DNA of 64,000 nt. Source: Paenibacillus sp. 481. Its GTDB lineage: Bacteria > Bacillota > Bacilli > Paenibacillales > Paenibacillaceae. Location: assembly GCF_021223605.1 (NCBI RefSeq), contig NZ_CP075175.1, positions 558,001 through 622,000 of the forward strand, given 5' to 3'. The position numbers were made by a program, and so were the translations under genes. Of the stretch, positions 1 through 64,000 are shown piece after piece; positions within the stretch are counted from its first letter, which is position 1; every line of letters begins with the position of its first letter. The notes beneath the pieces are model-generated. The model ran no database searches, was not told the DNA's origin, and saw nothing but the letters and a program-made list of their open reading frames with translations.

Positions 1-3000
1 AATGACACGCCTGGGGACAGAAGCGGTTGCAGTTCTTGCTCGGTTAACGGCACGCTGAGCATGGCGCCAGCTGGCACGCGCTGCATGAGCGATCCACGCA
101 GCACGATAAGTCGCAGCGCGTCTTCCAGCGAAAATACGCCAGCTAGACAAGCGGCCACAAATTCGCCGAAGCTATAGCCGATCATCGCATCTGGCTTCAC
201 GCCCCATTTCAGCAATAGACGCGCAAGGGCGTATTCAAAGCTGAAGATGACAGGCTGAATATACTCCGTTCGGTTCAGCTTCTCGACGGCTTCGCCATCT
301 GCGTGCACCGCAGTAGACGCATCCGTCGTATCGTCCCGCTCCGTCGTTTCCGCGGGGTACAATATAGCTTTCATATCCGCACCAGTTATATCGCGGTATA
401 TTTCGAAACATCGATCTAGCTCTGCACGGAACAGCGGTTCGTTCTCGTACAAATCGCGCCCCATGTTGACGTACTGCCCGCCTTGCCCAGAGAACATGAA
501 CACGAGCGATGGACGTGCATCTATCGCAGCAAAAGACTGCATTTTGCGTTCGTCGAACTTAGCAGGCTCACCATCCGTCGCGGTAATCGGCGTCAATGCT
601 TCCACTGCTTCCTGAGCCGTCTCACATACGAGTATGCGCCGGTAGCGGAAATCCGCACGTCCCGTTTGCAGCGTGTAAGCCACATCGGCCAGATTAGCCT
701 CCGGATTCGCCTTCATAAACGCACCAAGGTTAAGCGTCATCGTATCAAGCGCAGACGTCGTGCGAGCGGACAGCGTAATCAGCTTGGCTGGCCGACCTGC
801 ATCGGAAATGGCCCGATCTGGTGCCTTTTCCAGCACCACATGCGCATTCGTGCCACCAATTCCGAAAGAACTGACCCCAGCTCGTAGCGGATAATTGTCG
901 TTCTTCCATTCCGTCAGTGCAGTATTGACCACAAACGGGCTGTTCGCGAAATCGATGTTCGGATTCGCGCTTTCAAAGTGCAGGCTTGGCGGAATTTGCT
1001 TATGGGAAAGCGCAAGCACCGTCTTAATCAAGCCGGTAACACCAGCTGCGGCGTCCAAATGGCCGACATTGGTCTTGACAGATCCGATGCGGCAGTAGCC
1101 CGTTTCGCTGGTGGCATACGCCTTAGTCAACGCCTCGATTTCGATCGGATCACCGAGCGTCGTCCCCGTTCCGTGCGCTTCCACGTAACTAATGCTCGCC
1201 GCCGGAATACGCGCCGATGCCAACGCTTTCCGGATGACTTCCGCCTGTCCTTGAACGCTTGGCGCCGTATAGCCGACCTTGCGGCTACCGTCATTGTTAA
1301 TCGCCGAGCCTTTAATAACGGCATACACGCGATCCCCGTCCGCCAGTGCCTTGTCCAACGGTTTCAGCACGACGCAGCCTGCCCCGTCGCCACCTATCGT
1401 TCCTCGTGCCTTGGCGTCGAAGGCGCGACAATGACCGTCTGGGGACTTAACCATTCCTTCTTGGTACAAGTAACCCGATTTCAGTGGCAGCAACACCGAC
1501 GCTCCGCCTGCGATAGCCATATCGCAATCGCCATTGCGAATAGACTGACACGCCAAATGAACGGCAACGAGCGAGGTCGAGCATGCTGTCTGTACGCTCA
1601 AGGCCGGGCCTTTTAAGTTCAGCTTATGGGCAATACGTGTGCTGACCGTGTACAAGTCGTTGAGTGTATCCAGCTCGAACATGTCAGATAAATCACCATG
1701 TAAACGATCGGACAACTGCGTGAGCCAATGAAAGTTATTCGTAACACCAGCGTATAGACCGATCTGCCCACCGTATTGTCCAGGATCACAACCCGCGTCC
1801 TCCAACGCGTTCCACACGCTTTCGTGCAACAGACGGATCTGCGGGTCCATGACGGTTGCTTGGTCGGGACTATAGCCGAAGAAAGCCGGGTCGAATTTTT
1901 CGACGTTTGTCAACACACCTTTTGCCTTAACAAAATTAGGACGCTGCAACATTTCATGATCGTAGCCAAACTCGGCCAATTCTTCATCTGTGAAAAACGA
2001 AATACTTTCCTTACCTTGTTGCAAGTTGGACCAGAAGTCAGCAATCGTCTCCGCCCCAGGAAAACGACCAGCCATACCGATAATCGCTATATCGCGATTG
2101 TTGGCTTGCCCCGTCTCAGCGCCTGTAGGTGCGTCGCCCGATTCATACGACGCCTGTGATTCGAACGTAGACTCCTCTTCCTGTACGGAGCTTGCCTTCT
2201 TCTCATCCGCCAAGTATTCGGCCAACAGCGCGATCGTCGGATACTGAAACAAAGTGACGATTGGCACTTCTTTGCCGAGTTGCTTTTTCAATCTACTCTG
2301 AAGTTGAATCATATTAAGCGAGTTGCCACCCGCTTCAAAATAGCTTTCGTGGATACCCACATGCTCCCGGCCAAGCACCTCTTTCCAAGCATTTGCGATA
2401 ATTTGCTCCAGCTTCGTTTCTGGCAGCGCATGGCTATCACCGTTAGACGTGCTCGCAGCTTCCGGTTTCGGTAGCGCGGCGCGATCCACTTTGCCGTTTG
2501 GTGTAAGCGGCATGCTATCCAGTGGGATAAGATGGGTCGGGATCATATATAACGGCAGCTTTGCGCCAAGATATGCACGCAATTCGGAGACCGATAATGA
2601 TTCGTCCGCTACATAATAGGCGATTAACTCGGCTTCGCTGGCGTTCATTGCTCGCACCAATACTGCCGCTTCTTTGATCTGCTCATGCTGCAGCAGCCCC
2701 GTTTCAACCTCGCCGGGTTCAATGCGTTGGCCACGTATTTTTACTTGGTGGTCGATTCGCCCTAAGTACTCAAGGTTGCCGTCCGGCGACCAACGAGCCA
2801 AGTCCCCTGTGCGGTACATCATGCCACCTTCCTGAAATGGATCAGGTACAAATTGTGCCGCCGTCAGCTCTGGCTTGTTCAAGTACCCGCGTGCTACTCC
2901 GTCGCCACCCACGCACAATTCACCAGGAATGCCCATCGGCAGCAGTTCGCCGTTTCTGCCGAGTACATAGACCGTTGAGTTACTAATCGGACGTCCAATC

Positions 3001-5360
3001 GGAACGGAATCCGCATAGTCTCGATCAATCCGGAAACAAACGGAGACGGTTCCATTTTCCGTAGGACCGTATGCGTTCCATACCGTTATGCCAGGACAAG
3101 CAGCTCGGACCGCATTAATATGCTTCGGTGACAACACGTCTCCTCCGACATATAAATCGCGTACACCAGCAAACATCTTCGGATTTTCCTGAGACAATTG
3201 GTTAAACAATGGTGAGGTCAGCAACATGATCGTAATGTTGGTTTCACGTAAAAATGTTTCCAATTTCCCGCTGTCAAGCACGGTATGTTTAGCGATCACA
3301 TGCAAGCTCGCACCATTCAACAGCGCACCGAACAGTTCGAACGTCAGCGCGTCAAAACCGATGGCACCCGTCTGAAGCATCCGATCGTCCGGCTGCACTT
3401 GCATTAAATTTGTATTGATGACGAGCCTGACGACATTACGATGACTGACCATGACTCCTTTCGGCTTGCCGGTCGATCCCGAAGTGTACATCACGTAAGC
3501 CAAATCTTCTGGATCGTTAACGGAAGGCAGGTTGTCCACTGCGTCAACATTCCCTGCATCTTCTTCCCACACATTTTCGATAATGACTACTTCCTTATCT
3601 CCGGTTACACGTCCGCTTAGCTCAGATAAAGTCATAACGAGACGCACCTGACCATCCGCAAGCATATAGTCGAGCCTTTCCTGCGGATGATCCGGATCAA
3701 GCGGCATATAGGCGCCGCCTGCTTTCAAAATACCGAGAATAGCTGCGACCATTTCCGCATTGCGATGTGTCAGCAACCCGACCGCTTGGTCGCGCTCGAT
3801 TGCGCTGGCTCGCAGCACACGGGCAATCCGGTTCGCGCGTTCATTGAGTTCGCGGTACGTATAGGAACGGTTACCATCTACGACAGCCGTTCGGTCTGGC
3901 ATTTTCGCAACTTGCTCTTCAAATAGCTCTTGAATGTTGTTCTCTCTAGGGTAGGTTGTGAAGGTCTGGTTGATATGCTGTAATTGCTGGAGCTCTTGCT
4001 TAGTAAGGAATCCGATATCTTTCAGCTTCATATCACGGTAAGCTGTTACCTTAATCCAAGCTTGAACGATTTGATGTACGATGTTGAGGTAATGGGAAGC
4101 CAGCTTCTCCATCATATCGTCGCTATATACACATTTATTGTAAGTAAAGGCCAGTTCCAGTTGATCGGTCATCATGATGCGAATCGTCAGATCGAACTCC
4201 GTCTCTTCCTCCATACTGTGGGAAGTAATCGCAAGCGGGCCATTCGTGCCCGTGAGAACCTGATCGAGCGGGTAATTTTCCATCACGACGATCGAATCGA
4301 ACAATTTACCGCTCGACCGCAACTGGCCGTATGTTTTAATGTCCGTCAGCGAAGTACTGGCAACCTCATCGTTAGCTTGAACGGAACGGTTTACTTCACG
4401 CAGCAGTTCCGACAAACTATGATCGGAAGCCGCCTTCACGCGGAGCGGCAACGTATTAATGAACAATCCCGCCATCTGCTCAATTCCGGGAATACTCGCG
4501 TCGCGTCCTGACACCGTTGCGCCGAACATCACGTCGTCACTGTTTGTATAATGCTGTAAGAGTAAACCCCAAGCCGTATAGAACACCGACGCCTGCGTGA
4601 CTTCCTCAGCCTGGACAAACCGATTCAGTTCCGACACAAACGCCTCATCCCGTTTTTCCGTTCGGACAGCGATGATCGCCTTTTCCACCTTAGAACCGCT
4701 TTTTGCTGCTGGAATCGGCTTGTTACGCAACTCTTGTAAATACTCGCTCCAGTACGCTTCCTGCCGCTTCTTGTCTTGCTGCTGTTGCAGTTGCACGAAT
4801 TGCTTGAAGCGAGGCTTTTGCGGCAACTCAGGCGTTATTCCCTCGGCCAGCATGCGATAAGCAGTAAGCCATTCCTTCAATATAATACCGGTGCTCCAAC
4901 CATCAAATAGGATGTGGTGGAAAGTGATGAGCAGCGAATACTCCTTCTCCGTCCGTCGGCATAGCGTCAGTCGGAAAGGCACCTGATCCAAGCTAAACTT
5001 CTCCTGTTTGTCGGCCGCGAGCAGCGCATCCAGCTTATTCGTACGGGTTGCTTCATCCAGATCGGCATAATCCGCATGACGAATCTCCGGCAGATGCCGT
5101 TTCAGCACGATTTGAAGCGGCCGATTCACTTCCTCCCAACGGAACAATACCCGCAGCATCTCGTTCGCCTGTACCACATGGGCCCATGACTGTTCAAACA
5201 ACTGCTTATCAATCGTTCCGGTTATTCCTAGGACAAGTTGCTCCACATATTGCGTCGTGTCGCGGTCTTTTAAGTATTGAAGCAGCATCGCTTCCTGCAT
5301 CGGAGTCAAGGCCAAAATGTCTTCTATCTCGTTCTTGTCCAGTTTTTGCGGCGCTTTCAC
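1..5360 (-). CDS. Hybrid NRPS-PKS megasynthase, C-A-PCP-KS-AT..., partial
   Basis: Translating the minus strand gives an open frame of 1,786 codons that leaves the window at the left edge, so the C-terminus is missing. Domains in order: an N-terminal stretch like a COM acceptor; a condensation domain (HHILFDG, about residue 143); an adenylation domain (TSGSTG about 625, FDALTFE about 668); a carrier domain (GGNSL, Ser1014); a ketosynthase (TACSTS with Cys1260, EAHGTGT about 1393, then KTNVGH); and an acyltransferase with nucleophile motif GYSFGE (Ser1730), where GHSxG is usual. The hand-read adenylation pocket is D-A-F-L-Y-G-A-T-V-(K), closest to a Leu-type code I remember, so the substrate is probably aliphatic but uncertain. 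The start is GTG at 5360, 10 nt after AGGAG. The enzyme should accept the peptidyl chain from the NRPS at 10166-14695, add one amino acid and elongate it with a malonyl-type unit. Confidence 0.93.
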   Translation of the reverse strand, partial: MKAPQKLDKNEIEDILALTPMQEAMLLQYLKDRDTTQYVEQLVLGITGTIDKQLFEQSWAHVVQANEMLRVLFRWEEVNRPLQIVLKRHLPEIRHADYADLDEATRTNKLDALLAADKQEKFSLDQVPFRLTLCRRTEKEYSLLITFHHILFDGWSTGIILKEWLTAYRMLAEGITPELPQKPRFKQFVQLQQQQDKKRQEAYWSEYLQELRNKPIPAAKSGSKVEKAIIAVRTEKRDEAFVSELNRFVQAEEVTQASVFYTAWGLLLQHYTNSDDVMFGATVSGRDASIPGIEQMAGLFINTLPLRVKAASDHSLSELLREVNRSVQANDEVASTSLTDIKTYGQLRSSGKLFDSIVVMENYPLDQVLTGTNGPLAITSHSMEEETEFDLTIRIMMTDQLELAFTYNKCVYSDDMMEKLASHYLNIVHQIVQAWIKVTAYRDMKLKDIGFLTKQELQQLQHINQTFTTYPRENNIQELFEEQVAKMPDRTAVVDGNRSYTYRELNERANRIARVLRASAIERDQAVGLLTHRNAEMVAAILGILKAGGAYMPLDPDHPQERLDYMLADGQVRLVMTLSELSGRVTGDKEVVIIENVWEEDAGNVDAVDNLPSVNDPEDLAYVMYTSGSTGKPKGVMVSHRNVVRLVINTNLMQVQPDDRMLQTGAIGFDALTFELFGALLNGASLHVIAKHTVLDSGKLETFLRETNITIMLLTSPLFNQLSQENPKMFAGVRDLYVGGDVLSPKHINAVRAACPGITVWNAYGPTENGTVSVCFRIDRDYADSVPIGRPISNSTVYVLGRNGELLPMGIPGELCVGGDGVARGYLNKPELTAAQFVPDPFQEGGMMYRTGDLARWSPDGNLEYLGRIDHQVKIRGQRIEPGEVETGLLQHEQIKEAAVLVRAMNASEAELIAYYVADESLSVSELRAYLGAKLPLYMIPTHLIPLDSMPLTPNGKVDRAALPKPEAASTSNGDSHALPETKLEQIIANAWKEVLGREHVGIHESYFEAGGNSLNMIQLQSRLKKQLGKEVPIVTLFQYPTIALLAEYLADEKKASSVQEEESTFESQASYESGDAPTGAETGQANNRDIAIIGMAGRFPGAETIADFWSNLQQGKESISFFTDEELAEFGYDHEMLQRPNFVKAKGVLTNVEKFDPAFFGYSPDQATVMDPQIRLLHESVWNALEDAGCDPGQYGGQIGLYAGVTNNFHWLTQLSDRLHGDLSDMFELDTLNDLYTVSTRIAHKLNLKGPALSVQTACSTSLVAVHLACQSIRNGDCDMAIAGGASVLLPLKSGYLYQEGMVKSPDGHCRAFDAKARGTIGGDGAGCVVLKPLDKALADGDRVYAVIKGSAINNDGSRKVGYTAPSVQGQAEVIRKALASARIPAASISYVEAHGTGTTLGDPIEIEALTKAYATSETGYCRIGSVKTNVGHLDAAAGVTGLIKTVLALSHKQIPPSLHFESANPNIDFANSPFVVNTALTEWKNDNYPLRAGVSSFGIGGTNAHVVLEKAPDRAISDAGRPAKLITLSARTTSALDTMTLNLGAFMKANPEANLADVAYTLQTGRADFRYRRILVCETAQEAVEALTPITATDGEPAKFDERKMQSFAAIDARPSLVFMFSGQGGQYVNMGRDLYENEPLFRAELDRCFEIYRDITGADMKAILYPAETTERDDTTDASTAVHADGEAVEKLNRTEYIQPVIFSFEYALARLLLKWGVKPDAMIGYSFGEFVAACLAGVFSLEDALRLIVLRGSLMQRVPAGAMLSVPLTEQELQPLLSPGVS

Positions 5361-5397
5361 GTGTTCACGTCTCCTTTCTACTACAAACAGACTACTT

Positions 5398-6549
5398 CTA
5401 CTTTTTCACTGAATATTTACGCAATCCGTATTGGGATATTACTTGCTGCTGAATTTGGCTCGTTCCCTCGATAATTTCAAGCACCTTCGCTTCGCGGCAC
5501 AGCCGTTCCGCAGGATATTCATTGCGAACACCGTTGCCACCATGAACTTGCACCGTATCGTTAGTAATTTCGACAGCCACTTTCGATGTAAAATATTTAG
5601 CAATTGTCGTCTCGTGAATCGCATCAGCATGTCCCTTTTTGCGCATCTCTCCCGCAGAAAGACAGAGCGCACGAGCAGCATGAACCTTAGTGACAGCATC
5701 GCCGATAATACCTTTGATCAATTGGAAATGATACAGCTTTTCACCAAACTGTGAACGTGATCGTGAATACTCCACCATCGCTTCAAGTGCCTCTGCGGCA
5801 ATCGCCGTTCCCGCCCACGCAATGCTGTAGCGGCCGTGATCTAACGCAGTAGATACGATATAGGTAAACCCTGCGCCCACGCTGCCAAGCACGTTCTCTT
5901 CTGGAATCTCTACTTCGTCAAGGCTGATTTCAGCAATATGAGCAGCACGGTTGCCAATCATGCCAGACATTGGCGTCGTACGTACGCCCTCTCGTTCCCG
6001 CTCGACGATGAATGCCGTTATTTGCCCCCCTGAATCAACTGCGATAACAACAAAGAAATCGGCAATAGCGGCGAACGATATCCACTTTTTACACCCGTTC
6101 AAGATATACCGTGCGCCTTCTTTCCGGTACGTCGTCTGTACATTTTTGGCATCAGATCCCACATTCGGCTCGGATAAAGCAAATGCCCCGAGCTTTTCTC
6201 CGCTTGCCATTTTCGGAAGCCACGTCCGTTTCTGTTCATCCGTGCCAAAACGTAGCATCGTCTCTCCCAGCAACGAAGTTTGCACCGTAAGCAGCGCTCT
6301 CGTATTGCTGCATGCTTTGCCGATTTGCTCCGTCAACAACCCGTAAGCGACAGGGTCAAGCCCCAAGCCGCCGTATTCTTTAGGCCAACTGGCCCCCAAA
6401 TAGCCACGCTGTGCCATTTGGTCAATCAAGCTGCGGGGAAGTTCACCGTTGATGTCAATTTCTTTTGCCAAAGGACGTACGACTTGAGCCGCAAACTGCT
6501 TCGCATCATAAAAAATTTGAGCAGAGGTATCCCAAATATGAAAACTCAT
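5398..6549 (-). CDS. Acyl-CoA dehydrogenase, FkbI/ZmaE-like (extender unit formation)
   Basis: A 383-residue flavoprotein of the acyl-CoA dehydrogenase family, full length. Typical motifs include the FALSEPNVGSD flavin/substrate loop and, near the C-terminus, EIIEGTSQIQ. In zwittermicin, xenocoumacin and FK520 clusters such enzymes act on an ACP-bound three-carbon unit in the pathway from glyceryl-ACP to hydroxy- or methoxymalonyl-ACP. That role is inferred here from the position: the stop of the discrete ACP gene lies 3 nt upstream and FkbH precedes that. A general fatty-acid dehydrogenase cannot be excluded from the protein alone. The ATG is preceded by AGGTGGTG at about 6 nt. The partial NRPS-PKS gene starts 37 nt downstream, so both are probably co-transcribed. 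Confidence 0.88.
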   Translation of the reverse strand: MSFHIWDTSAQIFYDAKQFAAQVVRPLAKEIDINGELPRSLIDQMAQRGYLGASWPKEYGGLGLDPVAYGLLTEQIGKACSNTRALLTVQTSLLGETMLRFGTDEQKRTWLPKMASGEKLGAFALSEPNVGSDAKNVQTTYRKEGARYILNGCKKWISFAAIADFFVVIAVDSGGQITAFIVEREREGVRTTPMSGMIGNRAAHIAEISLDEVEIPEENVLGSVGAGFTYIVSTALDHGRYSIAWAGTAIAAEALEAMVEYSRSRSQFGEKLYHFQLIKGIIGDAVTKVHAARALCLSAGEMRKKGHADAIHETTIAKYFTSKVAVEITNDTVQVHGGNGVRNEYPAERLCREAKVLEIIEGTSQIQQQVISQYGLRKYSVKK

Positions 6550-6552
6550 TTT

Positions 6553-6804
6553 TTACACCACCTGCGAATTTTTATCGATCAGTTTTACGATGTTGTTGAC
6601 CGTACTGAAATTGGAAATATCCAAATCTTCATTGCCAATCGTAATTTCGAACTCCTGCTCAATATAGGTAAGTAGCTTCATCGCGAACAAAGAGTTGACA
6701 AAGCCCATTTGAAAAATATGATCGTCATCCGTAAATACCGCCTCATCTTCAAATACGACCAGATTGCTTTCAATAAAGCTGCGAATTTTTTGTTTCATTT
6801 CCAT
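6553..6804 (-). CDS. Discrete acyl carrier protein for hydroxy/methoxymalonyl-ACP
   Basis: An 83-residue acidic carrier protein. The 4'-phosphopantetheine attachment site is Ser38 in FVNSLFAM, with Asn where the usual DSL motif has Asp; my recollection is that FkbJ/ZmaD-type discrete carriers share this form. The rest fits a four-helix ACP fold. It sits between the FkbH-like gene (6 nt upstream) and the dehydrogenase gene (3 nt downstream), so it should be the carrier on which glycerate is loaded and oxidised before transfer to the PKS acyltransferase. An ordinary fatty-acid ACP is unlikely in this context. Confidence 0.9.
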   Translation of the reverse strand: MEMKQKIRSFIESNLVVFEDEAVFTDDDHIFQMGFVNSLFAMKLLTYIEQEFEITIGNEDLDISNFSTVNNIVKLIDKNSQVV

Positions 6805-6809
6805 GTTAT

Positions 6810-7874
6810 TTACCCCTTTCTATTAGTAACTGGAACCTTCACCTCAATATAAGGTGGGAACGGTTGAATATGGTTTAAGTCGTTTTCAAACAAGATTTGT
6901 CCTTGTCCGTCATTCGCAATTTCCTTGAAATTAGCGAAGCGGTACGTGACATACATCATTTTGTTACGATCGGTCTGTTTAAAATCAGCTTGCAGCACTT
7001 TGCCGTCACTCTTCGCCTGTTGCATGATATACGTCAACATAACCGTGCCCACTCCGCGCGACATCACCCGACATGACATTAACAACAACTTCAAATGCCA
7101 ATTGGTCTCCTTCAACTCGAGCAGCGCAAGTCCGATCTTGCCGTAAGAACCGTATTTGTCCGTCAATTCGCATACGAGCAATAGATGGTCGGAAGACTGT
7201 CTGAACTGATCCAGTTCCTCGTAGCTATACGTATTGCCTGTCGCATTCAATTGATTCGTGCGGACAGTCAACTCCTCTGCTCGTTTCAAATCTTCCTCGC
7301 GCGCTTCGCTGATGACGAACTGCATGCCGAGAGAGCTAAGAAAGGATTCCTGTGGACCAGTAAACGTGTCCTCTTCCTGTTTACGTTGGATATCTTCCAA
7401 ATACATAGCGCGGCGGCGCACCGAATCTTCCGTAATGAAACGGGGATTCAGGCGGGGATGCGCGAGTAAGTTCACGTACTCTGTCGCATCCAAACATGTC
7501 ACATCAGGATGCTCACTCTGGACCTCATCACGTTCGAATATTTGGTCATCGATGAACAAAATCGTATCCATCCCGATGTTCAAGTTAGTGCAAATGTTAG
7601 CAACCGACACCGATTTGGCGTTCCAGTTAATTTCCGGATACAAAAAATACTGATCGATGCCGAATTCACGCAATTTGTCCATCGCTGCATGGACCTCGTT
7701 CTTGCTTGCAACCGAATGAAGGATGCCACGCGAATCCAGTTCCACAATGATGTCGCGGATGCCCGCTTTTAGTTCAACATTGTCCGCTTCCAGTAGAACG
7801 CCTTCCCACATCGTATGGTCCAAGTCCCACACGATACATTTGATTTCCTTGGCCTTATTTACGGCCTTCTCCAT
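6810..7874 (-). CDS. FkbH-like HAD-IIIC protein, glyceryl-ACP synthase
   Basis: A 354-residue protein of the HAD subfamily IIIC / FkbH type. The DxDxT motif is DLDHT at residues 17-21, followed by W23, and a second acidic motif FIDDQ follows near residue 110. The C-terminal half looks like a GNAT-type domain, usual for FkbH proteins. Family knowledge: these enzymes take 1,3-bisphosphoglycerate, dephosphorylate it and load a glyceryl group on a dedicated ACP, the first step to hydroxymalonyl- or methoxymalonyl-ACP. The ACP gene follows after 5 nt, which supports this role. No O-methyltransferase (FkbG) is visible in the window, so the unmethylated hydroxymalonyl unit is favoured. The cluster continues past the left edge, so a methyltransferase could still exist. 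Confidence 0.92.
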   Translation of the reverse strand: MEKAVNKAKEIKCIVWDLDHTMWEGVLLEADNVELKAGIRDIIVELDSRGILHSVASKNEVHAAMDKLREFGIDQYFLYPEINWNAKSVSVANICTNLNIGMDTILFIDDQIFERDEVQSEHPDVTCLDATEYVNLLAHPRLNPRFITEDSVRRRAMYLEDIQRKQEEDTFTGPQESFLSSLGMQFVISEAREEDLKRAEELTVRTNQLNATGNTYSYEELDQFRQSSDHLLLVCELTDKYGSYGKIGLALLELKETNWHLKLLLMSCRVMSRGVGTVMLTYIMQQAKSDGKVLQADFKQTDRNKMMYVTYRFANFKEIANDGQGQILFENDLNHIQPFPPYIEVKVPVTNRKG

Positions 7875-7901
7875 AGTTACTTCCCCCTTGCATGCTGTTA
7901 T

Positions 7902-8612
7902 TTAGTACGACTTCGTCGGCATGCGTACTGCTTCGTTTACGATTGAAACGACTTCAGGAGTATGCACATTAATAAAAAAGTGGCCGCCCGTAAACTTGTA
8001 GATGCGGCAATCCTGACTGCCATATCTCGACCATTCGTCAATCACGCACCATTCCGTGGCAACGTCATCCTCTGCGTACAACACCGAAATATCGCACTGC
8101 AGTGGAGCTACGTCCTTAGGGCGATACGTTTCTACCACCTGCATGTCCCTGCGTAGCACAGGCATAAACATCCGCTTCAGCTCTTCACGTTGAAACAACT
8201 CGTCCGCTGTTCCTCCCAGCCGCTTAATTTCTTGCCACAGCTGCTCGTCGGACAGCGTATGAATTTGGTAGCTCTTTACCGCATGGGGAGGGTACACGCC
8301 CGACACGAACAAATGCGCCGGTTCTCGGCCCGTCTCCCGCTTGATGGCTTGCGCCAGCTCGTGAGCGACGAACGCTCCCATGCTGTGGCCGAATAGCATA
8401 AACTCCGAGTCGTCCAGTTCTTGCTTCATACGCCCCAGCAAATCTTCAACCATCTCATCCATGCTGCTGGACAGCGGATCTGCCATCCTACGCCCTCGTC
8501 CGGCTGGTTCGAGCGGATGCAATTCGATAGACTCATTCAAGTAGCGCTTCCAGCGTGTGTAGCACGTTGCAGAGCCTCCCGCATACGGGACGCAGAACAG
8601 TTTGTATTTCAT
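7902..8612 (-). CDS. Type II thioesterase (GrsT/SrfAD family)
   Basis: A 236-residue alpha/beta hydrolase with all marks of an external NRPS/PKS thioesterase: CVPYAGGSA at the N-terminus, PAGRGRR near residue 37, nucleophile Ser77 in GHSMGA, an acidic residue in YAEDD, and the catalytic His in GGHFF near the C-terminus. Its family role is editing: hydrolysing wrong or stalled acyl groups from carrier domains. The ATG follows the stop of the peptidase gene directly, and GGAGGTG lies 6 nt upstream inside that gene, so the two are translationally linked. The length is normal and nothing is missing. Confidence 0.95.
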   Translation of the reverse strand: MKYKLFCVPYAGGSATCYTRWKRYLNESIELHPLEPAGRGRRMADPLSSSMDEMVEDLLGRMKQELDDSEFMLFGHSMGAFVAHELAQAIKRETGREPAHLFVSGVYPPHAVKSYQIHTLSDEQLWQEIKRLGGTADELFQREELKRMFMPVLRRDMQVVETYRPKDVAPLQCDISVLYAEDDVATEWCVIDEWSRYGSQDCRIYKFTGGHFFINVHTPEVVSIVNEAVRMPTKSY

Positions 8613-10148
8613 CTACTTCACCTCCTTGAAGGGAGCAGACACAACCCGCCGCTGCGTTGTCGGGAACAAATAAGCCGCGAGCCAATAACAGAAGGCGCCT
8701 CCCCCAACGATATACAGGGCATATGCAGACCATACAACAGGGATAGGTGCCCAGACAGCCACCACATCAAGCGGCAGTCCCGCGAACACGCCTTTAAAAA
8801 GTTTGCCGATTCCCCAATAGCAAGCTACCGCAAGGATAAGGATGGCGGCGAACACGATACTGCGCCTTCCCTTGAGCGGCATGAATACGCGGCGGCGTTG
8901 ACGGAGCTGCATCCCGATGCGGATCGCAGCGCTTGCCAGCACGATCACAAGTACACCAAGAACGATGAATACAACGAACGCAATCCGGTCGAGCATCGGA
9001 TATAAATCATCTACTGCTGGCGGCGGCTCATGGCCACGCAGCAAATTCATAACACCGTTCCCCATTTGAAACGTGTAAGCCGAATTAATATTGGCCATGA
9101 TGCCGACACCAAACCGCTCTTTCGGGCGCAAAACAAAGAACGATGAGTAATTCGGATTGGAACCTTGGTGCCATATTTGTTCACCATTTGCCGCAACTGA
9201 CCAGCCCGCGGCATAATAAGATTGATCCGTATTCGGCTTCACCGACGTATCGGATATATGAGAACGCTTAATCAGCTCCCGATGGGGTGCGGACAAATCG
9301 TTCTTCGCTCCAAGTTGCAGCAGCAGCCACTGTCCGATATCCTCGACATTCGATATCAAGTAGCCAGCAGGCGTATTCCCTTGGTAGCGCGGCGCGTTAT
9401 ACGGATGATTTGACCCAAATGCGACCTTGTATCCCGTCGCCAGCTTCCCGCTATCCTTCAACTGCGCCATCGGAACGGTATTCTTCAACCCCAATTGTTG
9501 CAACAGCTGACTCATATAGTGTTCATAGGACATACCGGACACCTGCTGAATAACGAGTCCCAATACGTCGTAATTAATGGTGGCATACAAAAATTTGCTG
9601 CCCGGGCGATGATCCAGCTCTGTTCCAGACAGCGCTCTAACGGTCTCTTCCAGCACCCCCTCCCCCATGCCGATAGGAATGGAGGCGAGTGTACGAAAGG
9701 GTACCCCGCTCGTTTGATACAAAAACTGGGCGATCGTCACGTTTGCCGGCTGGCCTTGATCATACAGCTCCAACCATGGAATGTAGCGCTTCACAGGATC
9801 GTCCAGCCGAATCTTGCCTTGCTGCTCTAATTGCAAGATAGCTAAGGCTGTAAACGCCTTCGACGTGGATCCCAGTTCAAATAAGGTTGAACTTGTAACT
9901 GGTATCCCCGCTTCCCGATCGGCTTGTCCAAATTCGTTGGCATACACCACACGGTCACCGCTTACGACAACGACTGCGGCGCCAGGAATGTCGGCCTCCT
10001 TGATCTGTGCCTCGACATACCGCTCGATGGCTGCAACGTCAACGTTCGGAAGCTCTCCCGCGGCATAGGCTTGCCCCGGGGAGATAGCCGGCAGCGAGCC
10101 GCAAAGCAACGCTGCCACGAGCATATACAATGCTAGTTTCTTTCCCAC
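8613..10148 (-). CDS. ClbP/XcnG/ZmaM-like prodrug-activating D-Asn peptidase
   Basis: A 511-residue membrane protein. Residues 1-30 form a signal peptide ending AYA. The body is a class C beta-lactamase-like serine peptidase: SxxK as S94-T-S-K97, Tyr188 in a YAT triplet where YxN is usual, and H327-Q-G329. Three hydrophobic helices follow at about 388-410, 430-447 and 462-492. This build (signal peptide, periplasm-facing or extracellular peptidase, three C-terminal helices, about 500 residues) matches the ClbP/XcnG/ZmaM family, which cuts N-acyl-D-Asn off inactive precursors at export. The neighbour upstream is an Asn-type C-A-PCP-E NRPS, exactly the enzyme that makes such caps. GTG start with GGGGAGA 6 nt upstream. 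A penicillin-binding-protein-like role is the alternative, but context argues against it. Confidence 0.85.
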   Translation of the reverse strand: MGKKLALYMLVAALLCGSLPAISPGQAYAAGELPNVDVAAIERYVEAQIKEADIPGAAVVVVSGDRVVYANEFGQADREAGIPVTSSTLFELGSTSKAFTALAILQLEQQGKIRLDDPVKRYIPWLELYDQGQPANVTIAQFLYQTSGVPFRTLASIPIGMGEGVLEETVRALSGTELDHRPGSKFLYATINYDVLGLVIQQVSGMSYEHYMSQLLQQLGLKNTVPMAQLKDSGKLATGYKVAFGSNHPYNAPRYQGNTPAGYLISNVEDIGQWLLLQLGAKNDLSAPHRELIKRSHISDTSVKPNTDQSYYAAGWSVAANGEQIWHQGSNPNYSSFFVLRPKERFGVGIMANINSAYTFQMGNGVMNLLRGHEPPPAVDDLYPMLDRIAFVVFIVLGVLVIVLASAAIRIGMQLRQRRRVFMPLKGRRSIVFAAILILAVACYWGIGKLFKGVFAGLPLDVVAVWAPIPVVWSAYALYIVGGGAFCYWLAAYLFPTTQRRVVSAPFKEVK

Positions 10149-10165
10149 CTTACTTCTCCCCTTTA

Positions 10166-13100
10166 TCAGTTGAAGAGAACGTCCAACTCGTCCTGACTCA
10201 GCTTTACCGTCTCGAAGTCGGACGGTGTAAAATCAGCCTGTTCCTGGTCCGTACAGAACCGGATCAGTTCGCCCAGCCGCTGCATAAAGGTCTTCATCAA
10301 GCCCTCCATCGTACCCTCGCTGAACTTGGCCGTGCTGTATGTCATGCGGACGCGGAGCGTCTTTCCAATCACCATCGCTACGATATCGACAAGGCAAGTC
10401 AGCTTGTTGCTCGGACATATGTCGCTGCCTGCATCTTCCGCGGCGAGATCGATAACCGAGCTGTGCAGATGGTTATCGATCTCACCCATGTAATTGAAGC
10501 GGATCAACCCGCGTTCGGGCTCCGCGACACGGCGGGACAAGTATGACAAAATGCCGTAGTCGATCCCTTTGTGCGGTATCGAGCGCAGCTGTTCCTTCAC
10601 GCTCTTGATGGCACCAGCTGGCTCACTTCCGGACAAACGAAGGTTAACTGGATACATCGAGGTAAACCAACCAACCGTTCTGGACACGTCGATATCTCCG
10701 ATAATTTCCTCGCGCCCATGCCCCTCCAGCTCAATGGTAAGCTTGTCCTTGCCCGTTAAATCGTTCACTGCCAAAGACAGCGCTGCCACAAGTAAGTCAC
10801 TCGTCTGCGTGTGGAATGCCGTATTGGCATTACCCAACAGCTTGTGCGTTGCTTCCGCAGACAGTTCCTCGGCAAGCGTTTCACAAATGGCATGCCGATC
10901 GTCATCTGTCTCCCTATCAACGGGCAGAGAATGTTCCACCTCGTTCACGACAGACTGCCAATATTCGCTCTGCTCAGAGGCCCGCTCACGGCTGTATGTC
11001 TCAACGGCTTCCGCCCACGCTTGCAGCGAATCCGTCTTGGCTGGCAACGTGGTGACTTGCCCGTCCAACGCCGATTGCAGCAGCCGATCGAAGTCCTCCA
11101 GCAAAATCCGCCAAGACACGCCATCCACGACCAAATGATGTGCCGTCAACAGAAGGCGCTGGCCCTCTTCTCCCATATCGAATGACAGCGCTTTAATTAA
11201 CAATCCTTCGTCAAGGCGAACACTCCCTTTGAACGCTTCGGCACTGCTCTTCAGCGCCGCCGCTCGCTCTGAAGCCGGATAGCTGGCAAGGTCGCAGCTG
11301 CTAACTTCCACGTCTGCTTGTTCGACAGCTCGATAAGCGAGACAACCTTCGGCCTCGACGTAATGCAGCCTTAAGGCGTCATGATGTTGAATCAGCGCAT
11401 ACAGCACATCGCGCAGCTGCTCAGTCGTCGCTGTGCGTGTTAAACGAATCAAGACAGATTGGGCAAAGTAATGCGGATTGTTCCACGGTCTGCTGAAAAA
11501 CCACGATGTAATTGGCAGCGGCCGCACTGTTCCTTCGCACAGCCCTTGTTCCACTTTACGAGGCGCGTTTCTTTCGACCAAAGCTGCCAGTTCGTGAATG
11601 ACCGGGTAACTTAAAATATCTTGTACCTTTAGGCGATAGCCGGCCGCGTTTATTTTGGACGCGATTTGGAGTGCCTTGATGGAGTCCCCACCCATGCGGT
11701 AGAAATGATGATGGGCACCTACCCCCTCCACTTGCAGCACGTCTGCGAATACGCCTGCCAAAAACGCTTCAACGGCAGTTGCTTCCCCAGTATCTGATGT
11801 CTCACATACCGGCTCGGGAATCGGCAGCAGCTTGCGATCCACTTTGCCGTTTGGTGTTAACGGCAGTTGGTCAAGCCCGATGAAATAAGCCGGAATCATA
11901 TACGACGGTAGCACCTCTGTCAGCTTCATTCTCAGTTCCAGAGAAGTTAGCTCTCTCTTAGCCACATAATAAGCGGCGAGATGCTGTTGGCCGTCATCTC
12001 CGGTCTGATCGATGACAATTACTTCTTCCACTGCCTCTATGGCAAGCAGTTGATTTTCGATTTCTCCCAATTCAATGCGGTAGCCTTTGATCTTCACCTG
12101 ATGATCAACCCTACCGAGATAACTGATATTGCCGTCGCTGTAACGAATGGCCAAGTCGCCTGTTCTGTACATGCTCCTGCCTCGTATAAACGGGTTATCC
12201 ACAAAGCGCTCTTGCGTCAGCTCCGGTCGATGCAAATAGCCACGGGCCACACCGTCCCCGGATATGTATATCTCCCCAACCGCCCCATGCGGAACCGGCT
12301 CCAAGTGTCGATCCAGTATATAAATTTGCGTATTGTCGATCGGCTTGCCTATCGATACGGAAGTTCTCTTATCGCTTTCCGGATCGTATCGGTAAATCAT
12401 GCAGCCGACCACCGTTTCCGTCGGGCCGTATTCGTTATAAATATCGATGCGTTCATGAAACTGCTTATAGATATCGGCAGCTAACGCCGCCTTCAAATCT
12501 TCCCCGCCGACGATAAACCGCCGGACTACAGATTCACGGGTGTCTATGTCTTTCATCAACGCTAGATGCGCTGGCGTCAGTTTGATGACCGTCGCTTTGT
12601 TATCACGAATAATGCGCTGCAAAATAAATTCGCTGCCGTCATCCTCGTATATTTCGATTCGATTGCCACTAATTAAAGGTGTAAAGATCGATGTAACCGT
12701 CAAATCGAATGCGATGGAGGAATAGAGCGCAAACACATCGTCGCTTGCACGAATATACGTCTTATTCGCCCACCAGATATAGTTCACCAGTCCGCGGTGC
12801 TCGATCATCGCTCCCTTCGGATTTCCTGTCGAACCCGACGTGTAAATGAGGTATACCAAGTCGTCCGGTTTACTCGTTACTGGCAGGTTGTGCTTGTCAT
12901 CCGCATACTGTCGTTCGTCATCAAGTGCGATAACGGTACCCTCGTAGGATAAATGCGTCCATTCTTCGCCTTGTGTTAACAGAAGCGAAGCTCCGCTGTC
13001 CCGCAAAATATACTCGATCCGTTCCTTCGGATAGTCGGGATCTATCGGTAAATAGGCCCCTCCTGCCTTGATGACTGCCCATATTCCAACCACAATCTCC

Positions 13101-14695
13101 AAGGAATGTCGGGCCATGATCGCGACCGGCTTGTGCGAGTCCATTTCACTCTTCTGCAACGTTCGAGCCAATTGATTCGCGCGCTCGTTCAACTGGCGGT
13201 ATGTAAGTGAACGCCCCTTGCATGATACGCTAATACGATCCGGCGACCGTTCGACTTGCTCTTCGAACAATTGCTGAATCGTTTGTTGTGAAGGATAAGC
13301 CTGTTCCGTCACATTGCAACCATATAGAAGTTCCTCTCGCTCCTCTGGGGACAACAGTCGTAACTCACCAATCTGCCCCTCCGGCTGCCCGATGATCTGA
13401 TTCGTTATATAGAGAAGTCGCTGGTACATTTCATCAATCTGTGCTTCCGTATAATCGCCTGTCTTGTAATCAAAGTACAGCTCCAGTCCTTCATCCGCAG
13501 ACCATTCGGTAACGATAAGCTGTAGCGGATACAGCTGATGGCCGTTATGTACTTCAATCTGTCTCATGTCCCATCCAGGACCGAATTTGCTATCGTACTT
13601 GGTATTGTAATAGTTAACGCAAACTTGAAATAACTGATCCAAGCCCCGTTTCTGAAGTTCAAGATCTTGTACGAGCATGTTGTAAGGGTATTTCTGATGA
13701 AAATAACATTGGAGAAGTTCTTGGTTGATGGATTTCATAAATGTGGAGTAAGTCATGTCGTGTTCGATATCGGCGAGAAACGGCATCGTGCTCGTGAACA
13801 TCCCGAAGGTGTTTTTCTCTTTGACCCCAGTTCGGTTAAGTACGGGGGTGCCGATTATAATACGGTCTTGCTGATTCGCTTTGTGGAGATACAAGAGCAT
13901 CACCGCTACGAATAACGTATTTAAAGAAATCGATTGCGCGTGTGCAAATTGGCGTATAGCCTCTGAGGTGTCCGGTTGTAATAGAAACGGCTTGCGCCGG
14001 CCGGTCGTGTGGCTTGCTGAGGTGTGTAGATCAACGTTGTCAACGTGCTCGAATTTTTTTTGCCAAAACTGTTTATTTTTCAAAAACCGTGAGGATTCCA
14101 AATACTTCTGCTCTTGCTCGATGTAGCCTAAATAGGTGTGGCGCGTCTGCTGTCCAACTTCCTCACCCTGCATCAACTGCGTATAAATTTGGTTGATTTG
14201 TGAGGTCATTAATTGAAAACACCAGCCATCGGAGATGATATGGTGAACTTTCGTCAAGTAGGCGCTCTCCGTGTCGCTTACTTTGACTAGGGCGAAATCA
14301 TAAAGAAATTCACCATCTAAAGGCAACGGCTTGGCAAACTCCCCGCTGACCCAATCCTCGAGACCGACATTCGATTCGCTTGCCGCAAGATCGATATACG
14401 GTAACGTTTTGCGACTATACTCGGTCACAGCCTGCTGTACCGTACCATCCTGATTCATAATCCTAATGCGGATGGCATCATTTTGTCGAATAAACTCATT
14501 AATCGCTTCTTCCAATAAAGAAAAATCTACGGGACCGTTAATTTTAACAAATCCCCCGATATTATAAATACTCGTATCGGGATACATATTCTCCACATAC
14601 CAAATACGTTTCTGTGGATGTGTTAACGGATACAGGTTACTCACGTTCAGAGATAAAACCTCCAGTCCGATTAAATTACGGATATTGTGGAACAT
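10166..14695 (-). CDS. NRPS C-A(Asn)-PCP-E, N-acyl-D-Asn prodrug loading module
   Basis: A 1,509-residue single-module NRPS. Domains: condensation (HHIISDG about residue 151), adenylation (TSGSTG about 620), carrier (GGDSIK about 1002, the form typical before epimerases), epimerisation (HHLVVDGVSWR about 1187). My hand alignment to GrsA gives the pocket D-L-T-K-I-G-E-V-G-K, one conservative change from the known Asn code DLTKLGEVGK. A COM-donor-like tail (LSQDELDVLF) ends the protein. No upstream module exists in this operon, so the first C domain is inferred to N-acylate the Asn with a fatty acid, as in XcnA and ClbN. The product would be N-acyl-D-Asn, handed to the NRPS-PKS at 1-5360. ATG at 14695 has AGGA 8 nt upstream and overlaps the previous gene; GTG at 14644 behind GGAGG is an alternative. 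Confidence 0.94.
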   Translation of the reverse strand: MFHNIRNLIGLEVLSLNVSNLYPLTHPQKRIWYVENMYPDTSIYNIGGFVKINGPVDFSLLEEAINEFIRQNDAIRIRIMNQDGTVQQAVTEYSRKTLPYIDLAASESNVGLEDWVSGEFAKPLPLDGEFLYDFALVKVSDTESAYLTKVHHIISDGWCFQLMTSQINQIYTQLMQGEEVGQQTRHTYLGYIEQEQKYLESSRFLKNKQFWQKKFEHVDNVDLHTSASHTTGRRKPFLLQPDTSEAIRQFAHAQSISLNTLFVAVMLLYLHKANQQDRIIIGTPVLNRTGVKEKNTFGMFTSTMPFLADIEHDMTYSTFMKSINQELLQCYFHQKYPYNMLVQDLELQKRGLDQLFQVCVNYYNTKYDSKFGPGWDMRQIEVHNGHQLYPLQLIVTEWSADEGLELYFDYKTGDYTEAQIDEMYQRLLYITNQIIGQPEGQIGELRLLSPEEREELLYGCNVTEQAYPSQQTIQQLFEEQVERSPDRISVSCKGRSLTYRQLNERANQLARTLQKSEMDSHKPVAIMARHSLEIVVGIWAVIKAGGAYLPIDPDYPKERIEYILRDSGASLLLTQGEEWTHLSYEGTVIALDDERQYADDKHNLPVTSKPDDLVYLIYTSGSTGNPKGAMIEHRGLVNYIWWANKTYIRASDDVFALYSSIAFDLTVTSIFTPLISGNRIEIYEDDGSEFILQRIIRDNKATVIKLTPAHLALMKDIDTRESVVRRFIVGGEDLKAALAADIYKQFHERIDIYNEYGPTETVVGCMIYRYDPESDKRTSVSIGKPIDNTQIYILDRHLEPVPHGAVGEIYISGDGVARGYLHRPELTQERFVDNPFIRGRSMYRTGDLAIRYSDGNISYLGRVDHQVKIKGYRIELGEIENQLLAIEAVEEVIVIDQTGDDGQQHLAAYYVAKRELTSLELRMKLTEVLPSYMIPAYFIGLDQLPLTPNGKVDRKLLPIPEPVCETSDTGEATAVEAFLAGVFADVLQVEGVGAHHHFYRMGGDSIKALQIASKINAAGYRLKVQDILSYPVIHELAALVERNAPRKVEQGLCEGTVRPLPITSWFFSRPWNNPHYFAQSVLIRLTRTATTEQLRDVLYALIQHHDALRLHYVEAEGCLAYRAVEQADVEVSSCDLASYPASERAAALKSSAEAFKGSVRLDEGLLIKALSFDMGEEGQRLLLTAHHLVVDGVSWRILLEDFDRLLQSALDGQVTTLPAKTDSLQAWAEAVETYSRERASEQSEYWQSVVNEVEHSLPVDRETDDDRHAICETLAEELSAEATHKLLGNANTAFHTQTSDLLVAALSLAVNDLTGKDKLTIELEGHGREEIIGDIDVSRTVGWFTSMYPVNLRLSGSEPAGAIKSVKEQLRSIPHKGIDYGILSYLSRRVAEPERGLIRFNYMGEIDNHLHSSVIDLAAEDAGSDICPSNKLTCLVDIVAMVIGKTLRVRMTYSTAKFSEGTMEGLMKTFMQRLGELIRFCTDQEQADFTPSDFETVKLSQDELDVLFN

Positions 14696-15696
14696 GGCAG
14701 TGTTCCTAGCGCTTCAATTACCGCTTCCAAGACCCGTTTCTCGCTCTCCATAAGCTCGTTGATCTGCTTAATTCCTTTGCCTAATATGAAATCGTCTCCA
14801 GTGAGCGCATATTTCATCATTTGATGACGTAAGTCACTCGCTTGCTCCTCGATCGGTTGAAAGCAATTGCCAAGCGAATCTGGAAGCAGACCTTGCTCAC
14901 ATAAATAAGCAATGCGAAGTCCCATGACCTTCTTGTGCTCCCACAAAATATGGATCGGCCTAATATCGCGTCTCTGCGCAAGCACGGGCAAATTGTGAAT
15001 GAGCGTGGGATACACATCAATCCCAAATGCCGCTTCCACCGTATTGCACGTCGCTCGATCACGCAAGGATACATTTCTAGCAGAAACATAGTCTTGTAAC
15101 GAATGTTGGATAAACGCCGGATCCAAGTCGTAACTGCCCTTTTTATTGAACCTAAACAGGTACACCTGCTCTTTATAGTTGTCCGTCCATTCTAGATCCC
15201 GGAACCCCTGCTCCAATTCGTGGAACGGTACGCTCGTCTTGCGGAACTGCATCTCTTCGTCATACCCGAGTACGAAGAATGTCCGCTTCGCTTGATCATA
15301 GCCGTAAATTAAAATGTCATGTGCGTAGTGTGTTTGCTGGTAAACGCGACGGCGTGGGATATAGAACTCATCTACATATAAAGAAACCGTATACCCCGAA
15401 TCTATGCAATCGACTAAAAAATTCACAACGCCACGCGGCGAATCTAGTATGCTCTCTCGTTCTATTTTTTGCGTAGTTAGCCACGGACAACGGAGGAAAT
15501 CTTCTCCATAAAATGTGAGCGGTAACGATCGTGCGGCTCGACTTCCATCAAGATCGAAATGACAATAAAGATGTATAAAATTACTGTAAAACCATGGAAT
15601 CCCCTCTTGTCGGGTGAGTACCGTACAAAGAGGATAGGCCACATATTGGTATCCAATAATAGGAGGAATAGCCAATTCTAACTCCTTGACGGTCAA
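14671..15696 (-). CDS. BtrH-like (butirosin H N-terminal domain) protein, tentative
   Basis: A 341-residue protein, first gene of the minus-strand biosynthetic operon. I recognise it only weakly: the segment LYVDEFYIPRRRVYQQ, followed by HYAHDILIYGYD and FFVLGYD, resembles the papain-like N-terminal domain of BtrH (acyl transfer from a carrier protein in butirosin synthesis) found in some NRPS clusters. A conserved His lies in AHDILIYGYD and possible nucleophilic Cys in PLCTVL or LYCHFD. Role here is unknown; an acyltransfer or tailoring step is a guess. The frame can be extended to 15720, but a strong GAGAGGTGG stands 7 nt before TTG at 15696, so that TTG is preferred. Its end overlaps the NRPS start by 25 nt. 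Confidence 0.6.
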   Translation of the reverse strand: MTVKELELAIPPIIGYQYVAYPLCTVLTRQEGIPWFYSNFIHLYCHFDLDGSRAARSLPLTFYGEDFLRCPWLTTQKIERESILDSPRGVVNFLVDCIDSGYTVSLYVDEFYIPRRRVYQQTHYAHDILIYGYDQAKRTFFVLGYDEEMQFRKTSVPFHELEQGFRDLEWTDNYKEQVYLFRFNKKGSYDLDPAFIQHSLQDYVSARNVSLRDRATCNTVEAAFGIDVYPTLIHNLPVLAQRRDIRPIHILWEHKKVMGLRIAYLCEQGLLPDSLGNCFQPIEEQASDLRHQMMKYALTGDDFILGKGIKQINELMESEKRVLEAVIEALGTLPCSTISVI

Positions 15697-16260
15697 AATA
15701 AAACCACCTCTCTTTGCCAAAAGTAATAATATGCAAAACTAATGAGATATAATGGTATCTTATTTCATAAACCGACCAATCATCTCATTTTATTACATAT
15801 TAGCCTTAAATAATATTCGCACATGTGTATTTTATTGTCAATATATATTTAAATATTTAACAATTATTTTATAAAACCAACTGCAAACCCAATTTATGGA
15901 CAACAACCATCTTGACGATTTTGAAACACGGAGTTACCATGGTGAAGAATCGAGTCCTGTTTTTTCAAACCGTTCTCTATTACGCATCCTTCTCCACATT
16001 TTAGGATGTTTCCTTTTTGCATGTTTAAAAACGAGCGATATACAACATGTGCTTGTAGACAACCTGTGATTAGATTTCGCTTGTCTGAATGATGTCGATA
16101 ACTTCATTCTGCAGAAATCTTCCATGGGTCTTTTTTATGTCCGGTTGTCTCACTTCAATAAGCCTTTTCACCTCGTGTTACCTCTTTGAGCAGGCTACCG
16201 ATCAGATTCCCTGAAGTTCCGCCATTTTTAATCGAATAATCGAAACGGAGGATTCAAACA
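15697..16260. other. Divergent intergenic region of the biosynthetic cluster
   Basis: 564 bp between the minus-strand operon and the plus-strand dehydrogenase. The left half (15720-15890) is markedly AT-rich compared with the flanking genes and presumably holds the operon promoter, but no -35/-10 pair is good enough to call. Short frames at 15934-16125 have no recognisable domain or ribosome binding site. A small inverted repeat (AGACAACC at 16057-16064 and its complement at 16143-16150) is the only structure seen. No regulator gene is present. Confidence 0.6.
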
Positions 16261-17121
16261 ATGACGAATAACGTGCAAAAAATAGGTGTTATCGGAGCAG
16301 GTACGATGGGGACATGCATCACGGCCGATCTGCTGTTTCATGATGTGCCTTGTGTGCTGGTCGATATTTCGGAGCACGCGCTTGTGAAAGCGAAAGCTGA
16401 GATTGAGAAAGTACTGCGGTTCGCGGTAACGATCAACAAAGATTTGCCGAAAGTGAACGCGGCGGACGCCATGAAAAAAGTTCTCTTTACGACGGACATT
16501 CGTGAGGTTGCCGATTGTTCATATATCATTGAAAATGTTCCTGAAAATTGGGAGTATAAAGAGAGTGTCTACAAACAATTAGACGACATTTGCGGAGAAG
16601 AGGTTTGCTATGCCGCTAATACGTCTTGCCTGTCCATTACTAAGCTTGGCGCGGCGACGAAGAAGCAAGAACAGGTCATCGGCGTGCACTTCATGAATCC
16701 CTCTTATTTGAAAAACACGGTCGAGGTCATCAAAGGCTACCATACATCAGATGCTTGTGTGGCGGAAACCGTAAATGTTCTGAAACTGATGAACAAAGAA
16801 GCGATCATCGTGAACGATTATCCCGGCTTTGTCAGCAATCGGATTTCCCATCTGTTCATGAACGAGGCTGCGTTTGTTGTGCAGGATGGAGTTGCCGACG
16901 CGGCGCAGGTCGACGCCATATTTAAAAAATGTTACGGACACAAAATGGGCCCGTTAGAAACAGCCGACCTGATCGGACTGGATACTGTGGTCCACTCGTT
17001 AGACGTCTTGTACCAAAGCTACCAAGACTCCAAGTTCAGATGCTGCCCTTTGCTACGTAAAATGGTAGACGCCAACCTGCTCGGCCGCAAGACGGGCAGA
17101 GGCTTTTATAAATATGGATAA
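16261..17121 (+). CDS. 3-hydroxyacyl-CoA dehydrogenase, FkbK/XcnB-like
   Basis: A 286-residue NAD-dependent dehydrogenase of the 3-hydroxybutyryl-CoA dehydrogenase family. The Rossmann motif is GVIGAGTMG at residues 9-17. HFMNPSY near 140 and the C-terminal domain GPLETADLIGLD are typical. In hydroxy/methoxymalonyl-ACP pathways the FkbK-type enzyme oxidises glyceryl-ACP before the FkbI-type enzyme acts. The other three pathway genes (FkbH, ACP, FkbI) lie at 5398-7874, and this gene supplies the missing step although it is on the other strand. ATG with GGAGG 9 nt upstream. A primary-metabolic beta-oxidation enzyme is the alternative, but no other beta-oxidation gene is nearby. Confidence 0.85.
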   Translation: MTNNVQKIGVIGAGTMGTCITADLLFHDVPCVLVDISEHALVKAKAEIEKVLRFAVTINKDLPKVNAADAMKKVLFTTDIREVADCSYIIENVPENWEYKESVYKQLDDICGEEVCYAANTSCLSITKLGAATKKQEQVIGVHFMNPSYLKNTVEVIKGYHTSDACVAETVNVLKLMNKEAIIVNDYPGFVSNRISHLFMNEAAFVVQDGVADAAQVDAIFKKCYGHKMGPLETADLIGLDTVVHSLDVLYQSYQDSKFRCCPLLRKMVDANLLGRKTGRGFYKYG

Positions 17122-17435
17122 CGATTAGCCGCGATTAGTCGCATACATACAAGCCTATACCGCAATCATCATACAATCATCACGCAACAGCTTGCGCTTG
17201 ACGATCATTCCCCGTTCGACCGAACTGGCTCTCAGCTTTGCGAGAGAACAGACGGTTAAACGGGGAGTCCTTCATGCGCTATTTGGCGTGCCCCTCTCGA
17301 CAACACCATGGATGATAGCTCTGTCCTCGCCTTCCGCAATCTATATCCCATGGCTCCCTTCATCTCTAGTTCACCTCTTATTCACATCGTCAGATCCATC
17401 CATGATTTTAAGTTCCCAAAAATTCACACACATAA
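17122..17435. other. Intergenic region between cluster end and SOS operon
   Basis: About 310 bp with no credible gene. One reading frame extends upstream from the next gene through this stretch, but it has no start signal and would begin before the SOS promoter, so it is not counted as coding. The region contains one large imperfect inverted repeat, listed separately. Confidence 0.6.
17210..17265. repeat. Imperfect two-tier inverted repeat
   Basis: The outer arms, about 13 bp (CCCCGTT..ACCG against CGGT..AACGGGG), have two mismatches. An inner hairpin, CTCTC-AGCTTTGC-GAGAG, sits inside. No T-run follows on either strand, so it is not a standard Rho-independent terminator. It lies about 90 bp after the dehydrogenase stop and could be a 3' structure of that transcript. 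Confidence 0.45.
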
Positions 17436-17458
17436 AGAACGTTTGTTCGGTGTATAAT
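17436..17458 (+). promoter_or_regulatory. LexA (SOS) box and -10 element
   Basis: AGAACGTTTGTTCG at 17436-17449 matches the Firmicute LexA consensus CGAACRNRYGTTYG at 12 of 14 positions, with both GAAC and GTTC half-sites intact. TATAAT follows at 17453-17458, so bound LexA would cover the promoter spacer. A weak second half-site (..GTTCG at 17478-17482) lies downstream. This predicts DNA-damage induction of the three genes that follow. Confidence 0.8.
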
Positions 17459-17500
17459 ACGAAATATAGGAATATACGTTCGCATTTTGGAGATGAGATC

Positions 17501-17878
17501 ATGGATGTTACTGCTAATCCAAGTATGGAAACGAAAGAGGATATTCAAATGATTAAGGAATATACCTTGCTTCCCATTTTGCTGGATATGCTAACAAGAG
17601 ATATGGAAGAACTAAATATGTATAAAAATAAAATTGTGTACAATCATGTTCTCTTTTACCTCAAACAAGTGGAACACTCGATTTATCCCGAGCTGCGCAA
17701 CATTAAAGGAGAGATGAGAGCCCGCGATATTAAAGTTCTTCATACCGAATTCCATGCACGGGGGATCGATGTGGAATACAAAGTTCGGGGCTATATCCAC
17801 TGTTTCACGATGTTGCGAGGCTTAATCAAAGCAGAGTTAATGACCATGCTGATGAATATGCAGGGGCGATTAAGATGA
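17501..17878 (+). CDS. Small SOS-operon protein, paralogue of the third operon gene
   Basis: A 125-residue, probably all-helical soluble protein of no family I can name. The start is the ATG at 17501, 8 nt after GGAG and downstream of the SOS promoter; a longer frame beginning at 17192 would span that promoter and is rejected. Its stop overlaps the polymerase start (ATGA). Residues about 12-115 align by eye with residues 45-150 of the gene at 19140: both have an I.x.K.x3.LL start, a Y..K segment, YxEL or YADLCEVK, and a C-terminal Y..R.Y..xF..xR..I..E. This suggests duplication and a shared job with the polymerase. The role is not known. Confidence 0.75.
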   Translation: MDVTANPSMETKEDIQMIKEYTLLPILLDMLTRDMEELNMYKNKIVYNHVLFYLKQVEHSIYPELRNIKGEMRARDIKVLHTEFHARGIDVEYKVRGYIHCFTMLRGLIKAELMTMLMNMQGRLR

Positions 17879-19143
17879 GCGTACGCCGCGAAAAGGTTAT
17901 TTTTCTAGCAGATTGCCAAAGCTTTTACGCCAGTGTTGAAAAGGCAGAGCACCCAGGATATGAGAACAAACCCGTTGTTGTGGCTGGGTCCGTTGAACGT
18001 CGTTCGGGCATTATTTTAGCTGCATGTCCGATTGCTAAAAGCTTTGGCATTGGTACAGCCGATCGCCTTGGAGAAGCGTTGAACAAGTGTCCTGAGCTCG
18101 TCGTGATGCGCCCTCGCATGCAGCATTATATTGATGTGTCTCTGATGATTACGAAGATTTATGAGGAATTTACGGATCTAGTCGAGGTTTTTAGTATTGA
18201 TGAGCAATTTTTAGACGTATCTGCAAGTCTGCATATGTTCGGGGGGCCTCTAACGATCGCTAAAGCGATTCAGCAAAAGGTGCTGAGCCAAACAGGCGTA
18301 AGAGTTAGAATCGGGATCAGCTCGAATAAAATATTGGCGAAAATTGCAACAGATATATGGGCGAAAAAAAATAAAGAAGGCATTTTCACGCTACCGCCAA
18401 TCGAAGTCGAAACGCTGCTGTGGCCGCAGCCTGTAGACAAAATGTTTGGTGTCGGCTCGCGTATGACCTCGCACTTTGCGCGTCTTGGCATGCATACGAT
18501 CGGAGATATTGCCAGAACACCGTTGCCACGTCTCAAACAAAAATTCCGTGCGCGCTTTGGCAAACAAGCGGATATTCAGGCAGAAGTGATGTGGCGAACC
18601 GCAAATGGTTTGGATGATAGCCCTGTCAGCCCCCGAACATTCGATACGCCTCCAAAATCAGTCGGCCATATGATGACTTTGCCTAAAGATTATATCGAAT
18701 CGTGGGAAGTGGACACTATTTTATTAGAGCTCGTAGAGGAGGTGTGCCGTGATTGCCGGCGTAAAGGATACATGGGTTCCGTAGTCACGGTTAGTTGCGT
18801 GTGCAGCCCTTATGAATCGCCTACTGGATTCTCGCGCCAAATGAAAATGCCAGACCCTACGAATCACACCAATACGGTATTCGAAGCAGTAAAAGTGCTC
18901 TTTTATACATTTTGGAATCGAATGCCCGTACGCCGTGTCGGTGTAACGTTAAGTCAGCTGAAGGATGATCAACAATATCAGCTCACTCTGTTTGAGGATC
19001 AGGTGAAAGCTAGAGCCTTGGATAAGGTTACGGATCACATCAAAGACCGATATGGAAGTGCAGCGCTCATAAGAGCTTCTTCGCTTACTACTGCTGGGCA
19101 AGCAGCAGATCGATCATTAAAAATCGGAGGGCATTACAAGTGA
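17875..19143 (+). CDS. uvrX: Y-family DNA polymerase, UvrX/YqjW type
   Basis: A 422-residue translesion polymerase. The N-terminal catalytic motif is FLADCQSFYASVEKAE, where DinB has DMDxFYASVE, and the second catalytic pair is in FSIDEQFLDVS. The helix-hairpin-helix region and little-finger domain follow, giving the usual length for the UvrX branch rather than DinB. It should copy damaged DNA at low fidelity during the SOS response. It overlaps both neighbours by 4 nt (ATGA upstream, GTGA downstream), so all three are translated as a unit behind the LexA box. Full length, no broken motifs. The operon resembles uvrX/YolD cassettes carried on mobile elements and chromosomes of bacilli. Confidence 0.93.
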   Translation: MSVRREKVIFLADCQSFYASVEKAEHPGYENKPVVVAGSVERRSGIILAACPIAKSFGIGTADRLGEALNKCPELVVMRPRMQHYIDVSLMITKIYEEFTDLVEVFSIDEQFLDVSASLHMFGGPLTIAKAIQQKVLSQTGVRVRIGISSNKILAKIATDIWAKKNKEGIFTLPPIEVETLLWPQPVDKMFGVGSRMTSHFARLGMHTIGDIARTPLPRLKQKFRARFGKQADIQAEVMWRTANGLDDSPVSPRTFDTPPKSVGHMMTLPKDYIESWEVDTILLELVEEVCRDCRRKGYMGSVVTVSCVCSPYESPTGFSRQMKMPDPTNHTNTVFEAVKVLFYTFWNRMPVRRVGVTLSQLKDDQQYQLTLFEDQVKARALDKVTDHIKDRYGSAALIRASSLTTAGQAADRSLKIGGHYK

Positions 19144-19655
19144 GTAAAAAATTGGAGAAAAACGGACTCTGGGAATCGAGCAGGATGATGTTGCCGCAAC
19201 ATAAAGAAGCATTTCAGAATAGATTCCACCCGCACACGGTTCAACCTTGTCGCCCAACAACAGAAGAAATCAAGTTGATGAAAGATTCTGTTTTATTATC
19301 CATTATGCATACTATTATTATAAAAAAAGCTTATGAAATCGAACAGTCTTCCGACACCCTAAGAGGGCTGTACACGAAAGTAGCCCGACTGCTTGCTAAA
19401 AACATCTATGCCGATTTATGTGAAGTTAAAAAATACTTGTTAGAAAAAAATATTTGCCTTCATGAAGAAGAGAAAGATGAGCAGGCGATTCATTATCGCT
19501 ACGTCTGTCGTCATTATGAGGACCGTTTTATAGTGACTAGAGACTATATTCGTTCCGAAGTAAGCACGAGAATTGGACGATATGCGGATACCCTTGTAGC
19601 AAGCTTACACCCTAAGCAAACGCCTTGCAAAAAGGAAACTGCGAAATCAAAATAA
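19140..19655 (+). CDS. YolD-like N-terminus fused to paralogue of upstream protein
   Basis: A 171-residue protein. The first 30 residues (KNGLWESSRMMLPQHKEAF) resemble YolD-family proteins, which accompany UvrX polymerases and are thought to be UmuD-like partners. Residues about 45-150 are similar to the small protein at 17501-17878, so this gene looks like a YolD head joined to that domain. GTG start in a GTGA overlap with the polymerase stop, with GGAGG 9 nt upstream. The Lys-rich tail ends the operon and a terminator follows. Function inferred: accessory factor of the SOS polymerase. Confidence 0.8.
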   Translation: MSKKLEKNGLWESSRMMLPQHKEAFQNRFHPHTVQPCRPTTEEIKLMKDSVLLSIMHTIIIKKAYEIEQSSDTLRGLYTKVARLLAKNIYADLCEVKKYLLEKNICLHEEEKDEQAIHYRYVCRHYEDRFIVTRDYIRSEVSTRIGRYADTLVASLHPKQTPCKKETAKSK

Positions 19656-19671
19656 AGTGTCCGCGGCCGAG

Positions 19672-19704
19672 GGCATCTATCGCTTTATAAAGTCGATAGA
19701 TGCC
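19672..19704 (+). terminator. Rho-independent terminator of the SOS operon
   Basis: An 11-bp perfect stem GGCATCTATCG/CGATAGATGCC with an 11-nt loop, followed by TTTCGT, 17 nt after the last stop codon of the operon. Confidence 0.8.
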
Positions 19705-19732
19705 TTTCGTATCGTGCTGCTAATGCAAGGTA

Positions 19733-20446
19733 TTAGTTTATGATTCCTTTGGCACGAGCTTGCGGGACCCATTTGGCGAACTCATTGATCATTTTTTCGA
19801 ATAGAACTTTGTTGTCCATGCTCACAACGTCTTTGGCTGGGAAGAAATCAACATTATCCAATACACGCCCACTCATGTCATCCAATTTTTGCAGGTAATT
19901 GAAACTAGCGTTGCCTACACCTATGAATTGAAAGAAAATTCCGTATTTAGAAAGCTCTTTAATTAATTTCGTTGTTTCGTCTTTATCTTGGTTGTCACCG
20001 TCGGTGAAGAATAGGACATAAACGGGTTTGTCCAATGTCTTGGTTTCCTTTTTCACTCCAAAAAATCCAGCGATACCGCCTTGCTTTGCCATAATCGTTT
20101 TGTCGCGAATCGTTTTAATGGCTTCAGCGTATTGTGTTCCACCTTCAAGATTACGCTTACGATAAATGTCATTAGCGAAGCCGCTGTAATTGCGCTCTGT
20201 TACAGTACCTTCGTAATGGGAATTAACGCCGAATGAGACAACGTCGATTTGCTTGTTCGCATCAAAGCCCATACCTACAGCCATAGCACGGTCGATAATC
20301 GCTTGCATGGTACCGTTTTCGAAATACGATCGAATAGAAGCGCTAATGTCGATTACAGCCCATACCTCTGCTGTCTGGTTACCTAATCCTTTAGCTTCTT
20401 TAACTAAGACAACTTCCCTCGTCATTTTCTCTAGTGTGATGCTCAT
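19733..20446 (-). CDS. TerF-like von Willebrand factor A domain protein
   Basis: A 237-residue cytosolic protein that is almost entirely one vWA domain. The metal-binding MIDAS motif is D33-I-S35-A-S37, with a Thr in GGTQYAEAI and an Asp in FFTDGDNQD. Such stand-alone vWA proteins belong to the TerF/TerY group associated with tellurite and stress operons, but no TerD, TerC or TerB gene is near, so the partner is unknown. Its start has GGGAGA about 10 nt upstream. It faces the SOS operon tail-to-tail. The debris at 20448-20732 is directly upstream on the same strand and may be the remains of an operon partner. Confidence 0.85.
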   Translation of the reverse strand: MSITLEKMTREVVLVKEAKGLGNQTAEVWAVIDISASIRSYFENGTMQAIIDRAMAVGMGFDANKQIDVVSFGVNSHYEGTVTERNYSGFANDIYRKRNLEGGTQYAEAIKTIRDKTIMAKQGGIAGFFGVKKETKTLDKPVYVLFFTDGDNQDKDETTKLIKELSKYGIFFQFIGVGNASFNYLQKLDDMSGRVLDNVDFFPAKDVVSMDNKVLFEKMINEFAKWVPQARAKGIIN

Positions 20447-20447
20447 C

Positions 20448-20732
20448 TTAGAATCGTCTCCCTTTTAGTTGAATTGTTACGGCATCTTCTCCGGTGTACG
20501 CCGAGCCTGAACCGACTACTTCTACGTTCTCCCCGTGTTCATTTAACCATCTAATCTCCCTATTCCATATTATCCCGTAATCACGGATTTCTCAAATTAT
20601 TCATTGATTACGAAATGGGAGAAGTTCATCACCCTCTTCATCGTATGCTTTATGGACAGAGAATTGAGGCCCGAATCTATTAATAGCCTTCGAGATATGA
20701 ATCATATCTTTAAAAGTGTTCAGGCTACTTTT
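20448..20732 (-). pseudogene. Probable pseudogene interrupted by two in-frame TGA stops
   Basis: One minus-strand frame from 20732 to 20448 reads as protein-like sequence on both sides of two TGA codons (at 20601-20603 and 20592-20594, only two codons between them). The first 43 residues include INRFGPQFSVHKAYDEEGDE; the last 47 include LNEHGENVEVVGSGSAYTG. Neither half has a good start codon with a ribosome binding site, and an in-frame TAA precedes the first. The composition (charged and glycine-rich, no shadow of a gene on the other strand) favours former coding sequence. I do not recognise the family. Alternatives are chance open frames or, less likely, sequencing error. Confidence 0.4.
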
Positions 20733-20742
20733 TTACAACCAT

Positions 20743-21741
20743 CTACTTGCCTCGTTCTATTTCTCCCATAAATTTTCTAACGTTTTCAACGATTTCTTTT
20801 GATCGAGTATGGTGTAAATAATGCCCACCTTCCAATGTTATCACTTTTCCATGTACAGAATCTTTGACTTGTTCTTCATGCAACGGTATCCAATCTTTAA
20901 TGTCTGCACTATTCGCTTGTATAAAGAAAATAAGGGGAAGATTTTTTGGGAATGTTACATGTTCAGCTGTTTTAAAATTAGAATTAATATGTTCCATTTC
21001 ATTCAAGGTACTCGGATTATACATGTTTTTGAGAGCAAGCATTCTCATTTGTTCTTTGGTTTCATCATCAAATGGTAATGTAGCATAGGGGTCAGCACCT
21101 AGTTTCATTAGCAATCTGGACAACCCTGATTTTTTGAGTATTTGAACAGTTTTGATTGGAAATTCAACATCCTTATTGTCGAATTGCGTTGGAACACTAC
21201 TATCGATCCCGACAAATGCACGCACTTCATTTGCATATTTGTTCACATAATCAAGTCCGTAAATGCCTGCAATGGAGTGCCCCATTAAAATATAGCGGTC
21301 CATTTTAAGATGCTGTAAAGCTTCATGAATTTCATTTACAATATTCTTTGTACTTCGTTCCTTTTCGGTACCATCACTTAATCCATAACCAAAGGGCTCG
21401 ATCACGACGACTTTGTAAAAGGGGGATAGCTCTTCTACGAGCGGCTTAAAATCAAGTGCTGGCGCTGCTGTTCCATAGCCTGGTAAGAGCACAACTATCT
21501 CTTCGCCTTTTCCTTGAATCGTAACGTTCATATTTTTCCCGTCTACAGGGACTAGCTGCCCATAGGGTTTTATTTTTCCTTGCTCCGATTTGCTGCTTAT
21601 CCAATTCACTGTAAACACAACGGCTAGAAAAAGTGCTATTGCTAGAATGATTACTCCTATTATTTTAAAAAGAATGATTAGTGCTTTACTTGTTCTCGTA
21701 CCCATCCTCTTTTTCATTACCTCTCTTTGTTCCACTCGCAT
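20743..21741 (-). CDS. Membrane-anchored alpha/beta hydrolase
   Basis: A 332-residue protein. A hydrophobic segment at about residues 21-46 should anchor it in the membrane, with the hydrolase domain outside or at the surface. Motifs: oxyanion region LLPGYGTAAPA, nucleophile elbow GHSIAG, an acidic residue near QANSADIKD, and a terminal His in LEGGHYLHH. The substrate is not predictable; lipases, esterases and haloperoxidase-like enzymes share the fold. AGGAG stands only 3 nt before the first ATG, and ATG codons at residues 9 and 13 are other possible starts. It lies on the same strand as the two-component genes but the terminator at 21857-21903 separates them. Confidence 0.82.
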   Translation of the reverse strand: MRVEQREVMKKRMGTRTSKALIILFKIIGVIILAIALFLAVVFTVNWISSKSEQGKIKPYGQLVPVDGKNMNVTIQGKGEEIVVLLPGYGTAAPALDFKPLVEELSPFYKVVVIEPFGYGLSDGTEKERSTKNIVNEIHEALQHLKMDRYILMGHSIAGIYGLDYVNKYANEVRAFVGIDSSVPTQFDNKDVEFPIKTVQILKKSGLSRLLMKLGADPYATLPFDDETKEQMRMLALKNMYNPSTLNEMEHINSNFKTAEHVTFPKNLPLIFFIQANSADIKDWIPLHEEQVKDSVHGKVITLEGGHYLHHTRSKEIVENVRKFMGEIERGK

Positions 21742-21856
21742 CTTCTCCTGTCTTCATCAGTTGACTGGGCACCTTAACGTTCCGCTAAGGAAAGCTTAGA
21801 CGACGAAAATGTACTCTTTATGACGACACTATGAACGGAATATGAACAAGCAAAAA

Positions 21857-21903
21857 AAGCTACGGCGTCACATGCAAGGAAGCTTGCACATGAGCCGTAG
21901 CTT
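21857..21903 (-). terminator. Terminator of the two-component operon
   Basis: On the minus strand, a long hairpin with outer stem AAGCTACGGC/GCCGTAGCTT and inner stem CATGTGCAAG/CTTGCATGTG is followed by a run of seven T. It lies about 50 nt after the histidine kinase stop. Confidence 0.85.
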
Positions 21904-21951
21904 AGAGGATACGAGAACAGCGTTTAAACAATCTAAATGATACCAATGAAT

Positions 21952-23322
21952 CTAACTAACGGTTGGCGTTGTGATTGGCAAAGTGACAATGAAGGTCGTT
22001 CCCCGACCAGGTTCGCTTTCCACTCGAATGTCACCTTGATGAAGTAATACGATCTGTTTAACGATGGCCAGTCCCATACCGCTACCATCATACTTGCGAC
22101 TGTGAGAACGATCCGCCTTAAAAAACCGCTCGAATATGCGCTTCTGGTCCTCTAGTGAAATACCAATGCCCGTGTCGGATATTCGGACGGTCACGCTGTT
22201 CATATCTTGTTTGATACTGACGCTAATCTTGCCACTATCATGAGAAAATTTGATGCTATTGCCGAGTATATTGATCCACACCTGATTGAGCTGGTCGTGA
22301 TCAGCCGTTAGCATAACTGCCTTCAAATTAAGATCGAAACGGATGTTACGTGCTGACCATTGCGGCTGGATCGCGACGATGACTCGTCTTATCTCTTCAT
22401 CAAGACTGCGGGTGACCAGCCGCATCTGCTGTGATTGCGATTCAAGTAAGCTCAGCTTTAGCAGGCTATCGCTCATTTTGGACATCCGCTCCGCTTCAGC
22501 GATAATAATATCAAGATAACGGCTTCGCTCGTGATCGCCAAGGTCTACTTGCTTCAATGCTATAGCATAACCGGATATCGAGGTGAGCGGAGACTGAACT
22601 TCGTGCGACACGTTCGATACGAATTCCCTACGCATCTGCTCAAGTTGCTGCAAGTCATGTATCATTTCCTCGAAGCTGCGAGCCAGAGTACCCAGCTCAC
22701 CTGTTTGCTGAATATTCAGCTTGACGTTGAAATCTCCAGCTGCTATCTGCCTAGTCGCCTTTGTCAGCTTTTTGATCGGTCTTACTAGAAACATAGCAGC
22801 AACCAGAATCATTAAGCTCCCTGCTATCAATGAATAGATCAAAAAAGCAATGATCCACTTGATAGCAAAAGAGGCGGAAGGGGGCGCGATCGGCTCTACA
22901 AACATTGCTTTCATTCCCGCTTCCGTTTTCAAAGGCAACCCTAAGAGACTAGGAGCAACCCCATTCATATTCACTTGAACAACTTCTCCATCTCGTACTT
23001 TTTTTATTTGTTCCATTGTCACAGTAGTAGGTTTGTGTCCATTAAGCATTCCAAAAGGCTGGAACTGGCCCATTTCATCGTAAATTCGTATATGATAGGA
23101 ATCAAGCTGCTTCATCCCACTAACGTATGAGTCCGCTTCACGTTGCGGAATGATTTCATAAATCTGAGCGACGTCCTGACCAAAGTGAAGTAAGTTAATT
23201 TGTAAATTTTCGTTCAACTTCTCTTCAAATACCCAAACTGCTACAAAAAAAGCAATGAGCGTGCCCGCGATAACAGAAACTAGAAATGTCAGGACAGCAC
23301 GTGTATATAAAGATCTAATCAT
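21952..23322 (-). CDS. Sensor histidine kinase
   Basis: A 456-residue membrane kinase. Transmembrane helices at about 9-31 and 154-180 enclose an extracellular sensor of roughly 120 residues; a HAMP linker follows to about 232. The HisKA motif is VSHEVQSPLTS with phospho-acceptor His240, then the ATPase N, G1 (DTGIGI) and G2 (GSGMGLAIVK) boxes near the C-terminus. All catalytic elements are intact. It starts in a 4-nt ATGA overlap with the response regulator gene. The stimulus is unknown; no dedicated transporter is adjacent. Confidence 0.93.
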   Translation of the reverse strand: MIRSLYTRAVLTFLVSVIAGTLIAFFVAVWVFEEKLNENLQINLLHFGQDVAQIYEIIPQREADSYVSGMKQLDSYHIRIYDEMGQFQPFGMLNGHKPTTVTMEQIKKVRDGEVVQVNMNGVAPSLLGLPLKTEAGMKAMFVEPIAPPSASFAIKWIIAFLIYSLIAGSLMILVAAMFLVRPIKKLTKATRQIAAGDFNVKLNIQQTGELGTLARSFEEMIHDLQQLEQMRREFVSNVSHEVQSPLTSISGYAIALKQVDLGDHERSRYLDIIIAEAERMSKMSDSLLKLSLLESQSQQMRLVTRSLDEEIRRVIVAIQPQWSARNIRFDLNLKAVMLTADHDQLNQVWINILGNSIKFSHDSGKISVSIKQDMNSVTVRISDTGIGISLEDQKRIFERFFKADRSHSRKYDGSGMGLAIVKQIVLLHQGDIRVESEPGRGTTFIVTLPITTPTVS

Positions 23323-23993
23323 TCGTATACCTCAAGCCGGTATCCAAGCCCACGCACCGTTTCGATACGAAAATCAGGTGTAGTCGCGAACCGTTCGCGC
23401 AGACGCTTAATATGTACGTCTATCGTACGATCATCTCCCATGTAATCGATCCCCCAAATTTGATCGATCAGTTGTGCGCGCGTGTAGATTTGTCCAGGTG
23501 TACCAGCGAGCTTATAAAGTAATTCGAACTCCTTGAGTGGCAACGTGAGTAACTCCGCCCCTCTCATCACCTTATAGGTCTGCCGATCAAGAATGACGTT
23601 ACCTAATCGGATCGACTGCGTCGAACCAATCCGATATCGTTTCAGTAGTGCCTTAACACGAGCCATCAACTCCAACGGATCGAACGGTTTTGTCAAATAA
23701 TCGTCCGTCCCAAGTTGGAACCCTTTCACTTTCTCCCATGTTTCGCCTCTCGCAGTCAACATCAGTAACGGAAGATCGGGATTAACCCTTCGAAGCTCCT
23801 TGCATAACGTCCAACCATCCATAATCGGCATCATAATATCGAGTACCACAAGATCAACATTCGTCGAGGCATAGACGGTTAGTGCTTCTTCACCCTCTGT
23901 GGCTTCAACTGTGGCGAATCCTTCGTTCCGTAGAAATAAACAAACAAGTTCGCGAATGTTCGCATCGTCGTCAGCAACCAATATAGTAGGCAT
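23319..23993 (-). CDS. OmpR/PhoB-family response regulator
   Basis: A 224-residue regulator: receiver domain (acidic triad VADDD, phospho-acceptor Asp52 in VVLDIMMP, Lys in LTKPF) and a winged-helix DNA-binding domain from about 130 on (LTLPLKEFELL, DRTIDVHIKRLRERF, VRGLGYRLE). The frame can be opened 10 codons further upstream, but ATG at 23993 has GAGGGA at 4-5 nt and is preferred. It is paired with the kinase that follows and probably regulates genes outside the window. Confidence 0.94.
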   Translation of the reverse strand: MPTILVADDDANIRELVCLFLRNEGFATVEATEGEEALTVYASTNVDLVVLDIMMPIMDGWTLCKELRRVNPDLPLLMLTARGETWEKVKGFQLGTDDYLTKPFDPLELMARVKALLKRYRIGSTQSIRLGNVILDRQTYKVMRGAELLTLPLKEFELLYKLAGTPGQIYTRAQLIDQIWGIDYMGDDRTIDVHIKRLRERFATTPDFRIETVRGLGYRLEVYE

Positions 23994-24126
23994 TCGTTCC
24001 CTCTTCCCCGCTGTTTTTCCCAATCCATTCCATTCATTTTGTAACTATTATACTATAAATAGATTTGAAACATCGAATAATATAGATAGATAGAACAAAG
24101 AAAGACTACATGCTATAAACCAAAAT

Positions 24127-24147
24127 AGCCCGTGAATGACACGGACT
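24127..24147. terminator. Short hairpin, possible bidirectional terminator
   Basis: An 8-bp stem with one G-T pair (AGCCCGTG/CACGGACT) and 5-nt loop, followed by TATTTTG on the plus strand and CTATTTTGG on the minus strand. It lies between the DUF1796 gene and the response regulator. The T-runs are short, so the call is weak. Confidence 0.4.
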
Positions 24148-24222
24148 TATTTTGAAGGGGGAATATTGATTATGAGTGAGGTTTAGAGAAATTCAGAGAA
24201 ACTCAGATAGATTTAGAGCGGT

Positions 24223-24834
24223 TTAGGCGAGCCTAATTCCACTAAGCATAGCTGTCCATAAAGCGTCACACCGCAGCTCCAGCGGCATTTGCACAGCGCA
24301 TACACGCTCCAGCGGCCAATCATTTTCCACCAACGTTTCAAAAGGATAATCATTAATAAGCAGCACTGTGAACGGGCCCTTCACAAGCTGAGACAACGTC
24401 AATTGCAACTGCACCGCCTCCTCATACGTCCCTCCCAAACGAACAAACAAGATACGCTTTCCCGAATCAACACAGTCTAAAAATCGTTGAATACGGCGAT
24501 TTATTTTCTCTTTAAATTCAGGAAAAAGCTCTACCCGATGTGTTCCCTGATCGTCAATAGCAAGGTCGTGGACAAGCATAATTTGGTACAAATGATCAAA
24601 TAAATATATATTTTGATTCTCGTAGTTCACAAATCCCATATTTGTAGGCTCCATAAACGCAGCAAATCGATTTGCCAGCAGCACATTCACATGCGTCAAC
24701 GATTTCGATATCATCCAATCCAGCACACCACTGCAAGGACGCAATTCATTGCTCTCTAGTTGAATAGCAGCCAGACACTTCGAGCCAAGACTGAATATCG
24801 CATCATACTCGCCTTTAATATGTGTCAGTCTCAT
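24223..24834 (-). CDS. DUF1796 family putative cysteine peptidase
   Basis: A 203-residue protein. FSLGSKCLAAIQLE followed by LRPCSGVLDW is the N-terminal signature I associate with DUF1796, a papain-like family found in bacilli and often near secondary-metabolite genes. The conserved Cys in GSKC is the presumed nucleophile; a His in LFDHLYQIM and an Asp in INDYPF could complete the site. No signal peptide. AAAGGCGGTG stands about 6 nt before the ATG. The substrate is unknown. It is monocistronic. Confidence 0.8.
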   Translation of the reverse strand: MRLTHIKGEYDAIFSLGSKCLAAIQLESNELRPCSGVLDWMISKSLTHVNVLLANRFAAFMEPTNMGFVNYENQNIYLFDHLYQIMLVHDLAIDDQGTHRVELFPEFKEKINRRIQRFLDCVDSGKRILFVRLGGTYEEAVQLQLTLSQLVKGPFTVLLINDYPFETLVENDWPLERVCAVQMPLELRCDALWTAMLSGIRLA

Positions 24835-25001
24835 CTATGGCACCGCCTTTTTCATTAGTATATTCACCTCCCTGTCCGATGACTGAACAGATGATGGAGT
24901 GATAATGTCATGAAACAGCGCTAGAATGGGAACGTTGCGGTGCAAGAGATTGTCCGGTATGATCAACATCATAAGGATGAAAAAGGAGGAAAGCAGCAGC
25001 C

Positions 25002-25679
25002 ATGTGCGGAAGATTTACGTTAACGGTATCGTTGGAAGAATTGATGGCTTATTACGAAATCGAGGAAGTCGGTTCCGCGACTCACACGCCGCGCTATAAT
25101 ATCGCTCCGAGCCAATCGGTAACCGCAGTTATTCATGATGGAACGAAGCTGCGTCTCGGTCCACTGCGGTGGGGGCTCGTGCCATCTTGGGCACAGGACG
25201 ACAAGCTTGCATGGAGGACGATAAACGCCCGTTCGGAGACGCTGCGGGACAAGCCTGCATTCCGAACGCCGTTTCAGCGCAAACGCTGCCTTATTCCGAC
25301 GGATGGCTTCTATGAATGGAAACAGGAAGCCGACGGCAGCAAGCAGCCGATGCGTATCGTGCTTCAAGAGCGGAAGCTGTTCAGCATGGCAGGTCTATAC
25401 GATACGTGGATCAATGATAAAGGCGAAAAGGTAAGCACCTGCACCATTATTACGACGACACCGAACAGCACGATGGAGCCGATTCATGACCGGATGCCTG
25501 TCATTTTGTCGCAAGCCGAGGAAAGACAGTGGCTTGACCGCCGTGTAACCGACACGGAGCAGCTACAAGCCCTACTAAAACCTTGCCCATCTACATGGTT
25601 GAACGCCTATCCGGTAGATCGCCAAGTAGGCAACGTCCGTGTCGACTCCCCTGCTTGCATAGAGCCCATTCATGGATAG
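25002..25679 (+). CDS. yedK: SOS response-associated peptidase YedK/HMCES (SRAP)
   Basis: A 225-residue SRAP protein. Met1 is followed by catalytic Cys2 (MCGRFTLT), which after Met removal forms a covalent thiazolidine with abasic sites in single-stranded DNA. Other conserved parts: PRYNIAPSQ, LRWGLVPSWA, INARSET, PTDGFYEWK (catalytic Glu) and PIHDRMPVIL (catalytic His). It shields abasic sites during replication. AGGAGG lies upstream of the ATG at about 12 nt. No LexA box was seen in front. It is monocistronic with its own terminator. Confidence 0.94.
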   Translation: MCGRFTLTVSLEELMAYYEIEEVGSATHTPRYNIAPSQSVTAVIHDGTKLRLGPLRWGLVPSWAQDDKLAWRTINARSETLRDKPAFRTPFQRKRCLIPTDGFYEWKQEADGSKQPMRIVLQERKLFSMAGLYDTWINDKGEKVSTCTIITTTPNSTMEPIHDRMPVILSQAEERQWLDRRVTDTEQLQALLKPCPSTWLNAYPVDRQVGNVRVDSPACIEPIHG

Positions 25680-25686
25680 AAAAAAG

Positions 25687-25707
25687 AGCCGACAACTAGT
25701 CGACTCT
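25687..25707 (+). terminator. Terminator of the YedK gene
   Basis: Stem GAGCCGAC/GTCGACTC with one mismatch and a 5-nt loop, followed by TTTT, beginning 8 nt after the stop codon. Six A precede the stem, so it may also work on the minus strand. Confidence 0.75.
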
Positions 25708-25751
25708 TTTGCTACCCATTTTCATGCAATTTTACCCACTGCTACAAGCCA

Positions 25752-26039
25752 TTAGCGGAACATCCCCCATAACTTGAGCAGATGGAGCGTGCTATTCGGG
25801 TCAATTTTTTGACTAATAATAAATTGTACGATGTGTTCTTCCTGCTGCTCGCTTATTTGCTCATTGAGTACATGCGCCACTTGACGAAGCAGGCGGCGTA
25901 CCGCAACACGATTTTGCAAATCTGCTTTTGTAACGCCATGCACCGTCGTTTTAACTCGTTCCTTCAGGGCAGGATTGCGCATCTTCGTTTTAATCCGCTC
26001 CACAAGCTGCGGGTTGATACCATACTGAACATAGCTCAT
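25752..26039 (-). CDS. spoVIF: Stage VI sporulation protein F (YjcC-like)
   Basis: A 95-residue protein resembling SpoVIF, a late mother-cell factor needed for coat assembly in B. subtilis. The central part (VRRLLRQVAHVLNEQISEQQEEHIVQ) and C-terminus (IDPNSTLHLLKLW) fit the family pattern of a short helical protein. GGAGG precedes ATG at 26039 by 11 nt; a GTG 12 nt further upstream overlaps that Shine-Dalgarno and is less likely. It supports a sporulating host. Identification rests on memory of the family pattern. Confidence 0.7.
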   Translation of the reverse strand: MSYVQYGINPQLVERIKTKMRNPALKERVKTTVHGVTKADLQNRVAVRRLLRQVAHVLNEQISEQQEEHIVQFIISQKIDPNSTLHLLKLWGMFR

Positions 26040-26181
26040 CGGGTCAAGCACCTCCGAAACTCAGGCTTTCACCGCTTAATCGACTCACATCGTACACATG
26101 ATCAAGCTATGAAAGCTAGATTATGTTTCAATATATGCCTGCTTGCTTGTCAGCTATCCGCCCGATTTTCTGTGCGAACGG

Positions 26182-28230
26182 TTAATCGACCACTTCCCCT
26201 TGGAACAGCTGCTCCCGTTGCAGCACTTCCCGTAGAGACGCGTACTCAGGAGATGTCCAGAACAGCTCTGCGCCGACTAGCGCTGCCGCATCATCACGCG
26301 CCTGCTCCAATACAGAGAAGTCACTCGCCATGTCGGCAACTTTAAAATCAGGCATACCACTCTGCTTCGTGCCGAAGAAATCGCCTGGACCACGCAGCTC
26401 CAAATCGCGCTGTGACAGTTCAAAGCCGTCTTCCGTCTCCGTCATAATACGCATCCGCTCTTGACCGACTTCCGACTTCGGATCGGCAATAAGCACGCAA
26501 TAAGACTGATGCTCGCCCCGGCCGACACGACCACGCAGCTGATGCAGCTGCGAGAGGCCGAACCGCTCAGCGTCCATCACGACCATTAACGTTGAGTTCG
26601 GCACATCGACGCCGACCTCGATAACGGTCGTCGAGACGAGTACATGTGTCTCGCCTGCACTAAACAAGCGCATGACCTCATCTTTTTCTGTCGCTGACAT
26701 CCGACCGTGCAAGAGCCCCACTGCTAGATCTGGCAGTGCTTGCTGCATTTGGATGTGCACATCGATTGCATTTTGCACGTCCAGCTTGTCCGATTCTTCG
26801 ATGAGCGGACAAATGACGTAAGCTTGCCGGCCTGCGGACACTTCCCGCCGAATAAAGCCTAGGACACGGTCAAGCAGTTCGTGCTTGACCCAATACGTCT
26901 TAATCGGCTTACGCCCGGCCGGACGCTCACGAATGGACGACACTTCCATATCGCCGAAAGCCGTAATCGCCAACGTACGTGGAATTGGCGTCGCCGTCAT
27001 CGTTAGCACGTCCGGATTTAAGCCTTTGCGGCGCAGCACACTGCGTTGATTCACACCGAAGCGGTGCTGCTCATCTGTAACGACAAGGCTTAAGCGCGGA
27101 AAATGCACGCCCTCTTGGATGAGAGCTTGCGTGCCGACCACGATGTCGACCACGCCCTCTTGCATAGCAGCAAGCACATCACGACGCTTGCGACCTGTCA
27201 AGCTGCCTGTAAGCAGCATGACTTGAATGCCGTGCGGCTCAAACAGCCGCGATAACGAACGCATATGCTGCTCCGCCAAAATTTCGGTCGGCACCATAAG
27301 CGCACCTTGAAAGCCTGCCTTTACAGCCGCGTATAGCGCGACAGCGGCCACAACCGTCTTACCCGAGCCAACATCGCCTTGCAACAGACGGTTCATGCCA
27401 TACGGTGACCGCATATCGCTTAATATAGCGGTCACCGCTTGCTTCTGACCTTCGGTCAGCTCGAATGGCAAGCTGCGCACAAACTGTCGCACCGTCGCAT
27501 TGTCCACTTCGTGAGCGACCCCGTCAGAACGCTCGCGAGTGATTGCGCGAAACGCGTGCAACTTTAGCTGAAACAAAAATAATTCCTCATACACCATACG
27601 CCGACGCGCTTGCTTGCCCTCATCCGTATTCTGCGGCTGATGCATCGTGCGTACAGCCATCTTCCGCGGCATGAGGCGATAGCGCCGCACAAGTTCCCCA
27701 GGCAGTATTTCGGGAATGGCTTCCCCAAATTGCTGCAACGTCTGGGTAATCGTCTTACGCATCCACGTCTGCGTAATTTTCCCTCCGACCGAATAGACCG
27801 GTTGCAGGGTGTCGACGCGACTGTTTCCTTTGTCCGGGAACTCAGAGGACGAGACCGTCAATTGTAGACGACGCTGATCCCATTTCCCAGTAAGCACGAT
27901 ATCTCGTCCTTGCGTTAATTGTTCACGTAAATACGGGCGGTTGAACCATGTCGCGGTAACGAGCCAAGATTCAATCATGACACGGCACGACAATTTCGAT
28001 TTACGACCAAATCGCTGTGTGATCGGCTCACTCATAATACGACCTGTGACCGTAATTTTTTCTCCATCTTTAACATCACTTAACTGGCGAAGGCGGTAAT
28101 CTTCATAACGGAACGGAAAATAATTAAGCATATCTTCGACTGTAAAAATGCCAAAGGCGTGAAGCTCTTGTTGTTTCAAAGCGCTCACGCCTTTAATCAT
28201 CGTCACTGGACATTGCTGTAAATCAATCAT
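26182..28230 (-). CDS. recG: ATP-dependent DNA helicase RecG
   Basis: A 682-residue RecG of normal length. An N-terminal wedge/OB domain (INKGV-like MIKGVSAL, FPFRYEDYR, then LTGKW) binds branched DNA. The helicase part has Walker A in GDVGSGKTVVA, a DEQH box (VTDEQHRFGV), TATPIPRTLA, and motif VI QLRGRVGRGEHQSY. It remodels stalled forks and Holliday junctions. It is upstream of the fap/fab genes in B. subtilis; here SpoVIF comes next. The degV gene ends just upstream with its own terminator, so recG may have a separate promoter. Confidence 0.97.
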   Translation of the reverse strand: MIDLQQCPVTMIKGVSALKQQELHAFGIFTVEDMLNYFPFRYEDYRLRQLSDVKDGEKITVTGRIMSEPITQRFGRKSKLSCRVMIESWLVTATWFNRPYLREQLTQGRDIVLTGKWDQRRLQLTVSSSEFPDKGNSRVDTLQPVYSVGGKITQTWMRKTITQTLQQFGEAIPEILPGELVRRYRLMPRKMAVRTMHQPQNTDEGKQARRRMVYEELFLFQLKLHAFRAITRERSDGVAHEVDNATVRQFVRSLPFELTEGQKQAVTAILSDMRSPYGMNRLLQGDVGSGKTVVAAVALYAAVKAGFQGALMVPTEILAEQHMRSLSRLFEPHGIQVMLLTGSLTGRKRRDVLAAMQEGVVDIVVGTQALIQEGVHFPRLSLVVTDEQHRFGVNQRSVLRRKGLNPDVLTMTATPIPRTLAITAFGDMEVSSIRERPAGRKPIKTYWVKHELLDRVLGFIRREVSAGRQAYVICPLIEESDKLDVQNAIDVHIQMQQALPDLAVGLLHGRMSATEKDEVMRLFSAGETHVLVSTTVIEVGVDVPNSTLMVVMDAERFGLSQLHQLRGRVGRGEHQSYCVLIADPKSEVGQERMRIMTETEDGFELSQRDLELRGPGDFFGTKQSGMPDFKVADMASDFSVLEQARDDAAALVGAELFWTSPEYASLREVLQREQLFQGEVVD

Positions 28231-28258
28231 GGGCTAAAGTCTTCCCAATCTAGACGAA

Positions 28259-28280
28259 AAGGCGGGCAATTGCCCGCCTT
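28259..28280 (-). terminator. Terminator abutting the degV stop codon
   Basis: A perfect 22-bp palindrome AAGGCGGGCAATTGCCCGCCTT followed on the minus strand by TTCGT. Its first bases overlap the TAA stop of degV. Confidence 0.8.
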
Positions 28281-29133
28281 ACTTCGCCTCCCACATGATG
28301 GACAGAGCTACACCGTGCCCCACATGCGTGCCTACAACAGGTCCAATTACATTATAGTCCAGTGAACGAACATCAAAGTTCGCCTGTATGCTTGTTAATA
28401 ATTCATCCGCTGCCGCTTTATCGTTAGAATAACCGATAACAACATGTACCGGCTTTCCTTCAAAATCACGCTTCAGTAACTCAACAACACGCGCCACTGC
28501 CTTCTTATGACCGCGTACCTTGTCCACTGAATTCACTTGGCCTTCATCGTCAATCGACAATATCGGCTTAATGTTAAGTAAAGTACCAAACAAGGCTGCT
28601 GCCTTGCCGATACGACCGCCTTTTTGCAGGAACTCCAACGTATCTACGAGGAAATACAGCTTTCGATCGCTCTGCAAGCGTTCGATTTCAGCTAATATTT
28701 CTTCGCTTGAACGTCCTTCCTCCGCCATTTTAGCTGCCGTAATGACGAGTAAGCCGAAGCCGTACGTTGCCGACCTAGAGTCGATCACCGTAATATTAGC
28801 TTCTTCTTCCATCATATTTTTTGCTAGAACGGCCGATTGGTAAGTCCCGCTCATCGCCGCTGATAAGTGTATGGAAATAATTTGCGTGTCAGGTTCCTTG
28901 TTCAAACGTTTATAAACGTCTAGAAACTCGACAGGTGATGGCTGAGACGTTGTCGGCAGCTGCGCTGCTTGAGACAACTTGCCGTAAAACTCCTCGGCTT
29001 GAATCGTAACCGCGTCCTTGTACATTTCTTGTCCAAAATGAACTTTAAGTGGCACCATTTCAATCCCGTAACGTTCCCGCAGTTCGAGCGAAATATCCGC
29101 CGTACTATCCGTCACTATCCGAATGCTAGCCAT
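28279..29133 (-). CDS. DegV family fatty-acid-binding protein (FakB-like)
   Basis: A 284-residue DegV protein. The N-terminal IVTDSTADIS, the LPTTSQPSP loop, ISIHLSAAMSGTYQSA and the C-terminal HVGHGVALSI motif are all present. Family members bind a fatty acid that FakA phosphorylates to acyl-phosphate for phospholipid synthesis. The fakA gene ends 21 nt upstream on the same strand, so the two probably form a working pair. Length is normal. Confidence 0.93.
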   Translation of the reverse strand: MASIRIVTDSTADISLELRERYGIEMVPLKVHFGQEMYKDAVTIQAEEFYGKLSQAAQLPTTSQPSPVEFLDVYKRLNKEPDTQIISIHLSAAMSGTYQSAVLAKNMMEEEANITVIDSRSATYGFGLLVITAAKMAEEGRSSEEILAEIERLQSDRKLYFLVDTLEFLQKGGRIGKAAALFGTLLNIKPILSIDDEGQVNSVDKVRGHKKAVARVVELLKRDFEGKPVHVVIGYSNDKAAADELLTSIQANFDVRSLDYNVIGPVVGTHVGHGVALSIMWEAK

Positions 29134-29154
29134 CGGCTCTCCCCCATTTCTGTA

Positions 29155-30912
29155 CTACTCTACAGAAATAATGTAACAATAAATTGGCTGGCCACCTTGA
29201 TGTACGTCCACTTCAACATCAGGATAATTGTCGCTTACCCAAGCTACAAGTTCCTCTGTATCCGTGTCATTTGCGTCTTCGCCCGACAAGATCGTTACCA
29301 TTTCTCCGCCATCAGCTACCATCTTCGTGATGAGCTGTTGACATGTTTCAAGCAATTGCTCGGTTGTTGCAACAATTTTACCTTCAGCAATTCCGATATA
29401 GTTACCTGCTTTAATATCTAAATCGTCAAATGTCGTATCGCGAACCGCATACGTCACTTGACCAGAACGAACGTTAGCAATAGCCTCGTCCATCGACGAA
29501 GTATTTACTTCAAGGTTTTCCTCTTCTTTGAACGCGAGCACTGCCGCAATGCCTTGCGGAATCGTCTTGCTTGTAATGACCGTTACGTTGCGATCAACGA
29601 TATCAGCAGCCTGTTTGGCAGCAAGTACGATGTTCGAGTTGTTAGGCAAAATGTAAATGTGATCAGCCGTAATCGACTCAATCGCTTCGACAAAATCTTG
29701 CGTACTCGGATTCATCGTCTGTCCACCGGACAATACAATATCAACACCTAGGCTCGTAAAAATATCACGAATGCCATCGCCCATCGCGACTGCAATAAAT
29801 CCGTAAGGTGCTAATTCATCTGCTGGCGGCTCTGCAATTACTGCGTGATCCGTTACTTCAGCTGTTGGCATATCCGCAAACATGTCTGGTAACGCGGACA
29901 CTTCTGCATGTTCAGCATCTAGCAATTCACGATGTTGCTCACGCATATTCAAAATATGAATTTGAATCAGTTCACCATGCTGCATCGCCAAGTCAAGCAC
30001 TTCACCTGGAAGACGGGAATGCACATGCACTTTAACAATTTCATCGTCAGGAATAACAATGATAGAATCACCATTTTTAGCAAGCGCTTTTCGGAATGCA
30101 GCTTCATCAAATGGACGTGCTGAAGCTGCTGTACGGTCAATGAAAAATTCCATATCATATAAAAATTCAATGTCTTCCGTATTCAGCTTCGCTTGTGCAG
30201 ATGTAGGTGTTTCACGATGTACGACAGGAGTCGCTACTTTAAAGGCTTGTCCAACTTCCGTTGTAGAAGCTGCTTCACCCGTAAATGCGCCTTCTTCCGA
30301 CTCCAACACCCGCAAAAATCCTTCATAAATGTAAACAAGGCCTTGTCCACCGGAGTCAACAACACCTACCTGCTTCAATACCGGCAACAAGTCCGGTGTC
30401 TTCGCGAGCGCTTCATTGGCTTTAGCCAACACTTCACGCATTAATTCAACTACATCTGGAGTCCGGCGTGCAATCGCAACTGCATGCTTACCTGCTTCTT
30501 TAGCTACTGTCAAAATGGTACCCTCAACAGGCTTGACTACTGCTTTATAAGCCGTGTCCACACCGCTCTGCAACGCATTGGCGAATTGGACTGCATTTAT
30601 TTCATCAAGACCAGCAACACCACGGCTAAAGCCACGGAATAGCTGCGACAAAATAACGCCGGAGTTGCCACGTGCGCCCATAAGCAGCCCCTTGGACAAT
30701 ACCTCCGCCGACTTGGAAATAGACGGCGACATCTTCGCTTTAAGCTCCGCTACACCCGCTGTCATCGTTAAGTTCATATTCGTTCCCGTATCTCCATCTG
30801 GTACCGGAAACACGTTCAATGCATTAACGTATTCGGCATGCCGATTAAGTGCATCCGCTCCGCCCAGCACCATATTGGAAAACTGTGTCCCATTTAAAGA
30901 ACGCTTGTTCAA
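29155..30912 (-). CDS. fakA: Fatty acid kinase FakA (YloV, DAK2 domain)
   Basis: A 585-residue protein. The N-terminal DAK2/DhaL ATP-binding domain carries NVFPVPDGDTGTNMNLT and GARGNSGVILSQ; the middle domain has a conserved VHVHSRLPGEVL segment; a DegV-like C-terminal domain follows (VALSGGQTMNPS-like LSGGQTMNPST, ILPNNSNIVL). It phosphorylates fatty acids presented by DegV-type proteins. It sits directly after asp23, as in B. subtilis (yloU-yloV). Complete, no odd features. Confidence 0.95.
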   Translation of the reverse strand: MNKRSLNGTQFSNMVLGGADALNRHAEYVNALNVFPVPDGDTGTNMNLTMTAGVAELKAKMSPSISKSAEVLSKGLLMGARGNSGVILSQLFRGFSRGVAGLDEINAVQFANALQSGVDTAYKAVVKPVEGTILTVAKEAGKHAVAIARRTPDVVELMREVLAKANEALAKTPDLLPVLKQVGVVDSGGQGLVYIYEGFLRVLESEEGAFTGEAASTTEVGQAFKVATPVVHRETPTSAQAKLNTEDIEFLYDMEFFIDRTAASARPFDEAAFRKALAKNGDSIIVIPDDEIVKVHVHSRLPGEVLDLAMQHGELIQIHILNMREQHRELLDAEHAEVSALPDMFADMPTAEVTDHAVIAEPPADELAPYGFIAVAMGDGIRDIFTSLGVDIVLSGGQTMNPSTQDFVEAIESITADHIYILPNNSNIVLAAKQAADIVDRNVTVITSKTIPQGIAAVLAFKEEENLEVNTSSMDEAIANVRSGQVTYAVRDTTFDDLDIKAGNYIGIAEGKIVATTEQLLETCQQLITKMVADGGEMVTILSGEDANDTDTEELVAWVSDNYPDVEVDVHQGGQPIYCYIISVE

Positions 30913-30927
30913 AGGATATTCCCCTTC

Positions 30928-31299
30928 CTAGCTTGATACACGCACATCCTGCACAAAAATGTTGACCTGCTCTACTTGCAGACCGACAACATCATTAAGT
31001 ACATATTTAACTTTAACTTGAATGTTGTGCGCTACTTCAGAAATTTTCGTTCCATAGCTAACGACCGTATATAAATCTATATGCAGTGCCTCTTGTTCAC
31101 GTCGCACTTCGACGCCACGTGACAAATTCTCACGTCCGAGCAGTTCAGCAATTCCATCTTTTAATTGCTTTCGTGATGCCATGCCAACAAGACCGTAGCA
31201 TTCCATAGCTGCCGAGCCTGCAATAACAGCTACCACTTCATCGGAAATATTTACTTTTCCTAATTCTGTACCGAGTTCAATGCCCATGGGTTCGTTCAC
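30928..31299 (-). CDS. yloU: Asp23/Gls24 family envelope stress protein (YloU)
   Basis: A 123-residue Asp23 protein. The pattern LGKVNISDEVVAVIAGSAAMECYGLVGM, then IDLYTVVSYGTKISEVA, and the C-terminal VNIFVQDVRV is characteristic. Members are membrane-associated and linked to envelope stress in Firmicutes. It starts the asp23-fakA-degV transcript and is divergent from rpmB. The 158-bp gap upstream presumably holds both promoters. Confidence 0.92.
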   Translation of the reverse strand: MNEPMGIELGTELGKVNISDEVVAVIAGSAAMECYGLVGMASRKQLKDGIAELLGRENLSRGVEVRREQEALHIDLYTVVSYGTKISEVAHNIQVKVKYVLNDVVGLQVEQVNIFVQDVRVSS

Positions 31300-31374
31300 C
31301 CCTTTTCGAGTATTATGGACTAATCACCATTGTACTATAAGAGAAAACAGAAATAAACAAAGTTTTTGATTTGG

Positions 31375-31404
31375 TTGACGAGAGATTTTAACATATGGTA
31401 TCAT
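31375..31404 (+). promoter_or_regulatory. SigA-type promoter of rpmB
   Basis: TTGACG at 31375-31380 and TATCAT at 31399-31404 with 18-bp spacing, 53 bp before the rpmB start codon, in AT-rich DNA. Confidence 0.6.
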
Positions 31405-31457
31405 ATTTGAGTATTTGATTGTATGCAGGGTTGTTTTGGGACAAGGAGGTGTAAGGC

Positions 31458-31646
31458 ATGGCTCGCAAATGTTATATTACGGGGAAAAAACCTGGATCGG
31501 GAAACAATAACTCCCACGCGAACAACAAAACGCGTCGCACTTGGGGCGTAAACGTTCAGAAAGTTCGCATTTTGGTTGATGGTAAACCTAAACGCGTCTA
31601 CGTGAGCACGCGCGCATTGAAAGCAGGTAAAGTGACTCGCGTCTAA
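31458..31646 (+). CDS. rpmB: Ribosomal protein bL28
   Basis: A 62-residue L28. It begins [17 protein letters not shown], with SHANNKTRR in the middle and [14 protein letters not shown] near the end. No CxxC zinc motif pair is present, so it is the zinc-free form apart from the single early Cys. AAGGAGG lies 6 nt before the ATG. It is transcribed alone against the surrounding genes, the same arrangement as in B. subtilis between spoVM and yloU. Confidence 0.97.
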
Positions 31647-31664
31647 TCCCATGCACTATATACA

Positions 31665-31691
31665 AAAAGCACCTTTCTAGGTGCTTTTTTG
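31665..31691 (+). terminator. Terminator of rpmB
   Basis: Stem AAAAAGCACC/GGTGCTTTTT with a 6-nt loop, T-rich 3' end, about 18 nt after the stop. The symmetric A/T arms allow it to act on the spoVM transcript too. Confidence 0.9.
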
Positions 31692-31804
31692 CGTTGCCGA
31701 CTCCGTATTGTATACATTTGCATGTGGATCACTTCGCTTTAGACGGTTGTGGAACAATTAGGGGATGGATGGTTACGGATTCAGCTCAATGCCGCCGCGA
31801 AGCA

Positions 31805-31885
31805 TCAATTTTTTTGGAACGTATTCAGTATCGCCTTTACGAAACCTCCCAAAAATTTAGGCAGCTTAAAAGTATAAAACTTCAT
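31805..31885 (-). CDS. spoVM: Stage V sporulation protein M
   Basis: A 26-residue peptide read directly from the minus strand: begins MKFYTFKLPKFLGG and ends NTFQKN. This is an amphipathic helix nearly identical in pattern to B. subtilis SpoVM, which senses the convex forespore membrane and anchors SpoIVA for coat assembly; the conserved KLPKFLGG with its helix-bending Pro is present. GAGGAGGG stands 6 nt before the ATG. The position between rpmB and the rpe/rsgA genes is the same as in B. subtilis. It proves the host sporulates or descends from a sporulating lineage. Confidence 0.96.
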   Translation of the reverse strand: MKFYTFKLPKFLGGFVKAILNTFQKN

Positions 31886-32092
31886 TTTCCACCCTCCTCG
31901 TCGTTCTCATCCTACCCTGTTGTCCATGCTATTCATCTTGCCCTTCTAATCAACTCGATGAACTAACGAACCGAACGAAAAAAGCTGTAGGAAATCGCGC
32001 TTTGCTCATGTAACCATCATATGCCAAATTAGAACACCGTATGCCTAGGCAAATGCCCAAAAAGCCTAAAATGCCTGAAATACCTAAAAAAA
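31886..32092. other. Upstream region of spoVM with short degenerate repeats
   Basis: About 200 bp without a credible gene. At 32041-32088 a CCTAAA/GCCT motif recurs every 10-12 bp (GCCTAGGC, GCCTAAAATGCCTGAAATACCTAAA). The spoVM promoter, probably read by a mother-cell sigma factor, must be here, but I cannot assign it. Confidence 0.45.
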
Positions 32093-32120
32093 ACGGGCAG
32101 CGAAAATGTCCGCTACCCGT
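32093..32120 (-). terminator. Terminator after the small membrane protein gene
   Basis: On the minus strand ACGGGTAGCG/CGCTGCCCGT with one mismatch and 8-nt loop, followed by a run of seven or more T. It closes the prpC-prkC-rsgA-rpe transcript and separates it from spoVM. Confidence 0.85.
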
Positions 32121-32155
32121 GAATAGAATACGTCCATACACGCATCCGCTGTGAG

Positions 32156-32419
32156 CTATATCGCTACGCCTGGTAGCTTATTCGTATGAATAACCATCGC
32201 CATAAAAAATATGCTAACTAAGCAATATAGCACCGCCAGCGCGATAAACCCAAAGCGCATTTTACGCGTTTCGTAGCGTTTAAAAAAGCGAATGCCAAGT
32301 AAAAAAGCACCTAACGAGCACACTAAATTAAGCGGCAGCGGCAGAAATGGATACAATCCAACCAAAGATCCGCAAGCAAAACTGTAAAGTGTCAAAGATA
32401 ACGCCGTTCTCCCCGTCAC
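32156..32419 (-). CDS. Small membrane protein of unknown function
   Basis: An 87-residue protein with two strong hydrophobic helices (about 8-30 and 31-45 as a hairpin, then 56-77) separated by a basic loop RFFKRYETRKMR, so both ends probably face the same side or it spans three times. I do not recognise a family. GTG start with GAGAGGGG 10 nt upstream; an ATG in that spacer is out of frame. It lies 47 nt after rpe and before a terminator, in the place where B. subtilis has thiN. Confidence 0.6.
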   Translation of the reverse strand: MTGRTALSLTLYSFACGSLVGLYPFLPLPLNLVCSLGAFLLGIRFFKRYETRKMRFGFIALAVLYCLVSIFFMAMVIHTNKLPGVAI

Positions 32420-32466
32420 GAACGCATGTCCCCTCTCGCTACAAGCTCATCGTTGTCAATTATCGC

Positions 32467-33138
32467 TTATCGCTTCAAAGCCGCTTGTCCAGCTTGACGA
32501 ATGCGCTCGATTGCCTCTTGACGATCCTTAGCTCCGTACACAGCACTGCCTGCTACGAGCACGTCTGCACCCGCCTCAGCCACTAGCGCCGCTGTTTCCG
32601 CAGTAACACCGCCATCCACCTCAATATGCACATGCTGCAAATTGCGGGCGTCTAGCATGCTGCGCAGGCGACGAATTTTATCAAGTGTATTCTCGATAAA
32701 GCTTTGGCCGCCAAAGCCTGGGTTAACCGTCATAATAAGAACCATGTCCAAATCAGGCAGCACTTCCTCGATAGCGGATAGCGAAGTGCCCGGATTGAGC
32801 GCAACACCCGCCTTAACGCCGAGTTCTTTAATTTGATGAATAACGCGATGTAAATGCGGGCAAGCCTCCGCATGAACTGTAATCCAGTCTGCACCTGCTT
32901 TTGCGAAAGCAGGAATATATTTTTCTGGCTCAACAATCATCAAATGAACGTCAAGTGGCAGTTTCGTATGCGGACGAATCGCTTCTACGATAAGCGGACC
33001 GATCGTCAAGTTCGGCACGAAACGGCCATCCATTGCGTCAATATGAATCCAGTCTGCGCCGCCACGCTCAACATCTGCGATGTCAGCGCCAAGTTGTGCA
33101 AAGTCGGCGGATAAAATCGATGGTGCTATTTTAATCAT
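32467..33138 (-). CDS. rpe: Ribulose-phosphate 3-epimerase
   Basis: A 223-residue TIM-barrel enzyme of the pentose phosphate pathway interconverting ribulose-5-phosphate and xylulose-5-phosphate. Motifs: [10 protein letters not shown], the catalytic Asp region [30 protein letters not shown], and the catalytic Asp in EVDGGV. Its start is 1 nt after the rsgA stop, and GGAGG lies in the rsgA end, so they are coupled. Confidence 0.97.
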
Positions 33139-33139
33139 G

Positions 33140-34057
33140 TCAGTACCTCCGCTTTTTTTCTTTCATTTCATTAAAAAAGATTAAATAGTGATCATAGCGC
33201 GACGAGGCGATTTCTCCAGCCTCTAGCGCCGTTTTTACGCGGCATCCAGGCTCATGAATATGCGTACAGCCGCGGAATTTGCAATCAGCAGCTAAAGGCT
33301 GAAACTCGCGGAAACACTCACTTAGCTGGTCAACACCAAGCTCAAGGAAATCAAGTTGGCTAAAGCCGGGCGTATCCGCGATGTATCCACCTTGCGGAAG
33401 CGGAATGAGCTCGACATGTCGTGTCGTATGCTTACCGCGTCCTAGCCTTTGGCTAATCTGATTCGTTTCAAGCGTAATGCCTGGTACCATCGCGTTAAGC
33501 AACGACGATTTCCCAACGCCAGATTGGCCAGCAAACACGCTCAGCTCATTAGCAAGCCGTTGTTGAACCCGATCGAAGCCCCAACCTGCACTAGCGCTCG
33601 TTGCAATGACTTCATAGCCAATCGCTTCGTAAAGGCGAATGTTATCTTCCATCTCGCTACGTGCTTTCGCTGCCTTTTCTGGTGGCAGCGAATCGATCAT
33701 GTCACATTTCGTCAAGATGATGACGACGTCGATTCCGGCATGTTCAATATGCACGAGGAACTTGTCCAATAGCTGACGATTAAACGCCGGTTCCATCACC
33801 GAAAAAACGAGCGCCGCCAGTTGAATGTTAGACACTGGCGGCCGAATAAGCTCACTCGTACGAGGAACAAGTTCATCTATGATGCCTTCCTCATTTTCTG
33901 TGACCAAAAAGACGACTCGATCCCCGACTAAAGGAGATTCGCCTCTTTTTTTGAAAATACCACGTGCTCGGCATTGAACGGTATGTGCAGCTGGCTCACC
34001 GTCCGGCTGCACATAATAATAACCGCTTAATGCTTTCACGATTAGACCTTCCGGCAT
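33140..34057 (-). CDS. rsgA: Ribosome small subunit GTPase RsgA (CpgA)
   Basis: A 305-residue circularly permuted GTPase. N-terminal OB fold, then G4 (ILTKCDMID), G1 ([12 protein letters not shown]), G3 (DTPGFSQL), and a zinc site [14 protein letters not shown] near 255-270. It tests late maturation of the 30S subunit. GGAGG lies 7 nt before ATG. It follows prkC, as in B. subtilis, where CpgA is a PrkC substrate. Confidence 0.97.
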
Positions 34058-34132
34058 GTTGTACCCTCCGTTAATTTACGTGTCGTCACGTGACGTCATT
34101 GTTATGTCTCAATGGGTAACGTACAGGTTTGT

Positions 34133-36328
34133 CTAAGGCTGTGTTCCTTGCTCTCCTTGCTGCTCTCCTTGACCATTGTTTGGATCACTATGCTCATTAC
34201 CATTACCCGTTCCTTCGCCAGACTGGCCATCTCCTTGGTTCATCGTGGGATGACCATTTGGTTGTGGAACATTGTTGTTCTTCGCATCGTTATACGTAAC
34301 CGGATACGACTCCAAATATTGCCCATCACGATAAACGGATACAGCACCATCTTTGTTCGGCGCTAGCACCAGCTCAATGTGTAATATTTGCGAAGTACTG
34401 ATCTTTTGTTTGCCCCACTCTTTACTTTCACCGCGGGCATCCGAATAGACGATTCGGAACGTACTTTCTTTACCTTCTTCTTGCGGAAAAACAGGTAAAG
34501 CAAGGGTATATTTCAACGCTTCCGGCGGATATCCCGAACTTACGTAAATCGTAATTTCTGCCCCTTTTTCCACTTGATCGTTCGGCTCATATGGGGACTG
34601 GCGTATAACTTCACCTACCGGAACAAAGCTCGACTCCTCAATAATGCCGCCGTTCTTTTTCAGCTTCAATTCACTCGATTGCAGCTGCGCCAATGCTTCA
34701 TCCTTTGTCTTACCGATCAAGTTAGGCATTCTAAACATTTCTTTGCCTTTGCTCACATGAACCTGAATCGTTTCCTTCCTCGGGTCCACTTTGGTATTTG
34801 CAGCTGGTGAAGTCTTGACTACTTCCCCGGACTGCACCTCATCGCTGAACATAGGTTTCCGCTGAATGCGTGAACTTTCAAAGCCTAGCCTGATCAACTC
34901 CTGCACCGCGCTTTCGTAGGAATGGCCCGTTAAATCAGGCAGCTCTACGAACGCGGTTCCTTCGCTAATCGAGAGGCGAATCTTTGAGCCCTCTTTTACT
35001 TTTGTACCTGCTGGCTTGCTCTGGTCAAAGACAATACCTTTAGCGACATTCTCGTGGTACTCTAGCAAACTCGGCTCCTCAACGTCTAAATTGAGCTCTG
35101 TCAGCATGTTCCTAGCTTCCGTCTCCGTTTTGCTAACTAGATTCGGAACCTCAATTTCCTTCACACTGATTAAACTTTTGACGTAGAAGACGACGCCCAC
35201 CATAATGGCCAGAAACAATACGGTAATGCCAATCCAAATCGCAGGCTTGACCCAAGCCTTTTTACCCGGCTGAGCCGGTTTATTCGATTTGTTGCCGCCT
35301 TCGCTCTGCTTAACCTGGCTGCCGCCTGTGCCTTGCACCGAGCCAGCACCTGTTGATGCAGCCATGATCTGCTCCACATGTTCACTCTCAAAGCGTTCGT
35401 TACTCTGCACGTTGACTTCGCGAATCGCAGGCATTACGCGCGTTTCTTGATCGTCATCATACCGTGCAGAAGCAGCTGCAAAAGTAAGCCTCGGCTCTTG
35501 CAAGCGACTTGGAGCTAGACACGTCTCCAAGTCCTGCAGCATTTCAGTAGCCGACTGATAGCGTTCGCTCGGGTTCTTACGCATCGACTTTAAAATAATG
35601 TTCTCCACGCTTTGCGGAATATGAGAATTAAGCTTGCGCGGCTCCTCGAACGTATCCTGCAAATGCTTCAACGCCACACTAATCGGGCTCTCGCCTAGAA
35701 ATGGCAAACTGCCCGTCAACATTTGATACAATACGATACCTAAAGAGTACAAATCCGATTTCTCACCTGTCGCCACGCCTTTCGCATGCTCGGGAGAGAA
35801 ATAATGCACAGAACCGATCACAGAGCCTGTCTGCGTAATCGTAGACGACGTAACCGCTCGTGCGATTCCGAAGTCGGTTACTTTAACCCGTCCATTTTTA
35901 CCGATCAAAATGTTATGCGGTTTAATGTCACGATGAATAATGTGATTTTGGTGGGCATGGTCGAGCGCGTCGCAAATTTGGATCGCAATACGAACCGCTT
36001 CCTCTGATTGCAACGGTGCACGATCCTGAATAACTTCATTCAAGTTGAGCCCTTCAACATATTCCATGACGATAAAATGTATATCTTCCTCTTCCTGACC
36101 AACGTCATAAATGCTGACGACGTTCGGATGAGACAACGACGCTGCGGATTGCGCTTCACGACGGAAGCGACGAATGAATTCCTCGTCGAATACAAATTGC
36201 TGTCTTAATATTTTCACTGCCACATGGCGGTTGAGCAGCACATCCAGCGCTTTATACACAAGCGCCATGCCGCCACCGCCTATGCGGGCCATAATTTCGT
36301 AACGTCCGGCTAAAGTAGTGCCGATCAC
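34133..36328 (-). CDS. prkC: PASTA-domain Ser/Thr protein kinase PrkC
   Basis: A 731-residue membrane kinase. Cytoplasmic kinase domain to about 270 (HRDIKPHNIL catalytic loop, DFGIA, APE-like SPEHAKG); a basic Ser/Lys-rich linker; one transmembrane helix near 375; three extracellular PASTA repeats (EVPNLVSKT, ELPDLTGHS, RMPNLIGKT); then a unique domain and a Gly/Gln/Asn-rich tail. PASTA repeats bind muropeptides, and the kinase signals growth and spore germination. GTG at 36328 forms a GTGA overlap with the prpC stop and has GAGGGG 8 nt upstream, so it is chosen over the GTG three codons earlier that overlaps the Shine-Dalgarno. Confidence 0.96.
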   Translation of the reverse strand: MIGTTLAGRYEIMARIGGGGMALVYKALDVLLNRHVAVKILRQQFVFDEEFIRRFRREAQSAASLSHPNVVSIYDVGQEEEDIHFIVMEYVEGLNLNEVIQDRAPLQSEEAVRIAIQICDALDHAHQNHIIHRDIKPHNILIGKNGRVKVTDFGIARAVTSSTITQTGSVIGSVHYFSPEHAKGVATGEKSDLYSLGIVLYQMLTGSLPFLGESPISVALKHLQDTFEEPRKLNSHIPQSVENIILKSMRKNPSERYQSATEMLQDLETCLAPSRLQEPRLTFAAASARYDDDQETRVMPAIREVNVQSNERFESEHVEQIMAASTGAGSVQGTGGSQVKQSEGGNKSNKPAQPGKKAWVKPAIWIGITVLFLAIMVGVVFYVKSLISVKEIEVPNLVSKTETEARNMLTELNLDVEEPSLLEYHENVAKGIVFDQSKPAGTKVKEGSKIRLSISEGTAFVELPDLTGHSYESAVQELIRLGFESSRIQRKPMFSDEVQSGEVVKTSPAANTKVDPRKETIQVHVSKGKEMFRMPNLIGKTKDEALAQLQSSELKLKKNGGIIEESSFVPVGEVIRQSPYEPNDQVEKGAEITIYVSSGYPPEALKYTLALPVFPQEEGKESTFRIVYSDARGESKEWGKQKISTSQILHIELVLAPNKDGAVSVYRDGQYLESYPVTYNDAKNNNVPQPNGHPTMNQGDGQSGEGTGNGNEHSDPNNGQGEQQGEQGTQP

Positions 36329-37092
36329 GAGTTCCACCCCTCTTTCTCGGTGCTAGAGTGTTGGCGCTCTATGAGGACGATAGTAATATTGTCGTCTCCG
36401 CCCGCTTCTAATGCTTGTGTAAGCAGACGATCCGCCTTCACTTCTAGCGGAAGCGAAGGATCGATTACGGTTTCCCAGATGGTCTTGGACTTTAGCATGT
36501 TCGTCAAACCATCGCTGCATAGGAGAAGCGATTCTCCACTAGCCATGGTCAGCGGTTTTAAATCAACAGCTACTTGATCGTCTGTGCCTAAGGCACGAAC
36601 AAGTACATTTCTCCGCGGGTGACGCTCGGCTTCCTCGGGGCGGATTTGCCCTGATTTGACGAGTTCGTTCACGAGCGTATGGTCGTCCGTCAACTGCGCG
36701 ATGCCATCTCGGTCCACGCGATAAGCGCGGCTATCCCCGATATGGCCAATATAACCGTCTTCATCCTTAAAAATAGCTGCCACAATTGTTGTGCCCATAT
36801 GATGATACTTTTCATCTTGAGAAGCAATCTGAAATATCGTCTGATTGGCACGGAAAATAGCGTGTTCGAGCGCTTTACCAAGCTGCTCTTGTTCTAGCTC
36901 TTCTGGCAGCGCCTTAAGCTCTGCTGCTACCGTTTCTACAGCCAATCGGCTGGCAATGTCACCTGCCTGATGCCCACCCATACCATCGGCTACGATGTAA
37001 AGATCATATCCATTCGGCAGTTTAGCCGCGTAAGCACGGTCTTCATTAACTGCGCGTACGCGTCCCACATCGGAACGATGCACAGCTTTCAT
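36325..37092 (-). CDS. prpC: PP2C-type protein phosphatase PrpC (Stp)
   Basis: A 255-residue metal-dependent phosphatase opposing PrkC. Motifs: RAVNEDRAYA, VADGMGGHQAGDIAS, IGHIGDSRAY, LCSDGLTNML, and GGDDNITIVLI near the end with its metal-binding Asp residues. The ATG at 37092 follows GAGGTG by 7 nt; a TTG two codons earlier is possible. It overlaps prkC by 4 nt and starts 6 nt after the rlmN stop. Confidence 0.96.
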   Translation of the reverse strand: MKAVHRSDVGRVRAVNEDRAYAAKLPNGYDLYIVADGMGGHQAGDIASRLAVETVAAELKALPEELEQEQLGKALEHAIFRANQTIFQIASQDEKYHHMGTTIVAAIFKDEDGYIGHIGDSRAYRVDRDGIAQLTDDHTLVNELVKSGQIRPEEAERHPRRNVLVRALGTDDQVAVDLKPLTMASGESLLLCSDGLTNMLKSKTIWETVIDPSLPLEVKADRLLTQALEAGGDDNITIVLIERQHSSTEKEGWNS

Positions 37093-37098
37093 GTTCAA

Positions 37099-38151
37099 TC
37101 ACCTCGCATTGGACTCCATATGCTTCGCACGCAATTGTCCGCATGCTGCTGCAATGTCATGCCCTTGTTCACGACGAATCGTTGCATTAATGCCGCGATC
37201 AAGTAGCGCATTATAAAATTTGAAAATATCGTTGCGCGGTGTGCGCACGTAATTGCGTTCTGGCACGTGGTTGACCGGAATCAAGTTCACGTGAGCTAAC
37301 ATTTCCATACGATTCAGTACGTCTGCCAGTTCGATCGCATGCTCTTCTTTGTCGTTCACGCCACCAATTAGGGCATATTCAAACGTTATGCGACGACCTG
37401 TCTTTTCTTGATAATGTTTTAGAGAATCCATTACATCTTGGAACGGGAAACGACGGTTAACCGGCATCAGCTTGGAACGTAACGCATCGTTTGGCGCGTG
37501 AATAGAAATGGCCAAATTAATTTGCGTATTCTCGTCTGCAAACTTATAAATGCTTGGCACGATACCACTTGTAGACACCGTAATATGACGTTGTCCAATA
37601 TGCAGTCCCTTTTCATGAATCATGTTGCGCAAAAAGGCCATCGTAGCATCGTAGTTCTCAAACGGTTCACCCGTTCCCATAATAACGATACTGCTGACTC
37701 GCTCGTTCGTTTCATCCAATATTTTTTGTGCTGCCACAACTTGAGCCACAATTTCCCCTGCCGTCAAGTTGCGCTTCAAACCGCCGAGTGTAGATGCACA
37801 GAACGTACAGCCTACGCGACAGCCGACTTGTGTCGTCACGCATACGCTGTTACCGTAGTCATGCTTCATCAACACCGTTTCAATAGCATGGTCATCATGC
37901 AAACCGAATAGAAACTTGATCGTACCGTCCGATGAGCGCAAAGTTGTAATTTCTTTCAATGTCACGAATTGGAAGTTATCTTCCAGTTTAGTGCGCAAAC
38001 CTTTGGACAAGTTGGACATGTCTTCAAAATTGGAAATGCGCTTACCGTACAACCATTCAAAAATTTGCCCAGCACGAAATGCTGGCTCGCCTTGCTCCTT
38101 TAACCAAGCTTGTAGCTGGTCAATCGTTAAATCGTATATAAATGGTTTCAT
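37099..38151 (-). CDS. rlmN: 23S rRNA (A2503-C2)/tRNA methyltransferase RlmN
   Basis: A 350-residue radical SAM enzyme. The cluster-binding CxxxCxxC motif is C-RVG-C-TF-C, followed by [22 protein letters not shown] binds [14 protein letters not shown] and a C-terminal Cys in IAAACGQL (the methyl-carrying acceptor Cys) are present. It methylates A2503 of 23S rRNA and A37 of some tRNAs. A terminator upstream (38364-38405) separates it from rsmB, so rlmN begins a new transcript with prpC and prkC. Confidence 0.97.
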
Positions 38152-38363
38152 CAGATGTCTTACCTTCGCTTTCTGCTATGCATATAGTCGATTTATTTTA
38201 CCACAATTGCAGCCCTTGCTAAAAGTCAACTGCAACGAACGTGTGTGAGATAGCCTTTTAGCTATCCTAACCTACGTTCACTTCCTTTTTCTCAAGTCGA
38301 TCTCCAAGCAACACACCGCACAACATATACTACTACGCATTATAGCCATTGTGTCATAAAAAA

Positions 38364-38405
38364 GACCCTTATCATCAGCGCAAGCGGTGTCTGGTGATAA
38401 GGGTC
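38364..38405 (-). terminator. Terminator between rsmB and rlmN
   Basis: On the minus strand, a long stem (GACCCTTATCACC/GATGATAAGGGTC, one bulge) with a 16-nt loop and a run of at least six T, 28 nt after the rsmB stop. It splits the ylo-type gene string into two transcription units. Confidence 0.92.
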
Positions 38406-38433
38406 CGTTGCCATGCTTATCTAGTCGTTACAC

Positions 38434-39849
38434 TTACTCCTTAACAAGACAAGCAATAAAGAACCCGTCTGAGCCTGCATCATGCGGCAGCACTTGCAAC
38501 ATGCCGTCCGAGCTGCGCTGTAAAGCGGCTGCTAGCTTGTCCTGTGGCAACGCAGACTTCCACGTGTCGTCGAGCTGCCACCCGTCGCGTGCATGCTCCG
38601 CTAAGAAGTCGCGCACAACGGCTTCGTTCTCCGCGTGCTCTACCGTGCACGTGGAGTAGACGAGGCGACCGCCTTGGCGCACAAGCTGTGCCGCCTCGCG
38701 AATGAGTCGCGCTTGCAGAGCCGCGATCGACGTCACATCCTCGGGCTGCTTCGTCCATTTAATGTCAGGCTTACGACGAATTACGCCAAAGCCCGTGCAC
38801 GGTGCATCCAGCAGCACCGCGTCAAATGAAGACTGCGGCAGCGCCTTCGTCAACGCCTGCGCATCCACGTTCATCACGTGCACAACTTGCAGGCCAAGTC
38901 TTATCGCTTGATCCTCGATGAGCGCGACTTTGTGTGCATGCACATCGTTTGCGATGACTTCGCCTTTATTCCCCATGCGCTCGGCAATATGAGCCGTCTT
39001 GCCGCCTGGAGCCGCGCAGCAATCAAGCACGCGCATGCCCGGCTCAGGTCGAACCGCCTCAACGACGAGCATCGAGCTTTCGTCCTGTACAGAAAGGCGG
39101 CCATCACGGTACCAGCTACTAAGTGCCAAGTTGCCTGCTGCACGTGCAACGATGCCGTCCACAGACACGGCAGAAGGCTCAACTTGCAGGCCGTTCGCTT
39201 CCATGTCAGCGATAAGCTGCTCTCTGCTACCGCGCAGGCGATTCACGCGCACACTGCCATGCGGCGGCTCATTGTTAGCCGCACACATCGCGGCTGTCGC
39301 CGCTTCGCCATAAGCAGAGATCCAGCTTGCTACGAGCCATTCTGGATGCGAATGCTCCCATGCAATGCGCACGACTGGATTTTTGGCAGCTGCATGAGGG
39401 GCGGACCAAATGTCCGGCTCACGCATGACACCGCGCAGCACGCCGTTAACGAAGCCGCCCATCGCTTGCTGGCCGCGCCGTTTGGCAATCGCAACAGCTT
39501 CATTTACCGCAGCATGATCGGGAATGCGATCCAAATAATGCAGCTGGTACAAGCTCATCCGTAGCAAATTGCGCATCCACGGCTTCAACTTCGCCGTTCC
39601 CTTTTCCACTTTGCGTGCCAGTACGCTGTCAATCGTATTTAAGCGCTGAATCGTACCATATACGAGTTCGGTCGCAAGTCCAGCATCTACGCGCTCAAGC
39701 TTAGCTTCCTGCAAAGCTTGATTCAACTGCAAATTGCTATAAGATTGCTCACGCTCTACCGCTACGAGCACATCTAATGCAACTTCCCGTGCCGTCTTCC
39801 GACGCGGAGCTGACCCTTGACCCTGACCTTTTTTCACGCCGTTACTCAC
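38434..39849 (-). CDS. rsmB: 16S rRNA (cytosine-967-C5)-methyltransferase RsmB
   Basis: A 471-residue enzyme with an NusB-like N-terminal RNA-binding domain (AREVALDVLVAVE, LVYGTIQRLNTID) and a C-terminal m5C methyltransferase domain. SAM motif DCCAAPGGKTAH, the catalytic PC in LLDAPCTGFG, and the second Cys in VYSTCTVEHAENE are intact. The GTG start is in a GTGA overlap with fmt. A basic low-complexity stretch (residues 5-18) precedes the first domain. Confidence 0.96.
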   Translation of the reverse strand: MSNGVKKGQGQGSAPRRKTAREVALDVLVAVEREQSYSNLQLNQALQEAKLERVDAGLATELVYGTIQRLNTIDSVLARKVEKGTAKLKPWMRNLLRMSLYQLHYLDRIPDHAAVNEAVAIAKRRGQQAMGGFVNGVLRGVMREPDIWSAPHAAAKNPVVRIAWEHSHPEWLVASWISAYGEAATAAMCAANNEPPHGSVRVNRLRGSREQLIADMEANGLQVEPSAVSVDGIVARAAGNLALSSWYRDGRLSVQDESSMLVVEAVRPEPGMRVLDCCAAPGGKTAHIAERMGNKGEVIANDVHAHKVALIEDQAIRLGLQVVHVMNVDAQALTKALPQSSFDAVLLDAPCTGFGVIRRKPDIKWTKQPEDVTSIAALQARLIREAAQLVRQGGRLVYSTCTVEHAENEAVVRDFLAEHARDGWQLDDTWKSALPQDKLAAALQRSSDGMLQVLPHDAGSDGFFIACLVKE

Positions 39850-40802
39850 ACCAGCACCGTCCCGCTTTGCAATTTACCACCGCGAACAAATTCCGCGGCT
39901 GCCATTGCCTTTTTGCCAGCAGGTTGTACTTCTATCAGCCACAAAGAACCGTCGCCTGTCTTCACTTCAATCCCACGCTCATCGACCGTCAACACGGTGC
40001 CAGGAGCGATTGCACTTGCTCCTGTCTCAGATGCATTTGCCTTTTGTGCAGGAACTGTACACGCCCATACTTTAAACACGTCCTCGCCCCACAACGTAAA
40101 TGCACCCGAAAAAGGTACAAGACCTCGCACTTGGTTAAACAGCTCGCGTGACGTACGCGTCCAATCAAGCTTCTCATCTTCGCGCTTTAAATTAGGCGCG
40201 TACGTTGCCAGCGTGTCGTCTTGCGGCTCCGCTTGCAGCTTACCCGCGATCAATTCTGGCAATGTGCGGCGAAGCAAGTCTGCACCAGCTATACGCAGTT
40301 TCTCGAACATCGTCCCTGCGTTGTCCTCGTCCGTAATCGGCACTTCTACTTTCGTAAGCATGTCGCCTGTATCCATGCCTTCGGCCATATACATCACTGT
40401 AACGCCCGTCACCGCTTCACCATTCATGATGGAACGCTGAATCGGCGCCCCTCCACGATACTGTGGAAGCAGCGAGCCATGGACATTAATACAACCGAGA
40501 CGCGGAATATCTAATACAGCCTTCGGCAAGATTTGTCCATACGCAGCTGTAATAATGAGATCAGGTGCCAGCTCACGAATCGCATCAACCGTTTCCGAGC
40601 CGCGCAAGCGCTCTGGCTGCCAGACTGGAATGTGATGCTGGAGCGCGATTTCTTTGACAGGTGTTGGTGTTAGCACTCGCTTGCGCCCAACTGGGCGATC
40701 GGGCTGGCTGACAACCGCTGCTACTTCGTAGCCTTCCTGTATAAGCATTTCTAATGAGGACACCGCAAACGAAGGTGTACCCATAAACACGATTTTAGTC
40801 AT
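39846..40802 (-). CDS. fmt: Methionyl-tRNA formyltransferase
   Basis: A 318-residue enzyme that formylates initiator Met-tRNA. VFMGTPSFAVSSL at the start, the formyl-THF site HGSLLPQYRGGAPIQRSI, MAEGMDTGD, and the C-terminal OB domain are present. It lies 8 nt after def and overlaps rsmB, the classical def-fmt-rsmB order. Confidence 0.97.
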   Translation of the reverse strand: MTKIVFMGTPSFAVSSLEMLIQEGYEVAAVVSQPDRPVGRKRVLTPTPVKEIALQHHIPVWQPERLRGSETVDAIRELAPDLIITAAYGQILPKAVLDIPRLGCINVHGSLLPQYRGGAPIQRSIMNGEAVTGVTVMYMAEGMDTGDMLTKVEVPITDEDNAGTMFEKLRIAGADLLRRTLPELIAGKLQAEPQDDTLATYAPNLKREDEKLDWTRTSRELFNQVRGLVPFSGAFTLWGEDVFKVWACTVPAQKANASETGASAIAPGTVLTVDERGIEVKTGDGSLWLIEVQPAGKKAMAAAEFVRGGKLQSGTVLV

Positions 40803-40810
40803 GATTACAT

Positions 40811-41287
40811 CTACTCCTTGTCGTGACGCGGTGCATCGTACACGCGATCCGCAATTTCAGTGAACAGCACGCCGTTCAAATGATCAATTTCATGCTGGAA
40901 GGCACGAGCTAAAAAGTCCGTTACAACCATGGAGAACTCTTTGCCATTACGATTAAGGCCTGTTACTTTAATTTGTTGGTGGCGACGCACGTCACCATTA
41001 ATGCCTGGAATGCTCAAGCAGCCTTCAGGTCCGAGCTGTTCGCCTGTCATCTCTGTCATGACCGGATTGATCATTTCGATAAGCCCGTGCTCATCGCCCA
41101 CATCTACCACAATCACGCGTTTTAAAATACCGATTTGTGGCGCAGCCAAGCCAACGCCTTCAGCGTGATACATCGTATCCGCCATATCGTTAAGCAATTT
41201 ATGAATGTTTGGTGCTATTTTCGTAACTTCTTTCGCTCTTTCATGCAATACTGGGTCCGGTTCATGTACAATAATTCGCAATGCCAT
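40811..41287 (-). CDS. def: Peptide deformylase
   Basis: A 158-residue Fe(II) enzyme removing the N-formyl group of nascent chains. The three motifs are complete: GVGLAAPQIG, EGCLSIP with the metal-binding Cys, and QHEIDHLNG with two metal-binding His. The gap of 168 bp to priA upstream contains no gene. Confidence 0.97.
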   Translation of the reverse strand: MALRIIVHEPDPVLHERAKEVTKIAPNIHKLLNDMADTMYHAEGVGLAAPQIGILKRVIVVDVGDEHGLIEMINPVMTEMTGEQLGPEGCLSIPGINGDVRRHQQIKVTGLNRNGKEFSMVVTDFLARAFQHEIDHLNGVLFTEIADRVYDAPRHDKE

Positions 41288-41455
41288 CGGGCAGCACCTT
41301 CCTTTTTTAAAATGTAATCTATACGATCTATGTTATGCTCAATTAAAGCACTTGTTTAAAAGCTCATACGTGCAATCATAATAATTATAAAGCTAACAAG
41401 CAACCTTTTTTCGACCGCTGTTAAGCGTAGTGTGAAAGTGGAATCCAACCTTATA

Positions 41456-44083
41456 TCACATCATCATTTGCGGATCGATATCAACACTGAACATCACACC
41501 CTGCTCACGCGCGACCCCGTCAAATTCGTGCATAGCTTCCGTCATTAAACTCGCTAAATCAACATCCCCACGGCATTTCACCGTACACTGAAAACGGTAG
41601 CGATTTTTGATACGTGGTATCGGCGAGGCGACCGGACCGTATACGTCTAGTGCATCACCGCCTGCCACAAGCGGACGCAACCAGCCTCGCGCTTCGGCAA
41701 GCTCCTTAATGCGCATCACAGCATTCTCGGCCACTCTTACTAGTAATGGCAGCTGCTCATGCGTCATCGTAAGCAAGGCTAGCCGACAAAATGGCGGCAC
41801 AATTCGTGCCCGCCGCTGACGCAGCTCGTCAGCAGCAAATGCGGCATAATCATGCTTCGATGCATGCATAATGGAATAATGCTCCGGCGCATACGTCTGG
41901 ACGAACACTTCACCTGGTAGATGATGTCGTCCCGCTCGTCCTGCCACTTGAGTCAACAGCTGAAACGTCTTTTCGGCTGCGCGGAAATCCGGCATATGCA
42001 AAGCTGAATCCGCTGCAATGACGCCAACAAGCGTCACATATGGAAAGTCAAGCCCTTTGGCGACCATTTGCGTCCCAAGCAGTACATCTGCCTTCCGTTC
42101 CTTGAACTGCTCTAGCATTCGTTCATGCGACCCTTTTTCCGTCGTCGTATCGACGTCCATCCGAATGACGCGAATGCCTGGAAAACGGCGAGCAAGCTGT
42201 TCCTCTACCCGCTGCGTCCCCGTGCCAAAAAAGCGAATATGCTCGCTCTCGCAAGAAGGGCACACCGACGGCGCACGCTCTGTATATCCACAATAATGAC
42301 AACGCATATGCTCCGTCTTCATATGGTACGTTAGCGATATGTCGCATTCTGGACATTGCGCAACGAAGCCGCAAGTCCGGCACATGACAAACGTCGAATA
42401 GCCGCGGCGATTCAGCAACAGTACCGTCTGCTCGCCCCGCTCTAAACGTTCTTCCAGCGCTGCCTCCAACGGCGCGCTGAACATGGAGCGATTGCCCAGC
42501 TTCAGCTGCTCTCTCATGTCAATAATATGAACAGGCGGCAGCGCGCGGCCACCTACACGCGTAGGCATCGCAAGCGGTGCCAGATCCCAAGCAGGACGTT
42601 CCAAGCTCTGAGACGAGTTCGTATAACCATGCATCCTTGAAGCATAGTATGTCTCCATGGATGGCGTAGCCGAGCCTAGCACAACAACTGCACGATGCTG
42701 CCTAGCCCGCTCAACCGCGACATCACGCGCGTGATATCGCGGCGTTTCTTCTTGTTTATAAGAAGTTTCATGCTCTTCATCCATGATGATAAGTCCGATG
42801 CGTTGAAAAGGCGCAAACACGGCTGAACGTGCACCAATAGCTACTTGTGCACGCCGTTCCCGAATTTTGCGCCATTCGTCATAACGCTCCCCTTGTGAAA
42901 GCCGGCTGTGCAAGACAGCGACTTTAGAGCCAAAGCGGCTCTTAAAGCGTTCTACCATTTGCGGTGTGAGCGATATTTCTGGAACGAGCACAATCGCTTC
43001 CTTGCCTTCACTTAAACAGCGCTCAATCGATTGCAAGTACACTTCCGTTTTGCCGCTGCCCGTCACGCCGTGTAGCAAAAATGAGCGGGATTCCGCGGCA
43101 TCGATAGCAGCCACAATTTGCGACTGCACATGTGCCTGCTCCTCCGTAAGAGGAAGCGCCTGCGAAGGTTTAAATTGTCGATGCGCATACGGATCACGCA
43201 TCACTTCAACCTCGTCAATGGTTACAATCCCTTTGTCAGCCAGCGCCTTGACAGCCGTTGCATTCAACGACTTCAATGGCAGCTCACCGCCAAATTCGAG
43301 CAATTGCATGACGACTTCTTGCTGGCGGCGTGCTTTCGCACCAAGCTCTGCAATACGGCGCTCCGCTGTTTGCTCATCAATCGCCAATTTCACACGCTTC
43401 AGCAGCTTGACGCCTAGCCGATCTTTGATTCGCTCTGTTTCAATAAGCCAACCAAGCTGCATCGCTTCTTTCACGAACGTGACCGCATGCGGAAAAGCAT
43501 GTAGCAATTTGTCTCGTGTAACAGGTTCGTTACGCTGTACATATTGCAGAACTTCCGTGCCAATCTCATCACTTGCCAGATGAGCTGCAATGGGGATCAT
43601 CAGACCTTGCAACTCGGGTCGCTCGGCCTGATCCGCATCATGTGTATGCAGGATCTCATGGCTACATTCTGCCAATGAACGCAAATAAGCTCTTGCTTCT
43701 ATGCCAAGCTGAATCGCTTTTTCGTTCTTCCCTTTCAGAGCGCTTGGAATCATAACTTGCAACGCCGCCGTCCGCGTACACACATACGTTGTACTCATCC
43801 ACAGCGACAGCTCAATTAGATCCTGCGGCAACGGCGGGATCGAATCAAGCAGTTGCTGAACCGGCTTCAACTTGTGCACCGGCACATCCGTTTGTGTCGT
43901 TAAGGCAATAACGAACCCTTGTACGGTACGACCACCAAAAGGTACCCCAACACGACTACCGATCTCTACCCATGGACGCATCGCTTCAGGAATGACATAG
44001 TCGAACGGACGATTCGTTTGCTTGCTTAACACATCGACGATGACGCGTGCAAAGCGCGAGTCTCTAGCTGTTGTTTCGTCCAT
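41456..44083 (-). CDS. priA: Primosomal protein N' / replication restart helicase PriA
   Basis: An 875-residue PriA. The N-terminal 3' DNA-binding domain is followed by helicase motifs GVTGSGKTEVY, DEEHETSYKQEE and LGSATPSMET, and a zinc-binding insert with eight Cys (CRTCGF..CPEC..CHYCGY..CPSC). QVAGRAGRH is motif VI. It restarts replication at collapsed forks. The frame extends 20 codons further upstream into coaBC, but ATG at 44083 behind GGGGAGAG is preferred. Long for the family because of an N-terminal extension between residues 120 and 330 typical of bacilli. Confidence 0.95.
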   Translation of the reverse strand: MDETTARDSRFARVIVDVLSKQTNRPFDYVIPEAMRPWVEIGSRVGVPFGGRTVQGFVIALTTQTDVPVHKLKPVQQLLDSIPPLPQDLIELSLWMSTTYVCTRTAALQVMIPSALKGKNEKAIQLGIEARAYLRSLAECSHEILHTHDADQAERPELQGLMIPIAAHLASDEIGTEVLQYVQRNEPVTRDKLLHAFPHAVTFVKEAMQLGWLIETERIKDRLGVKLLKRVKLAIDEQTAERRIAELGAKARRQQEVVMQLLEFGGELPLKSLNATAVKALADKGIVTIDEVEVMRDPYAHRQFKPSQALPLTEEQAHVQSQIVAAIDAAESRSFLLHGVTGSGKTEVYLQSIERCLSEGKEAIVLVPEISLTPQMVERFKSRFGSKVAVLHSRLSQGERYDEWRKIRERRAQVAIGARSAVFAPFQRIGLIIMDEEHETSYKQEETPRYHARDVAVERARQHRAVVVLGSATPSMETYYASRMHGYTNSSQSLERPAWDLAPLAMPTRVGGRALPPVHIIDMREQLKLGNRSMFSAPLEAALEERLERGEQTVLLLNRRGYSTFVMCRTCGFVAQCPECDISLTYHMKTEHMRCHYCGYTERAPSVCPSCESEHIRFFGTGTQRVEEQLARRFPGIRVIRMDVDTTTEKGSHERMLEQFKERKADVLLGTQMVAKGLDFPYVTLVGVIAADSALHMPDFRAAEKTFQLLTQVAGRAGRHHLPGEVFVQTYAPEHYSIMHASKHDYAAFAADELRQRRARIVPPFCRLALLTMTHEQLPLLVRVAENAVMRIKELAEARGWLRPLVAGGDALDVYGPVASPIPRIKNRYRFQCTVKCRGDVDLASLMTEAMHEFDGVAREQGVMFSVDIDPQMMM

Positions 44084-44120
44084 TATCGTTCCACTCTCCC
44101 CAAGGTGCTTAACGTCACGT

Positions 44121-45446
44121 TCATTCAACAGCATGCACCTCATCGTGGCGTGCGGATTGTTCTACCGGCTTCTGCTGCGCTGCTTTTGCCTGCATTTGCG
44201 CGACAGCAAGCTGCAAAATCCGAGTCGCTACCCCACCTTTGGACATTAACGGGATACGTTCAAGCAAACCATGTTTATTATAAATATGCACTTCATTATT
44301 GTCCGAACCGAAGCCTGCATCCGCCCGCGAAACATCGTTGCCCACGATCAGATCGCAATTTTTACGTTGCAATTTCCCTCGTGCATGCTCTTCCAGCTTC
44401 TCTGTTTCTGCGGCAAAGCCAATAAGCAACTGATGCGTCTTGTTCCGCCCTAACGTTTCCAAAATGTCGGGATTGCGTTCAAATTCGATCACTAAGCGCT
44501 CACCGGTTTTTTTCAGCTTCTGCGCAGCCTGTGTTACGGGGCGGTAGTCAGCAACGGCCGCAGCCTTGACGACAACGTCTACCGCTTCGTAACGTGCCAT
44601 TACCGCCTCGAGCATTTGTTGCGTCGATTCGACGCGCACAAGCTCAACCCCAACTGGCGGATCGACTTGCGTCTGCCCAGCTACCACGACAACGTGCGCT
44701 CCCATGTTGCGTGCCGCTTCCGCGACAGCGAAGCCCATTTTCCCAGAAGAATCGTTCGTAATGTAGCGTACTGGATCTATGCGTTCCAACGTTCCACCAG
44801 CCGTTACAAGCACGGTGCGGCCCGCTAGTGGCAGCTCAGCAGCAGAATCATGGACTGGCGCAAGTGTTTCTAGCAGCGCAGCGCCCACCTTTTTGGTAGT
44901 CGACTGATTGAAAAACGCCTGCACCTGTTCCACGATCTGTTCTGGCTCTTCCAAACGCCCTTTGCCCGTGTATCCACAAGCAAGCGGCCCTTCGCCAGGC
45001 TCAATAAAGAGTACGCCGCGCTGGCGTAGCAGCTCCATATTATGCTGGACGGCCGGATGCGCATACATATGTACGTTCATCGCAGGGGCGACCATAATTG
45101 GAGCCATCGTGGCTAATACGGTTGTAGACAGCATATCGTCAGCCAAACCGTACGCCATTTTAGCTAGTACGTTAGCTGTCGCCGGAGCGATTAGAACAAG
45201 ATCAGCACTATCAGCTATATGAATGTGTGAGACGACTTCTGGGTCCCGCTCGTCGAATGTATCCGTATAAACGAGGTTGCGCGACAACGTCTGCAACGTA
45301 AGCTCCGAAATAAATTGCGTCGCCGACTTTGTCATAATGACGTGCACATTTGCCCCTGCTTGGCTCAATTTGCTGCAAAGAGTCGCTGCTTTATAAGCAG
45401 CAATCCCCCCTGTAATTCCTAGTACGATCGTTTTCCCGTTTAACAT
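44121..45446 (-). CDS. coaBC: Bifunctional phosphopantothenoylcysteine decarboxylase/synthetase
   Basis: A 441-residue CoA-biosynthesis enzyme. N-terminal flavin decarboxylase CoaC: GITGGIAAYKA, catalytic HIHIADSADL, PAMNVHM and the flap Cys in GPLACGYTGKGR. C-terminal CTP-dependent synthetase CoaB: TAGGTLERIDPVRYITN, KAAAVADYRP and KNCDLIVGND. The start ATG at 45446 has AAAGG about 9 nt upstream; an upstream extension of 31 codons crosses the terminator region and is rejected. CoA is also the source of the phosphopantetheine arms of the carrier domains in the NRPS/PKS cluster. Confidence 0.95.
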   Translation of the reverse strand: MLNGKTIVLGITGGIAAYKAATLCSKLSQAGANVHVIMTKSATQFISELTLQTLSRNLVYTDTFDERDPEVVSHIHIADSADLVLIAPATANVLAKMAYGLADDMLSTTVLATMAPIMVAPAMNVHMYAHPAVQHNMELLRQRGVLFIEPGEGPLACGYTGKGRLEEPEQIVEQVQAFFNQSTTKKVGAALLETLAPVHDSAAELPLAGRTVLVTAGGTLERIDPVRYITNDSSGKMGFAVAEAARNMGAHVVVVAGQTQVDPPVGVELVRVESTQQMLEAVMARYEAVDVVVKAAAVADYRPVTQAAQKLKKTGERLVIEFERNPDILETLGRNKTHQLLIGFAAETEKLEEHARGKLQRKNCDLIVGNDVSRADAGFGSDNNEVHIYNKHGLLERIPLMSKGGVATRILQLAVAQMQAKAAQQKPVEQSARHDEVHAVE

Positions 45447-45511
45447 ACGCCCCTGCCTTTCCGCGCAATGACAACCGAATCGCATATTGATAGGTGATGA
45501 TGAAAAAAATA

Positions 45512-45527
45512 ACAACCTTGCGGTTGT
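45512..45527 (-). terminator. Terminator between rpoZ and coaBC
   Basis: A perfect ACAACC-GCAA-GGTTGT hairpin on the minus strand followed by TATTTTTTT. It lies 66 nt before the coaBC start, so coaBC is likely to have its own promoter. Confidence 0.8.
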
Positions 45528-45746
45528 CACTTCGATCATTCGACAGTGCTTTGCACCTGTATATGTTCTTTGCTTCGTTTCACTTCATGCTTCTTGCTTC
45601 ATGTATCTGCTTCGCATTTCATCGTTAACGTACAAGAAAAAAAAGCAGACCGCCAAGCTGTATTCACGAGGAATACATTCATTGTCTGTCTGTCCATCTT
45701 ATCGAATAGGACGGTCAGCACAACATGATGGCGGCCTTAATTGCTA
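45528..45746. other. Non-coding gap after rpoZ
   Basis: About 220 bp. It contains a short hairpin TGTATTC-ACGAG-GAATACA near 45659-45677 and an A-run at 45638-45645, but no frame with a recognisable product. Seen from the minus strand the hairpin and T-run may be a second, weaker terminator of rpoZ. Confidence 0.4.
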
Positions 45747-45950
45747 CTAGTCTTGATTGTCGTTTTCAAGTGTAATATAGTCGCCATAAATTTCTTCCAA
45801 AGCAACACCAACTTGCTTGTGTGCTTTTGGATTGTACAATTCTGTGCGGCTACCTTCACGAAGTTGACGCGCGCGACGCGATGCAGCTACTACGAGCGAG
45901 TATTTGCTGTCGACTTTGTTCATGAGTTCATCAATGGATGGATATAACAT
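45747..45950 (-). CDS. rpoZ: RNA polymerase omega subunit
   Basis: A 67-residue omega. It begins [28 protein letters not shown], the typical pattern of helix 1, and contains [11 protein letters not shown]. It assists folding and assembly of beta'. AAAAGGGG lies 8 nt before ATG at 45950; a GTG three codons upstream is less well placed. It follows gmk as in B. subtilis (gmk-rpoZ-coaBC-priA). Confidence 0.94.
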
Positions 45951-45990
45951 ATTCAGCACCCCTTTTGTTTACTAGCTCAAACCGTCGCAA

Positions 45991-46018
45991 GGCACACTTT
46001 TTATACAAAAAGTGCGCC
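45991..46018 (-). terminator. Hairpin after gmk, possible attenuator
   Basis: 12-bp arms GGCGCACTTTTT/AAAAAGTGTGCC with one mismatch and a 4-nt loop, 20 nt after the gmk stop. The T-run is inside the stem and none follows, so termination would be partial at best. Confidence 0.45.
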
Positions 46019-46037
46019 CTGCCCTGAGTCTCTTGGT

Positions 46038-46610
46038 TTAGGACTCAATCTTACAGTGTTCGGCAATAATTATGCTCTCTATACGTTTGCACGCTAGATC
46101 GATTTCGTCATTCACAACCGCATAATCGTAATGCTGCATAAGCGCAATCTCCTCAACAGCTACATTCATACGATGGTCAATGACTGTCTCATTCTCAGTG
46201 CCACGACCGCGGATGCGGTCCTTAAGCTCATCCAATGACGGCGGAAGCAAGAAGATGAAAATTCCTTCTGGGAATTTCTCTTTTACTTTGAGCGCGCCTT
46301 GAACTTCAATTTCGAGAATGATATCGCGACCTTCATTCAGCGTACGCTCCACGAATTCGCGCGGCGTGCCGTAATAGTTACCGACATACTCCGCGTATTC
46401 CAGCAGCTGATCTTCGTCGATCATATTCAGAAACTGTTCGCGGGATTTGAAAAAATAGTTAACTCCATCAACCTCACCTAAGCGGGGTTGGCGAGTTGTC
46501 GCCGATACCGAGTAAATCAAGTCCGGCGCTTTCTTAATGAGTGCCTTGCATACTGTACCTTTGCCGACACCTGACGGGCCGGAAAGAACAATTAACAAAC
46601 CTTTGTTCAT
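46038..46610 (-). CDS. gmk: Guanylate kinase
   Basis: A 190-residue kinase converting GMP to GDP. Walker [30 protein letters not shown] for GMP binding, [13 protein letters not shown], and the lid region RGRGTENE are present. The frame can start 11 codons upstream at 46643, overlapping remA, but ATG at 46610 has GGAG 6 nt upstream and yields the usual N-terminus. Confidence 0.95.
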
Positions 46611-46623
46611 GTTCGTCTCCATC

Positions 46624-46884
46624 TTATTCGTCGTTGTCGTCATCCTTAGTAGATAAGCGATGTGCCACCGTTTCAGGCTGCACTGCCGATAAAATAACGT
46701 GGTCGCTATCCGTAATAATTACTGCTCGTGTACGTCTTCCATACGTAGCATCAATGAGCATATGACGGTCGCGTGCCTCTTGAATAATACGCTTGATCGG
46801 AGCCGATTCCGGACTCACAATCGAAATAATGCGGTTGGCAGATACAATGTTCCCAAATCCGATGTTAATCAGCTTAATCGCCAT
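46624..46884 (-). CDS. remA: Extracellular matrix regulator RemA (DUF370)
   Basis: An 86-residue protein beginning [19 protein letters not shown], the conserved RemA start, with [17 protein letters not shown] and [12 protein letters not shown]. RemA forms DNA-binding rings and activates matrix genes in B. subtilis. It is placed between yicC and gmk exactly as in B. subtilis. It ends in an acidic tail KDDDNDE. Confidence 0.95.
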
Positions 46885-46919
46885 GACAGGTCCTCCCTCT
46901 AATTCAAGCGCTCCATAAT

Positions 46920-47804
46920 TTATTCGATATTAGCTGCTTGCTCGCGAACTTTCTCGAGCTCAGCCTTTATGTCAACGACACGATTCGTCAATTCCAAGTG
47001 ATTCGCTTTCGAGCCGATCGTGTTCGTTTCCCGATTCATTTCTTGAATGAGAAAATCGAGCTTACGCCCGATCGGTTCGTCGCTACTAAGTAATTGTCTA
47101 AATTGCTGGAAATGACTTGTTAACCGTGTCAGTTCTTCATCAATATTGGAGCGCTCTGCAAACAATGCCACTTCCATACCGAATTTATGTTCATCAAATG
47201 GGAAGTTACCATCCAGTACTTGTTCAAGACGTTGTTTCAATTTGGTCCGATAATCATTAACGACTAAAGGAGCCCATTGGTTCAGTTCAGCATGCAGCAG
47301 TTCTAACTTCGACAATCGTTCAAGCATATCGTTCGCCAAATGATTGCCTTCGGCTGCCCGCATGATACAAAGTCCATCCAGTGCTTCTTGCACACCTTCA
47401 TTCAAGCATTGTGCAAGTTGCTCTTCCGTCCATGAAGCGCTCTCCCGTATCATCACGATATCGGGCAAATGCAGCACCTCTTTCACATCGAGCTGTCCCG
47501 TAATGCCGTATTGGCTACGTAGCACTTGTGCGGCGTGTAAGTAAGCTTCAAGCATCGGTAGATTAATATCGACCTCTCTGTCAGCTTCAGCGTTACGCTC
47601 TTTATTAATGAACACATCAACTCGACCGCGTTGTACGCGCTGCTGAACAAGCCGACGCAAACGGTCTTCATGACTCGTCCATTCACGAGGCAAACGCAGC
47701 ACAGCTTCACAGTATCGATGGTTAACCGACTTGATTTCTATACTAACCTTAAAGCCGCCCAATTCTCGGACGGATTGACCATATCCGGTCATGCTGTAAA
47801 CCAT
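46920..47804 (-). CDS. yicC: YicC/YloC family endoribonuclease
   Basis: A 294-residue protein. SMTGYGQS at the N-terminus, [17 protein letters not shown], and the C-terminal [20 protein letters not shown] are family hallmarks. YicC of E. coli is an RNase that promotes decay of a small RNA. ATG at 47804 is chosen because family members start just before SMTGYG; ATG at 47819 is equally possible and neither has a strong Shine-Dalgarno. Confidence 0.93.
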
Positions 47805-47836
47805 GGGAACCACATCCATTACCCTATTTTAATTCA

Positions 47837-49747
47837 TTATGTTAGTCGATACAAGGGGGCAGCACGCCGTTCCGATTTTTCCCATACGTATTGAGTTAAT
47901 TCGGTCGTCATTTCATAGAACATAAACGGTGTCATAAAATAAATGCCGTTAAAATGTTTCATCGCTACATCAAGTAGCTCTTTCGCAATTTCAACCCCAA
48001 CTCGGCGGCCTTCCGGACCTTCAAGCCCTGCCATCCGCTGTCTCACTTCATCCGATAACTGAATCCCCGGAACTTCGTTGTGTAAATATTCGGCGTTCCG
48101 CCCACTCGCAAGCGGCATGATGCCAATAAATACAGGCACGCGCAAATGATTCGTCGCAGCGGCAATACGCTCAATTAGTCCGCAATCATACACAGGCTGC
48201 GTCATAATGTAATCTGCACCCGCTTCGATTTTACGTTCTAGGCGCTGTACCGCTTTGTCCAAATGTTTGACATGAGGATTAAAGGCTGCTCCTACGACAA
48301 AATTAGCACGTTGCTTCAGTGTTTTTCCGGAAAAAGCGAGCCCTGCATTCAACTGCTTTATCATGCGAATAATTTCAAAAGAAGTCAAGTCATATACGGA
48401 ACTGGAATCGGGCAAATCACCAAAGCGCGCAGGATCACCCGTCACCGCCAAGACGTGATCGATTCCCATCGAATGCAATCCCATCATATGCGATTGCGTT
48501 CCGATTAAGTTGCGATCACGACAAGCAATGTGCACCAGCGGGCGAATTCCGATCTTTTCTTGTGCCAAGTAACCCAACGCCATGTTGCTCATTCGCGTAA
48601 CCGCTAAGGAGTTGTCCGCAAGCGTCAGTGCATCTACGCCCGCGTCCTTTAACGTCTGAGCACCCTTCATAAATTTGTCGATATCCAGATCGCGCGGCGG
48701 ATCTAGTTCCACAATAACCGTATGGCGCTCGCGGACGAGATCAATGATCGACGGCCCAAATCGAGCTTGCCCCGAATGTTGCCCATTGATTGCTAATCCA
48801 TCTGCTTCCGTTATCGTCAACGCATCATGCTGTTGAACAACTGGCGCAATGACTTCATTTGGCTGTGGCAGCTCACTTACATCTAGCTTGCTAAGTGCCT
48901 CCGCCATAACGCGAATATGTTCAGGCGTCGTTCCGCAGCAACCTCCGATGAGACGAGCACCTAATTTTGCAAACTGTACAGCACTTTGTCCCATATAATC
49001 AGCTGTCGCTACGAAGTTGTAACGACCGTCCACATAGTCAGGCAAACCTGCATTCGGAAATACAGACAACGGCAACGTAACTTGTCCATGCAAACCCTCG
49101 ATCGCTCTTAAGATGCCATTCGGCCCCATGCGGCAATTTAAGCCGACAACGTCAGCTCCTTGTGCATGTAAAGCTTGAAACGCATTGACCAGACTAATTC
49201 CGTCCTTCGTCCGTTCGGATTCTTCAACGGCAAATTGACAAATAACAGGTACATTGTGATCCAAACGTCGCGCTACAGAAAGCGCGATTTGCATTTCTTC
49301 TAGATCGTAGAACGTTTCAAACATAATACCGTCCACGCCTTCTTCTAACAATGCGGACAACTGCTCCTCATAGTTGAAAATGACGTGTTCCGTCAGTACA
49401 TTTTCACGCTTCCCTGCACGAACCGAACCGAGCGCACCAACGACATAGGCTTTGCCTTGTGCCGCCTCACGGGCCAAACGAACTGCGGCGCGGTTAATTG
49501 CGCCAACTTGCCCTTCCATCCCGTGCTTGGACAATTTTTCACGATTAGCTGTAAACGTATTCGTTTCCAACAGCTGTGCGCCAGCCTCCACATATTTGCG
49601 GTGTAGATCCCGAATCGTCTCTGGTTCACTTAAGTTTAAAGCTTCGTATGAAATGCCTACAGGATAACCGAATTGATATAAATAAGTGCCTACCGCACCA
49701 TCTCCTAATACATATCCGTCACGTAATGCCTGTCGTAAATCTTTCAT
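47837..49747 (-). CDS. yitJ: Bifunctional homocysteine S-methyltransferase/methylene-THF reductase (YitJ-like)
   Basis: A 636-residue fusion. Residues 1-300 are a homocysteine S-methyltransferase (GDGAVGTYLYQFG, and zinc ligands in VGLNCRMG and IGGCCGTTPEH). Residues about 330-610 are a methylene-tetrahydrofolate reductase (VIVELDPPRDLDIDKF, VTGDPARFGDLPDSSSVYDL). It makes methyl-THF and methylates homocysteine, so it acts in methionine synthesis. Starts considered: ATG 49747, GTG 49750 and GTG 49759 behind GAGAGG. No SAM riboswitch was seen upstream. In B. subtilis this gene is not part of the ylo region. Confidence 0.94.
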   Translation of the reverse strand: MKDLRQALRDGYVLGDGAVGTYLYQFGYPVGISYEALNLSEPETIRDLHRKYVEAGAQLLETNTFTANREKLSKHGMEGQVGAINRAAVRLAREAAQGKAYVVGALGSVRAGKRENVLTEHVIFNYEEQLSALLEEGVDGIMFETFYDLEEMQIALSVARRLDHNVPVICQFAVEESERTKDGISLVNAFQALHAQGADVVGLNCRMGPNGILRAIEGLHGQVTLPLSVFPNAGLPDYVDGRYNFVATADYMGQSAVQFAKLGARLIGGCCGTTPEHIRVMAEALSKLDVSELPQPNEVIAPVVQQHDALTITEADGLAINGQHSGQARFGPSIIDLVRERHTVIVELDPPRDLDIDKFMKGAQTLKDAGVDALTLADNSLAVTRMSNMALGYLAQEKIGIRPLVHIACRDRNLIGTQSHMMGLHSMGIDHVLAVTGDPARFGDLPDSSSVYDLTSFEIIRMIKQLNAGLAFSGKTLKQRANFVVGAAFNPHVKHLDKAVQRLERKIEAGADYIMTQPVYDCGLIERIAAATNHLRVPVFIGIMPLASGRNAEYLHNEVPGIQLSDEVRQRMAGLEGPEGRRVGVEIAKELLDVAMKHFNGIYFMTPFMFYEMTTELTQYVWEKSERRAAPLYRLT

Positions 49748-49948
49748 CACCGAATGCACCTCTCTCCCAAGTCTGCAAGCCTAGTGTCTCTACGATATTC
49801 CGTTGTCTTTTCCTACTAACTTTACTCACAATATTTCCCTAGAACAAGATCATTTCGTTATTTCAACATTTTTAATTTTTCAAACTCTTTATTTCTACTC
49901 TTTATTTCGGAAAATGTGAGCCCCCTAATTTCCCTATGTACGACAAAG

Positions 49949-49968
49949 GGCGCTCTGTGCAGAGCGCC
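49949..49968 (-). terminator. Weak terminator of dapF
   Basis: A perfect GGCGCTCT-GCAC-AGAGCGCC hairpin about 70 nt after the dapF stop. On the minus strand it is followed only by CTTTGT, so efficiency is doubtful. Confidence 0.5.
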
Positions 49969-50038
49969 GAATTTATCCTATTAACTTACGTTTTTCTTGG
50001 CTGTACTTGGTTGTTCCGGGTTCTACTTTATTGCCCAC

Positions 50039-50878
50039 TTAGGAAGTTAGCCATTGACCTTCAAATACAACTGTAGCTGGACCTGTCATATAGACGTGGT
50101 CGTCTGCTTCGTTCCACTCGATCGTCAAGTCGCCCCCAGCTAACGATATGATCGCTTCACGATCCGTTAAGCCGTTCAGCACACTTGCTACGAGCGTAGC
50201 GCATGCGCCTGTACCGCAAGCTAGCGTAGGGCCAGCACCGCGTTCCCATACACGCATATCGGCAAAGTCACGCGAGCGAATGCTGACGAACTCGACGTTA
50301 ATTTTGCGTGGGAACAACGGATGTGTTTCCAGCTTCGGTCCCCACGTGTGGAAATCAAATGTCTTTGCGTCGTCCACATAAATGACGCAGTGCGGATTCC
50401 CCATTGATACCGCGGTAAAGCGGAATTCACGACCGTCAACCTCGATAGGATGATTAATAACCGGATTAGCGTCAACCGTAGTCGGCACTTGCAAACCTGC
50501 AAGGATAGGCAAGCCCATATCAACACGTACAGACATGACCTTTCCATTCTCAACATTGAGCTGTACAGGCTGCACACCCGCTCCGATCGTTTCAATCGTC
50601 AACTGCTCGCTCGTTGCATAGCCGTAATCATAGACGTACTTCGCTACGCAGCGAATCGCGTTACCGCACTGCTCCGCTTCCGTTCCATCGGAATTCATAA
50701 TACGCATCATAAAATCAGCGCGCTCCGATGGCAAAATATATACGAGCCCGTCAGCGCCAACTCCGAAATGGCGGTCACATAAGGCGATGGCCAATTCAGG
50801 AGCTTGTGCGGGCAGCACTTGTTCTCCATAAACGACTACAAAATCGTTTCCCAAACCATGCATTTTCGTAAATTTCAT
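50039..50878 (-). CDS. dapF: Diaminopimelate epimerase
   Basis: A 279-residue cofactor-independent epimerase making meso-diaminopimelate for lysine and peptidoglycan. Both catalytic Cys are visible: AEQCGNAIRC (about 73) and LACGTGACATL (about 220). The start MHGLGNDFVV region is typical. It is an insertion relative to the B. subtilis order between yloB and yloC. Confidence 0.96.
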   Translation of the reverse strand: MKFTKMHGLGNDFVVVYGEQVLPAQAPELAIALCDRHFGVGADGLVYILPSERADFMMRIMNSDGTEAEQCGNAIRCVAKYVYDYGYATSEQLTIETIGAGVQPVQLNVENGKVMSVRVDMGLPILAGLQVPTTVDANPVINHPIEVDGREFRFTAVSMGNPHCVIYVDDAKTFDFHTWGPKLETHPLFPRKINVEFVSIRSRDFADMRVWERGAGPTLACGTGACATLVASVLNGLTDREAIISLAGGDLTIEWNEADDHVYMTGPATVVFEGQWLTS

Positions 50879-51112
50879 CCTTCAGCCAACTCCTCTTATC
50901 GTAAAGCACATATCGCATACTTATTTCATACAGCAATTTCATACAGCACCTGCTGTAACTGCATGCATTTGCCGTGTGCAAATAGGCTCCTATATGCTTA
51001 ATTCCTGCATTTCCTACAAGAATACCGTAAAATGAGCGGCTTGTATATTCACCTTATGAAAAAATGTTTGTATTATTTGGCACCTACTTCTAATGGAAAT
51101 TAAGCCTAGAAA

Positions 51113-53935
51113 CTAAGCCGCTTTGCGGTTGGAAGCGTATGCTACTTTATGCCCGCTGGCGTTGGACTTATTGCCCGACAATACCGAGCCCATTCCTAGC
51201 AAAAATGTAGGTATCCCTGCCATCACCAGTGTAATCGCCCAGTCGCGCATGTCGAGCGGCACCGTTTTGAATATCGGCTGTAACGGCTCAATGTAGAGTA
51301 CACCAAGCAACAAGACGACGGAAGACAGTACAGCAAACACTAAATAGCGATTTTGTAGTAAATTGCGATGGAAAATGGAACGAGAGCTGCGGCAGTCAAA
51401 TACGTGAATTAACTGGGCCATGACAAGTGTGGCAAATGCGACCGATTGCGCTTTCAGCAATTGTGCGGAGCTGTTCGGATCGACACGCCACGTGAGCCAG
51501 AAGGCGACAAGCGTGCAAACGCCGATCAATAGTCCGCGGCTAATAATTTTCCAGCCGAGTCGACGTGCGAAAATATTTTCTTTCGCCGAGCGCGGACGCT
51601 GCTCCATTAAATCTTTTTCCGCCTGATCGACGCCGAGCGCCATGGCTGGTAAACCGTCCGTCACTAAATTGACCCACAGGATTTGAATCGGTACGAGCGG
51701 CAGAGGAAAGCCAAGCATCATCGCGAAAAACATAACGAGTATTTCGCCGACGTTCGAAGCGAGCAAATAACGGATAAATTTGCGAATATTTTCGTATATG
51801 CCACGACCTTCTTCGATCGCTGCAACGATAGTTGCAAAGTTGTCGTCGCTCAATATGAGCGCTGACGCTTCCTTGGATACATCTGTGCCTGTAATACCCA
51901 TCGCGATGCCGATATCTGCCGCTTTAATGGCCGGCGCATCATTGACGCCGTCGCCCGTCATGGCCACGACATGGCCTTTGCGCTGCAGCGCTTTGACAAT
52001 ACGCAATTTATGCTCTGGCGACACACGCGCATAGACGTAAATGTTGTCCACCACTTTGTCCAGCTCTTCGTCATTCATTTTTGCCAGCTGGACGCCGTTA
52101 ATGGCTACGCCGCCACGCGGCATAATGCCGAGCTGATTCGCAATCGCCTCGGCCGTCAATTGGTGGTCACCCGTAATCATAACCGTCTTAATACCTGCCC
52201 GACGACAAGTTGCAATTGCTTCGCGCACTTCACGTCGTGGCGGATCGATCATCCCAGCCAAGCCGACAAAAACGAGCTGCGACTCCACTTCATTTTCATT
52301 CGTACTTCCTTCTTGCGTCTTTAACTCCCGATAAGCAAGCCCAAGCACACGCAGCGCTTGCTTCGCCATCTCTTCGTTAGCGGCCAACGCCTTTTGCCTC
52401 AAGGTTGCCGTAAACGGTACGACTTTGCCGTCCCATAGCACGTAGCTGCAACGCTCCAACAAGACGTCAGGCGCACCTTTCGTAAATACGATGCGTCCAC
52501 CTTGGTGCTTCACGATGACTGACATACGTTTGCGCTCCGAATCAAACGGCAGCTCTTCCAAGCGGGAATACATCGCTTGCAGCGACTGCGGTGTCATACC
52601 GAGCTTCGCCGCTAGCACGAGCAAGGCACCTTCGGTCGGATCGCCTTTAATGTCCCAAATAGGCTTCAACGCTTCTGTTGTCGCTTTTTTACGCAATCCC
52701 TTCACGACGTTATTGCTTTTCACACTATTCAACTCGGTCGGGAAGCTTTCTTGCAGCACGGCATTGTTGCACAACGCACTAATTTGCAATAAACGTCGCA
52801 GCGTCTGGTCATTTTTCAAATCGAGCGATTTGCCTTGGAACGTCACATGGCCACTCGGTTCGTAGCCTTCGCCGCTCACATCCAATGAGCTGCCGCCGAC
52901 CCATAAGCGGGTCACCGTCATTTTGTTCTGTGTCAGGGTACCCGTCTTATCCGAGCAAATGACCGAGGCGCAGCCGAGCGTCTCTACCGACGGCAGCTTG
53001 CGCACGATCGCTTTTCGCTTAATCATCCGCTGTACACCGAGTGCAAGCGCAATCGTCACGATTGCCGGCAGTCCTTCAGGAATTGCCGCCACCGCGAGGC
53101 TGACACCCGCCAAAAACATACCTAGTGCAGGCTGTCCATGCATAATTCCTGCCACAACCACCATAATCGTTAGCCCAAGCGCTACAAAAATAAGAATTTT
53201 ACCTAGCTGCTCTAAACGGTGCTGCAATGGGGTTTCCATCGCCTCGGTATTTTCGATCAGATCGGCTATTTTGCCCATCTCGGTTTCCATACCGGTTCGG
53301 ATGACAACGGCTCTAGCCGTACCGCGCGTCATCATCGTGCCCATAAATCCGATGTTTTTCATATCACCAAGCGGTAGCTCGTCTTGATTTATCGGATGGG
53401 CATGCTTGTTCACGGGCACAGATTCGCCCGTCAGCGCCGATTCCTCGACGTAGCAGCTATTCGTCGCTAGCCAGCGGATATCGGCCGGAATGCGGTCCCC
53501 GCTTTCCAACAGAACGACGTCGCCTGGCACGAGGTCACTTGCCTCGATATAGCATACTTGCCCGTCGCGCATTACTTTGGCGTTCGGGGCTGACAATTGC
53601 TTGAGCGCACGCAGCGACCGTTCAGCACGAAATTCCTGTACAAAGCCGAGTACTCCGTTCAACAATATAATGGCGATGATCGTAATCGCATCCAAATATT
53701 CGCCCAATAAGCCCGATACTAAAGTTGCTCCTGCCAGCACGAGCACCATAAAATCTTTAAACTGATTTAAAAATAGAGCAATCGGCGAAACACGCTTCCC
53801 TTCTGAAAGCACGTTCATGCCGTAACGATTATGTCGTTCGACCACGTCCTCTTGTGTTAGCCCTTGTTCAGCGTGGACGCCCAGCTTTGTAAGCAGGTCA
53901 TTTATCGCCAACTGGTGCCACTTGGTCTGTTCCAT
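51113..53935 (-). CDS. yloB: Calcium-translocating P-type ATPase, SERCA type (YloB-like)
   Basis: A 940-residue P2A ATPase. TGES in the actuator domain, PEGLPA in helix M4 for Ca2+ binding, the phosphorylated Asp in [24 protein letters not shown], and [10 protein letters not shown] for the hinge. About ten transmembrane helices in the usual 2-2-6 pattern, and [13 protein letters not shown] in M6. It should export Ca2+ (B. subtilis YloB matters for spore germination). ATG at 53935 has GAGGGG 8 nt upstream; a longer frame of six residues is rejected. It is divergent from rqcH, as yloB and yloA are adjacent in B. subtilis. Confidence 0.94.
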
Positions 53936-54163
53936 AGTCCGATCCCCTCTCAACCAAAATTTCTGCTTGATCCGTCGTTTACATCAGCATGCGTGCAAAA
54001 CGGACAGCCTCTTGCTTATCTGTATTCGGACGAGTCTGAAATTATCCCAATCTCTTACGTCGTTTCACACAAGATGAGCTTAAGTTTTCCGCAAAACTAT
54101 GGCATCATAGAGGGAGGCTTTATTTTTAACTACTTCCAACTTCAAGCGAACAGGAGATAAACC

Positions 54164-56068
54164 ATGTCACTAGACGGAATCGTCACTCGCGCCCTTGTCC
54201 ATGAATTACAAGAAACGATAGGCGCGCGCGTGCAAAAAATACATCAGCCAACAGAACGAGATATTGTCCTGCAAATGCGTGTTGCTGGGGCGAACAAGAA
54301 ACTACTCTTATCAGCTAATCCAACTTATCCACGCGTGCATTATACGGAACAAACGTATATGAATCCGCAAGAACCACCGATGTTCTGCATGCTTATGCGC
54401 AAACATTGTGAAGGTGGCATTATCGAACAAGTGGAGCAGGTTGGCTCGGAGCGTGTTATTCATATCACACTGCGCCAACGTGATGAATTGGGCGATTTAG
54501 CGCTCAAAAAAGTAATCGTTGAGTTAACAGGCAGACATAGTAACATCATCGTGCTCGATCCGTTAACGAATACGATTATAGATGGTATCCATCATCTTAC
54601 ACCGTCTATTAACAGCTATCGCATCGTGATGCCTGGCTTTGCCTATGTTGCTCCTCCTGAGCAATTGAAAGCAAATCCCGTTGACGTGAGCGAAGCTGAG
54701 TTTGTGCAGCATTGGAACGACGCGCATAGCGCTATTGCTGCGGCAGATGAGTCATTGTCTGACGAGGCATTGTCCGACGAGACAAGTACAGCAAAGTTGG
54801 CTTGGAATCCGGCTAAATGGCTTGTCCAGCAATTTAGCGGAATTAGTCCGCGCTTAGCGGAGGAAATCGTGTACCTTGCGCAATCGGAATGCGCTGTGGA
54901 CCAAGCAATTGACGAGAACCTGACAGCAGCAAATGATCATGTGGTAGCAAATGAGGCGAATTCGGCAGCGGAAAATGGTTCGATTTCATTATCGGCGCAA
55001 GCGATTTGGTCTGTATTTAGCGCCCTGACGGCTGCATGGCAGCAACATAAATACGAACCTACACTTGTTGAGGGTGAGGACGGAAAAACGTATTTCTCGA
55101 TCATTCCGCTCACACATATTCACGGAGAAAGACGCCTATTTGAGCGTATTACGGCTTGTATGGAGGCGTTCTACGGAAACAAAGCGGAACGCGATATGAT
55201 TAAGCAGCGCGTCGGTGACTTAACACGCTTCATGCAGCAAGAACATGGTAGAAACATGAAGAAACTAGAAAAACTGCAAGAGACATTGGACGAGGCCCAA
55301 GACGCTGACCGCTTACGCATAATGGGCGATCTGCTATTTGCCTCCTTGCACATGGTGCAACGTGGCGACAAGGAAGTCGAGCTGTTGAATTATTATGATG
55401 AAGCAGGCGGTACGATCCGCATCACGCTCGATCCACTGTTGTCGCCGTCCGATAACGCGCAACGTTACTTCAAGCGTTATAACAAAGCGAAAAATAGTAT
55501 TGCGGTTGTCGAGCAACAAATGGCTGCTGCTAAAGAGGAGAATCGCTACTTCGAAACGTTACTGCAACAATTAGCTGACGCTAATGTGCAAGATGCGCAA
55601 GAAATTCGCGAGGAGCTTGTCGAGCAAGGTTATTTACGTGATCGGGCACGGAAAGGCAAAAAGAAGAAAAAAGAAAACCGTCCGACGCTTTATTGCTACA
55701 CGTCCTCCGAAGGCATTCCGATGTATGTGGGCAAAAACAACGTACAGAACGAGTACGTAACGAATCGTCTTGCTCAGCCGAGCGATACATGGCTGCACAC
55801 CAAAGATATTCCAGGGTCGCATGTCGTCATCCGCAGCGAACAATACGGAGATGCGACCCTAGAAGAAGCGGCACAGTTGGCAGCTTATTTCAGTCAGGCA
55901 AAGCATTCGAGTCAAGTGCCTGTCGATTTTACACTTGTGCGGAATGTGCGTAAGCCTAACGGTGCCAAGCCTGGCTTTGTTATTTATGAGCGCCAAAAGA
56001 CGCTGTATATTACGCCTGACGCTGATCGTATTCAACGCATGGCAGTAAGCGTGAAGAACAGCAACTAA
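54164..56068 (+). CDS. rqcH: Ribosome quality control protein RqcH (NFACT/FbpA family)
   Basis: A 634-residue NFACT protein. N-terminal NFACT-N (MSLDGIVTRALVHELQ, FCMLMRKH), a helix-hairpin-helix and long coiled coil (about 340-470), then NFACT-R (IPMYVGKNNVQNEYVT, LHTKDIPGSHVVI). RqcH binds the 50S subunit with stalled nascent chains and adds Ala tails. Two acidic or Ala-rich inserts (about 180-215 and 245-275) lengthen the middle. AGGAG is 7 nt before ATG. It is the only plus-strand gene of the core block apart from rpmB. Confidence 0.94.
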   Translation: MSLDGIVTRALVHELQETIGARVQKIHQPTERDIVLQMRVAGANKKLLLSANPTYPRVHYTEQTYMNPQEPPMFCMLMRKHCEGGIIEQVEQVGSERVIHITLRQRDELGDLALKKVIVELTGRHSNIIVLDPLTNTIIDGIHHLTPSINSYRIVMPGFAYVAPPEQLKANPVDVSEAEFVQHWNDAHSAIAAADESLSDEALSDETSTAKLAWNPAKWLVQQFSGISPRLAEEIVYLAQSECAVDQAIDENLTAANDHVVANEANSAAENGSISLSAQAIWSVFSALTAAWQQHKYEPTLVEGEDGKTYFSIIPLTHIHGERRLFERITACMEAFYGNKAERDMIKQRVGDLTRFMQQEHGRNMKKLEKLQETLDEAQDADRLRIMGDLLFASLHMVQRGDKEVELLNYYDEAGGTIRITLDPLLSPSDNAQRYFKRYNKAKNSIAVVEQQMAAAKEENRYFETLLQQLADANVQDAQEIREELVEQGYLRDRARKGKKKKKENRPTLYCYTSSEGIPMYVGKNNVQNEYVTNRLAQPSDTWLHTKDIPGSHVVIRSEQYGDATLEEAAQLAAYFSQAKHSSQVPVDFTLVRNVRKPNGAKPGFVIYERQKTLYITPDADRIQRMAVSVKNSN

Positions 56069-56095
56069 GGTCAGAACCTGCGGTCGGGGGGAAGA

Positions 56096-57058
56096 CTACC
56101 CCTCAGTAGCATAACCTACTGCGGTTACACGCAGCTGTTCCACCGTATTCATGCCTACACGGCGGCCTCCAATGGCGCCGTGAAACACTTCTCCCTGCCG
56201 TGCGCCATGAAAATCAGAGCCTGCCGTGCATAGAAGACCGAACCGCTCCGCCAACCCAGCATAGCGGAGCGCGTCCTCGGGACTATGGTCGGAATGCCAC
56301 ACTTCGACACCGTCCAGCCTAGTCTCCGTTATGATTCGCTCTACCAGCTCATCATCGCCATACAACCCTGGATGCGCCAACACCGCAGCACCGCCAGCCT
56401 CATGAATCCATGCGACTGCATCATGAGGACGAATACGCGGCGGACTGACGTAAGCTGCGCCGCCAGCACCCAGATATTTGTCAAATGCCTCTTTCATGTT
56501 CTTTACAACGCCTCTCCGTACTAACGCATCCGCCATATGAGGGCGCCCTACCGTTTCACCTTCGGCCAAAGGTCGGCCCAACTCCGCAACGACCTCTGCC
56601 ATCGTGAGCGGAATGCCCAGCTCCGTGAGCTTCGCCGTCATCAGCTCGTTACGCTGATCTCTTGTGGCACGCAGCTCGCCCAGCCTTTTCAGCAACAGCT
56701 CATGATGAACATCCAGCCAGTAACCAAGTACATGAATATCAACGCCTTGCTCAACCGTACTAATTTCAACCCCTGGTACAAGTGTTATCCCTAGACGTTC
56801 GGCTTCCAGCAACGCTTCAGAAAGACCTGCGACCGTGTCATGATCGGTAATGGCTAACGCCTCTAAGCCCGCTTTCTTGGCGAGTCTTACATTTTCAATC
56901 GGCTTCATTGTGCCGTCTGAAGCTGTCGTGTGGGAGTGCAAGTCCGCTCCCCCTGTTGTTACTGCCCCGCAGTGCGGTTCAATGCTCATCACATAAAGTG
57001 AGGTTTCATCGATTGGATTGGCTTCATGTTCATCGCTAGCCGTATGATGTTGTGTCAT
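56096..57058 (-). CDS. PHP-domain phosphoesterase (RNase AM/YciV-like)
   Basis: A 320-residue protein. After a 36-residue hydrophilic leader the PHP motifs appear: DLHSHTTASDGTM, AITDHDTVAG, GVEIST, ATRDQRN and a C-terminal GSDFHG. These form the trinuclear metal site of 3',5'-nucleoside bisphosphate phosphatase/5'-3' exonuclease enzymes of the YciV group. It lies 4 nt after the LysR gene on the same strand, so they share a transcript, but a common job is not evident. Confidence 0.9.
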   Translation of the reverse strand: MTQHHTASDEHEANPIDETSLYVMSIEPHCGAVTTGGADLHSHTTASDGTMKPIENVRLAKKAGLEALAITDHDTVAGLSEALLEAERLGITLVPGVEISTVEQGVDIHVLGYWLDVHHELLLKRLGELRATRDQRNELMTAKLTELGIPLTMAEVVAELGRPLAEGETVGRPHMADALVRRGVVKNMKEAFDKYLGAGGAAYVSPPRIRPHDAVAWIHEAGGAAVLAHPGLYGDDELVERIITETRLDGVEVWHSDHSPEDALRYAGLAERFGLLCTAGSDFHGARQGEVFHGAIGGRRVGMNTVEQLRVTAVGYATEG

Positions 57059-57062
57059 TCGA

Positions 57063-57968
57063 TTAGTTCATCCTTTCTTGGTTTCGTAAAAAGGTTAAAA
57101 ATGTAGCTGCTGGCAGTGCAAGCACACTCGCTCGCCCATGAACAGCATAAAACTTACGCGTAAACTGCACATCACGAATACGCAGCGTATGTACAAGCCC
57201 TAATGTCAGCTCATGGCGGACCGAAGATGGCGAAAGCATTGTAATTCCAATGCCCGCTTCTACGGCCGATTTGACCGCTCCTGTGCTTCCTAGCTCCATC
57301 ACCACTTGCAGCGAGGAACTGGGCACTCCCTTTTTGCTTAGCGCCTCTTCCATCACTTGTCTTGTTCCCGAACCTTGCTCTCTTAATACAAACCGATACA
57401 TCAGCACTTCGTGTAAGTCTACTTCTTCCCGGTCAGCAAGCGGATGATGGCTTGGGACAACAACGAGCAATTCATCCTCCATTACAGGCTCAATGACCAT
57501 ATCTGGGTCTGTAATAGGAGCCTCTACAAGTCCAAGATGAAGTTGATTCGCTCGTATCCCTTCCACGATTTGCGACGTGTTCATTACTTTTAAGCTTAAC
57601 GTCAAATCAGGAAACTGCGTCCCAAACGAGCCCAGCAATTGCGGCAACACATATTCTCCGATCGTTAAGCTGGCAGCTAGCTGCAACTTCCCACGCAGAT
57701 CAACTGCATAATTAGACATCGCTTGCTCTGTCTCACGAATAAGGGCCAAGCACCGTTCAGCATAAGGGATTAACATCTGCCCAGCTTCAGATAATTGCAG
57801 CTTTTTCGTAGAGCGATGCAACAACTTCGTGCCAAAATATTCTTCCAACGACTGAATCTGCATCGTCACCGCAGGTTGTGTCATATGCAGCGCCTGTGCC
57901 GCTGCCGAGAAGCTTCCTTTCATCGCTACAGCATAAAAAATGTGCAATTGATGAATGTTCAGTGCCAT
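57063..57968 (-). CDS. LysR-family transcriptional regulator
   Basis: A 301-residue regulator. The N-terminal winged helix-turn-helix is ALNIHQLHIFYAVAMKGSFSAAAQALHMTQPAVTMQIQSLE; the C-terminal periplasmic-binding-like effector domain runs from about 90 (LAASLTIGEYVLPQLL) on. It looks like the CysL/YwfK branch, but the effector is not predictable. ATG at 57968 has GGGAGAGGG 7 nt upstream, so the 38-codon extension to 58082, which would cross the upstream terminator, is rejected. Confidence 0.92.
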   Translation of the reverse strand: MALNIHQLHIFYAVAMKGSFSAAAQALHMTQPAVTMQIQSLEEYFGTKLLHRSTKKLQLSEAGQMLIPYAERCLALIRETEQAMSNYAVDLRGKLQLAASLTIGEYVLPQLLGSFGTQFPDLTLSLKVMNTSQIVEGIRANQLHLGLVEAPITDPDMVIEPVMEDELLVVVPSHHPLADREEVDLHEVLMYRFVLREQGSGTRQVMEEALSKKGVPSSSLQVVMELGSTGAVKSAVEAGIGITMLSPSSVRHELTLGLVHTLRIRDVQFTRKFYAVHGRASVLALPAATFLTFLRNQERMN

Positions 57969-58042
57969 GAGCGTACCCTCTCCCTTGTGCGCGTACCTTA
58001 TTTCCTTATTATACGGGTTCACTGAAAAAAGACAGCAAAAAA

Positions 58043-58064
58043 AGCCCACTCTGCTGAGTTGGCT
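58043..58064 (-). terminator. Terminator of the 147-residue gene
   Basis: On the minus strand AGCCAACTC-AGCA-GAGTGGGCT with one mismatch, followed by seven T, 40 nt after the stop of the gene at 58103. Confidence 0.88.
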
Positions 58065-58102
58065 AAAACGAAAACATTCCATTTCGTGTGCGGGATGACT
58101 GC

Positions 58103-58546
58103 CTATTTTTTCTTCCGGCTATTTTTTACGAGCGTCATCCGTCGCGAATGCCTTAACCACGAGTAATACGTCTTCAAGTCCCGCAATTCCATTGTCTCTG
58201 ACATACGACCGAGATATGTTACAATAATCATCTTCATCATAGGCTCGCCAGCAATATCAAAATCACGATCGGATTGGATAAACTCCGCGACAACGACTAA
58301 ATCATCGTCAATTAAATAAACGTCTTGCTCATTGCGATAATACGACCTCATCCGCTCCTGCTTCAAACAATCCCACATAAATGCGGCAATATCTTCCGCC
58401 TCTAAAATCATTTCGGAGTCTGCAATGCGGTCATTCCACCGTGAACGAGCATGATTCGTGATTACAATATCTGCTACCTTTTTGTCGCCTAGCATCACAT
58501 AAAACGGTTCGTACGTACTCCATCGCTCCATTACTTTATCTCTCAC
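58103..58546 (-). CDS. Conserved-looking protein of unknown function
   Basis: A 147-residue soluble protein of mixed alpha/beta character: a first part with ITNHARSRWNDRI, a helical middle (AAFMWDCLKQERMRSYYRN), then two predicted strands (VYLIDDDLVVVAEF, MMKMIIVTYLG) and a very basic tail ending RKKK. I recognise no family. The N-terminal NHARxRWxxR and the strand pattern resemble small toxin-like or RelE-fold proteins only superficially. GTG start at 58546 with GGAGAG 9 nt upstream. It is monocistronic with its own terminator. Confidence 0.7.
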   Translation of the reverse strand: MRDKVMERWSTYEPFYVMLGDKKVADIVITNHARSRWNDRIADSEMILEAEDIAAFMWDCLKQERMRSYYRNEQDVYLIDDDLVVVAEFIQSDRDFDIAGEPMMKMIIVTYLGRMSETMELRDLKTYYSWLRHSRRMTLVKNSRKKK

Positions 58547-58742
58547 TGGGTACCACTCTCCACCACGTTAGGTCTTTATGTCTATGTATATTTACCCATT
58601 ATATTACATGAAGTGTATCCTGTTCTCAAGATTAGAACCCGCACTTTGAACCATAATTTAGGAAAATTTTATATTTGGAACAGTTTAGCGGTAATTATTA
58701 CGGAAAAGTATCGCGTTTCCAACCTATCACATAAAGAAAAAA

Positions 58743-58779
58743 GCAGCCGCCTACTATGCTCCATGTATAGGACGGTGCT
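58743..58779 (-). terminator. Terminator of the ylbF-ylbG transcript
   Basis: An imperfect stem (AGCA-CCGTCCTA/TAGGCGG-CTGCT) followed on the minus strand by TTTTTTC, about 60 nt after the ylbG stop. Confidence 0.65.
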
Positions 58780-58840
58780 CCTTCTCTTATCTACTTTTCA
58801 ATTCTACTGATTTATGAGTACGAAATTGACCACCCTTCAA

Positions 58841-59104
58841 TTACATACCGTAAAAGCGGGTCTTATCCTGAATTTCGTTGCTATACTCTGTTTTGATCTC
58901 GTTACGCAAAGAACGCTCAATTTTTTTCACATATGGAAGACGTTTGATGTTTTTCTGTACTTCTTCGGCGCGTTCCGCATTTACGTAAAGGACAGCATAA
59001 TGCATCTTTCTTGAAATGTAATGGAGACTTCCATATTTATCCAAGTTACGTGCTGCCTTCACATCACTGACCCAAATGATAAACCCTGTACGTTCTGGAA
59101 ACAT
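58841..59104 (-). CDS. ylbG: YlbG family protein (DUF2129)
   Basis: An 87-residue cytosolic protein. RTGFIIWVSDVKAARNLDKYGSLHYISRKMHYAVLYVN and the C-terminal KKIERSLRNEI fit the YlbG family, a small protein of unknown function next to ylbF in bacilli. Complete. It lies about 100 nt after the ylbF stop on the same strand. Confidence 0.9.
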   Translation of the reverse strand: MFPERTGFIIWVSDVKAARNLDKYGSLHYISRKMHYAVLYVNAERAEEVQKNIKRLPYVKKIERSLRNEIKTEYSNEIQDKTRFYGM

Positions 59105-59202
59105 AACTCCCCTCGCTTTCCCAACCGAACATCCCCTAGTCTATATATCCGAATCCGACCGCAATAACGACTTACGGCTGCGGCCGGAACGGTTGAACCT
59201 TA

Positions 59203-59655
59203 TTAACAGCTTCCGCAGCCTCCGCTACATCCACCCGTACTGCATCCGCCTTTTGGCTCTGCATCATTGCTTGGTACTTTTATTGTGTCGGACACTGCAT
59301 AAGCAATGGTCTCTGACAACTGTTGCAGCAGCGTGTCTAACGCGCTCTCTGCTTGTTTATATTGACTTACTTCCTCGATGGCATCGAGCTGCTGTTGAAT
59401 ATTTATCACTGCATCCTTCGCCGCATGGTAGTCCGGATGATAATGGCCGAACCTTTCCGTTTCTTCGAACAGTTCTTTCTTGCGGGCGAACTCATTAACG
59501 AGTCGCTGAACATCATTGTTCATCTCCACACGTTGCTTCCAGTATAAAAATTCAGCCACTTCGACCGACTGGTTAATCATGTCACCCAATTCGTAAGCGT
59601 TCGTAAGCAATACGGCCATGTCAGCGGGTTGTTCATTCACATCCCATGTGGGCAC
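59203..59655 (-). CDS. ylbF: RicF/YlbF, Fe-S-binding regulator of RNA processing and sporulation
   Basis: A 150-residue YlbF protein, helical, with RFGHYHPDYHAAKDAV in the middle as in B. subtilis YlbF, and a Cys-rich C-terminus with four Cys in CSTGGCSGGCGSC. RicA-RicF-RicT form a complex with two [4Fe-4S] clusters that guides RNase Y and is needed for competence, sporulation and biofilms; the Cys tail presumably supplies cluster ligands. GTG at 59655 is used; ATG at 59619 is an alternative and neither has a strong ribosome binding site. Confidence 0.9.
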   Translation of the reverse strand: MPTWDVNEQPADMAVLLTNAYELGDMINQSVEVAEFLYWKQRVEMNNDVQRLVNEFARKKELFEETERFGHYHPDYHAAKDAVINIQQQLDAIEEVSQYKQAESALDTLLQQLSETIAYAVSDTIKVPSNDAEPKGGCSTGGCSGGCGSC

Positions 59656-59683
59656 GTTATCACGCTCAATTCTTTTATGATTG

Positions 59684-61807
59684 CTAATCGCGCTCGTACA
59701 ACACCAGCTCTGGCACGATCAATCTCAATCCATGCCACTCGTCGGGATTCAAATTAGCTTGTATAACTTCGTCTTGGGCATCATCAGCTTTGTTAGGCTT
59801 ATGAGCCACAAAAGCTTCCACACTCCAGCCGCCATTTCGATCAGGTAAAATAGCAGTGGGCAAAATGATGCTGCGCTTGTCGTTAACTTCAACTTCAAGC
59901 GATGTGCGCAAACGTATTGCCGATTCGACGATTTCCTTCTGAGTTGACAAGTGATAGGATCGAAGCGTCTTTGTCCACATGCTTGGCAAGTCGTGAAACG
60001 GCGCAAATCGCTCTTCGACACGAGGGATATCTGTGTCAATTTCATAATACTGCAATGAGGTAGTACTGTAAACCATTCCTTTAGCGGCTAAAGACTTTGT
60101 CGTATCCTCTGTTTGCACTACAGAATGCTGATCGTTACTGCTTGTACCGCTATTTTGGCTAGCCTCATGTTGTTCTAAAATGTTCCTAAATTGAGGCATC
60201 AATATGGGGTCGCTCGCATCAGCTCCGCCCTCGCAACGTGCCACAGCCTCCAATCCAATTCGCTCTAGCCAACGACGTACGTCAGCAACGTACAGGCGCT
60301 CCACGATAAAGTCTTGTTCACCTATTGGCTGTAACCAGCTAGTTGCGGCACTGTCTAGCATTTGTTCGCGGATGCTACGGGCTGCATCCGGATCGGTGCA
60401 GCGCAGCAACACAACTTCGGCAAAGCGTACTCTGCCATATTGCTGGCTCCACAGGTCCAAGGCATCGCGCACGTTGTCAGGAATGCCAGACAGCGCATGC
60501 TCTTCCAAAAAGGCGACAATATAATCCTTATCCCGCCCATGTTCCACAGCCGCGGCATATGCAGCTTTAGTCAGACGATAAATGTCCAACTTGTCAGACA
60601 CGACAGGTTCAGCAATAGCTTCCATTTCCCAACGTATACCCATTGGCGTATCAGGTAGCAGCATAATTTCGTAATCAGGCTGTACAAAAAAACCAGCCCC
60701 TGCTAGCTCGTCACTATCGTCTGCCTGCTCGTCCGCCTGATCGTCCACAAAGTCAGCTTCCTGATCCGGCACTAGGCTTGGCAACAACCAGCGGTACGCC
60801 CAACCGTGCTGATCCATGCCCAGATCGCACAGGCCTAGCGCATGGAAAGTACTTAGCCATGCCCGTAGCTGCGCCTGCAACATATCTGTGTGCATACGTT
60901 GTACCCAGCCTGCGCCAGTCAACGCGGTGTACACCTCATGCTCACGAATATAACGATCGACGCCTCCAAATGCCATCAAACCATAGATGACATGGCGTAC
61001 TTCGGGCTCAGCCGGCGCATAATGCTCGCCTGCGATTTCTGCAATATGGCGCAGCCAAGCCGTTATCGGTTGGCGGAACCAGTGGAGCACCGCGTCCGTG
61101 TTTAACACGTAACGGCTAGTCTCCTTTTGCAAGATGCCAAAGCGTAAAGCCAAATCTAAGGTGACAGCTACTTTTAAAGGCAGCGAGTCTGCATATGGGT
61201 ATTGCACGCCTAGTTTAGCCAGCGGCTGCTCGTGTAAGGAAAGTGTCGCTTGTAAACGCGTAATCGCCTTTTTGTGGAGCGTGCCTTTTGCTGTAATAGG
61301 CAATCCTTCTTTGGCAACATAGACGAGCAAACGAAAGATATCCCCAACCGCGCCACTTGACGGCGCTTCTACTTGCATAGTTCCATCTTCTACAGGTTGG
61401 AGAAGATATTCTTCCAGTAGGGGCACGTCAAGCTGACTGGTGTCCTCCGCCCCTTGCAACGATTGACACAGTAGTACAGCGTAAATATCGGTCGGGATAA
61501 AATAAAGACGCTCTCCCCACGTTTTACGAACTGCCGCGACAAGCCCTGCACGTTGAAGCGGAATTAATGCCAGATCCAACTCGGCGCCACTTGACGCTGC
61601 ACCGTGCCAGCGCTGTACACTGTCCTCACTAAAAGGGATAGGTCCTACTTGCTTTAACATCACATCCAGCGCCGCTTGCACGGGCTGTGACAGTGACTCG
61701 TATGTATGTAAAATGTGTGCTGGCTGTTGTGCAAATGTATACCAATTGGCTCCTGCTTGGTGTAATTGCCCTTCATTCGTCCGCTTCCAAAGCTGTAGTG
61801 TGTTCAT
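59684..61807 (-). CDS. Helicase-associated protein (XPB/Ssl2 N-terminal-like, Helicase_C_3)
   Basis: A 707-residue cytosolic protein without helicase motifs. The C-terminal half (GFFVQPDYEIMLLPDTPMGIRWEMEAIAEPV, then DIYRLTKAAYAAAVEHG) fits the helicase-associated/XPB-Ssl2 N-terminal domain family that accompanies bacterial XPB; the N-terminal half consists of winged-helix-like segments. It ends about 30 nt before ylbF and begins 105 nt after the XPB gene. The frame can be extended 23 codons, but ATG at 61807 lies behind AAGGAGG and is preferred. It is inferred to act with the XPB helicase; the exact job is unknown. An acidic stretch of Asp/Glu/Ala lies around 360-375. Confidence 0.82.
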   Translation of the reverse strand: MNTLQLWKRTNEGQLHQAGANWYTFAQQPAHILHTYESLSQPVQAALDVMLKQVGPIPFSEDSVQRWHGAASSGAELDLALIPLQRAGLVAAVRKTWGERLYFIPTDIYAVLLCQSLQGAEDTSQLDVPLLEEYLLQPVEDGTMQVEAPSSGAVGDIFRLLVYVAKEGLPITAKGTLHKKAITRLQATLSLHEQPLAKLGVQYPYADSLPLKVAVTLDLALRFGILQKETSRYVLNTDAVLHWFRQPITAWLRHIAEIAGEHYAPAEPEVRHVIYGLMAFGGVDRYIREHEVYTALTGAGWVQRMHTDMLQAQLRAWLSTFHALGLCDLGMDQHGWAYRWLLPSLVPDQEADFVDDQADEQADDSDELAGAGFFVQPDYEIMLLPDTPMGIRWEMEAIAEPVVSDKLDIYRLTKAAYAAAVEHGRDKDYIVAFLEEHALSGIPDNVRDALDLWSQQYGRVRFAEVVLLRCTDPDAARSIREQMLDSAATSWLQPIGEQDFIVERLYVADVRRWLERIGLEAVARCEGGADASDPILMPQFRNILEQHEASQNSGTSSNDQHSVVQTEDTTKSLAAKGMVYSTTSLQYYEIDTDIPRVEERFAPFHDLPSMWTKTLRSYHLSTQKEIVESAIRLRTSLEVEVNDKRSIILPTAILPDRNGGWSVEAFVAHKPNKADDAQDEVIQANLNPDEWHGLRLIVPELVLYERD

Positions 61808-61911
61808 CTGACACCTTGTCCTCCTTTCGTCCGCTCTAACATTCGGCTTGATACGTGCTTTCTCTCGAATCCACATTTATGTTCGTATTCACTATTGCGT
61901 GCCACCCTCGC

Positions 61912-63765
61912 TTACTCTCGCTCAATGGTGTAACTGTAGCCCTGCTCAATAAGAAACAGCTGTCGCTTCATGGCGTAGTCTCGCTCCTTCGTATCTTCAC
62001 TAACTAACGTATAAAAATAAGCCTTTCTTCCGTCCTCCTTAGGCCGCAGCAGCCTACCTAAGCGCTGTGCTTCCTCCTGCCTTGATCCAAAGCTGCCAGA
62101 CACTTGAACAGCTAACGTAGCATCAGGTAAATCTACCGCAAAATTAGCGACCTTGGAGACGACTAGAACTCGAACATCTCCCCGTTTAAAGGCTGCATAC
62201 AGCTGCTGCCGCTCTTCTTGCGGTGTTTGGCCAGTGAGTAAGGGCGCCTGCAAGGCAGTAGCGATGTACTTCAGCTGATTAATATACGAACCGATTATGA
62301 GCGTCGGTACGTCTTCGTGCCGGTCTAGCATTCGCTGGACCGCTTCTAGCTTACGTTCATTTTCACCAGCTAGCCGCGCTTTCTCGCGCTCACCCGCCTG
62401 CATGTATTGCAACATCCGTTCCTCAGACATCGCCACCCGCATTTCGATACACTCAACCGCAGCGATCCAGCCAGCTTCTTCTAGCTGTCGCCAAGGCAAT
62501 TCATACCGTTTAGGACCAATTAGTGAAAATACGTCGCGCTCACACCCATCCTCTCGCACGAGTGTGGCAGTTAACCCTAAACGGCGCGTCGCTTGTAAAT
62601 CTGCTGTGGTCCGAAAGACGGGCGCTGGGAGTAAATGGACCTCATCATAAACGATCAAGCCCCAATCCCGCTCATGAAACAGGCGCATATGCTCAAGCTC
62701 GCTGTCGGTCGTTTTGCGATGCGTCATCATTTGATAAGTTGAAATCGTCACCGGACGAACCGTCTTCGATTGACCTGTATATTCGCCAACTTGCTGCTCA
62801 GACAAAGAAGTGCGCTTTATAATTTCTTGCTTCCACTGCTTCACCGAAGTCGTATTTGAGGTCAAAATAAGCGTTTCGCTCTGCAAACCTGCCATTGCGC
62901 CAATACCGACGATCGTTTTGCCAGCACCACAAGGAAGCACGATAACCCCATCACCGCCAGCGCGTTCATCACTTCCGATAAATGCTTGTACAGCGGCCTC
63001 TTGATAGTCACGCATATGGAACGTAGGGCTCGATTCCGAAGCTGCATCACCAGCTTGCTGTCCATAATCAAGCACAAACGTTAACGCTTGTCCGTCATGA
63101 TAACCGACCTTATCGATGACAGGATATCCAGCGTGTGCTAGTGCACGCTTTAAACGGCCGCGATGCTTCGCCTGTATATGTACGCTGCCATTGTTCGGTT
63201 TGCCGCTAAACAAAGTGCCGACATCCCGATCCGTCAGCAAACGCTCTAAGGCGTTAACATCGCTTGCTTGCAACCGCAGCAGCTGTTCATCTTCATCTCC
63301 GTGCAGCACAAACAACCCGTAACGAGACATCCACATCGAAATTTCTTGTTTTGCTCGTGTTGGAACGGGCCATGATGCGTGCTCATCTAATACAGCTATC
63401 ACTTCCGCGGCGGCCATGCCGCTTGCCGCCGCATTCCAAAGCGTAAGCGGTGTCATGCGGAACGTGTGCAGCCCAGCAGGACTTTTCGCAAGCGTTGAAA
63501 AACGCTGCAATTGAGGTCGAATCGTCGAATAAGCAGCGCTTTGCTCGTGCACGACTATGGATAAGTCCTGTTGTACGATTAATGTGAACGAGCTCCGGTT
63601 AACTTGTTTAGTTGGTTTAGCTGCTTTATTTGATGGATTACCCTTTTTAAATACAGCGGATTGATCACTTTGATTCCGTTGATTCTGTTGTCCCTGTAGT
63701 TCCTGTAGTCCCTGTTTTTCCTGTTGATTCTGCTGTTGCGCTAGCTTCGCTTTATTCATGTTCAA
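61912..63765 (-). CDS. XPB/Ssl2-type DEAD/DEAH helicase
   Basis: A 617-residue SF2 helicase. A Gln-rich linker (about residues 6-35) precedes an XPB-like damage-recognition domain, then motif I PCGAGKTIVG, DEVH in VYDEVHLLPA, LGLTATLVRED containing the RED motif of XPB, and VI QRLGRLLRP. Bacterial XPB is an annealing/unwinding DNA-repair helicase, known from Actinobacteria and Firmicutes. ATG at 63822 lies inside the stem of the preceding terminator, so the start is taken as TTG at 63765, 9 nt after AGGGGG; ATG at 63759 is the other candidate. Confidence 0.88.
   Translation of the reverse strand: MNMNKAKLAQQQNQQEKQGLQELQGQQNQRNQSDQSAVFKKGNPSNKAAKPTKQVNRSSFTLIVQQDLSIVVHEQSAAYSTIRPQLQRFSTLAKSPAGLHTFRMTPLTLWNAAASGMAAAEVIAVLDEHASWPVPTRAKQEISMWMSRYGLFVLHGDEDEQLLRLQASDVNALERLLTDRDVGTLFSGKPNNGSVHIQAKHRGRLKRALAHAGYPVIDKVGYHDGQALTFVLDYGQQAGDAASESSPTFHMRDYQEAAVQAFIGSDERAGGDGVIVLPCGAGKTIVGIGAMAGLQSETLILTSNTTSVKQWKQEIIKRTSLSEQQVGEYTGQSKTVRPVTISTYQMMTHRKTTDSELEHMRLFHERDWGLIVYDEVHLLPAPVFRTTADLQATRRLGLTATLVREDGCERDVFSLIGPKRYELPWRQLEEAGWIAAVECIEMRVAMSEERMLQYMQAGEREKARLAGENERKLEAVQRMLDRHEDVPTLIIGSYINQLKYIATALQAPLLTGQTPQEERQQLYAAFKRGDVRVLVVSKVANFAVDLPDATLAVQVSGSFGSRQEEAQRLGRLLRPKEDGRKAYFYTLVSEDTKERDYAMKRQLFLIEQGYSYTIERE
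63661..63741 (-). repeat. Degenerate 9-bp tandem repeat in the XPB gene
   Basis: Nine consecutive 9-bp units read in coding direction as CAGGRACWA or CAGAATCAA variants; TTGATTCTG (plus strand) occurs twice exactly. They encode the Gln-rich linker (QEKQGLQELQGQQNQ). Slippage during replication could change its length. Confidence 0.8.
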
Positions 63766-63815
63766 CGTAACATGCCCCCTTTCTAGTTCATCAATCAAAC
63801 GCCCAAACGCAAAAA

Positions 63816-63845
63816 AGTTCATCCGGCAGTGAGACCGGATGAACT
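63816..63845 (-). terminator. Terminator of the CBS-domain gene
   Basis: AGTTCATCCGG/CCGGATGAACT, an 11-bp perfect stem with 8-nt loop, followed on the minus strand by TTTTT, 20 nt after the CBS gene stop. Confidence 0.9.
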
Positions 63846-63864
63846 TCCAGCGTTCCCCACACCG

Positions 63865-64000
63865 TTAATGCGTGTAAGGCGACTCCGAAATTTCGCTTAA
63901 CGCATCCCCTGCTTCGTTCACAAACGGACTACGTACGGCTAAATCTCCTAACGAAACAATACCGATCAGCTTGCCATTTTTTGCAACAGGGAGCCGACGC
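63865..64000 (-). CDS. CBS-domain protein, C-terminal part only (YlbB-like)
   Basis: The last 45 codons of a gene that begins beyond the right edge. RRLPVAKNGKLIGIVSLGDLAV is the end of a CBS motif, followed by a short tail ending SPYTH. CBS pairs bind adenosyl ligands and regulate partner proteins. In B. subtilis ylbB, a CBS protein, is a few genes before ylbF, so the order CBS-(helicase pair)-ylbF-ylbG is consistent with YlbB. Only the second CBS motif is visible. Confidence 0.8.
   Translation of the reverse strand, partial: RRLPVAKNGKLIGIVSLGDLAVRSPFVNEAGDALSEISESPYTH

Follow-up and report, generated by a model that had tools for sequence, protein, structure and literature searches.

In the window analyzed here (64,000 nt of Paenibacillus sp. 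481, NZ_CP075175.1, positions 558,001 to 622,000 of the forward strand), an NRPS gene and its adjoining peptidase gene probably serve as the prodrug module within an NRPS-PKS cluster of the amicoumacin class, a reading to which we assign, from sequence, a probability of roughly 85%. The antibiotic appears to be built in a capped and harmless form, with the cap being cut off outside the cell. The cluster spans about 46 kb and continues past the window, with the AmiI-like NRPS-PKS gene reaching genome position 554040 (Table 1). Its core is colinear with the amicoumacin genes, for which amiA-O of B. subtilis 1779 and B. safensis CB729 were taken as reference (genomes G195 and G414 used), and the entire gene order was found again in 11 other genomes, Paenibacillus profundus included (12 clusters in all). 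Colinearity and recurrence together thus suggest that the cluster belongs to the amicoumacin class and includes a prodrug step based on acyl-D-Asn. Both open reading frames of the original prediction are present exactly at the positions it gave, and its proposal that the cluster makes a toxic product and protects the producer from it is supported and refined to the amicoumacin class by the cluster comparison. While the acyl-D-Asn prodrug trick as such is already known, the Paenibacillus branch deviates in its peptidase and has additional genes.

Table 1. Features of the candidate prodrug cluster in the window (id, amino acid identity).
Feature	Position	Strand	Remarks
NRPS-PKS C-A-PCP-KS-AT-KR-ACP-C, 5′ part	1..5360	-	3106 aa; AmiI-like, 43% id
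Acyl-CoA dehydrogenase family	5398..6549	-	AmiH-like, 64% id
Stand-alone ACP	6553..6804	-	AmiG-like, 57% id
FkbH-type glyceryl loader	6810..7874	-	predicted for hydroxymalonyl-ACP; AmiF-like, 65% id
Type II thioesterase	7902..8612	-	AmiD-like, 40% id
ClbP/AmiB-like S12 peptidase	8613..10148	-	N-terminus resembling a signal; catalytic domain predicted to be extracytoplasmic; three TM helices at the C-terminus
NRPS starter C-A-PCP-E	10166..14695	-	AmiA-like, 41% id; start 14695, 14650 or 14644
E domain	10199..11503	-	groups with AmiA E
PCP	11576..11761	-	GGDSI form
A domain	11825..13267	-	code DLTKIGEVGK (Asn)
Starter-type (N-acylating) C domain	13325..14638	-	HHIISDG
BtrH_N-family protein	14671..15720	-	slightly above Pfam cut-off; first gene of probable operon
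3-hydroxyacyl-CoA dehydrogenase family (3HCDH), divergent	16261..17121	+	48% id to AmiE

Pfam domains recognized in the NRPS are Condensation (two stretches), AMP-binding, AMP-binding_C and PP-binding, and their arrangement corresponds to the C-A-PCP-E order of AmiA-type prodrug starter NRPSs. The second Condensation stretch is indeed the E domain that had been proposed, with TIGR01720 scoring above cut-off and the stretch clustering with the E domain of AmiA. Nine positions of the A-domain code were re-derived by alignment and the tenth (Lys) was read separately, at code positions which we take to follow the GrsA convention. Since the code is identical to those of AmiA and AmiI, an Asn-specific A domain is supported at the sequence level; the earlier assignment to Asn therefore stands, whereas the description of the code as differing from that for Asn by one change should give way to identity with these two codes. 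In a quick tree of 102 rows (FastTree; lichenysin- and DhbF-type labels assigned from gene sizes), the first C domain falls among the starter C domains (13 rows, 99% SH-like support) and not among the LCL domains, as expected for the predicted N-acyl cassette. No NRPS module was found upstream of it, the open reading frames there being the BtrH_N-family gene followed by genes on the opposite strand. Identity of the C and E domains to those of AmiA is only 35-36%. The start of the gene is uncertain: ATG 14695 lies within the end of the upstream gene, and CTG 14650 and GTG 14644 are preceded by a GGAGG motif at 8 and 14 nt, respectively.

The remaining core shows the amicoumacin-class order of an NRPS-PKS, then a Leu module, then four PKS modules. 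The gene set for hydroxymalonyl-ACP (3HCDH, FkbH, ACP, ACAD) is complete, with the divergent 3HCDH located outside the operon; by its sequence it is the best candidate in the genome for the AmiE step, and it shares only 45-48% identity with the in-operon copies of the relatives. A-domain codes were read in six of the 12 Paenibacillus clusters, and an aliphatic residue is predicted at the position at which amicoumacin carries Asn. A colibactin- or zwittermicin-type cluster was considered as well and rejected because both the arrangement of modules and the tailoring genes agree with amicoumacin, the ami clusters being the ones compared by sequence.

By homology at each step, the starter C domain would attach a fatty acid to Asn, the E domain would turn the acyl-Asn into its D form, and the next protein, through its DCL-type C domain, would hand it to an amino acid predicted to be aliphatic (Val/Leu/Ile-like code); a single extension of this residue by a hydroxymalonyl unit would follow. 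The dihydroisocoumarin would be built by the Leu module together with four PKS modules that use malonyl units, the first and third of which contain a KR. The chain, still capped and inactive, would then leave the cell through a putative transporter, and the membrane-anchored peptidase would cut off the acyl-D-Asn, freeing the amine required by the active compound. No exporter was recognized within the cluster; an MFS gene is located some 7 kb past the gene for the alkaline phosphatase, and part of the genes in between were typed. With a threshold of E 1e-4, tblastn detected no AmiN kinase in any of the 12 clusters, within the stretches fetched. AmiN is accessory, and the ami cluster of X. bovienii is likewise devoid of it. 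A plasmid search for close relatives (tblastn) gave, among the best 15 of 1793 records, an identity of at most 30.1%, and none covered 80%.

The expected product would combine an 8-hydroxydihydroisocoumarin derived from Leu with an amino-dihydroxy acid of aliphatic type, as in Y-05460M-A, PM-94128 and baciphelacin; that the product itself is an isocoumarin of this kind is a proposal. For such a product the calculated [M+H]+ is 423.249 with Leu/Ile at A2 and 409.233 with Val, with a core fragment at 250.144; the capped precursors would appear at 719.459 / 747.490 (C12/C14, Leu/Ile) or 705.443 / 733.475 (Val), and the free acyl-Asn at 315.228 / 343.259. Applied to amicoumacin A, this calculation yields 424.208, against a reported observed value of 424.2082. 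No gene cluster is assigned to these three compounds in the literature consulted, nor was an amicoumacin-like cluster assigned to Paenibacillus found in the open-access literature. P. profundus has been reported to make an isocoumarin antibiotic to which no genes are assigned, and in a 2025 study antiSMASH revealed nothing resembling the known isocoumarin clusters (PMC12698334). The reported producer, P. profundus SI 79, is a different strain from YoMME. The cluster represents a concrete candidate for Paenibacillus isocoumarin antibiotics such as that of P. profundus, and with it the prodrug strategy based on acyl-D-Asn would reach a dihydroisocoumarin cluster that is conserved in Paenibacillus.

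The comparison also exposes a conserved and unexplained gene block. BpsA-like, GNAT, FkbH2 and ACP2 genes are present in all 12 clusters and a DMFase-like gene in 11 of them, and in the two ami clusters the block genes match only their FkbH/ACP paralogues. The BpsA-like protein retains the GDDD motif, the Asp of DPP and the Tyr290 position; it differs by DPPY for DPPE and ends in CxxC...CPxC in all 12 clusters, and the residue at BpsA Glu259 is His (pairwise alignment, counted by hand). The distribution of the block and the GDDD motif would fit a role in which it converts the product from a plain dihydroisocoumarin to a conjugate (polyamine, aminopropyl or glyceryl), yet we regard this as rather unlikely, since the dihydroisocoumarin line is matched by the order of the PKS modules, by the Leu code and by the types of AT, the C-FkbH-PCP end is common to AmiM, and the acidic C-terminal carrier cluster described for BpsA in PMC12979288 was not seen in the BpsA-like protein of the 12 clusters. 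The idea of a polyamine product from the BpsA_C gene is weakened by this last point together with the CxxC...CPxC end and the His; the retained GDDD, Asp and Tyr290 position speak in its favor. The terminal C-FkbH-PCP was also considered as a novelty and rejected because of AmiM; a C-FkbH-PCP protein occurs in a further genome (G521) in an unlike cluster. Quite speculatively, the new dihydroisocoumarin might bear a second masking layer, in which FkbH2/ACP2 (glyceryl-ACP), the GNAT and the BpsA-like alkyltransferase would add a glyceryl- or aminopropyl-like group in place of AmiN phosphorylation and the DMFase-like amidohydrolase and/or alkaline phosphatase would remove it, in addition to the acyl-D-Asn cap cut by the peptidase, whose acyl-binding linker would be remodeled (Leu460/Val462).

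The peptidase matches Beta-lactamase/S12 (PF00144, E=6.3e-63) and shares 37-39% identity with AmiB. As had been predicted, it combines an N-terminal hydrophobic segment (5-23) with an SxxK motif (S94-T-S-K97) and Y188-A-T190, S94, K97 and Y188 being the S12 catalytic residues, and its C-terminus contains hydrophobic stretches which the predicted model folds into helices 382-416, 428-454, 460-466 and 469-494. The model agrees with a C-terminal TM domain of three helices, and both Trp466 and Pro468 are present. T190, N258 and N331 agree with the D-Asn pocket of prodrug peptidases as given in PMC9889268 (S/T188, H/N257 and a strictly conserved N331 in ClbP numbering); the same source names Asn as usual at ClbP position 188 in the wider S12 family, a DD-peptidase/Flp mark in place of which T190 is found. 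It also reports Trp460 as strictly conserved in 271 peptidases, as a conservation trait. This Trp is replaced by Leu in the window peptidase and in 10 of 10 complete cluster orthologues, and by Val in one of 65 other relatives, so that a residue reported as strictly conserved is missing from a clade bearing the other tested marks. As these 65 relatives (70 loci, L081-L150, minus five with no usable ORF) were fetched with patterns including N258 and SxxK, conservation of these two is partly due to selection; N331, W460, W466 and T190 lay outside the patterns. In a quick tree sampling every third relative and rooted on paralogues (with a long-branch warning among the latter), the Paenibacillus peptidases form their own clade (100% support).

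PF00144 has 27 matches in the genome; 15 rows besides the window peptidase were tabulated, two pairs of which are the same ORF, leaving 13 distinct paralogues. T190/N331 and the linker W466 are absent from 12 of these. The remaining one is a further peptidase bearing the signature, and among the matches listed no condensation domain lies within about 90 kb of it. Such enzymes may therefore serve other roles, which leaves some room for an acyl-D-Asn kept in the final lipopeptide-polyketide, with the peptidase removing something else or acting on products of rivals; we consider this improbable, given the colinearity with ami, where cleavage has been shown, and a peptidase gene that directly adjoins the starter NRPS gene in every one of the 12 clusters. 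That the peptidase is a common S12 enzyme (DD-peptidase, Flp/FmtA-like or esterase) which only happens to neighbor the NRPS is very improbable: the sequence-only PDB search places Flp (2.2e-57) slightly ahead of ClbP (3.3e-56), but the Flp alignment ends before the TM domain, the structure search of the predicted model has full-length ClbP as its top match, with the TM domain covered (VIA-align only re-examines Foldseek's matches), the adjacency is invariant, and the protein groups with the prodrug peptidases and bears their D-Asn residues, unlike the 12 paralogues, so that the placement outside the DD-peptidases held.

With the amicoumacin cluster, the cluster described here shares the C-A-PCP-E starter, the peptidase, the TEII, the hydroxymalonyl genes, the NRPS-PKS, the NRPS occupying the Leu position, a set of three PKS proteins with C-FkbH-PCP at its end and the alkaline phosphatase. 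It differs in the A2 code (aliphatic here, Asn in ami), in the lack of a detectable AmiN, in the BtrH_N gene at the first position where ami has AmiC after the peptidase, in the added BpsA-like, GNAT, FkbH2, ACP2 and DMFase-like genes, and in the displaced 3HCDH of the window genome; no AT was recognized in the first module of AmiL, which is a feature of ami. Zwittermicin, edeine and paenilamicin have in common with it an acyl-D-Asn cap (shown or proposed there) and a related peptidase, whereas their assembly lines differ and their peptidases are, according to PMC9889268, fused to an ABC half-transporter (~1,100 aa) and not stand-alone as here. A boronic-acid inhibitor of ClbP has been applied to producers of zwittermicin and edeine (PMC9889270). 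Compared with ClbP, AmiB, XcnG and ZmaM (XcnG sequence itself left out), S12 fold, SxxK and Tyr, D-Asn pocket, TM domain and linker Trp466 are the same, while the TM2-TM3 linker carries Leu460/Val462 here and Trp plus mostly Phe there.

Both genes of the predicted prodrug cassette were found as open reading frames at the positions assigned to them in the original prediction. Pfam and NCBIfam searches identified C-A-PCP and a second condensation-family stretch, corresponding to the E domain, in the NRPS, and a PF00144 match in the adjacent protein, thereby bearing out the claimed C-A-PCP-E order and serine peptidase. Computation shows the order of the domains, the codes and clades, the signature residues, the fold as predicted and the conservation. 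The window is G000:C1:558001-622000, and the host genome (G000) consists of one contig of 5.69 Mb, with 115 condensation-family matches when E domains and split pieces are counted. The acyl-D-Asn prodrug mechanism itself is already known; new here are a Leu460/Val462 peptidase branch and a conserved added gene block in a cluster of the amicoumacin/acyl-D-Asn prodrug kind.

The cluster extends far past the left edge of the window, spanning 529.4-575.1 kb of the genome, or starting at 525.1 kb with the DMFase-like gene and the alkaline phosphatase gene counted in. Its genes are read from right to left and, as far as the final PKS gene, most lie only a short gap apart.

Cluster genes in order of transcription, and further features of the genome (L, fetched loci)
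Gene	Feature	Coordinates
1	BtrH_N	
2	C-A-PCP-E NRPS	window 10166..14695 (-)
3	Peptidase	window 8613..10148 (-)
4	TEII	
5	FkbH	
6	ACP	
7	Acyl-CoA dehydrogenase family	
8	C-A-PCP-KS-AT-KR-ACP-C, 3106 aa	
9	Half C-A-PCP, 890 aa	G000:C1:551371-554043
10	KS-AT-KR-ACP	
11	KS-AT-ACP-KS-AT-KR-ACP	
12	KS-AT-ACP-C-FkbH-PCP	G000:C1:532264-538740
13	BpsA-like	G000:C1:530928-532097 (L002:10928-12097:-)
14	GNAT	
15	FkbH2	
16	ACP2	
17	DMFase-like	
18	Alkaline phosphatase	
	Divergent 3-hydroxyacyl-CoA dehydrogenase (3HCDH)	window 16261-17121
	Second peptidase	G000:C1:5461117-5462631 (L054/L055, L173)
	Separate small cluster	L221:1460-11767

Trp460 (ClbP numbering, TM2-TM3 linker) is described as strictly conserved across 271 published prodrug peptidases (PMC9889268). 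In contrast, all 11 complete orthologues of the window type carry Leu at this position, together with Val at 462, while helix 460-466 is still present in the predicted model. The search covered 147 genomes, counting that of the window; 51 of the 147 had a peptidase match at E<=1e-70. The closest named relatives by this protein belong to Paenibacillus. A stand-alone orthologue (52-64% identity) was found in 11 genomes besides the window's, seven of them assigned to P. profundus YoMME, P. apiarius, P. sp. UNC499MF, P. sp. 2.1, P. dendritiformis, P. lutrae and P. sp. FJAT-26967; peptidase and terminal module were also found in P. solani, P. sp. EZ-K15 and P. bouchesdurhonensis. In the P. dendritiformis assembly (G014; L010/L076), a stop codon breaks the orthologous peptidase gene; other clusters hold intact copies.

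In the fetched stretches, all 11 relatives repeat the gene order of the window cluster. Counting the window, BpsA-like, GNAT, FkbH2 and ACP2 genes are present in 12 of 12 clusters, the DMFase-like gene in 11 and alkaline phosphatase in eight (split in one). The added block runs from the BpsA-like to the DMFase-like gene and is conserved. Its BpsA-like protein, the only PF01861 match above cut-off in the window genome, retains GDDD and ends in CxxC...CPxC in all 12 clusters; the argument built on it is weakened, since its DPPY difference is no published active-site change. An in-operon 3HCDH gene occurs in 10 of the 11 relatives and was not found in the fetched stretch of G001, another genome with such a cluster. 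These copies are 81-93% identical to that of P. profundus and 45-48% identical to the divergent window copy outside the operon; a search of the window genome found no closer one.

Among 80 named peptidase loci (up to 10 kb on each side, some stopping at contig ends), 59 contain an E and 64 an A domain; 16 of the 21 lacking E are stand-alone peptidases of 458-511 aa. The second peptidase of the window genome has the full prodrug signature with Trp460 retained, and no condensation-domain match was listed within ~90 kb of it. Genes upstream, judged by eye, resemble a response regulator, a histidine kinase and an FtsX-like permease, and homologues of the three precede the peptidase in four of 14 other loci searched (L112, L121, L138, L142), two of the 14 starting at the peptidase. 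Together they possibly form a sensing/detoxification module. The separate small cluster encodes an aromatic ammonia lyase, two KS-like proteins and a C-A-PCP-reductase NRPS.

Concerning the product, the A domain of the 3106-aa protein has an aliphatic code that changes from species to species, DAFLYGATVK for the window cluster and DAFLIGAVIK for P. profundus, and that of the 890-aa protein reads DAWFLGNVVK, the Leu code, in six of six clusters examined. In the first PKS module the AT bears GYSFGE, as AmiI does, and the other four ATs bear GHSxGE with HAFH. These features fit, as predicted product, a dihydroisocoumarin derived from Leu and joined to an amino-dihydroxy acid that comes from an aliphatic residue, the architecture of PM-94128 and Y-05460M-A. 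Among the listed isocoumarin producers is P. profundus SI 79, whose compound acts against S. aureus (PMC12843358). For P. profundus strain M4.5, the account in a 2025 study notes two PKS-NRPS clusters and none similar to known isocoumarin clusters (PMC12698334).

Of 397 genomes sampled from the order to which Bacillus sp. SA1-12 belongs, three matched the terminal FkbH region, and two of these three (G195 and G414) hold a cluster with protein sizes within ~10 residues of the AmiA-O sizes tabulated for B. safensis (PMC12366304). In the amicoumacin system, amiB deletion is described to yield acyl-D-Asn preamicoumacins, one of which AmiB-expressing cells turn into amicoumacin (PMC4894447). For the window cluster, we infer that Asn is activated, acylated and epimerised, that the chain is exported and cleaved, and that the product is toxic and its maker self-protected. 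No exporter was recognised within the cluster; an MFS gene lies ~7 kb past the alkaline phosphatase gene, whereas in the fetched amicoumacin cluster one adjoins AmiA. AmiM of G195 and G414 shares the C-FkbH-PCP end of the last Paenibacillus PKS protein. The amicoumacin account, which counts eight modules, seems not to include this end (PMC4894447); lactonising release might perhaps be its role. AmiN and AmiC had no match at E 1e-4 in the fetched stretches of any of the 12 Paenibacillus clusters. The window cluster follows the amicoumacin line protein by protein, with identities of 41% (starter NRPS), 39% (peptidase), 40% (TEII), 65% (FkbH), 57% (ACP), 64% (dehydrogenase), 43% (NRPS-PKS), 32% (NRPS at the Leu position), 43-49% (PKS proteins) and 38% (alkaline phosphatase). 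The C domain at the start of the 890-aa NRPS is a C-terminal half only, and the protein directly before this NRPS ends in a full one, the same arrangement as in AmiI/AmiJ. At the Leu position, AmiJ of G195 and G414 reads DAQDLGAVQK, a Gln-like code, in contrast to the canonical Leu code in Paenibacillus.
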